Origin: Corallium rubrum
Lineage: Eukaryota > Cnidaria > Anthozoa > Scleralcyonacea > Coralliidae
Assembly (NCBI GenBank): GCA_964035015.1
Contig: OZ035998.1
Coordinates: forward strand, 26,939,917-27,003,916
Reading direction: 5' to 3'
Length of the DNA: 64,000 bases
How positions within the stretch are numbered: position 1 is the stretch's first letter; each line of letters begins with the position of its first letter. Shown here piece by piece: positions 1 to 64,000 of this stretch. Below the pieces are notes generated by a model, which worked only from the letters and a program-made list of their open reading frames with translations, was not told where the DNA came from and did not search any database. Both the position numbers and the translations under genes were made by a program.

Positions 1-1013
1 AACGGCTGGTAAGTTAAATACAAATCACTGCTTACCGTTAAATGTTCTTTTGACTCTTCTCAGATGCTGCAAACACTGCCATACGGGCTGCGGCGTTTGG
101 TTTCCGTGGTTTTCTCGTTCGGTTCTTAGCCGAAAAAGCAATAAATTCTCTTCAAAATGTGAAAAGCTGTTTGTGTTGATGTTCCTTTCAATTCACTGTT
201 CTCTCTCGAACCAAGATATACTGGTGCATAAGTCTTTTGCTGGCTTTGAACATGAGACACATGGAGAAACATCTTTTTGTTTTTTTCAGTCACATTTGGC
301 GGCATCTTTTCCGATCTTTATCGCAATTTTTCATGCTTTTTCAATGGTTTCTAGTCGTGTTTAATATTGTTTGGTTCATCCCACTGCAACATCTCTTCTT
401 GGCTTTCCTTTTTCGGTCATTTGTAAACACATTTTTCTGACAAAGACTTTGTTTCGCATAGTTTCGCTTGAGCCGCGAAAGTTGGCGATTTGATGTATAT
501 ATATATATATACATACATACATATAAACATCTCGCAGAATTTCTTTCCCACTCGCGTGTAATTTCGCATGTAAGTGGACTCCACGCATGTCGAGATTAGC
601 ACCCTCGCCCGGGGGATAACTTCTAAGCATAAGAAGTGATTAAGCCGCAAAAATCGTTAACGATCTTCGGTCGTACTGCCACTTTAACGTTATTAAAGCC
701 TTTGGTTGTCAGACGCGCAAATTATTATCGACACTGGCTAAGACCAGGATGTATTACTCGTCAAAGGATTCAAAGAGTCTTGGCAGTCAGACTCGAACGG
801 TTAAGAACCTATCGCGGTAACTAATCGTTTGATTGTCAAACGCGTATATTATAATAATAGTCTTATATAAACGCGTCGTTTAGAATAGTATTCTGTTCTG
901 GCCGAATGACTGTATGGGTTAGTAAATTTGATAGTACGAACGTGAATTATTTAAATTGAACCATGTGATGTCTGGTAGTAATAGTTCTCCGTAAATATTG
1001 CACAAAACGAGAA
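1..1013. other. No gene seen; AT-rich non-coding DNA
   Basis: Only short chance ORFs occur here and none has a recognisable domain. A short TA/CATA microsatellite lies near 493-522, and the end of a dispersed repeat lies at 551-618 (separate entry). The rest is unremarkable AT-rich sequence. Confidence 0.6.
551..618 (-). repeat. Dispersed repeat end, also at 30643-30740
   Basis: Read on the minus strand, this segment (GTTATCCCC, then GAGGGTGCTAATCTCGACA, then GCGTGGAGTCCA, then CACGCG) matches plus-strand sequence at 30643-30740 apart from small indels. Two copies in opposite orientation with shared edges suggest the terminus of an interspersed element. The family is not identified. Confidence 0.6.
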
Positions 1014-1611
1014 CAGGGGCGGATCTAAGAGAAAATCTGACTGTATCGACACCAAAGTTAGGGGTGTCCGGGGGCATCCCCCCCCGGAAAATTTTGAAAA
1101 TTAAGACACCGGAAATGCGATTTCCTCCAATCTGAGGGGATGTTTAGACAAAATACAGCGGCACGCGCAACTTAAATTTTTCATGAATATAAATAACCAG
1201 AAACGACAAATTAAAGTTAACTTGTATTATAAAAAGTTTGGTAATAAATATTGTCAACAACAAAAACTGTTTATGTTACTGTAGATTATTTAATACTCAA
1301 TATACAGGTCAACATACCTGTATCGGCAAGCTATCATACTTTATAAATTAATTAGGCTATAATAAGCCCAGACTGATTTGAAGAGCGCGATTCCTGGCTG
1401 CGAGGGAACTGTAGCTTCGCAAAATTAGACACAAGAAATTCGGCTAAGACACTTCTCACAATACGCTTAAGAGGGAGTAATCTACTCGCCTTTTCCTCCG
1501 GAGAATAACTTCCATTATCCAAGACACACAACAGCTGTTGTAGAACACTGTTGGACGCCATGGTGAGTTAGAGGCGCTTGCCGCTCGTAAAGTTGCATAA
1601 AACTAAAGGGT

Positions 1612-1782
1612 TGGGATAAAACGCGGATGCGGATAGATGGACGGACGGACGGACGGACAAAAAGGATAAAACGCGGATGCGGACAAAAAGGATAAAACGC
1701 GGATGCGGACAAAAAGGATAAAACGCGGATGCGGACAAAAAGGATAAAACGCGGATGCGGACAAAAAGGATAAAACGCGGAT
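1612..1782. repeat. 26-bp tandem repeat, left arm
   Basis: About six copies of a unit close to GGATAAAACGCGGATGCGGA plus CAAAAA, with a short GGAC run near 1640. The same unit recurs inverted at 4012-4137 in the opposite arm of the host element, so the array predates or moves with the inverted repeat. Confidence 0.9.
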
Positions 1783-2480
1783 GATCATAGTTTTGGCGAT
1801 AAATAATAATACAGCATACTTTGCCCCCCCCCCCCCGGCAAAATTGTTAATTATTTTAAATTATTCGGAAAAATATAATTGAAATTTCTACGGCTTCAAA
1901 AAAAACACTGAGATTTGGGGTTTCTGCATGAAATCCTTTATAGTCTCCGCCGTCACCTTCGTTTACAACGGTGATCGATCTAGTTGACAAAATACCTTAC
2001 AACATATAATTACAGGTCAAATCTTTCCAGTTGGATTATTTTCCCTCGTAGCGCTTCTGTATAAAATTTTGCGTGCGTATAACATCGAACGGCGCAGATA
2101 ACAATTAAAGTTATATAGAACCAACTTAATCAAGTTGAAGCTGTTTAATTTGTCGGAAAGCTATATAGTGATTGTCGGAAAGCTATATATATATATAGTG
2201 AGGTGCTTGACTGAATTCCTTCCGTCGTCCTGAATAGGGAGTATTCTGCCTCGCAGCGCTTTCTTTTGGAATTACAATTAATTCCAAAAGAAAGCCTAAA
2301 AACCATTTTGCGACTTCAATTAAAATATTTAAAGAATCGCGTGTACGTACCCTCTCTCATCCACATCTCGTTCGTCTATTCACGGTTCATGGTCTCTATT
2401 CAAGTCTCTCTTGAAGTCTCTATTATAACAATACTAAACTACATAAACTACATTAAACACATATTAATAGAAAAATAAAA

Positions 2481-2671
2481 GTAGCGTGCTGCGTAGACAG
2501 TTAGAAACAACAATCGAAATATAGTAAGGTTAGATATACTGCCGAAACAGAGAACGTAGGAGTCTAACGTTTTGAGAAAAGGCCCTTCGTCACAGAGAAA
2601 CGTTAGACTCCTACGTTCTCTGTTTCGGAGAAAACGATTGTTGTTTTAACACTGCCTACGCAGCACGCTAC
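2481..2671. repeat. 191-bp hairpin (inverted pair of a dispersed repeat)
   Basis: The segment begins GTAGCGTGCTGCGTAG and ends with its inverse CTACGCAGCACGCTAC. The internal arms contain ACAGAGAACGTAGGAGTCTA and its complement. The same unit occurs singly at 7395-7660 and in part at 40405-40490, so this is a head-to-head pair of one repeat family. It sits in the middle of the 1014-4694 element. Confidence 0.85.
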
Positions 2672-2753
2672 TCTTATAATCTTACTCTATTTCGATTGTT
2701 ATTAATAGAAAACCTCGCTTCGTACATATCAAGACGTCAAACAACGTTTCCCC

Positions 2754-2755
<2 letters not shown>

Positions 2756-2820
<65 letters not shown>
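2756..2820. repeat. (AT)n microsatellite
   Basis: Uninterrupted AT dinucleotide run of about 65 bp. ORFs reading IYIYIY through it are artefacts. Confidence 0.95.
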
Positions 2821-2823
<3 letters not shown>

Positions 2824-4011
2824 AATAACAAAAATATAACAGAACTAATAACTATAAATAATGTCAATGTAAAAAGAATGTCAACTTGATGTTATACTAA
2901 TTTATAGGTAATCATATCAGCAATTCAACGTTTCTTAATATCGTTTTACCTCAATGCGCCCGTCAGTTACACTGCGGTTTCTCTAAAGCAATTTACACGC
3001 ATGATGCCTCTGATGCGAAACCCATACATATGGTTTAAACTGGACTGGACTAATAAATCTGAAAACCCCGATGGCACATCGTGATCTGAAAACCCTGAAT
3101 AGAGAGATTTGTTTAAAACAAACCTTATCTCCAAGTAGAGCGAAACTCGTTTTTTTTTAAATAATAAAATTAGGCCTAGAAATTTTGGCTTTGGGAGCGA
3201 AAAACAGCTTACATTTAAGAATGCAGCAGATTTATTGACAGAAATTCTTCGCCGGTTGGACCAGGTTGGATGACACTTGACATAAACCCGTAAACAAACG
3301 AACGAATTTGTCTTAAATATCAACATTATGTGAATAAAATCTACTAACCTTGTCAATATGATGTCTTGTCTCATGTTTTATTCGTCGTCGAGTTGGTTTG
3401 CAGCGATTTACAGCGAGTTCTTTTCGACGCCGTTATCATGTTGTATTGGGTTGTAAATATATTTTGTGCAGGCTAAAAAGACTGTATTTCATTTTTATGT
3501 CAGCATGACGTGGCCAAGCTGCGTCAGGACGACGGAAAGAATTCTATAGCTTTCCGACAAATTAAACAGCTTCGACTTGATTAAGTTGGTTTTAACTTTT
3601 CTATTGACTAACTAATATAAAGATTTCCCTTTGTTATTTGCGCCGTTCGATGTAATACGCACGCAAAATTTACAGAATCGCTGCGAGAAAATAATCCAAC
3701 TGGGAAAATTTGGCCGAGTTGCTATGCTATATTATATAGTTTGCAAATTTGTTATTTAATACTGTTATTATATGTTGTAAGGTATTTTGTCAACTAGATC
3801 GATCAGCGTTATAAATGAAGATGACCGCGGAGACATATTTCAAGTGGGGGAAACCACGGACTAGAGGATTTCATATAGAAACCCCGAATTTCGTGACAGA
3901 TAATCGTTGGGTTTTTTTCTGAAAGCGTAGAAATTTATATTTTGCCGAATATTAACCCCCCCCCCCCCCGGTTGGATAACTAAAAGTACCCTGTATTTAT
4001 TGCCAAAACTA

Positions 4012-4137
4012 TGATCATCCGCGTTTTATCCTTTTTGTCCGCATCCGCGTTTTATCCTTTTTGTCCGCATCCGCGTTTTATCCTTTTTATCCGTCCGTCC
4101 GTCCGTCCGTCCGTCTATCCGCATCCGCGTTTTATCC
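4012..4137. repeat. 26-bp tandem repeat, right arm (inverted)
   Basis: Inverse of the 1612-1782 array (unit CCGCGTTTTATCCTTTTTGT with GTCCGT runs). Near 4195-4290 the palindrome GATACAGTCAACTGTATC, or close variants, occurs repeatedly and recurs next to the right terminus at about 4660. Confidence 0.85.
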
Positions 4138-4699
4138 CAACCCTAAAACTAAATCACATCACGCCGTAATCATATTTAGATCGTCGGAGACTACTCCGAT
4201 ACAGTCAACTGTATCGGAAGTGTTGAAACTGCAGCAAAACGTGACCAAAATCAAGCATTTTGATTGGTTTGATACAGTCAACTGTATCAGATACAGTCGC
4301 TACCGTTACTATATTTAGCACAACTGTATCAATCGTAACCTCATCGGTAACACATCGCCATTAAAGAATCGAGACGAGAGCGCCTTTTGCGCGATGCTTC
4401 ACTGGCAAGGAAACGCAGGCTGGTGGGGATGCGCTTACGGGCAATTTTTGCGGGCTACCGAGAATTTCCTGCAGAAAAGTGCGAGTTCGTCTCGCTGGTC
4501 GTAGAACAGAACTGATTTTAAGCTTTGAAAAATTGCGTACATTAACATCAAAGAATTTGAAAATGATGTTGCTGAAAAAGCTACTTGTGAAATGTAATTA
4601 TTCGAATTTTAATTTATTCTAATTTAATTAAATTATTAAGTGAAAAGCTGACTGTATCATACGATACAGTTGATACAGTCTAGATCCGCCCCTGGAGAA

Positions 4700-6618
4700 C
4701 ATTAAAAACTTTGTTTGGTTGCCTCGTGTAACCAGATCCTAGCCTCAGTCGAGGCCTCAGTAGTCTGGAATAACATTCAAAATATCTAAAATGCTTAATG
4801 ATTTTGGTAACATGATTCTTTGAGCTTGTGAATGAAATCAATGAACGTCTTTTATGTGGACGTTCTGATGTTATTCAGTATTTCCGCGTCAGTAGTGCGT
4901 AGCAGCTACCTAAGATTTGATTTGGGTCATATTATAAGTAATATTGGGCATTTCACTCGATTACATAGCATGTTCTCAGGATTTTGGGTGAAGGAAAATT
5001 AGAGTGTAGAATATATACATTTTAAGATTTTATTTATTTTGATTTATTGTATTTCCCCCCCGTTATTTTCAATAATTTTAAATGTATTTGTAGTCAACAT
5101 GTAGCTAATAAAACGTCCAATTTATCCCTAAATTTATTTGACACCTTCCAGGTTCGATAAAATGCGCTATTAAAAACACGATTTAAAACTTTTAAATCTT
5201 TCTCCAAAGTACCGTCAGAACGCAGGAAATGCCATTTGAGAGGTCCAAATTTCAAATATTTTCGGGGGAGCATGCCCCGGACCCCCCTAGCAATGGCTTG
5301 ACTAAGGTGGGAAAAATTCTAGATCCGCTCCTGTAAAAAGACGTAATTTTTAGTTGAATTTTACCATTTAACATGCTAAATTGTGTATTTGTTAATGTAC
5401 TTTTACACAATATTGATTTGGGTGGATGGGTTGGTGGGTTAGGTGGGTGGGTAGGTGGGTGGTTGGGTAGGTGGGTGGGTGGGTAGGTGGGTGGGTGGGT
5501 AGGTAGGTAGGTAGGTAGGTAGGTAGGTGGGTAGGTAGGTAGGTAGGTAGGTAGGTAAAGGTAGCTTGACGCACAGGCAAACAGACATGCGTACAAATTT
5601 GGTTTTTTTTTATTTATTTTTACGCAGGAGACGGAAGTCTGAAACTCTGTGGGTCGGACGAACAGAAATAAATTTGAAAGAAAGATTCCGAATGCTTACT
5701 TTAAAGTGTCACTAAGACGAAAAATCGACCACAACGTTTTGCGAAAATTTAACTTCCACGAACTTTATATTATATAAATACTCCGTGTACAAAATTTGAA
5801 CCGATATAAACCAATAGGTTTAAAGTTATAACGTTTGAAATGCTGAAAATTGCGTCCGCCATTAAAATTTTCTTCACTGTGAATATTGATACCTGAGAAG
5901 GGTTGTGACGTCATTTTCTTAACCCAAACTTGCGTAACTAAGGAAGAAACAACGAAAGCGCATATAACTTGACAACAAAAATGTCGAATTCATCATCATT
6001 TAGTTGTTGTTATAACTATGGATAAGTGGGTTTACAATGATGAAATAAAAATGAGGTGAAAATTTCGTCCTAGTGACACTTTAATATACAATTATTGGAT
6101 GAGGTTGAGCATGATTTCAAGAATTATCAAGGCCGAGGTTTGTGTTATCTGCCGAAGCCGAAGGCTGAGTCAGCGCGTCATAGCTACAGATAATTTTTGT
6201 TGTTATATAGCTAGAGTTTTGCTGGATACAACGATGACTGTCATTGGTTGGTTTGTGGTCACATGACCTTAGCTAAATTTCAATGTCTACCGAGCGGGCA
6301 ATAATTGAGAACTTATTGCCTGCTCGGTCAATAAGTTTTCAATTGTTGACCGCTAGAACTTTGAACTCTTCACGGTTTCCTATAAACAAAGCTTGTTTGG
6401 TAAGAGAAAAATAATATTTATAGGTCTTCAAAGCATGTGTGAAGATTAACTGGAGAAATGTATTGCTGTTCTTTTGTTCTGAGACTTATATTTGTTTGTT
6501 TGAAGTGAAACTACGGAGCCAGGCGAAATGTTTTGGTAAGTCTTAGCGTTTGTCTTTTGTGTACTTTCCCTTGATAAACGTCGAAATTATTCAGTGAAAC
6601 TCAAGCTATATAACAAAA
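4700..6618. other. No gene seen; contains one transposon end and a minisatellite
   Basis: The stretch near 5260-5335 (GGGGGAGCATGCCCCGGACC, then CTAGATCCGCTCCTG) resembles the right end of the CAGGGGCGGATCTAG class and looks like a solo, truncated end. A GGTA/GGTG minisatellite lies at 5405-5557. No supportable ORF occurs. Confidence 0.55.
5405..5557. repeat. (GGTGGGTA)n minisatellite
   Basis: Tetranucleotide-phased GGTG/GGTA array of about 150 bp that is G-rich on the plus strand. The YLPTYLPT-type ORFs on the minus strand are translation of the repeat. Confidence 0.95.
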
Positions 6619-6759
6619 CACTTAATGTCTGCTCCCTCGGGAAACAGTTAGTTTTGTTTTCCCTCGAGTCTCGATGTTTCCCTCGACTTCGTCTCGGGAA
6701 ATATCAAGACTCTCGGGAAAACAAAACTAACTGTTTCCCTCGGGAGCAGACATTAAGTG
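6619..6759. repeat. 141-bp near-perfect hairpin
   Basis: The arms begin CACTTAATGTCTGCTCCC and close with GGGAGCAGACATTAAGTG. The inner arms carry TTAGTTTTGTTTTCCC and its complement, with a short loop around CTCGACTTCGTCTCGGG. This is MITE-like; no clear target duplication was found. Confidence 0.85.
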
Positions 6760-7394
6760 TATAATATTTTGTAGGTGGCAAGACATCAAGAATTATCTGT
6801 AGGTTGTTAGCCAATCACAATCGAGATTGTATCAGTATTGTATAATAATATTTTTTATTAAAGGCATAGTCAAATAGTTAAATAACATTTTCTTTCAATA
6901 TAAACTTAGTCAGTACAAGTTATTTTTTTGGAGATGATTGTTCATCCATTCAATATTTGTAGATAAATAATTACATACTGAAATAACAATAGAACGTTTC
7001 AAATCCGGGTATTTGTCGTTAACATTCTACGATATTTTACCTAACGCTTAAACCAATATAGAACCTTTAGATTGCTTGTTAAAAGAACTATTTTGTCATA
7101 GGTTTAGTGATTTATTTAAGGATCAAACTGGCAGAAAATTGTAATTAACACTGTCTCATTGTTTAGTAGATCAATCTTAGTTTTAGTTTGTTTGTGAAAA
7201 CCACCATGCCAGTTTGATAAACCGAAAAACTCCGAAAATAAAAGGTTGGTCTAAAAAGGTATTGTCGTCTTTTTTTTTCCATTTACACACGTTTCGACAT
7301 TTTCAGTCAATGGCATTCTTTGATAAAGTTTGTAAATTAAACGTATACTAATACATGGATCGCGAATCTCGACTGCGCATCCGGAGTGACGCGT
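6760..7394. other. No gene seen
   Basis: AT-rich, with no ORF or repeat I can support. Confidence 0.5.
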
Positions 7395-7660
7395 TTTGAG
7401 TCGTTCTGAGTCAGAAAGAGAGAAGGGCCTTCGCTCGAAACGAACGTTAGACTCCTACGTTCTCTGTTTTGCCAATATATCTAACCTTACTGTATTTCGA
7501 TTGTTGTTTAACACTAGACTGAAAGTCAGCCGCCGATCTCATCTCGTTCTCACTCCTGAGCTACCCTCAGGAGCCGAGGAGAACGAGATGAGATCGGCGG
7601 CTGCCTTTCAGTCTAGTTTAACACTGCCTACGCAGCACACTATTTTTATTTCACTGTTTG
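7395..7660 (+). repeat. Dispersed repeat copy split by a MITE
   Basis: This copy shares CGTTAGACTCCTACGTTCTC, CTATTTCGATTGTTG-type sequence and AACACTGCCTACGCAGCAC with the hairpin at 2481-2671. It shares TTTTATTTCACTGTTTG with the fragment at 40405-40490. The unit is interrupted at 7515-7615 by an inserted MITE. Confidence 0.8.
7515..7615. mobile_element. 101-bp MITE, 9-bp target duplication (Mutator-like)
   Basis: A palindromic element starting TAGACTGAAAG and ending CTTTCAGTCTA, with inner arms carrying CGCCGATCTCATCTCGTTCT and its complement. It is flanked on both sides by GTTTAACAC (7506-7514 and 7616-7624). The uninterrupted sister repeat at 2640-2660 has this site only once (TTTTAACACTGCC), which shows the insertion directly. 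A 9-bp duplication is typical of Mutator-type transposition; the superfamily is inferred from length alone. Confidence 0.9.
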
Positions 7661-10600
7661 GAATTATTAATGATGGCTGTTCTGTACTCGTCGTCTCTCC
7701 CTTGAAATCTGTAAACGATCAAATCTCTTCTCTTGAATCGCTTAACTACACAGCAATTTAACTATCCGATAAACCATTTGCAGATGTAGTGCGATCACCG
7801 CCTCAATTTTAACTACCATTGAAACAACAACTGCATGCTTCATGCATCACTATCATTAGCTCACGTTCTGATTGGTTTTCTTAAACAAACATATTCGGCG
7901 GGCGAATTCCAAAGCATGGATTTTGGGCAGGCGGTATTTCGCGTTGCCCGCCTACCGCCCGCGCCCGAACTCCCTAATACTGCCAGCTACGCAGGCTAAC
8001 CACACCCCCATATGCTAAGAAACCGTCAACTTTGGCACATTTAGAGAGGGCATCAGAAAAGTTACTGTATTAAGGTAGGCATGTGAATGAAGGGTGTTTG
8101 TTTTAGAGACATAGTTCACTGTTTATTGTTATGTACATGCAGTAGCACTCAAAGGCAAAGGGATCGATGAATAATATCCAGGCATTTAATTAGGCTTTGA
8201 GACCCAGCATTTGGATTGTATAATAATATGCGAGATAATACTTCTATGTTCAAATTTCAATAGTTATGTCCACAATTATTATGCACTGCCTTATGTAATT
8301 ATACAACATGACAACATGCAAAACTTCAAACTACATATTATTTTAATGTTATTTAGTAAAAGAGAATCTATCAATTTATCATTGTAAAAATCCTGTTCAG
8401 ATCGGTGCTCGTGCCTGGGCACCCAGTCTGAACACCACCAAAGTGAGTTATTTCAACACTGACATCTGTACTGTATATCTTCACTTCCTGTAAAAAATAG
8501 GATGAGATGGAATTATTAACCCGTTCATGTCTTATAAGAGTCGACTGTACAGCCAGTGCCTAACTATTAGTATTGTATTCACTTCATGGGTATACAAACC
8601 AATGGGTGGACACAGGGGCACATGCCACCAACCGCCACCCCACCCACACTTGGTTAGAGCCCCTTTTGCAACAAAAATGCTGTTCATCAGAAGACATGTG
8701 CCTCAGGGGTCATTTTGAAGCTCTGCCCCGAAACAAGGCACTTTTAAAAGTGAACACTTCCCCCACCTCATCTGCTTGCTTCCATCACTGAAATTTGACC
8801 ACTGGCAAAAGGAATATATTTTTGTTTACTGAAAAATAATACGAACAACAAATTATAACAAATTAGCAATACTAAGCAAAAAATACTACAACTACAATAT
8901 ATTTATATTCACAACAACAATGACTAACAACAATAAACTACAAATAATCCACACATTAACATTTTTAATAATAATACTGGAACACAATATTATTTAATAA
9001 ATGAAAAATATCTATACGTATCAGTTCTGTATACAGATATAGCAGATTTTTAACAAAGTTCAGTACATTCTGTAGTAAATACAAATGTGTAGGGCTGATA
9101 TGTATACAATTTTTTCAGAATGATGGTGTCTTTATACAGCGAGGGCAAGCGTTTTGGACCATAAAAACAGACAAATATCAAATTTTATTCTTTAATAATT
9201 GTCCACCACTCATTCTACACTTACTCAAAGGAATAAAGCTCTAAATATTAGGAAACTTCCAAAATTCTTGAGAAAAAAACAAACTTTAGTGGCGAAAGGC
9301 ACTCTTAAATTTATTAAGCGCTATCTTAGCGAAAGCCGAAATACCATGGTCGGTTCAATAGCGAATATCTCGAAAACGGTGAGGGGATCGCTGGGGATCG
9401 CCTCATAGAATCCAAGATTAGACATTTCTTCAATTTATTGCGCAAAAATTAGAGAATTCGAACCATGGGAATTCGAGATTTTTTGCTTTGAAGATTGTTG
9501 ACAAACCGGAAGTGGGGTCTTCGCTTAGCGCGACATGACCCACATAAACGATCAAAACAAAGTAGAAAAATACATTTACCTTGCAAAATCCTGCAGATAT
9601 GGATAGTCCAACGTTATATCAGACGATATCGCTGCTTTTTTAAAGAAAAAAATGAATGACAAAAGCGTAATATTAGGTATTCCAAGTCCAATGCAAAATT
9701 TTCAGCCGAGCAATGATAAGAAAATAACGCAATTTCATTGGTCGACAACATCACGTGACAATCACATGACACTTGTCCGGCCTCCTCTGTATGGTGGGTT
9801 CTGTGTTTTCATTGGTTGATCGCTTATCTTAAATATTCTTCGCAAATACAGTTAATGCAAAGTTTGAATGAATTTGGTCATGACTCATATTCGACAATAT
9901 ATAGCTCATGAGCGTCCGCGTTTATAGTTTGATCTGTTCTTATACTTATGAGTAGCGATAATGGCGGATTCCGATAACGTTTGGCAAATTCAGTGGCGAA
10001 AAACCGAACTCTCGGGGATAAAAATCTTTGCTCGGAGTTTAATCTGCCGTCTTTCGAAAGTCGTCATATATATGGTTCGGTATTTTTAGTAAAAGCAGCA
10101 AGACAAGGATTTATGTGCGAATGTGCAGAATACTTGTGAAATTATTTAGATTCGAGTTCAAAGTTGATATGCAGAAAGTGCGAGGTATTTCTTTTCAAGA
10201 TGAGCGACTTCAGAGTTCAGACAAGAGCCAAAATATGCAAATTAGAATAAACGTTGTGTAGCCACAAACGAGGTGCGGGAGGCTAGAGAGCAGTATATGC
10301 TCTCCAAATTAAATGGCAATTTGGAGAGCACATAGGTACGACAGTGCGAGTGAGTACGAGTTTGGAATTTATACTGTTCAGTCAGTTCGTCAGTTCAGAT
10401 AAAATAATAGTGAGAAATTTAATACCATTAACGCGAGTATCACATTTCGAATTTAGTCAATTTGCATTCGAGCTTGTATATAATTATTTTTATTCATTTT
10501 CCAGTTTCAAAGCGAAAAAATCTCAAAGAACAAAGAGTGGTAGATACACCTCTCGGAAACGCCGTTAAAATGTGGTCCTCAATGCCGACTATATTAAAGT

Positions 10601-11037
10601 GGCTAATATTATATTTAGTCACACATCTAAGATAACAATGCAGAGTGACAAAGAAAATAACCGGCCAAAAATTGTCAACAAAAAATAGCTGCGCAACAAA
10701 TCTTATGAACGCTATATTTTAAGCATGTCGTTTTTCCTGATATAAAAATATACATATATCTACGCCAAATAATAAAATATGCGTGTAGAACTGAAAAGCT
10801 AGAACGCTTCATGCAGCCTTGTAATTTCCCTGGCAAGCTTTGACGTCTTGTCAATTTCACTTTGCCACATCCAATATTATGTGATTTCGACTTAGGGAAA
10901 ACCTGACAGACTGCGGATTATAGTAAAATTTTCATATAACACAATTTTAAGTAGAATGACAGATGACTAAAAAATCTAGAAATTAAACACCGTTCATTTA
11001 TGAAGACTGAGTATAAAGAAAGTTATATTCACACTTA
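7661..11037. other. No gene seen; scattered repeat fragments
   Basis: A sequence around 7975-7998 (CTGCCAGCTACGCAGGCTA) is the end of the TAGCCTGCG MITE family. About 90 bp near 9790-9880 (GGGTTCTGTGTTTTCATTGG and on) recurs in the same orientation at 60102-60190. A palindrome lies at 10298-10332 (TGCTCTCCAAATT, short loop, complement). Small ORFs at 9199-9408 and 10344-10568 have no recognisable domain. Confidence 0.5.
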
Positions 11038-11703
11038 GACCCCGTTCACACGAGTCCGGAGCGAGTTGAAAACGGCGCTAAGTCACAAAACTCCGTTGCG
11101 TTCACACGGCACCGGATCGAAATTGTGTGAAAACGGCGCTCTAACCGGAGCGTTTTGAAAACGATTTCTAGACGGAGCGAAATGAAAACGGAACCCTTGG
11201 CGGTGTCGTGTGAACACAAGATCCGGCACTTTTTCGCTCCGCTTTAGTACTCAGTTCCTAGATTTTCGGCTCCTAACCAAACGGCTGGCGTATTTTTCAG
11301 CGATGGAAAACTTTATTTGTCTTCTCGACTTCGGAAAGCTTCTGCTAAGAACTTGTGCTGCTGTTTGAACAATTATAAAATTATTACAACAATGACTAGG
11401 CAGTGTAAATAGGAGAAGATAAAGTCAATAAGGTGAGTTCCTAACGGAAAGACTAAAATTGTAAACCTAGAATGCACTATACACCCTGGGGGATAATATT
11501 CTTTGAATTGCTCCTCGTTTCCATTTACTTTTGACGAGATATGACTATTTAAACAGTGCACAGCATTGAAATACTGGATATACACCAGAAGGTTCCGGTG
11601 TCGTGTGAACGCCTTCAAAGCGTCGTTAAATTATGACGGATTCGTGTGAACGTAACCACATTTTACCGTTTATCTTCTACACTGGACTCGTGTGAACGCA
11701 GTC
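11038..11703. mobile_element. 666-bp TIR element with TTA duplication (PIF/Harbinger-like)
   Basis: The left end is GACCCCGTTCACACGAGTCC and the right end is GGACTCGTGTGAACGCAGTC, inverted repeats with two mismatches. Both ends are flanked by TTA (11035-11037 and 11704-11706), the classic PIF/Harbinger target. Internal sequence repeats GTGTGAAC- and AAAACGGCGCT-type motifs. No transposase is seen, so it is non-autonomous. Confidence 0.8.
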
Positions 11704-12003
11704 TTAATTCATGATTTGTTGCTTTGACGGGCGTATTCGTGCGACCAGACACGGCGTTAAAATATCTATAAGAAATGGTATACGTCAACTTCCAGATATA
11801 TATTATCAAAATCAAATTCATTAAGATTCTCGTTTGCCACACAACACTGAACCATCTGAACGTTTGCAAAAATGTTCGCGGGCTGATTTCATCTCGTCTG
11901 CGATGGTGAATCAATAGATGAAAGCACACTGTTTGCCGTTATAATTATTGTTTTCTTCTAAATTTCGGTCAACAAAAACTCGTGAATTCCAGGAAGCTGA
12001 ATC

Positions 12004-12297
12004 ATGTTTGTCTCTTCCTGTGATTTTGGTAGACGAAACTGCGTTAACTGCATAAACAACTCGTTTGTCTGCAGTGCTCACTTTACGCCCGATTGCTTTA
12101 TCCCTGCTACGGAAATCTGTGGTAGGTGCAACACTCACTTGAACTCGATGAATCGTCACTCTGATCGTGAACAGCTCAAAATTAATGTGTTTGCCTTTCG
12201 AGAAGAAGCACTCAGTGACGACATATTTGAGAATCCGCTGACCCGTGGCTGGCCATACCGTCTGCTTGAGAAAGACAACATGGCGTCGAAAATTTGA
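12004..12297 (+). pseudogene. THAP-type zinc-finger fragment
   Basis: The ORF contains FVCSAHFTPDCF, which matches the C-x2-H-F-x3-C-F core of THAP DNA-binding fingers (C2CH zinc modules found in host regulators and some transposases). The N-terminal cysteine pair expected upstream is not clearly present in the same frame, and downstream sequence is not recognisable as a transposase. It is best read as a broken THAP-containing gene or transposon remnant; a chance match is possible. Confidence 0.4.
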
Positions 12298-12459
12298 CGA
12301 TTTTACCGAATTCGACGAGCGATTTCTCTTTAACTAAAAAGAATTAACCTTTCAAACTTCGTGAGTCTAAAGTCAGTACGATCTTTTATTTAAACCCCAT
12401 ACCCCCATTGTATTTTGAGTAGAGTATCCTTTTAACGTCCGTATCACTACAACACGAGG

Positions 12460-12583
12460 TCCTCCTGGAATTGAGGGCGTTTTGGTTTCTCTACTATGGG
12501 GCCATTTAAAAAGTTCCTCCTCCCGGAATTGGGGGCGTTTTGGTTTCTCTACTACATATGGGGCCACTTAAAAAGTTCCTCCT
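12460..12583. repeat. Two-copy tandem repeat of about 65 bp
   Basis: Sequence CGTTTTGGTTTCTCTACTA, then TGGGGCCA, TTAAAAAGTTCCTCCTCC occurs twice in tandem with minor differences. It directly abuts the truncated 5' edge of the LINE at 12585. Confidence 0.8.
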
Positions 12584-12584
12584 C

Positions 12585-13625
12585 CACTTCTTAACTGGTT
12601 TGCCGATTACCTTTGTGATCGCAAACAGTGTGTTGTCGTTGAAGGAGTTTCCTCATCCTTTCTTAGTGTTACCTCTGGTGTGCCACAAGGTAGTGTAATA
12701 GGTCCTCTCCTATTCTTAATTTATGTGAACGACCTTCCAGAGGTAACCAAGAATAGTACTGTTGCACTTTTTGCTGATGACAGCAAATGTTATCGTGCTA
12801 TACAATCACCAGATGATCGAGATCTCCTCCAGCTTGACCTGGACGCTATGTCCAACTGGTCGCTGTCCTGGCAACTGAAATTTAATGTCTCAAAGACGCT
12901 TTACTCAGGATATCCCGCAAACGCAACCCTCCAACTCATTCCTACTTTCTTTACAACGAACCAGTCAAGAGCATAGCTAGCCAAGTAGACTTGGGTGTGG
13001 TTATCAGCAATGACCTAAAGTGGTCCCCACACATAGCCAGCTGCACTGCAAAAGCCAATCGTATGCTTGGTTTTCTTCAAAGGAATTGTACCCAAATGAC
13101 TGATATTCGTTGCCGTAGGCTTCTTTTTCTTGCTCTCGTCCGATCTCATCTGTCTTATGGTAGTGAGATCTGGGCACCTCAAGGATCGTCACGCGATCTC
13201 GCGATCCTCGAGGGTGTTCAAAGACGTGCTAGCAAATTCATCCTTCAGGATTATGAGTTGTCATATCCTGAACATCTTAAGAAACTTAATTTACTTCCGA
13301 TATCCTACTAGCTTGAACTAAAGGATCTCGTCTTCTTTTTTAAATGTAAACAAGGCCTCTTCGACCTAGACATCTCCTCTTTCGTCACTTAGCTTTTTCT
13401 TCTCACAACACGTCTCGCACCCGTTCAAATAAGGACAACTTGCTTCAAGTCAACCATTGCAGGACGTCTCTCTATAGGAATTCTTTTTCAGTCAACCGAA
13501 TTGTCCTTCTCTGGAACAATCAGCTCTCTCCCACCATTCGTAATAGTTCATCCGTTTCCTCCTTCAAACACAGACTAACTGTTTACTATACTCTTCTCTA
13601 CTACACTCATCTTTCGATGTAAACA
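12585..13625 (+). pseudogene. 5'-truncated CR1/Jockey-like LINE reverse transcriptase
   Basis: The first part reads LLNWFADYLCDRKQC, followed by GVPQGSVIGPLLFLIYVNDL and LFADDSKCY (an FADD catalytic box in place of YADD). These are hallmarks of non-LTR reverse transcriptase palm motifs. After a frame change at about 12975, the C-terminal thumb region follows (GVVISNDLKWSPHI, RSHLSYGSEIWAPQ, LEGVQRRASKFIL) to 13311, with further decayed C-terminal sequence to about 13620. The endonuclease and the fingers of the RT are missing, and frameshifts and stops make it inactive. Plus-strand sequence to about 13900 is probably its 3' UTR. Confidence 0.9.
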
Positions 13626-14059
13626 GAATGCGCACTTGGAAAACCTTCTGTTCCAAGTGCCGCTCTTTCAACTTAAGCTGTTGTTCCTAATTCGTCATGT
13701 CTTCTGTAAACTGTATATTTGTTCTCGTCTTTACTTTATTGTATGTTATGTTTGTTTTCATTAAGGTCGGTCTTCACATGGGACTAGTCATGTCCTGTTG
13801 ACCTTACCTTCAACCATATCTTTAGTTATTCAAAGTTTTTTTTCCTCTAATTTGATAGTTTTAATTCTTTCGCATTTATGTATGGTTGTAAAGTTAATAA
13901 ATCGTGCCCCTTTACGTGTGGTGCAAGAAAATTTAATCTATATATTTTTCTCCAATATGTGGATCACTGTTGTTATTTTTTCAAATATATGGATTCAACA
14001 TCTAGTAAACGTGCGTGGTCACTTTAGCGCAGTCACTCATATATGGCTTACTGTATAGC
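13626..14059. other. Probable LINE 3' UTR and unassigned sequence
   Basis: No coding signal. It contains ATATATGGATTCAA-type AT-rich DNA leading into the Polinton remnant, whose left edge I could not define. Confidence 0.4.
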
Positions 14060-14062
14060 GAC

Positions 14063-14248
14063 TATTATTGTGGTGCGGGCAAGGTTCCTAAAGGAAAAAG
14101 ACATGCTGATGCTAAGCAAAGTCAAGACCGAAAGCAAATTCGATATTATGGTTTACTAGAAATAAGCCCGCTCGATATTGTCCGGAAAATGATCAGACAA
14201 AAAGAAGTTCGCAAAGAAAAGAGGGCTACTAAGCCTAAAAAAACGTAG
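14063..14248 (+). pseudogene. Small basic Polinton/virus-type protein (CGAGK...QIRYYG)
   Basis: The open frame reads YYCGAGKVPKGKRHADAK, then RKQIRYYGLLEI, and ends in a lysine/arginine-rich tail before a stop at 14246-14248. From memory, a short protein with the pattern CGxGK-x-PKGxR and QIRYYG recurs in Polintons and relatives; its function is unknown to me. No in-frame ATG precedes the motif (the frame opens at a GTG at 14015), so the 5' end is probably lost. It converges on the minus-strand gene cluster. Confidence 0.6.
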
Positions 14249-14381
14249 TGACATAATATTAGTACTGCGTATCAGTTTCTGATATGCAGTGCCGCACACT
14301 TTTGGAGATCATAAAATGGAGAGACGCATGCACTGCATTGCAATATCAGCAACTACGCCTTTGATAGTAATTACGAGAAAT

Positions 14382-14897
14382 TCAGCTGTAAAGAATAAAA
14401 AAATCCAAATTTTGAGAGTAATTTCGGTGGATCTGTTTCGTTGCGTCCACATAATAACGTATGTTTCGTTTGCCGTACCTCGCAAGAGTTACAACATAAG
14501 TTTCTCTCATATGGCCTCCATATACCTCGCCACACGCATAGCATATATTATTAGGTGACAATTCAGGGAGATGACAGACTGGGCATACTAATAGTAAATC
14601 AACGAGCTCTCTTATGGCTCTAAAAATTCGGTCTTCTATAACACAGCATTCCAGCCTTAGGTCATTGCCGTTTAACGCAGCGTGGCATCCCAGTCTTGTC
14701 ATCAAATATTTAGCCACACGCCTTGTACCAATCTCTATGTCAGAGCATATAGTTTTAAAATTGTTTATCACACTGTTGTTTTTCGGAATAGCTACTACGG
14801 GTTTGATCGTCGTATATACATTATCTAGAGTATCAACTATACTATTCCTACTCATTTGTAGTACCCGAGGTTTCATTAGCTGGCTCACCGCTTTCAT
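14382..14897 (-). CDS. eIF5/eIF2-beta-like zinc-ribbon protein in the Polinton
   Basis: From the first in-frame ATG (14897-14895) the ORF encodes 171 residues. Residues 20-55 are a linker (DTLDNVYTTIKPVVAIPKNN). Residues about 55-130 hold the signature of the eIF2-beta/eIF5 domain: RVAKYLMTRLGCHAALNGND, then a helix with IEDRIFRAIRELVDLLLV, then a four-cysteine zinc ribbon (CPVCHLPE and, 11 residues on, CYACGE). In translation factors this fold sits in the 43S initiation complex and binds eIF2-gamma. Here the basic K-box region of eIF2-beta and the HEAT tail of eIF5 are absent. Unlike every other long gene of the element it has no frameshift or stop. It overlaps the preceding ORF by 50 bp in another frame. 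The assignment is motif-based; a zinc-ribbon transcription factor of viral type is the main alternative. Confidence 0.7.
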   Translation of the reverse strand: MKAVSQLMKPRVLQMSRNSIVDTLDNVYTTIKPVVAIPKNNSVINNFKTICSDIEIGTRRVAKYLMTRLGCHAALNGNDLRLECCVIEDRIFRAIRELVDLLLVCPVCHLPELSPNNICYACGEVYGGHMRETYVVTLARYGKRNIRYYVDATKQIHRNYSQNLDFFILYS

Positions 14898-15640
14898 GCT
14901 TTGGCTCTTCGGGTTTGCCCGTGTAACGATGAGATACGACGTGTTTTCCAATTGTGATTCCGCCGCTCATAATTCCTATTGCTGGAATATATGGAGTGAT
15001 ATACCCTAGTGCATTCTGTATGTCGCGTTTTAGTAAGGTGTTATATATTGTGTAAATCCTTTTTAAGGGCTTTGCTATTTTCTATAGCGTTGAAATTTGC
15101 AAGGGTATCACTAAATTTGCTAATTAGCATGTCAGCTAAAAGTGCGTTAGTTTTTTCCAGCCTTTTTGTTTCAAGCTCGGAGTGGATTTTGTCGATCACC
15201 TTTGCTGAAGCTTTTTTAAGGTATTTAACGCTCTGGTCAATTTCACCGCCCTCGCTACAGTTAATTAGCTCGGCACGCTTATCACCGGTTGCGCTTTTGT
15301 TAGGCGTCACATTTTGAGCGTCCTTTTTCTTATTAACTTCATAGTCAATTTCTATGTCGTTATAGCTGCGGTCTTTAATTCTGATTCCGCGCTTTGCAAC
15401 TGTTCAATAAGCAGATTTAGCTTGTCTACAGGATCTATATAACTTGGTTATTTTGCGTTTTGGTATTACTTAGTATACCACATGTTTCATTTTAATTGCG
15501 GTCAGTAACAACTTTGTAACTATATGGATGCCTTAGCGATATTTCAAGGCGTGAGTACTTGCTGTTTTTAAGCTCCTGTATGATTTTAACAATGTCGTCT
15601 TTATCAGCACATACATAGCTAAATACAATGACACTTAAAT
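14848..15640 (-). pseudogene. Polinton coiled-coil protein with C-terminal hydrophobic segment
   Basis: Reading frames join across at least three breaks: DDIVKIIQELKNSKYSRLEI (about 15600-15545), VDKLNLLIEQLQS (about 15430-15390), IRIKDRSYNDIEIDYEV (about 15375), a charged heptad-like stretch ending NSKALKK (15310-15060), then, after a frameshift near 15063, RIYTIYNTLLKRDIQNALGY and a Gly/Ile/Pro-rich hydrophobic segment (ITPYIPAIGIMSGGITIG). The last frame stops at 14848-14850. The charged helical body plus a hydrophobic tail would suit a minor virion or membrane-associated protein, but I do not recognise the family. Confidence 0.55.
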
Positions 15641-15660
15641 AAAGTTATTCATAAAGTTAT

Positions 15661-15853
15661 TCATTCAAAGTAGTCATCAATTTTAGCTCTCATGTCGTTC
15701 TTACTAGGGTTGTAAAATGCGACGAGCTTACCGATATTTTCACGGTATGGTTTAGCTATACTTGTCAATTGCTGGGTTATCACAATAGTGCTCAATCAGT
15801 AATGCCGAGCGGAGAATGCTAGCTTGACTAATAACTCGCTTGTGCTGTTTTTT

Positions 15854-15911
<58 letters not shown>

Positions 15912-16199
15912 TTGATTGCTAGTATAATCAAACTGTTTGTGCCTTTGCAGATATATCTGACACGTACTTTAAAATTGTTTCGACCTTGGTCAGTCCTGCT
16001 CACATTGAATGGCAAAAAAATCAGAGTCACTCAGATATTTCCAGGCATGGTACGTGCTATTCCATTCGAAAGTTGGGCATATTAGGACGATATATTCAAA
16101 ATGGTTCTTATACATGTACTCTTGTTCAAGCATTGTTAACAGATAGTGAGTTTCACCGCAAGCTATAATCCCAACTTCGAAAAAGCTGGTGTGACTCAC
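15661..16199 (-). pseudogene. Polinton A32/FtsK-like packaging ATPase, decayed
   Basis: The P-loop region reads VGIIACGETHYLLTMLEQEY, followed by FEYIVLICPTFEWN, YLSDSDFFAIQC and TNSLIIL (Walker B strand). After an AT microsatellite that interrupts the gene at 15859-15909, SIRYAKPYREN-type sequence continues as KPYRENIGKLVAFYNPSKND and a stop at 15661-15663. In active members this protein pumps DNA into the capsid. Here the Walker A lysine is glutamate (GET instead of GKT) and the Walker B acidic residues are lost beside the microsatellite. The N-terminus runs into the truncated capsid gene. It is clearly a dead copy. Confidence 0.75.
15859..15909. repeat. (AT)n microsatellite inside the ATPase remnant
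   Basis: About 50 bp of TA dinucleotides separating the Walker B side from the C-terminal part of the ATPase remnant. Confidence 0.9.
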
Positions 16200-16209
16200 A
16201 TTTCGGTCA

Positions 16210-16952
16210 AGCTCATCAGTGTCAGATGGGAAGAATATTCTGTTAGCATTGAAAAGTCATACTTTTTGAAATTCTGTATGCAAATGTAATTGGGCTGACC
16301 TTGGAAGCTAATCTTTACACTCTGAATACTGCCCTTTTGAAGAGCATAACGATGTTCCTTAATGACTTGCGTGGTAGGTTGACATTTTCGTGGATCGTCG
16401 TGCTGGCTGCTGTAACTGGAAACGATTTGACCAGTGTCGCGTGGGTATATAGTAGCTTGACTTTCCGCTATTGTACATCGACTGAATTTCGCTAGCAAGT
16501 AATTCGTTCTCGATGGTTTCGTACCGTAGCTTGATATCCTCTAGTTTGAATGAGGCTGGTATTGATTAGTTGCCACTACTACCTGGCACCAAGACTTTGC
16601 TAGTTCGTTGAGCTTCAATATGGTCTCCTGTGTGTTCTGCAGTGCATGCGGGTACACCGCACCGTTCTCTATATGTATATGTCGTCATCGATCGATACTG
16701 TGAATCGAGACCCATATATAGTATTCAAAAGGGCATCATTTGCAACGCTACTATCGCCAGATGCATCTTGGCTCCTCAATTTGGCTAGGTTGGTTGCCCC
16801 ACCTAGTCCTTAGTCCACCTTATGAGCTCTGTCTGATTTCGACCATAAGTCCTCATATAATATTTGCTTCCGTTAGGTGCCTGTAGATCTCACCGTTGAA
16901 CTTATGGGTGTAGATTTGAGATTAGGTTGATGGTAGCTCTCTGTGATGCCAT
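16210..16952 (-). pseudogene. Polinton major capsid protein, N-terminal part only
   Basis: It starts at an ATG at 16952-16950 (MASQRATINLISNL). Shifted frames then give KFNGEIYRHLTEANIIYEDL, NGAVYPHALQNTQE, PASFKLEDIKLRYETIENEL and SLRNIVMLFKRA, then KISFQGQPNYICIQNF. This order (gel-like N-terminus, LRYETIEN strand, hydrophobic strand, QGQPN-type loop) matches my recollection of Polinton double-jelly-roll capsid proteins. About 230 codons remain, roughly half the usual length or less, and sequence then passes straight into the ATPase, so the C-terminal jelly roll is deleted. Four or more frame breaks. Confidence 0.65.
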
Positions 16953-16984
16953 TTTAAAGTGAGAAAGTGAGCATTCTACTACCT

Positions 16985-17804
16985 GGTATTAATATATGGT
17001 TCATGGGTAATGTTGTCATTTTGATGTACAAGTCGGATTGAAGTCACGTCAACGACTCTCCGTGTGCTCTTTTTACTAGGGTCTGCGTATTTAGCTTTGA
17101 ATGTGGTTCTAAGTTTGTCTTGCATATAATTACGGTAGGTTTCGTTTACGCTTTCTATTTTTAAGATAATCGTATGCGAACCATGTTATTGCTAAAACGA
17201 GTATCCATGCAGAGATTGCTAGCTAACAGCTACTGTACCGTATTTGAGTAGGCTTAGACTAGCTATCGCTATTATTGTAGGGCCAAAAACTGACCTAGCT
17301 TTTTGGCTATAGTTTTTTTGAAGGCGTTGTAAACTGATTGTCCGAATGACATCGTAGCATGTGCACCTTTTTTGCTCGTATGATGTGCGCCAATAACAAT
17401 GGTCGTTATCAGTGATCCAACCGTTATAAGTAATGCGCTAGACCAAGCCAGTTCTCCTTTATCCATTTTTATAAATCGTTCTAATCGTGACAGATCATTG
17501 ATGCTCTCGTTGTTTGCAGCTTCCTCTTTGAATATTAATTTAGCTTCACCGGTGAATGATGTCTCAGTCTGTTCAATGCGCATGTCCCTCTCAACGATAT
17601 TATCAAGTGCGTTATTAAAGTTTCTGTACTTTACCCTAACTTCTTCAGGCGTTTCATCGTTATTGCCGAACTGTTTATATAGACGCGGTCTCTTTCTTCA
17701 GAAATATCGTTGAAATTATCAGTTAATTGTTCATTACTGTAATTTTCTAGTTTGTTACTTTCAAAATTTTTCATTTCGAAGTTATCAAAGCCTCCTTCTG
17801 CCAT
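16985..17804 (-). pseudogene. Polinton multi-pass membrane protein, decayed
   Basis: The start is the ATG at 17804-17802 (MAEGGFDNFEMKNF). After a frameshift near 17668, NNDETPEEVRVKYRNF leads into the 17272-17583 frame, which has a transmembrane segment (LAWSSALLITVGSLITTIVI) and GQSVYNAFKKTIAKKLG. Further shifted frames give two more hydrophobic helices (GPTIIAIASLSLL, AISAWILVLAITWFAYDYL) and a soluble tail (NETYRNYMQDKLRTTFKAKY to about 16985). Three helices and about 270 residues in total. Function unknown; its place between integrase and capsid genes suggests a virion membrane or assembly role, which is inference only. Confidence 0.6.
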
Positions 17805-17881
17805 ATATATACTAAGCAATATTTCGGATATTACTCTCCGGAATCCAGCTGTTGTTCTTACAATCATAAGTATATTCTCAT

Positions 17882-18000
17882 GTGAGCACATGTGAATCTA
17901 TTTCACATGTTAAAATTTGACATGTGATCACATGTGAATCTATTTCACATGTTAAACTTCCACATGTGATCACACGTGTGAAAGCTCGTGTGAAAGCATG
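17882..18000. repeat. Palindromic CACATGTG repeats between integrase and membrane gene
   Basis: Two direct copies of about 50 bp, each with CACATGTGAATCTATTTCAC and CATGTTAAA, plus GTGATCACATGTG-type palindromes and a third degenerate part (CACACGTGTGAAAGC). It lies at the 3' end of the integrase. It may be a regulatory or termination region of the element. Confidence 0.75.
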
Positions 18001-18731
18001 TGGAATTTTTGTAAGGGCCGCTTAACAATTTTCTCCACTTTGTGCACATCATCTTTTTTGTCCACAGCTGATATAGCTCCTCCTCGTAGAACTTTCCAAT
18101 AATAGGCTCGTTGTCCAGATCAAATATCTCGTACGCATTAGGGTCATCTCGTATGACTCTTACCACTTTAAACAGTTCCTCAGTGAAGTTAGCTTCGTAT
18201 CCTTTCGTAAATGTGCTCTTGTACTTTGAAATCCTAACAGTGTCACCAACTTTGAATTTAGTAAAACTCTTTGCCATCATCAAATTGCGCTAACTTTGGA
18301 TTAGCACCAAATCTATTGTTGAACTGTTTCAGAAGCTCCTGCACCAGCCTTTATAGTCATATTACCAGTGTCTTTTCTGTAAACTGGAATAGCAAATGCG
18401 TATCTGCTAAGTATCTCAATAGCTGTTAATATCCAATGGTATAGCTTTTGTTTTGGTTCTTATACTTTCCCATATCCACGAGGTCCATTTGTATCTCAGT
18501 GTTCACCTAGGTAGTTAACAGACGTTTGTCTGAACGTACGTTTTCTAACAATTGGCTTATATACCTTGTGAAAGTATCTTGTGTTGTCAGCCACTCCTTG
18601 ACCATTTTTCTGCTAACATTGAGGCTTTTCTCTATTGCCTTCTGGTAGAGTCTCTCGGCTGACTGGTACCCAGTGGATGGGTTGTAGTAGATTTCACGGA
18701 GACCCTGCTCCAATTCTATATCATTGTCCAT
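17945..18731 (-). pseudogene. Polinton DDE integrase with internal deletion
   Basis: The N-terminus is MDNDIELEQGLREIYYNPST, then YQSAERLYQKAIEKSLNVSR. Core motifs follow in shifted frames: EIQMDLVDMGKYKNQNKSY (first catalytic Asp), WILTAIEILSRYAFAIPVYR, and LAQFDDGKEF (second Asp). The sequence then jumps directly into the C-terminal SH3/chromo-like domain (KFKVGDTVRISKY, EELFKVVRVIRDDPNAYEI, IIGKFYEEELYQL). The segment with the catalytic Glu is therefore gone. At least four frameshifts or stops. The family is retroviral-type integrase as used by Polintons and Ginger elements; the neighbours favour Polinton. Confidence 0.85.
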
Positions 18732-19110
18732 ATAAATTTCATGATGTATAACTCTAATAGGATGTTACCGAATTCATCGACGAGATTTCCATTTTGGTCT
18801 GTCACATGAAATTCAAATTGGTTAATAGCACCCTTGTTTATTGCAACACGGGTTTCAATTTCACGGAATGTCTGTGTAGAACCAAATAAAGGCTGAGTGC
18901 TGGTTACCGTGAGATTGATCAAAACATTGCTCTTTTTACTGTTCTCAGTATTTCAGTGACTGGTCTATAATATTGAATGTAACCCGCAGATACTTCAGCC
19001 AATGGTTCACTTGTACGATGCTGCTTTTTGTCACACTATTCGGTAGAAATATGCGGGTGGTAAAACCAAGGAGGTCTGCTATATATTCTGGTGTAAGATT
19101 AAGAACAGTG
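18720..19110 (-). pseudogene. Minor-capsid-like Polinton protein fragment
   Basis: Two frames, separated by a stop at 18945, read NLTPEYIADLLGF, VNHWLKYLRVTFNII, then INLTVTSTQPLFGSTQTF, ETRVAINKGAINQFEF and VTDQNGNLVDEFGN. A late beta-rich domain ending in a FEFxVTDQNGNLVD motif is, from memory, typical of the penton/minor capsid type protein of Polintons. The N-terminal part is missing and the strand is contested by the plus frame at 19060-19510. Confidence 0.45.
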
Positions 19111-19510
19111 ATATTGTACCGACAAATACAGATAGTGAGACATTCAAAAATGACAAGTCTATGTGGATTTGGCTGCATAACAACAAAGAGCTTGCACACA
19201 CTCCAAGTTAGAAAGTTGATGACGTACAGGGTGGTTTTCCTAAGATTTGGCTAAGTAATGGTACAATTCAGTCACTATCGAACGGTAAAGAACACATTAT
19301 ATATGCATTTGCTGGTCATAAAGTTCATGAGCGATACTATAATGGTTACCCAATAAAACCAGTCCTTGCATGACTATCAGATCAATAATTTCAGAATATA
19401 TGCAGATGGTACATAATGGTTCCCTAGCAAGCTACCAGTGCTGAATTTAGGAACTCCGCCGCATCCTCTTAAATGGGATGATGACAAACAATACATAAAA
19501 GTACTCAGTG
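19060..19510 (+). pseudogene. Plus-strand decayed ORF at the Polinton right edge
   Basis: The frame reads GGKTKEVCYIFWCKIKNSD, KSMWIWLHNNKELAHTPS, stop, VDDVQGGFPKIWLSNGTI, KEHIIYAFAGHKVHERYY, then after a shift INNFRIYADG, stop, WFPSKLPVLNLGTPPHPL. The run of about 140 codons with very few stops and a protein-like composition argues for past coding. It overlaps the antisense minor-capsid-like frame at its 5' end, so a rearrangement near 19080 is likely. I do not recognise the family. Confidence 0.45.
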
Positions 19511-19988
19511 TTCAGTGTATATTGCGCTAGCTACTGTTGCCAAGGGGGGTGCAGGGGGTGGGGTGGTGCCAATTGCCTTGTCAAATCCAAGTATATTAAA
19601 GGACGCATTCATTCAATGTCCGTGTAAACTTCATGCTATCATATGATTCATAGATATATGATTCATATATTAGCTATCATATGATTCATAGGTATTAATA
19701 TGTATAAAAATTTTTTTTGGCGGGCTTCACTCTCCTACCCCCAGCCACACCACCAGCTCGACCCCTGGATCCTGCCGGGGGCTGTGTCCTCAGACCCCTG
19801 CCGTAGCTCCCTCAGCGGCGCTCCACCCTGCCTCGATCACGCACCACGCCGCAAGCCTGATCTCACTTCGCTCACTCAGCACCCCCCATACCAGGTCAAG
19901 CTGGATCCATCACTGGTTTGGAAGGCATAGACAATAAAACGATTGATCTTTACAAGACTCTGAGATAACACTGTCTGGGTTTGTTTGT
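19511..19988. other. No gene; short repeats and a GC-rich island
   Basis: The sequence ATCATATGATTCATA repeats at 19637-19692. From 19720 to 19905 the sequence becomes markedly C- and G-rich compared with its surroundings (CCCAGCCACACCACCAGCTC, GCCGCAAGCCTGATCTC), with an open plus frame of 76 codons that matches nothing I know. It may be an insertion of different origin. Confidence 0.4.
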
Positions 19989-21690
19989 GTGCGAAGAGAC
20001 AGGATCGGCGCGAAGAAAGGCTATGGTGGAGTGGCTATTTATGTTCGGGCGGGTTTGCCTTTTCGTCTGAGAAACGACATCAATGCTGGCGAAAACGAGT
20101 GCTTATGGATTGAACTAATTCGGGTTAAGTGCAAACCAACGATAAATTTAATTTGTTGCTCTTATGGAGCTCCCGCGATGAAGACTTTGGTGAAGTTTAT
20201 TTCTAATCTATACAGCTGTATGCCTGCCATGGATTTGGAGAAATCTGATTTAGTGTTCTTAAGTGATCTAAATGTGAATATGTTACTAAATTCCAGAAGC
20301 CGTATGGGAGAAAAACAAAAGCTATAAAATTTTATGCGCACGATGGATTTAAAAGCGCCGAGTGAAGGGTATATACCGCGGTTACCTTGGATGAACAGTA
20401 AAATAAGTGAAGCGATGCGTGATCGTGATTACCATCATCGGAAAGCCACCAAATCAAACTTAGCTTATCATTGGGAAATATATAGGAGGCAAAATAAGAG
20501 GCAGAAGGGGATTCGAGTAAAGTATGGAAAGCTGTTGACGAGGCCTCCCGTCGTGGAGTCAAATCTTCAAGTGAATCAAGTCCGCAATGTTTTATATCAG
20601 ACTGTGTCCAACATTCTGCGCTGAACTCATTTTTTGTTTCTATTGGGAAAATATTAGCTCTCTGTTCAAATCAAATCCGACGAATTATCGCCCAATTTCA
20701 ATATTGCCTACTCTTAGCAAAATTTTGGAAAGAGCAGTAGATTCACAACTGTATGAATATTTGAAATCAAATAATCTACTCTCAAACAGGCAGTTTGGCT
20801 TTAGACCAAAACGTTCGACGGTAACTGCTCTATCAAACTTTACGGATGAAGTCCTACACAATATGGAAAGAGGGAAGTTTTGTGGAGCGGTATTTCTGGA
20901 CTTATCTATAAGGCGTTCGACACCGTAGACCATGGTATTTTGCTTACCAATTGTCAACACTTGGCATATCTCCATCTACTCCAGTTGTTTCGGTCGTACC
21001 CCATAGGAAGCAGCGAACGTCTTGTGGTCATGAATTATCTGATGGACTGCCCGTTACATTTGGCGTGCCTCAAGGCAGTATCTTGGACCCGTTATTATTT
21101 ATTATTTATATTAATAACTTACCAACCACTGTGAGTCATTCTGAATTGTCATGCACTCTTTGCTGATGATGCAGTACTATATTGTTATAACACAAAACTT
21201 TAAGATCTCGAAAAAGAACTAAACGAAGATCTTTTAACAGTAGCTAAATGAGTAAATGAGAACAAGCTGACTTTAAACCTAGAAAAACCCAAAATGTATG
21301 CTTATAGGTAGTAACCGTAAGCTCGGAGATATTAGGTCGTTATCAGCAGCTATTTTTGATTATGAAATTACTAATGTGAATAACTTTAAATACTTAGGAG
21401 TTTACTTATCTAACGACCTTATTCGGACATATCATATAGATTATCTATCATCTAAAATTAAACAAAGTCTAGGTCTTTTAAGAAGAATTAAGCATTTACT
21501 ACCTTATAAAGCGCGCCTCTTATTTTATAATGGCTTAGTTCTCCCACTATTTGAGTATGCAGATGTCGTATGGGGTGACAAAAAATCACACTTATGAATA
21601 ATTTATAAGTACTACAAAATAAGGCTGCTAAGATTATCTTAGACAAACCACTATATTCATCCGCCTCAGAAGCTCGATCTTGCCACGCTA
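19989..21690 (+). pseudogene. Decayed LINE (endonuclease plus reverse transcriptase)
   Basis: Endonuclease remnants (GGVAIYVRAGLPFRLRND, CLWIELI, LVFLSDLNVNML) occur at 20030-20290, a linker (LPWMNSKISEAMRDRDYHHR) at 20380-20470, and RT motifs from 20680: NYRPISILPTLSKILERAVD, NRQFGFRPKRST, AVFLDLS then KAFDTVDHGILL after a shift, VPQGSILDPLLFIIYINNLP, ADDAVLYCY, and thumb LGVYLSNDL, LLPYKARLLFYNGLV, LFEYADVVWG. Frameshifts and stops lie between most motifs and a piece is missing between the endonuclease and the linker. CR1/Jockey-type organisation. Confidence 0.9.
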
Positions 21691-22158
21691 AATTGGATTA
21701 CGCTACGAGCTACCTGTGGTAGCCGAGTCTAGGTTTCGCGATTCTCCTTATTTTTTTGCTTCGCGTTATTAGTCATCTGGCGGCCACTGGCGATATTGAC
21801 AAATAAGCTTTGCGAAACTGAGACATGTAACTATATCTAAAGTGTTCTGATCTATCTGACTACGTGTTCTCCGAAAGAAACAAGGAATCAATTTCTCGGC
21901 GATACTAGACATTGTAATGATTGTAAGACTTATGGCCTTTTCCCAAAAATCGCCAGGATCTGTTGAAAGGTAAGCTGTTTCGTTATTTCCATTGGTACAG
22001 TACGTAAGCTTATTTAGATAGCCGTTGTCTAAATTTAGTTTATAGAACAAAGTTTTTTATACCATGTTTAAACAATTTTGTTTGAGCAGTTTGAAATCGG
22101 TTATCCGTGTATGAATTAGACATTTTGAAAAGTTGTTGAACACAATTAACTTAAGCTC
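21691..22158. other. No gene assigned
   Basis: A 93-codon minus ORF (21769-22050) has no recognised domain. A short palindrome plus GAGTCTAGGTTTCG at 21707-21740 recurs in related form at 26010-26052. Confidence 0.4.
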
Positions 22159-22166
22159 ATTTGAAT

Positions 22167-22696
22167 TAGGGATGAGCCGATAATCGGAAATTAATCGGTA
22201 TATAGAAGCCGATAATTGGCAACTTTCAGGCTGATCAGTTATCGGCCGATTACATCGACATATATCGGCGGTCCGATAAATACTATTCTGGATTTTATAC
22301 TTGTGGATTTCATTTTCTTTTTTAAGAAAAACTCTAAGTTATAGTGATTCCACAAAGAAACTATAAAATTTAATTAATTTGATAAGGTGCATCATGTTTA
22401 ACACGTCATATTTCTTGTTTCGTGAAACATTTTTTGTTTTCGACTTTCGTCAATCGTATTTCATTTTTCATATTTCAACTTAAACTCCGTCTTGCTGATG
22501 ACTGATGGTTAATGATCACATTATATTTGCCAAACAATATACGTTATGTTTTGCTATTGTTTTGCCGCAAATAAAGTGTCAGGAATTCCTGTTGACAAAT
22601 ATCGGTAACCGCCGATAAATCGGCCGATCAGATCATAAATCGTATCGGAATTTATCGGATCGGTAAATTTGATTTTTCTTGATCGGCTCATCCCTA
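22167..22696. mobile_element. 530-bp hAT-like non-autonomous element, 8-bp duplication
   Basis: The left end is TAGGGATGAGCCGAT and the right end ATCGGCTCATCCCTA. Perfect duplications ATTTGAAT flank it at 22159-22166 and 22697-22704. TAGGGATG-starting ends with 8-bp duplications are characteristic of hAT elements. The inner ends hold repeated CCGAT/ATCGG words. No transposase ORF. Confidence 0.9.
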
Positions 22697-22704
22697 ATTT
22701 GAAT

Positions 22705-25390
22705 AACCATAGTCACATAGACATGGATACATGTAAACAAATCTCTTAAAAATTGACATTGTGATTACTATACTGGTATAGCTTCATGGATTTGTTCATG
22801 TATATAATGACTCATGTATAATCACTCAAGATTTTGAGCCTTGGACCCTTAGGGTTGTCCACATTATGTCAACATGATTTTGAGCATAATAGTGAGGCAC
22901 AAGTCTAGTTCCACTCTGTGTTCTTGAAAAAACTTTTGACAAAACTATATTAAAGATGGATTCCCACACAAGACACCAGTCTAGGGACCAAGGATGCAAG
23001 GCACAGCACTTTCTCAATACATAACATGCACAATGCAAACCGTAACCCATAACCATTTTGGTTGTGCATGTACTGTATCGAGAAAGAGCCCTATATGCAC
23101 CTCATTTTAAGACCATTCCTGGTTACAATGACTTCCAGACATACATCGCTTCCAGTATATCCAGTTCTAGATGACTACTGGTACAAGTTTTAATGCTTCA
23201 GTGTCAGCTGCCTCCTGTGTTTACTGTCATCTACTAATTCATTTTACCTGTCTTTATGCTAATCATAATGGAGCATAATAGATAGTGATGCTACAGTATT
23301 TGAGCAAGGTTTAAAACACATGTTCTCTTTAGTTCATCCACCTGATATTGATTGAAATTCCACTTTTATACCCCAGGCTAATTACTGTAACTGTCACAAA
23401 CCCATACCCAGGGTCTTTATTACTTGCCTTTTAAGTACCTAACATGTAGAATTAGTGGGTCAATCCCTTTTTATCTGCCACCATCAACTTTGGCTGATAC
23501 TCATGAAAATCTTGGGCCATGGCTCTATTTTCTCTTATACAGTACTTTTTTCCCTAATTTTTGTTTTATAATCTGTAGATCCAGGTCCAGAGCCAGGTTT
23601 GGACAATCACTACCTGTCATGATCAGTGCTGGTAAAATCTGATGTTTCTGATATATTTCTGGAAGATAAATCTAAAAACCTGGAAGTTAAATTTACTGTC
23701 ACAGCTGTCAGCATGTGCACAGAATGTTGGTGGAGTCACATTGTTATCACGCATGTACTGTATATCAGTACTATAGAACAATTATGCTGTCCTTTCATTG
23801 AACATTGTCTACACTGATGGTCTGCAAACTATGGTCACAACCCAAACAAAACATTTTCACAGGATTTTGTCAGAAGTCGCACGACTTAGTTTTTCAGCAT
23901 TTGCCGACAAACATTGGTCAAGTTAACCCAGTTGTCTGTTACCCATGCAATGTTAGTAGACATGAAATCCCCAAATGCAAAAGTATTTTTTGTTCGCTAC
24001 TTTCACAAGTTCATGTAATTATAGTAAATGGTTACATATGTACAACGAATAATGTACTAAATTTATCATGAAATCAATCATGGCACAATGCTTTAAATTG
24101 TGCAGTGGGTCATCAGCCTAAACGTTTGTGGACTGTTGGTCTACACATACAAATAGCTCGGCAAAAACAATTTCAACAACTTTCTAATCACTAATTAATG
24201 CTGTAATTATTAGTCAATGCTTATGGCGTCAGTAACTTTTTTTTGGAAATCAATGTTTAAAATGTTCTTCATCCCAACCTGTAAACATACTCTCTTCTAA
24301 ACCTTGCTGCTACTGACGTTAATCACTTAATCTGTTGTATTTGTTTACATGATTATCCTGAATTGTGAAGTGGTCTAGAATTCCAGATAATCCTGAATAT
24401 TAAAGAAAATGAGACCCAACCCTGACCCCACCTCACAGTAACCCTAAATGTTACCACAACCCCCCAGGGAGAAAGTTCCACCACTCAGACCCTGACCACA
24501 ACACCCCTACTGTTTTTTGTTATATGCTTTTAGTTTAACATCCCACATGTGGGACAGAGAAGTCCACCAGGATCATCCTGAATTCAAAATATTCAATGGT
24601 TCAACATCGAGCTTAAATCACCAAACGGAAAGGGCGTTTTGTCTGATAACCAATCTAAGTACTTACACAGGCTTGGAAATAATCGGCTATAAAACGCCTG
24701 TGTCAGACGATTATGACGCTGTCTGTGGAGCGATCGACGCATATATGTTGACTTTTAGGATAAAATGCAATATCGTTGCCAAAGAAAGGTCAAATCAGAT
24801 GAGACACTCGCTACCCACATGAAATGGATCGATCGTATTCAATAAAATATATAGTTAGTGCTTTATCGGAAAAATTTAGTTGAAAATTCAGTTGAAAATT
24901 TAGTTCAGTATCTTCATAAAGCCACCTCTGTTACCAAATGTACGAGTCTTGTGACTGTCTGCTTTGTTACTATAGTGTCTTCGTCCCTCAACTACGAAAT
25001 AGCTAGCGCGCAAAATAAAAGTACGCTGCGCTGAAAGGAGCGCTGTACCAGGTGAAAAACTGGACAGGTAGTAAAGCTCAAACAACGGCCTGGTGTTAAG
25101 TGCAGGAGATATTGTCGAGCCGCCGCCTAATGACACTAAATACAACGGTGCGGTTTTATTTGAGCCTCCTAAAAAATAGACAGAAGTGAGTTCGTCTGCC
25201 AAAATAAATTCTATCTGCAACCTATTTTAGATATGTTTAAGAGAGACGCTATTTGACGAATTTACAAACTGTGAGATCATCCATTGTCTCCACACTCTTA
25301 TTTTATTTATTTATTTATTTAGTCTCCAGTGGCAAGTGTGAAAGTAATTGGTATCGAATGGTATTAAACGCAGCTATAGTTATATAAAAT
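22705..25390. other. No gene seen
   Basis: AT-rich sequence with only short ORFs lacking recognisable motifs (including 24517-24822 on plus and 24900-25220 on minus). A TTTA run lies at 25299-25321. I cannot support an exon here. Confidence 0.45.
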
Positions 25391-25708
25391 ATGGAGTTGA
25401 CATTCGAGAAAATTTATGATATCCATATGCGTTATTCCCCAGACGAAGCCTTTGACATATTGAACAACGGTGGCATCGAACCAAAGCGAGTAAAAAAGAC
25501 TATAGACTTGTCATCTTGCAATGAGTGTGGGGGCGATATGATACGAGAGATCGGTACAGGATATACAGTGGTCCCCGAACGAGATCCAGATACGACAGGC
25601 AATGACAAATTAATGCGTGGAAGACTACATTATGAGTCAAATACGAGGAGCAAGAGGCTTTGTTCGCTAGAAGGCGAGCACCCATGCACTCAGGATATAT
25701 TAAACTGA
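25391..25708 (+). CDS. Hypothetical ORF with zinc-ribbon-like half site
   Basis: 105 residues from an ATG: a charged N-terminus (FEKIYDIHMRYSPDEAFDIL), a hinge (KRVKKTIDLSS), then CNECGGDMIREIGTGYTVV. A C-x2-C-G-G followed by a short strand with GxTV resembles the first half of the zinc ribbon in poxvirus-type late transcription factor 3 homologues carried by large DNA viruses and some virus-like elements, but the second cysteine pair is not visible in frame. Similar-looking protein sequence continues in another frame to about 25830. This may be a decayed virus-type gene; confidence in function is low. Confidence 0.3.
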   Translation: MELTFEKIYDIHMRYSPDEAFDILNNGGIEPKRVKKTIDLSSCNECGGDMIREIGTGYTVVPERDPDTTGNDKLMRGRLHYESNTRSKRLCSLEGEHPCTQDILN

Positions 25709-26164
25709 TTGGGCTCAAAATGTGAGCACAAATATATCGGTCTATGCTTTTGATGCTGCCTTTAACCGATTCGGCATGAGTTATATCAGCGAGAGTGACA
25801 AACATCGAATCCAGCTTTGTTAACTCATGAAGGACAACCACCTTTGGCCTATCACAAATGAACATATCAACTTATATATAGAGAGTAACCAACTTATATA
25901 AACACATTTCCGAATACCGCTTTTCAAAGACGTCTGATAAAACCATGGTGTTGACTGATGATAGCCACGAAATGATGCTTGAGGAAGACAGCTTTCCAAA
26001 AGTCACACCCTTGTTACTCGGGCTACCGAAGGTAGACGAGTCTAGGTTTCGGCTCGGTTTTTTTTTGTTTTTTCCCTTCTGTGTCACGCTCTTAGCCTAC
26101 TCCGCAGGCCTCTCTAATCAGAAAGCGCACACTCTTTTTTGTCCAGAAATTGACACGCTTTAAG

Positions 26165-26470
26165 ATGTGTTATTCAACACACCTTGGTGTGTTCAATAAC
26201 ACCTTAAGGTGTGTTTTCTGCTTGTCCAGAATCTGACACGTTTTAAGGTGTGTTATTAGAAAGGTGTGTTATGGAACACACCAAGGTGTGTTATTCAACA
26301 CACCAAGATGTGTTATTCAACACACCAAGGTGTGTTATGTAACACACCTTCAGTTGTATTGAATAACACACTATAGGTGTGTTATGATGCAACACACCTT
26401 TGCAGTAGATGTGTTGTTTAACAAGGTGTGTTACAATTGTAAATAACACACCTTCAGCTGTGCTAAATAA
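26165..26470. repeat. AGGTGTGTTA/TAACACACCT array 1
   Basis: About 18 irregularly spaced copies of AGGTGTGTTA in both orientations, often as TTATTCAACACACC or AAGGTGTGTTAT pairs forming small palindromes. The same motif forms arrays at 30410-30655 and 31755-31905. Confidence 0.85.
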
Positions 26471-26903
26471 AAAATATACGGTAAATATACACAGAATGCA
26501 TATATGATAAATATATTTATTAAATAATAAACAACAATTTTACATGGTTATAGCTATATATGGCTTAGTCTAAGTTAATACAACAAAAAAGCAAATCCAT
26601 GCAGGTTTGTCCTTTTTATGATAAAATTATTATGCATGCAGCTAGCACTATAATAATAAATATCCAAACAAGTAAAGCTAAATAACAATGAAATGATTAT
26701 AAATTGTCCTTTTTATAATAAAGGTACAATGTAACTCCATGCAGTTGCTGCCACTTATATGCAAAAGTACCTAATATTATGGAAAAGTTGCTTAATATAT
26801 ATAAAGTTTTCATCTGTTTCCGTTTACAAAATCCGCTTATAAGCAAAAATCAAGTCGACATAAACTATTTCAATTGCACATAAGTGATGGCAACTGTAAA
26901 TAA
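26471..26903. other. No gene seen
   Basis: AT-rich sequence between the repeat array and the 3' end of the minus-strand spliced gene; probably part of its 3' UTR. Confidence 0.4.
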
Positions 26904-28081
26904 TTACATCTTGTCTCGTAGTTCGGACATGAAAGACGAATACTTCGTACCTCTATAGATATTGTCAGTACACCGCAAGCCCACATCTTGCAAGAAGAAA
27001 AGAATACCTTCCATGTTTTCTGGGTAGGCCACATCAAACACATAATATGCTGGAATCAGATCGACTAATCCTTGCACCAGGTCTCCACCTTTACACTCAA
27101 TAAATGCTTGATCTTCCGCAGCGACAAACAGTTGCTTTATCTTCTCGGAAGAGCCAAGGCAAACCAAACGAAATTCAACATGCTTGTCTTGAAACATTGC
27201 ATCCGGCTTTGAAGATGGCTGTATGAGAGTAATTACATACATTGAATAATCTAACAAGTGATACTACATGTAATTAATTTTTTACTACATGTAATTTTTT
27301 TTCCTTCTGATATGCATAAGTCAATACTGTATAAATCTCCATCCTGCTCAACCAGGAAATGACAGTGGGGGTAAATTGGGGTCTTCGACTTTGAAAAAAT
27401 AAACCGTTATTCCTAACTCCAACAAACTAAAGTTGTTGTCCTAGCTTCACCCTGCTATTTTTTTGCATTAACCTACAGTAAGCATAACCTACAGCGTGTT
27501 TAGAAATACTTACATCTTTAAATTTGAGAACACTTGTTCCTTTCTTTTTCCTTGTTCGCCTCTCAACTGTTTCCACAGCTTTGACAACCTCTTCACTGGG
27601 CATTATGTAGTCTTGTTCTTTGCCTAGCACAACTCTGAATGCAGTGTTTAAATTGTTCTCTGCATCTTTAAGCATGTATTTGTCCAAAATTCTGACAACT
27701 TCTTTTCTTACCTGAAAATGTTAAAAAAAATTAATTATAATAAACCCAGCTTATGTTTAATAGACTATCTCGGTTAACCCTATATCCCCCAACGATGTCT
27801 TTAGTATTTTACTCTGGCTAACGCCAGACGATTTTACTCGTCAATGGAGTGGCTACTGGGTGATAAAGGGTTAACCCACTGGGCCCATCCTTAAATACAT
27901 GTGGTATTTTTGTATATGAGTATAAAATATGAGTATAAAATAAGATACTTACAATTTTTGTCTCGGCAAGGTATGGACACATTGCCAAGACTTCTGTTTC
28001 TGACTTGGCTGAGGTTTGGATAAATTTCCTTCTCTCCTGGAAAGTGTCTTCAATTAAACTGTTGTAAGGTTTACTTGACAT
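26904..28081 (-). CDS. Spliced gene fragment, SAMD3-like C-terminal region
   Basis: Three exons on the minus strand fit together in phase 0 with consensus splice sites: exon to 27953 ending AAAATT|GTAAGT, exon 27711-27514 (TTTTCAG| to GAT|GTAAGT), exon 27218-26904 (ATACAG| to stop). The product includes KPYNSLIEDTFQERRKFIQ, KEVVRILDKYMLKDAENN, KFKD/PSSKPDAMFQ and FFLQDVGLRC, with ECKGGDLVQGLVDLIPAYYV and FDVAYPENMEG. This resembles the C-terminal region of animal proteins annotated as SAMD3-like, which are multi-copy and partly transposon-linked in invertebrates. Further coding sequence (KLCDEDDPEAQKRNMELL) lies upstream at about 28180-28110 but out of frame, so the gene may be broken or the first exon incomplete. 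No SAM domain is visible here. Confidence 0.5.
27772..27877. repeat. 106-bp TTAACCC-ended repeat inside an intron
   Basis: The ends are GGTTAACCC and GGGTTAACCC, with inner TTTTACTCTGGCTAACGCCA and GACGATTTTACTCGTCAA. Related copies lie at about 29030-29112 and 49461-49515 (CGTCTGGCGTTAGCCAGA). MITE-like. Confidence 0.65.
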
Positions 28082-28511
28082 ACTGTAGCTCTTCCTTTCT
28101 CTCTCAACAGCTCCATGTTTCTTTTTTGTGCCTCTGGGTCATCTTCATCACACAACTTTGCTTTCTTGGAAGCACATTGATTAATTGGTAGAATTGTTTT
28201 CTGATGAAGCCTTGCTGGCTGTTCGGCATCTTAGGTTCCTAAAGAACTGGCTCAATTGTTTTTGTATTGATACCTATAGATACAAAATAAAGATTACAAA
28301 TCACAGTTCATAACGTGATTTGAAATTAATTTACATACACACACACACATATAACTGAATATATTTATAAAATAGGTGGTGTCCTACACATGCTATGATT
28401 GGTCAATTACCATGTTTAATATATTAGGCTATGCAAACACAGTTGTGACGTAATTTGAGGGAGTTTGGGAGAATTCAAATTTTGAAAGTACTTACATAAA
28501 CTAGTAAGTTT

Positions 28512-28757
28512 CTACTTTTCAGGAACGAGAACAAAGTAACCATCCCTCAAAACAGTCCCATAATGCAATGGTAATGTTGCTATTCCCAAGGCCCCATGCA
28601 ATTTCGAAGTAGTTACAGTCAAACCGGGTGTTCTCTTGCGAGCTATATTGCAATATTCCCACGCAACATTGCAATGTTGATTGACAAGTTCCAAAATCCC
28701 TGGCATTTGCACATCAACGGTATGTTCACTTTTCACTGTCCTGACTACATCTGCTTA
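28512..28757 (-). CDS. Hypothetical open frame, possible terminal exon
   Basis: 81 open codons (DVVRTVKSEHTVDVQMPGI, LELVNQHCNVAWEYCNIARK, TLPLHYGTVLRDGYFVLVP) ending at a stop at 28512. No recognised domain. It could be a last exon of an unseen upstream gene or a piece of transposon protein; the antisense strand has stops in all frames. Confidence 0.3.
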
Positions 28758-28843
28758 ATATTTACTAGATGATTTTTTTTATTAGCTAAGTACTGTAGTT
28801 GCTGTACTTAGAAGTTTGTAAACATTATCTAAATATCTTATAG

Positions 28844-29590
28844 GAACATGTGCTGGAACCTTTTGGCATCTCCTGAGCAGATAATGACAAATTACCTGTA
28901 CAGTGGTGATGTTGTTGGACCAGGTACTGTAAATTATGCATTTTCCCACAATATTTTACTAAGTGCTGTATTACTCTTTACCAGACATTGTTTCCATTTG
29001 CTAACTTATTAATTTTACTCTGTTTTATTCTGCCTAACACCTGATGTTGCAGATGATTTTACTTGTCAAATGAGTAACCTTCTAGAGAAACTTGCCTGGT
29101 AAAGGGTTAACTATACCTGTAATACTGAATTCAAAAGTTTTAAGTTGCATGTATTTTTTATTGTACTTTTCAGGTGATTATGATGTTGATTTGCACAGCC
29201 ATCCACATGCTAACATGCTAGCTGAAGTTGCTGGTTTAAATCAACTGCCACAACCATGTAAAGGAAGCAGGTAAAATTAAAGCTAAATATGATTGATTTA
29301 ACCCTTTGACTATTTTTGGTTAAATTTAAATAGTATTTTTATAGTGTTATTGGATAGTGCACCAATTTTACTATTTGGCTGGATAGAGAATAATTACTCG
29401 GCCGCCGGATAGCAAAAATCACCATTGGTGCATCCCTAATTAAATAATAAATTTATGATTTTCTTTTCAAGGGTTAAACATGTTGAAACTCATGGGGTAA
29501 GCTACAGACCAGGATGTGCTCTTCGACTAAAAGAAATGGATGAGTTGGTGGAAGGGATTATCATTCTTATGGCCAACTGGAAGAGATTTG
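28844..29590 (+). CDS. Three-exon gene fragment of unknown family
   Basis: Exons 28844-28923, 29174-29270 and 29472-about 29590 have consensus AG/GT borders and compatible phases (CCA-G|GT, AGC-AG|G). The product reads NMCWNLLASPEQIMTNYLYS, GDYDVDLHSHPHANMLAEVA, then VKHVETHGVSYRPGCALRLK and EMDELVEGIIILMANWKRF. The GxxYRPGCALxL pattern followed by a short interval resembles a beta-rich C-terminal domain seen in uncharacterised invertebrate, often transposon-associated, proteins. The 5' part and the end are not found, so it is likely a fragment. It converges with nothing nearby and runs opposite to the SAMD3-like gene. Confidence 0.45.
29345..29438. repeat. Short hAT-like terminal hairpin
   Basis: The right end GGTGCATCCCTA (inverse TAGGGATGCACC) and left GGATAGTGCACCAAT form imperfect inverted repeats of about 15 bp around a central part with CTATTTGGCTGGATAGAG and CCGGATAGCAAAAAT. 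TAGGGATGCACC is a typical hAT end. It lies in the intron between the second and third exons. Confidence 0.6.
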
Positions 29591-29637
29591 TTGTACACGT
29601 TTTAGAGACACTATCTTTTCACAGTCATTTTAGTACT

Positions 29638-29737
29638 GTATAATAAACGAGCAGGAGTGTTTTATCAGATATAAAGACACGAGGCGAAGCCGAGTGTTTT
29701 TATATCTGATAAAACACGAACTGCGAGTTTATTATAC
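29638..29737. repeat. 100-bp hairpin
   Basis: Inverted arms GTATAATAAACGAGCAGGAG and GTGTTTTATCAGATATAAA with their complements, around a loop GAGGCGAAGCCGAG that is itself palindromic. MITE-like; no target duplication identified. Confidence 0.85.
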
Positions 29738-30409
29738 GGCTTCGAAAACGAACCACTTGGTAAGTTGATTGGCGGAGTTAGTTTGAAAAATAACCTTGTC
29801 TAAGCCGAGAAAATCAAAGCTAAAGTTTATGTAAATCAGGAGAAATCTTTATCACATATAAAGATACGATACGGTCATGATTTTCTTTTGTGTTTTCCTC
29901 ATGAATTATTAATGAGTTTTTGAATGTGTTATAAAGTTGTTCCAACTAATGAAAGGGTGGTAGTTGTTCTCCAGAATTTACCATGACATGGGGTGTTGAA
30001 CGCTGTAAGAAAACATGGTAATTTGTTTATAGTTGAGAAAGATACCGCAAATGTAGAAGACATGTACTAAATAGATAACTTGAGCCAGTTTGGATAAGCT
30101 TTCCATGTAATAAGTCGTAGCAAATTAAACGACCAGTGCTATATATACCCATGCTTTGAACAACCAAAACTACATTTTATTCATCGAATATCATTCTCAG
30201 ATACATAACTATAGCTTGATAAAAACACAAGTATACCACTTTTTTCTTGGTTCTTATTTGCTGGATAAGCTCTATGGCCTCGGTATATAAATTATATAGA
30301 GTGTATATATAGAGTGTCTTATATGAAATATTTGTGTGAAATATAGAAAAGTATATAAAACTTAATTAAAACGTTAACCGTTATAATAACAAGCATATGC
30401 CCTGTGTTA
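29738..30409. other. No gene seen
   Basis: AT-rich non-coding DNA between the hairpin and the second AGGTGTGTTA array. Confidence 0.45.
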
Positions 30410-30655
30410 TAAATAAGGTGTGTTCTTTGAAACATGGTTTTTAAAAAGGTGTGTTATTATATTATGGTACAGTATTTAAGAAGATGTGTTATTGATGAAG
30501 GTGTGTAATTAAAAGGTGTGTTTTATGGAAAGGCGTGTCACAAAAGCTGTGTTTTTTCAAAGGTGTGTTAATGCTAAGGTGTGTTATTCAGAAAAGGTGT
30601 GTTAAAGTAACACACCTCACTCAGGCAAAGGTGTGTTATAACAAGGTGTGTTATC
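30410..30655. repeat. AGGTGTGTTA array 2
   Basis: About 12 copies, nearly all in one orientation (AAGGTGTGTTAT-type), with one inverted pair near 30608. It directly abuts the GC-rich repeat end at 30643-30740. Confidence 0.85.
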
Positions 30656-30740
30656 CCCGAGCTGGGCGTAGGGCCGAAGGCCCGGAGCCCGGTGAGGGTG
30701 CTAATCTCGACACGCGTGGAGTCCATTTTACACGCGTGTA
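30643..30740 (+). repeat. Dispersed repeat end (copy of 551-618)
   Basis: GTTATCCCCGAGCTGGGCG, an inner hairpin GGGCCGAAGGCCC, then GAGGGTGCTAATCTCGACA and CGCGTGGAGTCCA. The 551-618 copy lacks the inner hairpin part. Confidence 0.6.
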
Positions 30741-31754
30741 GAAAAAGCGAGGGAGACGAAATCTGGGAAATAGTTTATTTGTTTATTTATTTATATATAT
30801 ATATGTTTGGTACGGTGTCACGCGGTAAGAATAGTTGGACACTGGTGACTAGCGACGAAGAAAACTAATAAATCTGTCAGTATTTTGATTTCGTTTAACG
30901 AAATGGAGCCCTCGATGGAGCCTGTTCTACTTAAATAATAAACGAGAACAACGAAGAAAAGGATACAAAAGCCGGTTTAATATATCTTGAAGCGAAACCA
31001 GAGAACCTGAAGAAACCAAACGCCGTATGGTAAACAAAAACTCGATCTGAATTGCAGTGATTGTGGTCACAGGTCACTCAGTGTTAAAGTTATAAACGGT
31101 AGGATTCTTGTTGTCTTAATAACCTAAACAATATACAGCTTCACGTTTTCGTGCTTTCCCTTTGCTTGTCCAAACCATAAGTCAGCTTAAATAAAGCTAA
31201 CTTAAAACAATTCCTTTATAAGCTTATGTTGATGTTATTCATTGACTTTGCATGGGCGTTGGCGATTTTTTTTTGCTCGTATTTCCAAATTTTCGACTGA
31301 AACGTGGTCTGTTTAATACTTCTTTCTGGGATCCGATTCTACTGAATTGTTTTTAACTCAGACTCTATTATAAATGTAATTTTGAGCTTTTAACTTTTAA
31401 TTCTGCCTTTGCAAACATGTATACATAGCCACATAGGGAAGCCATAAGCCATTTAAGTGCTTGCTAAAAATAATTATCCCTCTTGAATCCTCCAATAAAT
31501 ACAATGTTTTTTACAACCAGATCTAAGTTATGCTTTAATATGTTCAACTTTCATTAAATCAGTTAGTCATCCTATCCTTAAATTCTATAATTATCTCTAG
31601 GATTATCATTTTTTTAAAATCAGTTTGTTTTTATATTGGTTGTACATTAGGAGTGCTTATTTTAAATCAGGGTGGGTGGGTGGTAATTGGGTGTTTCAAA
31701 AAACCCATTTAATAAAAGCGGGTGAGGGGTTGTTGCATTAATGTATTTCTAGTT
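30741..31754. other. No gene seen
   Basis: AT-rich, with short AT microsatellite near 30792. No ORF worth listing. Confidence 0.5.
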
Positions 31755-31905
31755 CCAAGGTGTGTTGAATGACACACCCGGGTGTGTTATTCGACGCACA
31801 TAGGTGTGTTATCCAACACACCAAGGTGTGTTTTGTAACACACCAAGATGTGTAATTGATTATTTTTCTGATAAGGTGTGTTAAGAAAACACACCTTTTT
31901 TTAGA
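31755..31905. repeat. AGGTGTGTTA array 3
   Basis: About eight copies in alternating orientation (AAGGTGTGTTGAATGACACA, GGTGTGTTATCCAACACACC), closing the 26165-31905 interval on the right. Confidence 0.85.
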
Positions 31906-32273
31906 GTGTGCAGGCTCAAGTCAAGTGCGCATTTAACTTATTCCGCCGTCTCGATCAAGACAAACATAATAAGACTTTGCAAAATTGATGCGTGCATGCC
32001 AAATAGATAGACAGATAGATAGAAAACTTTATTTAAACACGCTGACCCCGTCAACCGAAGCTGATTTCCACGAGGGGCGTGTGCATAAGAAGAGCAGTAT
32101 TTAAAATTATTTACAAAATATGAGATATAGTATTAAATAAATTGATAGTTAAGGAAATTACGTAACCAGCTAGTAGAAATCTATTTACAGGTACATCTAT
32201 TTACACTTACTGTCAATGTGAGTAGCGATTTTATTTTGAAATAGTTTGTAGTTGTAATGGGTAGTATCCCATA

Positions 32274-32509
32274 GAGATCATATAAATACTAGAGGGAGCA
32301 TCCTATCTTAATTTCAGCCAACCACGGGTAACCAATTGAACGCCGCCATCTTGGATTTTTTAGGAGGCAAACATTAGGCGCGTTGGTTGGCAAAGGACTG
32401 GGTCTAGTACATTTGCCAACCAATTGACTGAAATACCATAGGTAATGGCGGCCCCCATGTGGTTACCAAATTTTCCCGCCAATGCCCCCTCTAGTATTTA
32501 TATGATCTC
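32274..32509. mobile_element. 236-bp MITE with TA duplication (Tc1/mariner-like)
   Basis: The ends GAGATCATATAAATACTAGA and TCTAGTATTTATATGATCTC are perfect inverted repeats of at least 24 bp, flanked by TA on both sides. Inner parts include GCCAACCAAC-type inverted words. Superfamily inferred from the TA target. Confidence 0.85.
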
Positions 32510-33647
32510 TACGTAGTATCCATCACCCTACTGAATTTATCAATCAAGTAATAATTAAGGAGTTTTATTATGCATAATTTTATGCATCATTACTAGTACA
32601 TTTTTAGTGCGTCTAACAGAAATATTGTCCCATCCCAAATCAGTAAGGATTTCATGGGACCTTATTTCATATGGTGACTTGCATGGTTATAACACGTGCT
32701 GCTCTGTTTTGCAATTTCTGGAGCCGTTCATTTTGTGTAATATTGATGCTGTTCCAAACAATTCCACAATAATCAAACAACGGCTGAATTAGAGAATTAT
32801 AGTATCAAATGGTACATGCTTTCTGACCATTCTCAATCCAGCAATTGCCCTAGAAATCTTTTTAGCAAGTAAATTCACGTGTTCATCCCAAATTAATTTA
32901 TCATCAATAATAAGGCCAAATGGTTTAGTTGAAGTTACTTGGGAAAGTTTGTGATTTCCAAGTCTAAGATCACACTGTTTAATTAAATTTCGAATTCTAT
33001 TGTCTGACCCAATTATCATAAATTCAGTTTTAGTGAAATTAGTAAGCTTGTTTGCCAAGAGCCATTGGTAGATGCTTTCGAGATCTTTATTAACCAAGTC
33101 CTGTAGTCAGTCATCAACGGTTTCCGCAGAAGCCGTGATGTTTGTATCATCAGCAAACATTCTGGCTTTACAATAATTCAGACAATAAGGAAGGTCATTG
33201 ATATGATATCAGAAATAATAATGGGCCAAGAATCGATCCCTGTGGAACACCACAAGAAATTTTCCTTGGTGTTGATAATTTCCCATCAACAAAGCAGCAC
33301 TGTTTACGTTCATAGAGATAGGAATCAAACCAAGCTAGCGTGGTATCCGTAATACCGTAGTGTGCAAGTTTGCTCAGTAGTATCTTGTGGTCAACCGTAC
33401 CGAAAGCCTTTTTTCGATCAAGGAAAATTACAGATGTTAACAGACCCTGATCGATATTCAAGTACCAATCAGTAGTAGCATCTAATAACGCGTTACAGTA
33501 GAATGCATAGTTCTAAAGCCTGACTGATATTTGTTTAGCAAATTATTTGATGTTAAATAATCATACAACTGATTATACACAATTCTCTCGAATACTTTTG
33601 ATACAACACTAATAATAGAAATAGGTCTGTAGTTGTTGGGATTATTT

Positions 33648-34744
33648 TTGTATCTGCGCAACGCGCAGATATATTGCTATCGTGTTGTGTGTTTGTGTGT
33701 TTGTGTGTGTTAACTTTTTGGTGTAACCGCTGACCTGTAATGTGTGCAGTAGTGTGACTGTTTATATTTCCTCGCCATGTTGTATGAACTACGGAGTGAG
33801 ACGAAGAACAACATTATTTTCGAAGAAAGTCAATTGCAATGCTGTATGATTGGAGTAGTATGATTCAGGGATACTTTAAAATGATTGCGTTTGACCGTAC
33901 GCCAAGTAAATAGCGTAATAATGCAATTTGATATTTGCGCTCATGTCCGTTCAAATAGCCTTTTCTCCGTTGTTATTCTATACCATGTTCTCTAATTCAC
34001 ATATGTTGTACAGAATTTAACGCTCTATCTAACAGTGCAAGTTTCCCAAATGGCACAAACCTACAGACGATTGATTTACTTTAAATATGACCGCGTTCGA
34101 CCGTACGCCAAGTAAATAGCGTAATAATTCAATTTGATATTTGCGCTCATCTCAGTTCAAATATATTTTTCTCCGTTGCAATTCTATACGATTTTTCTAA
34201 TTCACATATGTTGTACAGAATTTAACGCTCTATCTAACCGTACAAGTTTTCCCAAATGGCACAAACCTACAGACGATTGATTTACTTTAAATATGACCCG
34301 TACGCCAAGTAAATAGCGTAATAATGCAATTTGATATTTGCGCTCATGTCAGTTCAAATAGCCTTTTCTCCGTTGTTATTCTATACCATGTTCTCTAATT
34401 CACATATGTTGTACAGAATTTAACGCTCTATCTAACCGTACAAGTTTCCCAAATAGCACAAACGTACAGACGATTGATTTACTTTAAATATGACCACGTT
34501 CGCCCGTACGCCATCAAGTAAATAGCATAATAATGCAATTTGATATTTGCGCTCATGTCAGTTCAAATAGCCTTTTCTCCGTTGTTATTCTATACCATGT
34601 TCTCTAATTCACATATGTTGTACAGAATTTAACGCTCTATCTAACTGTAGTTTCGTGAATGGCACAAACCTACAGACGATTCAGGGGTATACTTTAAACA
34701 CGCGATATCCGGCTCAACTGCAGTGAAGATATATCCCAATACGT
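33648..34744. repeat. 1.1-kb insertion with four tandem units of about 202 bp
   Basis: Four units, each with GACCGTACGCCAAGTAAATA, GATATTTGCGCTCATGTCAG, TTCTCTAATTCACATATGTT and GGCACAAACCTACAGACGAT, run from about 33875 to 34690. The left edge is TATCTGCGCAACGCGCAGATA (a palindrome) followed by a TGTGTTTG tract; the right edge is GATATATCCC. The block splits the LINE RT between HKGN and NNPNNYRP. No ORF. It may be a Helitron-like or satellite-carrying insertion. Confidence 0.8.
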
Positions 34745-36176
34745 TTGTTATCTTTATTAGATGTCGCTAAAATCTTATAAGATGTTGTAAGATTGTTTAA
34801 GATCTTATTACAAGATTTGGCAGCATTGCCCTTATGTATTGGAATGACCTTAGCTATTTTCCAATCATCAGGAAAGGCTCCAGTTGACAATGATAGATTG
34901 AATAATTTGCATAAGTATGATGAAATAATTGGGGCAGAAATTTTAATTAGTTTAGCCGGAATATTATCTAATCCTGAGGCTTTATTAGCTGAAAGCTGGT
35001 TTAACAACTCTTCAACAGACATCTTAGATATTTTTCAAATTGTTGTTGATCGACAGGAAACTGATTAGCAAGAATAGATCCAATTTCTGTAAAGTGTTTA
35101 TTTAACGAGTTCGAAATCTCAGCCGGTTCAGTTAGAATTTGCTTGTCGACTTTGAGCTGGGTTATAGAATCATCAGTAGATTTACGATTAAGTAACTGAT
35201 TGATTACGTCCCAAGATTGCTTTGGATTATTTTTATTCTTTTGAATTTCAGATTGTAATAATCAGTTTTAGCTTTATTTACCATTCTATTCGCAAGATTA
35301 CGAGATTCTTTATCCTGGGAACAAATAATTGGATCATTGGTCTTCGCAAATTCTTTTTTCATATTGTCTCGTTTTATAAGTTGCCGCCGTACTGATGGAG
35401 TAATCCATGGGCACTTAGCTGCCTTGATACGTTTGGTTTTCATCAGAGCATGCCTGTCAATTACACCTAAGAACAACAGCTTCATTTGCCCCACATATGG
35501 TTAACATTATTGGATAGGTCAAGGAATTCCAATCAATAAGATTCAGATCATTAAGATATTTGTTTAGGTCAAATTGCTTGAAATTCCTTGAGGTTGAATA
35601 TTTGTGGGTTCCTCGTTTACAAATGTTAATTTTACTTGTGGTATAAATTAAGTTATGATCACTAATGCCAATTTGAATGACACCAGATTGAGCTATTTTC
35701 CGTAAATCATTAGTTAAATTAAGCCAATAGTGGTTCTGGATGACTCTGTAATGCGAGTGGGTTCTTTGACAAGCTGTTCGAGTTGATAATTTTCATTGAG
35801 TGACAACAATATCTTGGTATGAGTAGAAGAAATAGGTGCCGAAACATCGCAATTTAAATCACCCAAGATTATGATTTCCTTTCCTTCTGAATCTAATGTC
35901 GCGACCAAACTTTCGAAACTCTGGAAGAATATATCATCTGCGTGATTTAAAGAGCTGTTTGGAGGTCTGTAGCATGCTATTTACGGCAAATGGTTTAGCG
36001 TTAGGCTTTTTAATTTCAATGGACACTGTCTCCAAACCCCCGTTTACTAGTTCCGCTCTGAGTTGATAATTAATCGAATTTCTTAAATAAATGCAAACGC
36101 CACCACCTTGACGATTGCAATCTTTCCTTATAACAGAATAGCCTTTGATGGCTATTAGGTTATCACTCACTGAATC

Positions 36177-36939
<763 letters not shown>

Positions 36940-38385
36940 ACTATTCTTGCCCAGTCCTTTTGCCGAGTTATGTATAGTCGCGTTGATATTTCGATTTGTG
37001 AAAGTCGATCGCGTCTGTTTGGATGTTCGCACTATTGCGTAATACAGGTAATAATACCGAGCAGGAGATAAGAAGCTTGGGTTTAGTCGACCTGAAGTTG
37101 GCCGGCCTCGTGTTTCATTTTCGAAGAAGTTGGCCAAGCTTAGTTACTAGGTAAGTACTTCTTTTTACAACCATTTAATATCATGTCATGATGTCAAACA
37201 GAAGGTTACTAAAAGTGAAAGTTTGATACATCAACTCCTCGACCTTTGGGACTACATCTATTTATGCTATAATCACACACTATATCTGATTTACAGTGGT
37301 TTCTCCAATGGATTTGTGCATCAACCTGTATATGTATACACTGTACTGTAATTAACTGTACATGGAACTGTCTTCAAGAAATGACTTACCTTAACTTTGT
37401 GAAAATTCAGTGATTCATGGACGATGGAGGCTTTATCTGTGTGCCATGGATTACCATAATGTATTTGGTACATGTATACAGTAAATACAATATTACGAGT
37501 TCTTTGGGACAATAAACTACAGTGGTTTCAATGATGTATTTCCAAACGACAATTACAGTACATGTGAAGTTGTGGACATGTGCAATGAACTAATACATCA
37601 CAAAGATCTCCTTGAAAGTATTGCATTCTCAACAACGACTCCAAGGACAATAGTTATAAACAATCATGGAGCAACAACAAACTTATATTACATACCATAT
37701 CTGGTATTTATTTTGTCAGCGTGTATTTCTTTGGTGCTTGCTTTACCATAACATATCTGACACTTGGAATTCCAGTCACACCTTTGCCACAGTAAGAAGA
37801 TGCCGGATTTATAGTGGAGTGATTTATCAACTGTTTACTAACAATTGTGCAAAACATCAACTGCATAGTTATAGTGTATATATTATACTGTGTCAAGCCT
37901 AAAGCCAGATTAGTGAGAGTTATTTGTAATTTAAGTCTGCTTTTTAAATATAATTTAAAAATTGAAAAAAAAATGTGCATAGTTAGTGGAGGGTATGGTT
38001 TGGAAACTCCGCAAAAGTCGCTGTCCATGTTTTTGTTCAGTTTGTCTAATTTCATGCTCCCTGAATGAGTGAACGTATTGTATTTTCTGTATAATGAAGC
38101 AGTCATCCAATAGCAATGTTTGGGTTTCATTAGTGTAGTCCTTCGTCGTCACGTGTTGTAAGTCCTTCATCATCACATGTCCATAGAATTCCATTCTTTT
38201 AGCATTATCGCCTTCCCCCAACATGAACAACACAATAACATGAACATATATTGTATAATCTTGAAAGACAATGCATGCAGCTACCAAACCATCATCTCCA
38301 CTAACTATGGTCTGTTACAATTCATATAATCAATCCCAGGGTTCATTTGTGAAATTATCATAAATTAGGCTTCCCATCGCTTTTG
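36940..38385. other. Possible inserted block, no gene seen
   Basis: Flanked by AGGCAGCAC (36931-36939 and 38386-38394). No terminal inverted repeats, no ORF with a recognised domain (longest 140 codons, minus, 37708-38130). Confidence 0.4.
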
Positions 38386-38394
38386 AGGCAGCAC

Positions 38395-39290
38395 TTCACT
38401 TGCGATAGTAACTCCTAGTTAATTACATTAAAAACTACACTAGCTAATAACATTAAAATTGGAACTATAAAATACGATTACGTATGTAATATTATTACAT
38501 TTATTTACAAATAATTATCGATTATTTCACGTTTAAAAGTACTAAAATTATTTTGTGATCTGATATCAGGTGGGAGATTATTCCATAATTTGGCGCCCGC
38601 GTACTGGAAACTCTTCTTAAGAAGAACTAAACAGTTATCTCTATTTCTCAGATCATATGCATTATTCACAGTAGACTTCGTAAAATACTCCATCAAGTAA
38701 CTGGGTGCGTTATCATGGAATATTTTAAACATCATTTTAGCCTTGTGAATATATCGCCTCTCAGCCAATGTTTTCCATCCTAATTGTTGAAGAATGTCAT
38801 TGGATCTGACTTCATAACTTTGACAGGTGATAACACGAGCAGCACGATTTTGTAATTTTTGCAATCTCTCACCTGTTGTTCAAGGCATGTTATCCCAAAC
38901 AATGTCACAATAATCAAAAAGCGGTTGGATTAAAGATTTATACATTATTATGGCAGTTTGTACAGGCACAAACTGTCTTACTTGACGTAGTCCCCCAATT
39001 GCTTTTGTTATTTTTTTTGACATTTCATTTATTTGGTCATGCCAAGACAACCTTTCATCAATGTAGATACCTAGGGATTTTGATGCCTTAACCCTTTTAA
39101 TAGGTTTCTTGTCTAAAAGTATCCGTGTGTCTTCTCTAATCTTACTTAGGTTATGATCTGATCCAATGAGCATCTGTTCTGTTTTGGTGACGTTTAAACT
39201 GAGTTTGTTAGCGATTAGCCATTCCTTAATATTTTGTAAGTCAACTTCAGCAGAAATGTTATTTCTACAATTGACGAACCTCTCTTGGGG
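38395..39290 (-). pseudogene. 5'-truncated LINE, RT thumb and C-terminus
   Basis: Minus frames: WLIANKLSLNVTKTEQMLIG at the 5' edge, SKSLGIYIDERLSWHDQI, LIQPLFDYCDIVWDN, one frame break at 38876, then LQKLQNRAARVITCQSYEVR, ILQQLGWKTLAERRYIHKAK, LWNNLPPDIRSQNNFSTFKR and a stop at 38505. This is the conserved C-terminal region of CR1-like LINEs. Endonuclease and RT palm are absent. Confidence 0.9.
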
Positions 39291-39400
39291 GTTTGAGGGA
39301 ATTTTTTTTTTAAAATGATGATTATTGTTAATTCAACGACATCTCACAAATGACGATAATCATCATTTCGAAATGAGAGGATATGCTGGACTATGAGACC

Positions 39401-40300
39401 TGCACTAAACGTCGCACAATAGACGAATTTAATTTATTGAGACGAATTTAATTCGAATTAACTTCGTCTGATATGCAGCCCATCACATACGTACATGCCA
39501 AGTCCAATTTCGCAGACGTCTGATATTTTCTCTTACTGAGTGCATTTGGCTATCAGACTGTTCCACGTTATTCGATAGTTTAACGTCCGAAAGCCAGCAC
39601 GCGGAAGTGCATTAGAATTTCAATTTCGTCAGTGGTCACATGCTGGTCTAACATCGTTCAGCTGATGTTTCAAAGCGTTGAAATAAACCTCGGTTTTCGG
39701 GTCTGGCATACTCTGAAAAAGGCACTATTTCAGCACGGGTTTTTCTCCGAAGCATTCAAAAATAGAAAAACAAATACATTAATCATTGCCGACTGCGATT
39801 AACATTTCAATGGCGCTGTGGGAGACATTTCAGACTCGAACTTTCACGCGGAGCCCTTCATTAACCTCGAGCCAACACGCTCTTTAGAAAGCAAAAAAGA
39901 CTTTCTTATCTAAATATTTATTTAGCTGTTATAATCTATCATTCAGAAATATATATTTTTTACTTTTAAAAAGTTTTGTCCACATTACACGTATATCAAT
40001 TACCCTGTAAGGAATCATTCTGAGGGGACAAATTTCCGAAGAGGGGGCATATTTTTTTTGGGGGGTGGGGGGGGGGGGGGACAAATTTACTGGGACACCG
40101 GGATGAAATTCGTTCACATACTAAAACGCGAGCCAGAAATCATCCCGCTTACCGGCGAGACGAATTTAATTGCCCAGACGAATTTAATTCGTGAGTCGAA
40201 TTTAATCGATCGAGTTATATACGTCGCAGTTTCGTCGAATAAAATTAAAACAATTAAATTTGTCTGAATTAAATTCGTCGATTGTGTGACGTTTAGCGCA
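39401..40300. mobile_element. 900-bp TIR element
   Basis: The left end TGCACTAAACGTCGCACAAT and right end (inverse) TGCGCTAAACGTCACACAAT continue into GACGAATTTAATT on both sides, about 33 bp of inverted repeat. GACGAATTTAATT words recur within both ends. A G-homopolymer lies near 40060. No clear target duplication and no transposase. Confidence 0.8.
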
Positions 40301-41717
40301 CGCCTTAATGTAGTAAGCGATTTCATGTTCTGACAAGTCTCGGTACAAGTCTGAAGTACCTTAATCAGTTTAATCAAAATAAACCGCAAATTATGAAGAA
40401 AAAATCGAAATATAGTAAGGTTTGAGTACTGCCGAATTTGTATTTCAACACTGCCTACGCAGACACTACTTTTATTTCACTGTTTGAATTATGAAGAACA
40501 GCCCAGTTACGAAATGGTTATTCAGTGCATGAGGATAGATTCATACGTCAAAGTATTAAGGTAAAAGAAGTATTGTGTTGTGTTGTAATGGGCATAATCT
40601 GCTGCGAATCCATGCAAATGCGTAAATGCGATTGTTGTGTTAATAGTTAGATGTGAGTGTCGATTGCAAAAAAGCGAATTATTGCCATTGTTGTCATACC
40701 AGATGACAAGATGTGCTTGGCAGGTCACGTGTATACGTTGAGTTCATATAATCCCGTGTGAATTCATTCAGACAAATACTTGCGTGTGAAAATAGGGCAG
40801 CATTATAATTACCATTGGAGTCAATTGGTAAGTTTCTTATGGTTTCTTCCAGTGCATAGTTTTGTTAGAGTTCCTAAATAACGCTTTATTCCTTTGGTTT
40901 ACAAAACATCGTTCGTCTCATCAATCTACCCTTGTCGAATTATACAGACCTTGATTGTTATTTTTGCGATGAGATAATCTTACAGGTTTAGGGAAAGTGG
41001 AAAACCACAACGCCTTATCTGTCTCGGCTTCTGTTACCACGCGTATTCGAGAAATATAAAAGAACTGTCCGTGTTTCAAAAATGCACGCGATCATAACAA
41101 GATGAACAGAACCGATCAACTTCCTGACGGTTTACAGTAGTGGCTTCTGACAAATGATGCGATACACCAACGATTCTGGTTACACGCATGTATAAAGGTA
41201 CTTGTTGTTATGTTTTATTTATAGATCTTAATTATAGGAAGACAATAGTTGGTAAGTGCGGGACCACGGCACATTGCCTCCCTCGACAAAACGACAAGCA
41301 ATTCCATTTCCCGTGACCATGCATAACCCATGGTATTTGACTATATATACACCACTTGGTAATTTTTGTAATCTAATATGAATAGTATTGTAATTTGTAG
41401 CACAAATGCTCCCATGCTTTTTTAGATAATGCGTGTATATGTATAGCTTAAATGCTTAATAGGTTGGTATCAAACCAATTACAGTCTATATATTATTAAT
41501 ATACCAGGAAATAACCCAAAACAACAACAAACAACCGCGCTAGTGCCTGGGTGATCGTTCACGGGATTTGCACCTCTCTTCCATGTCAAATCACTGAAAA
41601 TTTTATGTTGATGCCACTCTATGTATTACCTGCTTAATTTAAAAAATTCTTTTACCACGCTGCAGCGACCTCGTTCAACATTCAGTGCGGCTTACTTAAG
41701 CGGCTATATGAATTTTC
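40301..41717. other. No gene seen; one repeat fragment
   Basis: At 40405-40490 a fragment of the 2481/7395 family (ATCGAAATATAGTAAGGTT, CAACACTGCCTACGCAG, TTTTATTTCACTGTTTG). Otherwise non-coding. Confidence 0.5.
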
Positions 41718-42139
41718 GGGGGTGTTTATATGGAGGAGAGCCAGCCCTCTTGGTTCTTTGCCGAGGTCTCGCATCTCAACATAATTCTTTGTATAAAATA
41801 TTTGCGTTTACATGACAAGAGGGCCAGCCCTCCTAGGCGAGATCTCGCTATTGACAACCCAAAATTTCGCCTAGGAGGGATGGAAATGCACTCAGGAGGG
41901 CTGGCCCTCTTAGGAGGGCTAGCAGACCGAAGTTCAGTAACACGGTAAAGTTTGCCTTTACTACTATTTTTTGGTCAACTTTTTATTTTACAAGTTGCGT
42001 TTGTTCATGTGTTTGTCAAATTCAAATCGTGTTTGCGAAAACATGATTTCGGGCTTCGTGGGAAAGCTGCACAAGTCCGGCGGTAAACAAGTCAACGCGA
42101 GGTCCAAGAAGGCTGGCTCTCTTCTATATAAACACCCCC
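41718..42139. mobile_element. 422-bp TIR element
   Basis: Ends GGGGGTGTTTATAT and ATATAAACACCCCC, extended by GAGAGCCAGCC-type inverted words. The centre has repeated AGGGCCAGCCCTCCTAGG and GAGATCTCGC palindromes. Target duplication unclear. Confidence 0.75.
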
Positions 42140-42375
42140 TAATTTCTTCCAAAGCTATAATCAGTTTAAGTTGCAATTGCAATACAAATGCGACGAGTTA
42201 CTGTATATAGATCAACAGCGAAAGAATAACACCAAATTCAAAGTCATTTTAATTCATACAATGAAGGGGTTATTTTAATTCCACAGAAAAAGGAGTGTTG
42301 CTTCAACTGGTTACTGTTTTTTATAAGGTATGTAATGTTAGTAGGACCTCTATCGGCGTTAATTTGTATGTGGAC

Positions 42376-42553
42376 TAGCCTGCGTTTTGCTGGCGATTTT
42401 AAGGGGTTGGGGTCTTGGGTTTGGGCTCGGAAAAAGCGGGCAAGGGCGAAAAAGCGGGCGAAGGTGAAAAAGCTGACGATGGTGAAAAAGCAGGCGAGGG
42501 CGAAAAAGCGAACGAAAGACGCCAACCCTTAAAACCACCAGCTACACAGGCTA
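42376..42553. mobile_element. 178-bp TAGCCTGCG-type MITE
   Basis: Ends TAGCCTGCG and CACAGGCTA with inner GGCGATTTTAAGGG and CCCTTAAAACCACC. Flanks TATGTGGAC and TTTGTGGAC suggest an imperfect 9-bp duplication. The interior is an 18-bp minisatellite (GCGAAAAAGCGGGCGAAG). Confidence 0.7.
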
Positions 42554-43355
42554 TTTGTGGACAGGTTTTCGAGCATATTATACAAAAATAGGTACGAATT
42601 TCGTACATGCGGATACTGGTATTTATTTGGCTTACAAATAATGATTGAACAATTTAAATTGTTCATAAAAACATACTGAAAGTGCTTGATAATCTTGTGA
42701 AATATCAGCATATGCTCTCACGTATCACCTAGAATTGACAATAATCATTTTTTAAATTCCCTTATTAAATAACTTTACAATGATGCTTACTTAATAGGCC
42801 TTACCCAAACTCCAACCCAATCCCTAACCCAAGCTCCAACCCTAATCTTAACCCTGATCGTAAAGGAGTCCCAAAACAGACATTCGTAGTTATTACATGA
42901 AGTACTCAGCTCAATGTAAACCGTTGGGATTTCTTCGATTTCTTTCGAAAATGTTTTATTTTGGGTACAAGTGATGAAAGAGGAAGCAAGAAAAGCTTAG
43001 TATCTTGAATAAGGTATCAGTATTTTTTCGGTTAATAAAGATGTAAAGGTTAGTTTCCTACATGCACAGAACGGACTGTAGATCCCCTCAGGAAACGCGT
43101 TCGCTAATCGGATTGTCAAATGAAAGTGATACTCTGTCGCTTTCTTTCTAATCTTTACTGATAGACTCTGGTAACACGTGCATTGATTTGTCTCAACAAT
43201 GATGTCAATGATCATCGCGCTTTTTGAATAAATATTGTATACGCCCACATGTAACTCAAGCAGTGTCAAGTACAGTTGATTTCTGCGTATAAACTTAATA
43301 ACTAAGACATCTTGGCGGAGGGACTAACATGTCAACAGTACACTTGAAACATTAG
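42554..43355. other. No gene; degenerate CCCTAA-like tract
   Basis: At 42797-42862 an irregular run of CCAACCC, CCCTAACCC, TTAACCC words, telomere-like but not a true telomeric array. Otherwise non-coding. Confidence 0.5.
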
Positions 43356-43359
43356 TTAA

Positions 43360-44320
43360 ACACGGAGCGACTGCATAAGTACTGGCTGAGGTACTCAGCC
43401 AATCCCGCCCAAACGCATCTGATTGGTCCACACAGCTAAAATTACTTCCGGCCTTACAGAGGAACTTTGGCTAACACTGAAGAGTGGAGCTTTTGTGAGA
43501 CTTGTTTACTGTTTTTAAATTAAACTTGCCACTTCCCAAACGTCGAATTTGTCTTTTTCAAGTGTAACACATCATTTTGAGTAGAAAGACGGAACAATTA
43601 CGTCGAAACAAAACTAAGGTGAGGAAAAACCGTACGAAAAAGACCAAGCGTCTCACCATTTTTCTTGTTGAATGCAGATGATGTCTGTATTCTTTGCTTA
43701 TTCATTCATATCTTCCGTCCTTGTAATTATAAGTCCCTTTTATATACACCAAGAATGTTGATAATGAATATCTCCATGTAGATGTCTGAACATCATCTCA
43801 CTTTTCAACGACGACAACTTTGTTTTTGCACGACCGACAGTACATGTTGTCTGGAAAGCCAGACAAATGACTACTAAAAAGTTCTCAATTTGTGATATAT
43901 TGACTTGCAAAGTTCATATAATAAACTACTTATTGTCTTCGTTTAAATGGTCTGTTTTAGTTAAATATCAAAGTACTGTCTTTTATGTGGAACTCTATTT
44001 TAAACTGAACCGCGAAAGACAAAGCAGCTCAACGTGACCTTCAAACATCGTTTGAAAGCAAGGTCATAATATAAGCTTATATATTTTACAAATTCATTGA
44101 CCAAATAAATCTAATCACTTCAGAATTGTTTTTATCTAAGACTCTTATGCTTCTCTTTACAATTTACATGGGAAATTGAAAGGTAAAAAGGTTATAAATA
44201 AAAGATAATTCTCAAAACTTCACCAGCTCACTGACTCGTTGTTGACTTGACTGTTGACATTTCAAACTGTCAGTGCGTAGTCGGGGGGGGGGGGCTCCCT
44301 TTTATGCGCTCGCTCCGTGT
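43360..44320. mobile_element. 961-bp TTAA-flanked TIR element
   Basis: Ends ACACGGAGCGA and TCGCTCCGTGT, each flanked by TTAA (43356-43359 and 44321-44324). TTAA targets are used by piggyBac and Kolobok transposons. The inner ends (CTGCATAA, TTATGCGC) are related. No transposase ORF, so non-autonomous. Confidence 0.8.
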
Positions 44321-44511
44321 TTAAGGCTATTCATATTTCAGAACGATCCTGAAACACTCGTTCTGTCTCTTCGTCCATAGGAAAGCTTGTCGTTTGAGCG
44401 AGAAACTCGAAGCGCCTTACGGAATAATTACAATAACACTTTGCATGTATGGTTTTTAGTGCAAAGTTTCGCAGAAACTTTACAGTATTGTGATGGTGGC
44501 GAAAATTCACA

Positions 44512-48217
<3,706 letters not shown>

Positions 48218-51024
48218 TGTAAACTTTTCCGGGGGGTGTGCCAAGTTTAGCGACATATAAGTTGTCGTGCTTGGATGAATAATATCGTTGTCAATAGGTA
48301 CTTTAAAGAGTTTCACTGATAACTAAGGCAATTTAGTAAAGTATCTGTGGATATCTCTTGAAAGACTTAAGTCAAATATTACATTTTAATCTTGAAGTAT
48401 GTCGTGTCTAAAATCAGAATATAATGTTTTCCTCTGGGTGTTTTCCCCCGGTTTATGTAGAAATCTTACTGCGCACGCGCGAAACTAAATTTTACAAAAG
48501 TGAATACCATATGATGGCGGAGACACAAAGAAGGCGCGACCGACAAGCGATTAATAGAGAGGAGGCGATGAATTTTCTTGTCAAAATAAGGACTATGTGG
48601 TCTAATTAAATATGGTCTGAGCGAAAGGATTATATTGTCACATGTATTTCGAGGTAAGCGTATGTTCAGTAGTTTTTATTAGTTTATATTTCACTGTTGA
48701 CGAATCGCGCCCAGCCGCCCAACTGCTAATTTTGAAATTTATAGAGTCAAACTAGAGATTTTCTTAAGGGTGGTATGATATTAGCCGCTCAGGTATGATG
48801 AACGAAGGGCGCTGAGTGCATAAACTTTCTTAGACGATAAACTCAGTACAATCATCGTCTTTTGTTTTGGTCGTTTGTGCTGCCGTGTTTAACATAATTC
48901 ATCTTTTTTTCGCCTCTTCACGGTTTGGTGATTTCCAAATACTTTATATACACAACTATATTTTCATACTATTAAGGCCTACGACAATTGCCTCAGACAA
49001 AATTACTAGTCACAAACGACGTGTTTCCCATAACGCAGATACGCTGTATCATAGATTCATAGTCCAGTTTATTTTGTGTCGATTCTCAAGGCTGCCGTAG
49101 TTAGTTTTTCTTTGCCGACATATAAAAGTAATGTGTATTAAATCACCGCTTGAGAAGTCGGCTGTTTGCATAATTGCATCATCGCTGTACTTTTATAGTA
49201 TAAATATCATACGACATTTAATGGCTGGTTACAGACGGCGTATTTTTTTATGAAATTTCAATTCGCAGTCGAGTTTAACATATAGCCGACTCGCCTTCTT
49301 TTGTTTTTATGTCAAGATACCTCGGGCTCAGTGAAAGTCAGCTCTAGTAAAGCAGCCGCCAGCCGAGTACCAGACTTTGAATCTTTATCAATTCGCGTAA
49401 TAGATTTAAAGAGATAGTTTATAACTCATTCCTGTCCGGGGGCTTCCCCAGAGGTGAATAAAATCGTCTGGCGTTAGCCAGAATAAAATACTAAAGACCA
49501 ATTCGGACAAGAAAGAGTTAAACAAAAACAGATATTTTATAATAACAGAACAGTCGAAGGTCAAATGAGTTGTTTACGTGTCATTGATACGACCGGATAT
49601 GAGAGATGAAATCATGTGAGGCATATGACGCCTAGCAACGGGAACGTGATTGGCTGTCTAAATACGGAAATGAGTTTTTTGGTCACATGATATGCTGTTG
49701 TTTTGCGCGTTTTCTTTCTTTTCGACGAGGTGTTCGAGAAGTGAAGTTATATCTGTGTTCTCTGCGGCTTTTTACAATCCTGCGACTCGCCAGGAAGCTT
49801 CAGTTGGTAGCGAAATGCGAGTAGATGGCCAATGTGTCATCGACACAAGGTTCAGTTGCCACGTTAGCACTTCAGATGCGAAAGGTGACGAGGTGTCAAC
49901 GTGCACCGACACAGACCCAAAAGTTCATGGGTCTATCACAACGGTGAGCAATTGTGAACTCTATCAAAATCTATGTAAAATAGAACTAATACAGCAGTTA
50001 AATTGAAACATGTAACTATCAGAAAAATTTTTTTATGTTGTTTCCTCAAGACTTTTCATTGAATTGTACAATGTATTACATGTACATGTATCGTCAAATT
50101 TAAAGCAAAATAAATCATTTGAAATGTAAAAAGCTCAAGTGTTTTTTACTTTTTTTATGTTGAAATACAGTACAGTACTGTTAATTGCTCTACGAAACTT
50201 TGCACTATCCTTGGGTTCTAGTATATTAAAAAAGTATTGCACATAAATCAGCATTGCCCGCGCGCTTCCTTTGGTATAAAATAACGGTGAATACATTAAA
50301 AATCTAAATGCTGTGCAATACATACTATTGGTCTATACATAGGTATATGCTTTAGAAACCAGTCACTGATTCGCAAATATTCAAAAAATAGTTTAAACTT
50401 TATATCAACATACCAGTAGACCACTGTCAGCTAGCTATTAACGCCTCTTGGATTTTTTGGCGTCTTGTGATTGCGTACGCTGCAATTATCCACGACCTGA
50501 AGCGAAACTCGACTTCCAATCTTCCATTGGTTGTTCTGGTACACGTTCGGAAACCCTTCGGACATACGAATAAGACATCTGAAGTATCGGCTTGATCACG
50601 TGATTGGAGATCACTGCGTCTGCAATTCATTGACACAACAACCAGCCAACAAGGCTGTTGGGCTTTCGTGCTCGATTTTCAAAAAAATTCTTGCTTTTAA
50701 ACCGACTTTGCCTTTGGCCAAAGTGTTGGTAGGTTTTCCAAGTAAGTTGCTTATATGGTTGATCAGTAGTGATATGCTTCACACAACAACAGAATTGGAA
50801 CATGACTGTCGGTTAATTTTCGAAGTGATAGATAGGAGAGACCTATTAACCGTGGAGAGACGAAGTTAGGCTTCATATATGGGAGGTATTGCGCAATTTT
50901 GTGTGGCGAAAAAAAAATAACAAACGTCTACGGCACGAATGAAAAAGAGACGGTGCCAGAATGACGGCGAGCGGCGAGCCTTCTAGAAGGGTTACCCTAG
51001 TTCATTGTCTTTCCGCTAGGGAAA

Positions 51025-51062
<38 letters not shown>

Positions 51063-52082
51063 CATTTATACCATTCTCACTCGTCGTATATGAACTCATA
51101 ACCAACTCGAGTTGGTTATGCTCGGCGCTATAATATAGCAAAATATGTTATGATAATTAATGCAAAATTGTTTGATTTATTGCAATAAATTATATTAATT
51201 GAATGAATATCCGCCACACGTATGAGCCTCCGTCATGCGTATTGTAGTTTATGTTTTCAAGTTTCTTGCTGAGTTGAAAACAGCTTCAGAGTTTTCCCTC
51301 AGAGCCAAAAAATACGTTGAAAAGATTGAATGAAGAATAAAAACAGCTTTAAAAAGTCAAAAGGTGAGTGATTTATTTCTTAATCTGTCGTGGTTGTGAA
51401 TCTTTGGCTTTTGAAATGGACAAAGAAGCTACAAATATAACTAATAGCGAAAACTACACGTTGCATGTTTTTCAATATCTCTAACCTGAAAGAATAACAC
51501 TTTTTATCCATAATGATTTATTACTTCAAAAACCCACTTTGCTGAGTAATAATAATGGTTGTACTCATAAATATGTTATTAGTTCAATTTTTGTGGATTT
51601 TAATTTGTCTGACAAAACATTATTGTCAACCTGACAATTCAAATCGGGTTTTGTAAACTCTTTAGATGGTTTTTAAAGTGGATTTACCATCTTAACTTTG
51701 TAAATTGTTCATTTGGGTTATGTATTTTGTGCTAAATGTTAGTTTCCCCTTCTTAGCTCAAGTTTTTCTGAGCTATACGTTGAAACAAAAGGTACGCATA
51801 GCGTACATGTATCTGCGCCGAACACATTAGAAGAGAATATAAATAGTGCCTATGAAACAATCAGGGACGTAGCCAGGATATTGAAAGAGGGCAGCCAAAA
51901 TCAAGATAAATTTTTAGGGGGGTCCGGGGGCATGCTCCCCCGGGAAATTTTGAAATCGAGAGTCGCTGAAATGCCATTTCAGAGCTGGCTTTTGGAGGAA
52001 GATTTTACAGACTCTAAATGTTAAAAAACGTCATATGAAATACTCAAAACACGCAAACGTCACATAGATACTCAAAATGCAT
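48218..52082. other. No supportable gene; isolated repeats
   Basis: An ORF of 104 codons (49692-50006, plus; MLLFCAFSFFSTRCSRSE start) is cysteine-containing but matches nothing I know. A copy of the TTAACCC-class repeat core lies at 49461-49515. A perfect palindrome AACCAACTCGAGTTGGTT lies at 51092-51109. An AT run lies at 51028-51055. Near 51873-51960 the words CAGGGACGTAGCCAGGAT and GGTCCGGGGGCATGCTCCCC mark a truncated transposon end of a class also seen near 1055 and 5270. Confidence 0.45.
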
Positions 52083-52090
52083 ACACTCAG

Positions 52091-52167
52091 TAGCCTGCGC
52101 CGCAGACGACTAAAACAGTGTTATATTACGTATATAACACTGTTTTAGTCGTCTGCGGCGCAGGCTA
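52091..52167. mobile_element. 77-bp perfect-palindrome MITE, 8-bp duplication
   Basis: Arms TAGCCTGCGCCGCAGACGAC then TAAAACAGTGTTATA with complement, around TTACG. Flanked by identical ACACTCAG (52083-52090 and 52168-52175), an 8-bp duplication typical of hAT elements. Same TAGCCTGCG ends as 42376-42553. Confidence 0.92.
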
Positions 52168-52175
52168 ACACTCAG

Positions 52176-53341
52176 TAGCTTGAATACACTGTTTACAGTT
52201 TATTTCCTGACACAATTCATATTGCATCAGTTTTGTTGTTACACATGTCTATTGTTTTATATCAAAAGGGGGTTCCCCCGCTTGGTAACCAGGTCTAATA
52301 AAGTTGACCTGGGCAGCAGGATGACCCTAACTTTGACCCGGGTGCTAGGGTAACCCTACCTCCTTGTAAGCAGGCCAGTTCAGTGAACTTAATAACTAAT
52401 AAGTGAATGATCCCTTGATATTAAAGAAAATAAATCGTGGGGCAAATCGTGGTTTATTAGATACAACTTTGTCAACTTACAACAACCTAGAATTTAAATA
52501 GGCACTGCTAATAAACTTGGTTGCTTTAAAAATGTAAAAGAATGCTACCTGTACATGTTGTGAAATGTATACTTGTTATTTTTATTAATAAGGCAGTGAG
52601 GTTGTTTAATACCGGACATGTATGACACGTATCTATAAGCTAAATAGCAAAATCTAGTTCAAAATCTTGGATTGTTTATTAGATTATCTAATTTAGATAC
52701 AATGAGTACATGCGTGTATTGCTAATAAACTTGATTGCATTAAAAATGTAAAATGATGCTACCGGTTGTGAAATATATACTTGTAAGTTTCCTCCAAAGA
52801 CAATTGTTTGTCTTCTGAAGAGTAATGACCACGGTCTGAGTCGCCTGACTCGATATAAAATCGCCCAACGAGTTGAAAACCTTTTGTATAACGCACAAAA
52901 ACTGTTGGTAGATCACACTTGCAAGTTTACTATAAGTCATGTTAAAAATCTTGCCATTTGTGTCAGCAATATTGTCTTTCTTCGAAAATAGTGTTGCTCT
53001 TTTGATATGGCGACGATTTATTATTATAAACACGATCGCGTTAAAGAATACTTGTCTCCATCGTTCAAACTGACAGCTCGTACGTTGACGCCAAAAAATT
53101 CTATAGCTTCGATTGTCCCCGATGTAATTGTCGCGCATTGGTTAGAGTTACACCACAGCACACATTACAGGTCAGTGGTTACACAAAAAAGTTAACAGAC
53201 ACACAACAACAAAAACCAGCCAGTTTCATCTGCAATAGTTTAAGAAAACTACGCTGCCATTTTGTTTTTCACTATTCGCTGTATATGAGCTGATATACAG
53301 TTAGTAATGCAGCCAATCAGATTGCAAGATAGCTCATATAC
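52176..53341. other. No gene seen
   Basis: Non-coding; small ORFs (52740-53138 minus, 53007-53195 plus) lack motifs. Confidence 0.45.
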
Positions 53342-53554
<213 letters not shown>

Positions 53555-53649
53555 GGTCTGGTCGGCTAAGTTCGTTGGACGAATCTACACTTGTTCGAGA
53601 CTTTAGATAAAGATTGGAACGTTTGTTGAAAGCCGTTCAGAACTGAGAC

Positions 53650-54132
53650 ATGAATACTCGACGATCTAGAAACCGTAAATGTGAAGCCTGGGGAAATAAA
53701 GTACATGTCGACGAAGTGTCCGTTGTCGAATACCAAAAGCTGTTTCCATGGATAGAGGCCATATACACAGACGCTATCGCCACTGAAATCGAGAAATTAT
53801 GCGCAGAAAACTGTTGTGGTTGTAAGATTGATCACCCCAGTCAGCGCCAGCATGATTGCCTCATGATGACCAAGGAAGAAAGATGGGAATTGTACTGTAA
53901 AGATGCCATTGCATTTGTAAACGATAAACGATTGATTTGGGACGAGTTTACTGAAGCGACAAGACTACTAAAGATCAGGTGTCGTAAAGACGCTCTTGAA
54001 CGTTTAAGACATTTAGAAAACACGTCAGAGTCCATATTGTATGCAGTGTGGCAATTTTATAGTAATGCGCAGAATCCAGAAATGAAATGTATTCTAGGAT
54101 ATCTTTCTTACTGGAGAGAAAGTAATAAATGA
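53650..54132 (+). CDS. Gene A, left arm: 160-aa HPSQ zinc-motif protein
   Basis: 160 residues from an ATG (MNTRRSRNRKCEAWGNK). Residues 35-50 are a helix (IEAIYTDAIATEIEKL), followed by CAENCCGCKIDHPSQRQHDC, a compact Cys/His cluster (C-x3-C-C-x-C-x3-H-x5-H-x-C) likely to bind zinc, then LMMTKEERWEL and a helical C-terminus (LERLRHLENTSESILYAVW). From memory, proteins with a GCxxDHPSQxxHxCLM core recur in animal genomes next to other small element-type genes; their role is unknown to me. The frame is intact here, whereas the right-arm copy is split by an insertion. Confidence 0.7.
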   Translation: MNTRRSRNRKCEAWGNKVHVDEVSVVEYQKLFPWIEAIYTDAIATEIEKLCAENCCGCKIDHPSQRQHDCLMMTKEERWELYCKDAIAFVNDKRLIWDEFTEATRLLKIRCRKDALERLRHLENTSESILYAVWQFYSNAQNPEMKCILGYLSYWRESNK

Positions 54133-54279
54133 TTTTCTTGTATAAATGTTGTGTTTTGTCTTAAATATGGCTAATAATTGTAGATTTCAAAGCAAATCCT
54201 CGTTTATGCTTATATAAGGAAATCGTAGGAAGATAGAATGAGGAATCACTTCGAGAAGCCGTAAGAAGAACGATTTTAA

Positions 54280-54567
54280 ATGTCGAAATATAAAGTCAAA
54301 GCGATTTATTACTTTGAAAGTGTTGCTACGCTTTTTCTTACTAAGAGTGATGTTTGCATATTTATCCTGAGTGCACGTGCAGGAGACAAAAGAAAAAACT
54401 CATTAGGGGTCATTAAGAGGATGAAGCGCTTAGGTAGGTCTGGGCGAGAAAGTCAGCGTACCGCGTGTATTTTGCATAAGACAGGATTCACAACAATCAG
54501 TTTAAAATATTTATTTAGGCTTTCGTTTAAACTTACACATATCAAAACAAATTACGGTTACATATAA
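54280..54567 (+). CDS. Small basic ORF, left arm (doubtful)
   Basis: 95 codons with a hydrophobic N-terminal half (VATLFLTKSDVCIFILSA) and a basic stretch (RKNSLGVIKRMKRLGRSGRE). The right-arm equivalent (58361 downward, minus) has a premature TAG after RESH, so the frame is not conserved. It may be non-coding. Confidence 0.3.
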   Translation: MSKYKVKAIYYFESVATLFLTKSDVCIFILSARAGDKRKNSLGVIKRMKRLGRSGRESQRTACILHKTGFTTISLKYLFRLSFKLTHIKTNYGYI

Positions 54568-54750
54568 AAAGTTTTAGTAAGGTCTGCTTCTTAGATTATA
54601 TTTAGGCGTTGTTATTTTAAAAGTAGCATGATACTCTTTCTTGTCTTCGGATGATAATTGTGATACATCTTTTGTCATGGGTAAATATTTTGATATAGTC
54701 ATCAATAGATGATGTTGATACTTTTTTATTTTGGTTCAAAATTATTTTCA

Positions 54751-55209
54751 TTAATTCCATCGGTGATATAAACCCTGGGACACGCAGTACAGAAACCAAT
54801 TGAATGTAAAAAAAGATAAGGGAGATCCTAAGTTACATAATTTACAATGATTGTTATCCTGATAGAAATCTTTCCATGAACATTTAGGACACTGAAGTAA
54901 ATATACAACACGTACAATACTTTGACAGTGTTCACATTCTCCAGTAAGTGCTTTATTTCTCTCCGAGTCCTCTCCACTCCAATGCTCCGCGTCCGACTCT
55001 TCTTGTTCAGTTTCGGAGTCAGTTTCTTCGTCTTCGCTTTCGGATTCCAGCTCTTGATGTTCGTGACGTGCCAGCATGGTCAAAACCGGAACATTTTCAA
55101 TGCGGAGACTTTTATCAATTTTCAAATTTGCTAGTCCTTTAACAAAAATATCTAAACCAAGGGGTTCGGGAATCTTGGCATCGTATTCTGTTAGAAAATA
55201 TTCTATCAT
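54751..55209 (-). CDS. Gene C, left arm: acidic protein with three CxxC pairs
   Basis: 152 residues from an ATG: MIEYFLTEYDAKIPEPLGLD, VKGLANLKIDKSLRIEN, an acidic low-complexity centre (ELESESEDEETDSETEQEES), then CEHC, CPKC and CKLC pairs and a hydrophobic tail. The three cysteine pairs suggest zinc binding. Directly upstream (55410-55215) another frame reads TFTLRIDEEKVSSLLNSLL and WNSRGEIVYYGRTIPRTN, which looks like the lost N-terminal domain separated by a frameshift shared with the right arm. Resembles an uncharacterised family of element-borne proteins; no function known. Confidence 0.6.
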   Translation of the reverse strand: MIEYFLTEYDAKIPEPLGLDIFVKGLANLKIDKSLRIENVPVLTMLARHEHQELESESEDEETDSETEQEESDAEHWSGEDSERNKALTGECEHCQSIVRVVYLLQCPKCSWKDFYQDNNHCKLCNLGSPLSFFTFNWFLYCVSQGLYHRWN

Positions 55210-55438
55210 CAGTGATATTTGTTCTTGGTATAGTTCTCCCGTAATATACTATTTCCCCTCTTGAATTCCACGTGAGAAGACTATGAGATATCAGCAAACT
55301 GTTTAGTAGAGAAGACACTTTCTCTTCATCGATTCGTAGTGTAAATGTGATATTATTTGTTGGACGTGATAATTAGCGAGACTTGTTTCTTCCATGATGT
55401 TCACACTTAAACTGACTATCGTAGAAACTTTTAGTGCT

Positions 55439-55756
55439 TTATACCATTTCTGCGAGTCCTTCTAAAACAGGACCAAGTAACAGGCTTAGAAATCCTTCAC
55501 CGTTTTGAACCAGTGTTTTCTTTTTTCGTCTAAAACTTCGTCGGGGATCAACCAAAATGTGTAGATCGTCCTGGTAAGGGCTAAGTGTTTCAATCACATG
55601 GTGAGGTAGTTGATAGTGCATTTGCCATAAATTATGCACACACTCGCATATACATCGAACCTGCTCAGGGCTCGCAGACTCCAAAACAGCTCGCTGTTGT
55701 AGGGGTTTTGAAAGACACCAAAACTGAAGAAATGCCCTCTGTTCGTGGGTGAACAT
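55439..55756 (-). CDS. Gene B, left arm: 105-aa protein ending GFLSLLLGPVLEGL
   Basis: From an ATG: MFTHEQRAFLQFWCLSKPLQ, CICECVHNLWQMHYQLPHHV, ETLSPYQDDLHILVDPRRSF, a basic patch (RRKKKTLVQNG) and a short hydrophobic end (EGFLSLLLGPVLEGLAEMV). A helical body, then RxSxxxKKxxLVQxG-x-GFL-x2-LLGP, recalls small proteins of virus-like animal elements, some compared with adenovirus core or minor capsid peptides; this comparison is from memory and weak. The frame is intact in this arm only. Confidence 0.6.
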   Translation of the reverse strand: MFTHEQRAFLQFWCLSKPLQQRAVLESASPEQVRCICECVHNLWQMHYQLPHHVIETLSPYQDDLHILVDPRRSFRRKKKTLVQNGEGFLSLLLGPVLEGLAEMV

Positions 55757-55855
55757 CTCTATCTGATAGTCTCTACCAGAACATGCATTTTAAGAGGAAG
55801 ATAAGGAGTAGAAAGAAAATAGAGGAAGAGGAGAAGGAAGAGAAACAGGAGGGAA

Positions 55856-56767
55856 GGGCTCGGAGTTAGGAGCAAAGAGGTTGGAGCCAAGGGCTTGGAG
55901 GCATGAGCCAAAGGCTCGGAGCTAGGACCCGTGGGCTCGGAGCCAGGAACCGGGGGCTCGGAGCTAGGACCCGGAGGCTCGGAGCTGGGAGCCGGACCCG
56001 GAGGCTCGGAGCTAGGAGCCAGGGGCTCGGAGCTAGGAGCCAGGGGCTCGGAGCCAAGGCTCGGAGCCATGAGCCAAGGGCTCGGAGCTACGACCCGGGG
56101 GCTCGGAGCCAGGAGCCAAGGGCTCGGAGTCAGGAGCCAAGGGCTCGGGAGCCAGGAGCCAAGGGCTCGGAGCCAGGAGCCAAGGGCTCGGAGCCAGGAG
56201 CCAAGGGCTCGGAGCTAGGAACCGGGGGCTCGGAGCTGGAAGCCGGGGGCTCGGAGCCATGAGCCAAGGGCTCGGAGCTACGACCCGGGGGCTAGGAGCA
56301 AGGGGTCAAGGGCTCGGAGCCGGGGGCTCGGAGCTAGGAGTCAAGGACTCGGAGCTAGGACCCGGGAGCTTGGAGCCAGGACCCGGGGGCTCGGTGCTAG
56401 GACCCGGGGTCTTGGAGCTGGGAGTGTGGGGCTCGGAGCTAGGAGTCAAGGGCTCGGAGCTAGGACCCGGGGGCTTGGAGCCAGGAGCCAAGGGCTCGGA
56501 GCCAGGAGCCCGGGTCCTAGCTTCGAGCCCTTGACTCCTAGCTCCAAGCCCTTGGCTCATGGCTCTGAGCCTTGGCTCCGAGCCACTGGCTCCTAGCTCC
56601 GAGCCCCCGGCTCCCCGCTCCGAGCCACCGGGTCCTAGCTCCAAGTCCCCGGCTCCTAGCTCCGAGCCCTTGCCTCCCAGCTCCGAGCCCTTCGCTCATG
56701 GCTCCGAGCCCTTGGCGCCCGGCTCGTACCTCCGACCCCTTTGCTCCTAACTCCGAGCCCTTTCCTC
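55856..56767. repeat. Mirrored GC-rich minisatellite at the palindrome centre
   Basis: Units close to GGGCTCGGAGCTAGGAGCCA run forward from 55856 to about 56515, then flip to the inverse (TGGCTCCTAGCTCCGAGCCC) to 56767. The unit itself is rich in GGCTC/GAGCC inverted words. All SEPLAPSSEP-type ORFs here are repeat translation. Confidence 0.95.
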
Positions 56768-56884
56768 CTCCTGTTTCTCTTCCTTCTCCTCTTCCTCTTT
56801 TTTCTTTCTACTCCTTATCTTCCTCTTAAAATGTATATGTTCTGCTAGAGATTTCCTCATTTTGACACTGACTGTCAGATAGAG

Positions 56885-57201
56885 ATGTTTACCAATGAAC
56901 ACAGGGCATTTCTTCAGTTTTTGTGTCTCTCAAAACCCCTACAACAGCGAGCTGTTTTGGAGCTACGAGCCCTGAGCAGGTTCGATGTATATGCGAGTGT
57001 GTGCATAATTTATGGCAAATGCACTATCAACTACCTCACCATGTGATTGAAACACTTAGCCCTTACCAGGACGATCTACACATTTTGGTTGATCCCCGAC
57101 GAAGTTTTGGACGAAAAAAGACAACACTGGTTCAAAACGGTGAAGGATTTCTAAGCCTGTTACTTGGTCCTGTTTTAGAAGGACTCGCAGAAATGGTATA
57201 A
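56885..57201 (+). pseudogene. Gene B, right arm (frameshifted)
   Basis: Mirror copy of the left-arm gene B. It starts MFTNEHRAFLQF but changes frame near 56960 after AVLE, then resumes SPEQVRCICECVHNLWQMH in another frame to the same stop. One or two bases differ at the break (GGAGCTACGAGCC against GGAGTCTGCGAGCC). Confidence 0.8.
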
Positions 57202-57430
57202 AGCACTAAAAGTTTCTACGATAGTCAGTTTAAGTGTGAACATCATGGAAGAAACAAGTCTCGCTAATTATCACGTCCAACAAATAATATCACATTTACA
57301 CTACGAATCGATGAAGAGAAAGTGTCTTCTCTACTAAACAGTTTGCTGATATCTCATAGTCTTCTCACGTGGAATTCAAGAGGGGAAATAGTATATTACG
57401 GGAGAACTATACCAAGAACAAATATCACTG

Positions 57431-57890
57431 ATGATAGAATATTTTCTAACAGAATACGATGCCAAGATTCCCGAACCCCTTGGTTTAGATATTTTTGTTA
57501 AAGGACTAGCAAATTTGAAAATTGATAAAAGTCTCCGCATTGAAAATGTTCCGGTTTTGACCATGCTGGCACGTCACGAACATCAAGAGCTGGAATCCGA
57601 AAGCGAAGACGAAGAAACTGACTCCGAAACTGAACAAGAAGAAGTCGGACGCGGAGCATTGGAGTGGAGAGGACTCGGAGAGAAATAAAGCACTTACTGG
57701 AGAATGTGAACACTGTCAAAGTATTGTACGTGTTGTATATTTACTTCAGTGTCCTAAATGTTCATGGAAAGATTTCTATCAGGATAACAATCATTGTAAA
57801 TTATGTAACTTAGGATCTCCCTTATCTTTTTTTACATTCAATTGGTTTCTGTACTGCGTGTCCCAGGGTTTATATCACCGATGGAATTAA
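57431..57890 (+). pseudogene. Gene C, right arm (frameshifted)
   Basis: Mirror copy of gene C, identical in frame through DSETEQEE, then one extra base at about 57643 shifts it to VGRGALEWRGLGEK and a stop. The CxxC region follows undamaged in the original frame. Confidence 0.85.
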
Positions 57891-58504
57891 TGAAAATAAT
57901 TTTGAACCAAAATAAAAAAGTATCAACATCATCTATTGATGACTATATCAAAATATTTACCCATGACAAAAGATGTATCACAATTATCATCCGAAGACAA
58001 GAAAGAGTATCATGCTACTTTTAAAATAACAACGCCTAAATATAATCTAAGAAGCAGACCTTACTAAAACTTTTTATATGTAACCGTAATTTGTTTTGAT
58101 ATGTGTAAGTTTAAACGAAAGCCTAAATAAATATTTTAAACTGATTGTTGTGAATTCTGTCTTATGCAAAATACACGCTAATGACTTTCTCGCCCAGACC
58201 TACCTAAGCGCTTCATCCTCTTAATGACCCCTAATGAGTTTTTTCTTTTGTCTCCTGCACGTGTACTCAGGATAAATATGCAAACATCACTCTTAGTAAG
58301 AAAAAGCGTAGCAACACTTTCAAAGTAATAAATCGCTTTGACTTTATATTTCGACATTTAAAATCGTTCTTCTTACGGCTTCTCGAAGTGATTCCTCATT
58401 CTATCTTCCTACGATTTCCTTATATAAGCATAAACGAGGATTTGCTTTGAAATCTACAATTATTAGCCATATTTAAGACAAAACACAACATTTATACAAG
58501 AAAA

Positions 58505-59473
58505 TCATTTATTACCTTCTCTCCAGTAAGAAAGATATCCTAGAATACATTTCATTTCTGGATTCTCCGCATTACTATAAAATTGCCGCAGTTCATACAA
58601 TATGGACTTTGATGTGTTTTGTAAATGTCTTAAACGTTCAAGAGCGTCTTTATGACACCTGATCTTTAATACTCTTGTCGTTTCAATAAACTCGTCCCAA
58701 ATCAATCGTTTCTCGTTTACAAATGCAATGGTATCTTTGCTGAGTACAACCAGAGACAGTGCTAAAAAGCGTTGCCCTGTGGCGTTCAAAATGTCGCGTT
58801 AAAAATGTCGCGTCAAAAATATACTCTTGATTCCGAACGAACGAAGGAACGAAGGAAGGAACGAAGGAAGGAACGAAGGAAGGAACGAAGGAAGGAACGA
58901 AGGAAGGAACGAACGAACGAACGAACGAACGAACGAACGAACGAACGAACGAACGAACGAACGAACGAACGAACGAACGAACGAACGAACGAACGAACGA
59001 ACGAACGAACGAACGAACGAACGAACGAACGAACGAACGAACGAACGAACGAACGAACGAACGAACGAACGAACGAACGAACGAACGAACGAACGAACGA
59101 ACGAACGGACGGACGGACGGACGGACGGACGGACGAACGAACGAACGAACGAACGAACGCACGCACGCACGCACAGAATATAAAGCGTTTGAAAGTTAGC
59201 TGCGCCCGCAAGCCAACTTTCAGGGCACCGCAATTCCCATCTTTCTTCCTCGGTCATCATGAGGCAATCATGCTGGCGCTGACTGGGGTGATCAATCTTA
59301 CAACCACAACAGTTTTCCTCGCATAATTTCTCGATTTCAGTGGCGATGGCGTCTGTGTATTTGGCCTCTATCAATTGAAACAGCTTTTGGTATTCGACAA
59401 CGGACACTTCGTCGACATGTACTTTATTTCCCCAGACTTCACATTTACAGTTTCTAGATCGTCGAGTATTCAT
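58505..59473 (-). pseudogene. Gene A, right arm (split by insertion)
   Basis: The N-terminal part (MNTRRSRNCKCEVWGNK to EERWEL, 59473-59231) and the C-terminal part (SKDTIAFVNEKRLIWDEF to YWREGNK, 58746-58505) are separated by 484 bp of inserted DNA at 58747-59230. The HPSQ motif is kept. Confidence 0.85.
58747..59230. repeat. 484-bp insertion dominated by (GAAC)n
   Basis: A GAAG/GAAC tetranucleotide run at 58838-59158 grades through GGAC into GCAC. It is bracketed by unique ends: GCGTTGCCCTGTGGCGTTC on the left and the hairpin GAAAGTTAGCTGCGCCCGCA, AGCCAACTTTC on the right, whose outer edges contain GCG(G/T)TGCCCTG as inverted repeats of about 11 bp. This looks like a small transposon carrying the microsatellite. 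VRSFVRSF ORFs here are artefacts. Confidence 0.8.
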
Positions 59474-59654
59474 GTCTCAGTTCTAAACGGCTTTCAACAA
59501 ACGTTCCAATCTTTCTCTAAAGTCTCGAACAAGTGTAGATTCGTCCAACGAACTTAGCCGACCAGACCATGTGTAATCCTAATATCGTAATATCCGAGCT
59601 TATATAACTTCATGTATACTATAATTATACCAATCTTGCCCAATCATGTCACAG

Positions 59655-59756
59655 GCGTGAGTCATGCGTGAGTCACGGTGCGTGAGTCACGGTGCGTGAG
59701 TCACGGTGCGTGAGTTACGGTGCGTGAGTTACGGTGCGTGAGTAGTCACGCTGAAT
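59655..59756. repeat. 15-bp GTGAGTCACGGTGC minisatellite
   Basis: About six tandem copies of GCGTGAGTCACGGT-like units. The TGAGTCA core equals the AP-1 consensus in the first copies, decaying to TGAGTTA in later ones. Confidence 0.9.
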
Positions 59757-59782
59757 ATTAATGAGGCGGCATCCCTTTGTAT

Positions 59783-59813
59783 GCTGGATTGGGGGGGGGG
59801 GGGGGGGGAGAGG

Positions 59814-59854
<41 letters not shown>

Positions 59855-59907
59855 ATGCTGGATTGGGGGGGGGGGAGAGGTTATATATATATATATATAT
59901 ATATATT
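59783..59907. repeat. Duplicated poly-G plus (AT)n module
   Basis: The unit TGTATGCTGGATTGGGGG, GAGAGGTTATAT and an AT run occurs twice in tandem. Another G-run lies near 60024. Confidence 0.9.
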
Positions 59908-60588
59908 TACATAGAGAGAGACTTTTAACACGGAAGTTTTTACAAATTATATTCCAAGAAACCCGCGACAACTTAGGGACTGGTCATTAAACATGGAGAA
60001 GGGGCGGCTGGAGGAGAAATCGGGGGGGGGGGGGGGGTCCCCAACCTTGTCCCCAGGGCCTGTTGTCCTGTGGCAGCGCGAAAAGGCCCTGGCATCGGCT
60101 GGTGGGTTCTGTGTTTTCATTGGTTGATCGCTTATCGTAAACATTCTTCGCAAATACAATTAATGCAAAGTTCAGTAAATTAATTTGCTCATGACTTAAC
60201 CTGAATGTCAGGCCTTTATTTGTTCCCGCCTGCCGCTAAACCCGGCAGGCGGGCAGAGGTGCGGGCGAGCGAGAAGGCGAGAAAAATAAAGGCCTGAGGA
60301 AACTCTTAGCAAAACTGCGGGGTCTCCGTCCATCTAATGGACAGAAGCTCTGATTGGCTGGCTAATTGAAGTAAGGATTTTGATTGGTTCATTCAGATAA
60401 ACGAAAACCAAATGCAACACGAACAATAGACACTTCCCGAACTTAATTGCTTCAATGCCTACGAAACAATAGCTCCAAGCTGAGGTTAGCAATGAGATCG
60501 TAATGCATTTACTGTTATCTTTCATGACCAACCCCGATTTCAAGCCGTTCGTTCTTACTGAAGCAAAATCCGGAAGCGTCTATTGACC
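59908..60588. other. No gene; repeat shared with 9790
   Basis: At 60102-60190 the repeat GGGTTCTGTGTTTTCATTGG also found near 9790. A GGCGGGC-rich inverted word pair lies at 60219-60262 (CCCGCCTGCCG / CGGCAGGCGGG). Confidence 0.55.
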
Positions 60589-60795
60589 CAATCTCGTTCC
60601 CAGAGTCCACGTTCCCCACCCGGGAAACGAGAGACTCTGGGATAATCCGTTTTACATCGATACTTCATTGGCTGATGAACATCATTACTCTTCTCCGGAT
60701 AACAAGAATCCTGTGATGGCGTGAACGGATTATCCCAGAGCCTCTCGTTTCCCGCTCCCTGGGTAAGGGGAACGTGGGCTCTGGGAACGAGATTG
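60589..60795. mobile_element. 207-bp MITE with 9-bp duplication (Mutator-like)
   Basis: Ends CAATCTCGTTCCCAGAG and CTCTGGGAACGAGATTG, with about 75 bp of inverted repeat (inner ACGTTCCCC, AACGAGAG, TCTGGGATAATCCGTT and complements). Flanked by CTATTGACC at 60580-60588 and 60796-60804. The 9-bp target site points to a Mutator-type transposase. Confidence 0.92.
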
Positions 60796-61177
60796 CTATT
60801 GACCAAAAATAATTCGTATAGGTGGTGTGCACCCAATCCCTTGAGATTCAAAGGACAAAGATATTTTCTCCATGTTGGAAGAAATTATAATTGCAGATGA
60901 TGGAAAACGTTTGTCAAATTCATCCAACATGGCAGCAATGATGTAAGGTGCACATCAGTAATATACAAGAAGAAAAAGCCCCCCCCCCCCCCCCCAATCA
61001 CTTTTCTCATGGTCCGCCCTTTGTTTTCGTAGGCATATTAACTGCCAGATATTCGTTGTTGGTTGTATGTAGGTGTCATAGGAATGAGCTAAGCAAAATA
61101 TATAGCAAGCAATTGAGCGATCGCAGCACCTGTCACACTGAGTAATCAGTGGAATTTATATAGGAATTTAACCCCAT

Positions 61178-61505
61178 TTTGTTCTTTGCCCTTTGTGCTT
61201 TCTCTTTTTTTCTTTGCTCCTTTCTCTTTGTTTTTACTATTCGCACTTTGTTCTTCTCTCTTGCTCTTCCTTCATTCCTCTTTTCTCTTTGCTCTTCTTT
61301 GTCTTCTCTTCTCTCTGCTATTTTTTCTTTGCTCGTCTCTCTTCGCCCTTTGCTCGTTGCTCAGCTGTGCTCGTTGCTCAGCTGTGCCCGTCTCTCTTTG
61401 TTCTTTTGTCTTTGCTCTTGCGTCCTCGCTCTTCTCTTTTTGCTTCGCTTTTTTTTGCTCGTCGCTCATTGCCCTTTGCTGTTTACTTTCTTCTCTTTGT
61501 CGTAA
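61178..61505 (+). repeat. Pyrimidine-rich CTTTGCTC tract upstream of the receptor
   Basis: About 330 bp almost free of A on the plus strand, built from CTCTTTGCTC-like words, with short duplications (TCGTTGCTCAGCTGTGC twice at 61356-61388). All three plus frames are open only because of composition. It ends about 80 bp before the receptor ATG and could influence promoter structure, which is inference. Confidence 0.85.
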
Positions 61506-61582
61506 TACATATATACTTATAATAATTTATTCTTGAATATAGGTGCTTTGATTTTGGTACGTAGTGGTACTTTTTCCCGATA

Positions 61583-62623
61583 ATGAGCAACATATCCATT
61601 GGCATCGAGGTCAATTCATCGACCGTGGAATATCAACGTGCAGCTTTTCGAAAATATCAGCTCATTCCATTGTCGGTCATACTCATCGTTGGATTTGTAG
61701 CCAACATAATGGTGATTCATGCCGGCATCAAGAAAAGCAATAAGCAAAAGTATACAACGAATTGCTTCATTCTAAACCTCGCCGTCGCCGACTTGGGTAT
61801 GACGTGTTTCTTTATTACGACCCAGTTTATTGAGTACACCGTTGGACTGCGTGTTAGTAACTGGTCGTGTCAGTACATTATTCCCATTCGCGAAACATTC
61901 TCTACAACGTCCATTCTAACCGTCGCAGTCCTCAGTGTAGTAAGGCTCTTACAAGTTTACCTGTCCCGCGTGTTATCCCTAAAATTCACGAATTTCATCA
62001 TAGCTGGCATGTGGTTCTTCACATACTCTACTGTATCGTTTCCGTTATCATTTGCGTTTAGACATACGAAGGACGACACGTGCGACCCATCCTGGGACAG
62101 TATTGAGAAGAAAAAAATACACGTTGCCTTCGTGAACATGGTCCTGTTGGTACCTCTCCTTGTCACCACCTTGTGCTACATTTGTATTATATTTAAGATG
62201 AGAAACTTCAACCGTGGGTTCGGCAGTGAGGAACACAACGAGCTCGAGAAAAAAAGCCAAAAAGTCAGCATCCTCTTATTTATGTTGATCATAACGAATT
62301 GGTTGGGTTTGGCACCTTATCTCATATACAGTATGATTAAGGTCTTCGGCGTGAATGTTTATTCAAAATGGCCCTATCTACAGTGGAGTATTATATCTGT
62401 TCTGTTTTGCTCCACGTCAGCCATCAATCCCATATTGATTCTGATTGCTAACAAGGATTATCGCAAAGAAATACACCGAACGTTTTACAAAAATGGCCAA
62501 ATCTCTCCCCTGACGCCGTTGCAAGTTGTGCAAATTGAGTTAAAACAAGAAAACGATCGCAATATGAAATCGGTACAGTTAAATGACACTTTTCTAAGTG
62601 AGTATAACACCATTCGAGTTTAG
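61583..62623 (+). CDS. Class A (rhodopsin-like) orphan GPCR, single exon
   Basis: 346 residues, intact, a usual length. N-glycosylation sites at N3 (NIS) and N11 (NSS). Seven hydrophobic helices: TM1 about 27-49 (N41 = N1.50), TM2 58-80 (NLAVAD, D70 = D2.50), TM3 96-125 (C96, R121 = R3.50), TM4 136-157 (W144), ECL2 with C167 for the disulfide, TM5 181-205 (P191 = P5.50), TM6 226-250 (P245 = P6.50), TM7 265-289 (N282-P283), helix 8 DYRKEIHRTF, then a 40-residue tail. The start is the only ATG upstream of TM1. Sequence style suggests a peptide-type receptor at the cell surface coupling to G proteins, ligand unknown. Oddities: D/ERY is VRL, CWxP is GLAP and NPxxY is NPILI, so activation switches are non-canonical. 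Intronless receptors are common in cnidarians. Confidence 0.9.
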   Translation: MSNISIGIEVNSSTVEYQRAAFRKYQLIPLSVILIVGFVANIMVIHAGIKKSNKQKYTTNCFILNLAVADLGMTCFFITTQFIEYTVGLRVSNWSCQYIIPIRETFSTTSILTVAVLSVVRLLQVYLSRVLSLKFTNFIIAGMWFFTYSTVSFPLSFAFRHTKDDTCDPSWDSIEKKKIHVAFVNMVLLVPLLVTTLCYICIIFKMRNFNRGFGSEEHNELEKKSQKVSILLFMLIITNWLGLAPYLIYSMIKVFGVNVYSKWPYLQWSIISVLFCSTSAINPILILIANKDYRKEIHRTFYKNGQISPLTPLQVVQIELKQENDRNMKSVQLNDTFLSEYNTIRV

Positions 62624-64000
62624 TCGATTGTCACAGTTGCTGACAAGGCGCGAAATCGTCTTTCTATTGAAGTTATAATTCTTTCTATTGAAGTTATAAA
62701 AGCAATTATAGTAATATAAATTATGTTTGTCTAATTCGCAACTCGTGAAATGGTAAAGGAAGACTTTTTCTCGTTTTCGAGATATTTCAATTTGTCCGAT
62801 GTGTAAATGAGATGATCTCTGACGTCATAAGCAGGATGGAGCATTTCAAGCAAACTCAGTTATATCTCTAAGTTTGTTCAACAAAATCACTTGAAGCTGC
62901 ACGTGCACATTAAAACTCCTCCTGACACTGAACATTTTATGTTGAGCAATCATGGAGGTATATGAGTGATTTTGTAATGCATCAAAATGCTGTACCGTCG
63001 TTATGACGTCAGAGACCAACTCATTTACATATCAAACAAACCGAAATACCTCTAAAACGAAGAATAATACAGGAAAGTTGTAAAAGGTCCCCACTATAAT
63101 TGCGCAAGTTCTTCCAATTTAGACAAATTTAATTCATATTAATGCTAATTCCCTTTAACCCGTTTTAAAAAATACGCGACCAGGCCGGAAATATTGCAGT
63201 CGACATGTGGGTTTTATGGAAATTCAAAATACTTCAATATAACTTACTTTGTCATCATATTCAACATCCCCATGGGTTAAATAATTCGCCATTCGGTCCT
63301 CATTTCATAGTATTCTGACTCATTCGTATTGGTGTCCGCCATTTTGTGACAACAAATTTCTATAAAACTCACATCACGCCACATGCATGTCAATTTCCTG
63401 GGTCGCGTAATTTGGAAAACGGGGTGTAACAGGTATTTATCAAACAAAAGTCACGGAAATGTGTAGTTTTGCAGAATTCTAGCTTAAGTCTAATAGCTGG
63501 AAATTTAACTCTCTTACTTCAAAGAACTATGGAAACTGTAAAGATTGGCATTTGCATCAGTCTTCCATATCTCACTTCGTTGTTGAGACATTCGGATTTT
63601 TTTATATAGAAATGACCCTCACTTTGACGTGACACTCCATAATGACGTACGTAAAAAATACTGTATACTTTTTGGGGCAATGAAAACATAAACTAATGTT
63701 TAGTGTTGTAGGATACATGGACAAACCCACACACGCACATGTACATTTTTTCTTCTGCGAAAGTTGGTCTATTATTCACAGGAAAAAACGTCAACCCAAG
63801 AAAACGCAAATATGTGATTGAACAGTAGCCTGCGTTACAGACGCTCGCGGACAAAAAAGAAGGCGCCAAGTAGAGTGCGCATCAGCGCCAAATTGCGTGT
63901 TCTATAATTTATCCCCCTTTTTTGCAATAGACCTTTTTGATAATTACGTCACGCTTCATGAAAACGAGGCTCCAGGGCCAAGTTTCACAATTTTTGTTAT
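62624..64000. other. No gene seen; receptor 3' flank with an inverted repeat
   Basis: No supportable ORF. Contains the inverted repeat at 62755-63085. The motif AGTAGCCTGCG at 63827-63837 is a solo end of the TAGCCTGCG MITE class. Confidence 0.5.
62755..63085. repeat. 330-bp imperfect inverted repeat with CRE-like sites
   Basis: The left arm (GAGATATTTCAATTTGTCCG, TGTAAATGAG, CTCTGACGTCATAA) pairs with the right arm (TTATGACGTCAGAG, CTCATTTACATA, GGTTTGTTTGATATG-type complement) over about 65-75 bp. Each arm contains TGACGTCA, the CRE palindrome. TIR-like, without a clear target duplication. Confidence 0.7.

Follow-up and report, generated by a model that had tools for sequence, protein, structure and literature searches.

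The locus examined here raises the question of whether a small virus-like transposon could have carried, as a gene of its own, a protein of the translation initiation machinery. In viruses, genes for translation factors have for the most part been treated as a hallmark of the giant ones. Within the window, as we call the whole 64,000-nucleotide stretch of DNA analysed, an earlier sequence-only reading had picked out a 171-codon open reading frame (ORF) as translation-factor-like (eIF5/eIF2-beta) and had placed it inside a dead Polinton. The ORF list confirmed this frame, on the minus strand (Table 1), with its ATG at 14897, its stop codon at 14382-14384 and a stop-free frame extending up to 14966. 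We give about even chances to the reading that it encodes a minimal eIF2-beta/eIF5 N-terminal domain (NTD) protein, an accessory gene of a now-dead Polinton/Maverick-like element, which served as a mimic in host translation.

Table 1. Features of the ORF, of the element that carries it and of its flanks
Feature	Position	Strand	Extent or content	Basis
eIF2-beta/eIF5-NTD ORF	14382..14897	minus	minimal homologue, 171 codons, stop included in range	ORF list, PF01873, NCBIfam
PF01873 domain match	14559..14813	minus	residues 29-113	Pfam
Four-cysteine zinc ribbon, short	14532..14585	minus	residues 105-122, CPVC-x10-CYAC	sequence
Predicted N-terminal helix	14808..14867	minus	residues 11-30	model, low to moderate confidence
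C-terminal tail	14385..14519	minus	residues 127-171	beyond domain match; unconfident in model
Upstream small gene	14851..15081	minus	open piece with hydrophobic stretch	no Pfam match at E 1
Presumed coiled-coil gene of element	15044..15403	minus	open piece	by eye; no Pfam match at E 1
Major-capsid-like (Polinton)	15993..17185	minus	broken pieces	motifs by eye; no Pfam match above cut-off
Broken gene with hydrophobic segment	17222..17897	minus		no Pfam match above cut-off
Integrase-like	17948..18764	minus	broken pieces, three frames	motifs by eye; neither Pfam (above cut-off) nor PDB gave a convincing match
Reverse transcriptase pieces, flanking element	12572-13308 and 20575-21163	plus	LINE-type	by eye

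Membership of the ORF in the eIF2-beta/eIF5 N-terminal domain superfamily

Searching the ORF against Pfam returned PF01873 (eIF-5_eIF-2B) as the sole family (E 2.9e-9; score 37.3 bits, cut-off 27), and no second domain was found at E 10, such as one of the eIF5 C-terminal type. The NCBIfam aIF2-beta model, NF003067, matched with E 2e-10 and 40.7 bits, below its equivalog cut-off of 129, and a PDB sequence search with the ORF reached archaeal aIF2-beta 2d74 at E 6e-4. A PHROGs search gave only two unnamed families (E 0.1 and 0.17). When a control profile was built from 30 short (archaeal-type) relatives, the ORF frame scored 33.7 bits, with 6.3 bits for the next best among the 1079 stop-free window pieces of at least 30 codons, 9.2 bits for the best of 5000 shuffled ORFs and 2.7 bits for the reversed ORF. 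Homology of the ORF to the eIF2-beta/eIF5 N-terminal domain superfamily is well beyond chance.

The RLGCHAALNGND core, the helix that follows it (residues 88-103, as placed by the structural model) and the four cysteines (CPVC, CYAC) were all present as first described. In a family-guided model, residues 31-100 were predicted in blocks of mean pLDDT 87-94, and this core matched structures of aIF2-beta, eIF2-beta and eIF5. The model made without the relatives' alignment had a pLDDT of 31, so the confident fold leans on the family members supplied. The 13 best viral structure matches (BFVD) were giant-virus and abalone-herpesvirus proteins, all named as translation proteins, and parts of RNA polymerase subunits aligned to the model at lower Z (4.6-5.9). 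Sequence profiles and structure comparison thus bore out the translation-factor identity, with translation factors and not unrelated zinc ribbons on top. By its profile match, its core fold and the four-cysteine ribbon after the core, the ORF is a member of the PF01873 superfamily.

A shortened zinc ribbon and missing lysine boxes set the ORF apart from canonical factors

The cysteines had initially been described as having both the order and the spacing of the eIF2-beta/eIF5 domain; the order stood but the spacing did not. The ribbon of the ORF is C-x2-C-x10-C-x2-C, so that its two CxxC pairs stand 10 residues apart. Of the listed relatives (the best 120 of 5072), 118 have 17 residues at this place and the other two were unmatched by the pattern; yeast eIF2-beta and human eIF5 have 19 (counted on the sequences). 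No KKK occurs in the ORF, against KKKK in 69 of the 77 long relatives. Human eIF5 aligned to the ORF over the first zinc knuckle only, so that the GAP arginine of eIF5 (Arg15, in its N-terminal tail) could not be placed on it. eIF5 also has a C-terminal HEAT-like domain, which is missing from the ORF, with its 171 residues and single Pfam match. In its equivalog score, its loop (17 to 19 residues in the canonical proteins) and its lack of the lysine boxes that eukaryotic proteins have in the N-terminal tail, the ORF departs from a canonical aIF2-beta or eIF2-beta orthologue.

The available text of PMC11230868 divides the zinc domain of yeast eIF2-beta into loops, with a 245-256 loop lying inside the inter-knuckle stretch; this loop is apparently identical with the R-loop, which is linked to initiator tRNA, and the remaining zinc domain is proposed there to meet the eIF2-gamma nucleotide interface. 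The same source gives helix alpha-1 of eIF2-beta an eIF2-gamma-binding role, and the helix that the model places, with low to moderate confidence, at residues 11-30 of the ORF would sit where helix alpha-1 lies. While the element was active, the ORF protein may have joined the host translation pre-initiation complex, binding either to eIF2-gamma, through this helix and the zinc ribbon, or to the 40S platform, the site of eIF1 and the eIF5-NTD. A mimic without the lysine boxes of eIF2-beta, and with a trimmed R-loop, could occupy one of these sites without the whole set of regulatory contacts that eIF2-beta makes, and the outcome could be initiation biased to the element's messages or a blunting of host eIF2 control. 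The domain homology, the confident family-guided core fold, the four cysteines and the short form are the established part of this mimic reading. The shortened ribbon is a specific change, open to testing, in the very region of eIF2-beta for which contacts with eIF2-gamma and the initiator tRNA have been proposed.

In the main competing reading, the fold was kept but turned to nucleic-acid binding; the protein would then have served the element, for example, as a small zinc-ribbon factor in transcription or packaging, without acting on translation. The cut of the loop from 17-19 residues to 10 falls in the very stretch that holds the tRNA-linked R-loop (PMC11230868), the RNA polymerase alignments would agree with such a role, and zinc-finger regulator genes are described for some adintoviruses in the available text of PMC11071296. 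We nevertheless consider this reading unlikely, as translation factors led both the profile searches and the structure comparison, and the 13 best viral matches all bear the names of translation proteins.

The carrier resembles a decayed Polinton

On the minus strand, 15 hand-picked open pieces of 46-141 codons run in shifting frames from 18952 down to 14851. The pieces at 18764-17948 read as a putative integrase, on motifs recognised by eye (DLVDM, ILSRYAFAIPV, DDGKEFY, with GDTVRISK...FYEEELYQL as the kind of end), and those at 17185-15993 are presumably a Polinton major capsid protein, again by eye. A run of TA dinucleotides was seen at 15860-15909 in the decayed element, between its capsid-like and coiled-coil-like pieces. 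In vertebrate Mavericks, integrase, minor capsid, PW, major capsid and protease are arranged in one strand module, and accessory regions flank the core in most of them, according to the available text of PMC8097293; the gene order of the element would match this module loosely. Putative integrase-like and capsid-like genes that lie together on one strand, along with accessory genes, are what the element has in common with a Maverick/Polinton, from which it differs in being a remnant, identified by motifs.

No Pfam family scored above cut-off on the element pieces, and the PDB search did not confirm the integrase or the capsid protein. Six element pieces, the capsid-like ones included, found no relative in viral contigs. 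A simple motif scan of all six frames of the window gave no polymerase B motif (the element may be shortened or too decayed), and in 8000-30000 there was no inverted repeat of at least 40 nt spanning the element, a search in which shorter or diverged repeats could be missed. The dead Polinton of the sequence-only reading is plausible from its motifs and gene order, but no profile, relative, polymerase or terminal repeat confirmed it. With integrase and capsid motifs in a plausible order, we regard Polinton identity as fairly probable. Pfam matches to RVT_1 lie on both sides of the element (12572-12973 and 20575-20925), which suggests that insertions of LINE-type elements probably truncated and overran it.

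Whether the ORF was a gene of this element is also a matter of its immediate surroundings. The end of the preceding same-strand open piece (14851..15081) overlaps the ATG of the ORF, as would be expected inside one gene block. This arrangement argues against a separate integration, beside or inside the transposon, of a larger virus of the giant virus or malacoherpesvirus kind, as does the result that Pfam recognised no gene of that kind in 26 other pieces of the window. The carriers of the 13 best viral structure matches would fit such an integration, as would the eIF-5_eIF-2B domains that the available text of PMC5552708 lists for a malacoherpesvirus, naming Baculoviridae and Marseilleviridae among the other families that have them. 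Taking both sides together, we judge a separate integration to be distinctly unlikely.

The ORF is distant from all relatives found

The identity of the ORF to its listed relatives was 21-28% (local BLASTP, best 120 of 5072 proteins, one row without a value), a range that includes the eIF2-beta proteins of Nematostella and Hydra, and 19-26% in an alignment of 56 listed relatives. The best 120 of the 5072 proteins in the alignment search all carry PF01873, and are named eIF2-beta/aIF2-beta or IF2B/IF5-domain proteins or have uninformative names. With profile sets made by protein length, the ORF scored 33.4 bits with short archaeal-type aIF2-beta, 11.3 bits with long eukaryotic eIF2-beta and 2.1 bits with human eIF5; on these sequence scores it is closer to the short archaeal-type proteins than to either of the others. 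In the tree the ORF formed a branch of length 9.95 without a supported neighbour, and a tree in which it was held beside eukaryotic eIF2-beta was not rejected (p-AU 0.417). Rapid viral evolution, or equally an old capture, would explain the long branch and the low identity.

A simple retrocopy inside the host eIF5/eIF2-beta clade had been named at the outset as the competing origin. A recent retrocopy is out, because identity to the listed relatives is so low, whereas a deep eukaryotic origin is compatible with the tree. It is very improbable that the ORF is a retrocopy of the host's own eIF2-beta or eIF5 that has since decayed: its domain would be identical in kind and the eukaryotic grouping is not rejected, but the Nematostella and Hydra proteins fall in the same low identity range as the other relatives listed, the profile scores point to the short archaeal-type form, the lysine runs are absent, and neutral divergence this deep would hardly spare a 171-codon frame and four cysteines.

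In a large protein set, the whole ORF yielded 230 candidates, none at E 1, and its core 5 candidates, none at E 10; distant orthologues could escape both searches, because shared 5-residue words were required. Scans of viral contigs with the ORF and with an alignment of its cellular relatives found no relative, and searches of prokaryote genomes and plasmids gave none either. These viral, prokaryote and plasmid negatives are weak, since the cellular-relative alignment missed even the eIF2-beta genes that giant viruses are known to carry. Across the protein set (best 120 of 5072 listed), viral contigs, prokaryote genomes and plasmids, no relative closer than cellular aIF2-beta/eIF2-beta appeared.

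The open frame is compatible with chance

The ORF had been called the only long gene of the element without a frame break, with the hint that this reflected later selection or recent arrival. It is indeed the longest open piece of the element. The neighbouring element has 15 pieces in 1329 codons, or one break per 89 codons, an estimate drawn from hand-picked pieces and inflated by the counting of gene ends as breaks. Under an exponential model, the chance of a given 171-codon stretch being open is 0.145, and the probability that the longest of 16 pieces reaches at least 194 codons is about 0.85. One open stretch of this length is therefore expected at the observed break density, and the open frame is a poor sign of selection or recent arrival; the hint was not supported. 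Stop-free runs of at least 194 codons were seen in 12 of 200 random 64-kb sequences, and in this comparison ORF length on its own was not significant. The open frame of the present copy is compatible with chance, and this copy probably lost its function together with the element. It is very improbable that the gene has been domesticated and is now under selection in the host: it keeps the longest open frame of the element and all four cysteines, but a longest piece of this size is what the break density would produce.

Comparison with known viral and cellular factors

Genes of the eIF2-beta/eIF5-NTD type are known in giant viruses, and separate viral branches in an eIF2b tree are reported, in the available text of PMC6401483. 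The giant-virus proteins (Orpheovirus, Barrevirus and marseille- or pithovirus-like), compared here by structure matches, share with the ORF the domain, a DNA virus or virus-like carrier and a similar short length (119-217 residues in all matches but one). The genomes of the giant viruses are far larger, and several of them hold additional translation genes (PMC6401483, available text), whereas the carrier of the ORF is a small element. The abalone herpesvirus putative eIF K4JYD8, also compared by structure, has the same eIF-5_eIF-2B domain in 137 residues and comes from a virus of an invertebrate animal, but its carrier is a herpesvirus and not a Polinton. The short zinc ribbon is described here as a feature of the ORF, the giant-virus and abalone-herpesvirus proteins being known to us from structure matches alone.

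Among cellular factors, archaeal aIF2-beta (2d74, 2qmu) is the best match in both sequence and structure and shares the short form, with core and four-cysteine ribbon; at about a quarter identity, the ORF differs in its loop, of 10 residues instead of 17, and in its own C-terminal tail. The core domain and the cysteine order are shared with eukaryotic eIF2-beta and eIF5, but the ORF lacks the lysine boxes of eIF2-beta, and Pfam found in it no further domain of the kind that eIF5 has at its C terminus.

The earlier statement that some large DNA viruses carry such homologues, with none known to be described in Polintons, agreed with what we found. Giant-virus precedents exist, and no eIF2-beta-type gene in a Polinton was found in the accessible Polinton, adintovirus and initiation-factor literature, a body of text with subscription journals mostly outside its scope; the term 'eIF' was absent from the main text of two preprints on Polinton-like and animal viruses. 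What appears to be new, judged from sequence, is the kind of carrier in which this viral-type eIF2-beta homologue lies and the alteration of its zinc ribbon, in one decayed copy. The rhodopsin-family receptor gene in the window suggests that the host is an animal. If the homologue did belong to a Polinton-sized element of an animal-type genome, even very small virus-like elements would be able to control translation initiation, and this would suggest an infectious phase of such elements in which host translation is worth controlling. More broadly, some animal Polintons might carry their own minimal eIF2-beta/eIF5-NTD mimic acting on host start-codon selection or eIF2 control, which would be the first initiation factor in such elements and a small-virus mimic lineage beside that of the giant viruses; this generalisation is tentative, and we think it doubtful.

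Other features of the window

A plus-strand open piece of 106 codons at 25388-25705 has a CxxC motif and no Pfam match; by eye, we take it to resemble the start of a viral late transcription factor. Short imperfect direct and inverted repeats are clustered at 26162-26371 around AACACACC/GGTGTGTT. Long micro- or minisatellite arrays that are open in frame were observed at 35934-36941 (SL), 44507-48316 (YLSTYLPI) and 58683-59326 (RSFV repeats), the second of which yields an ORF of 1269 residues. A large inverted duplication occupies 53548-59575, its arms (53548-55677 and 56963-59575) matching in four blocks at 97-100% and bearing a pair of oppositely oriented ORFs that start with MNTRRSRN (53650-54132, plus; 58799-59473, minus). 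At 61583-62623 lies an intact, single-ORF receptor gene of the rhodopsin family (Pfam 7tm_1, E 2.5e-24).
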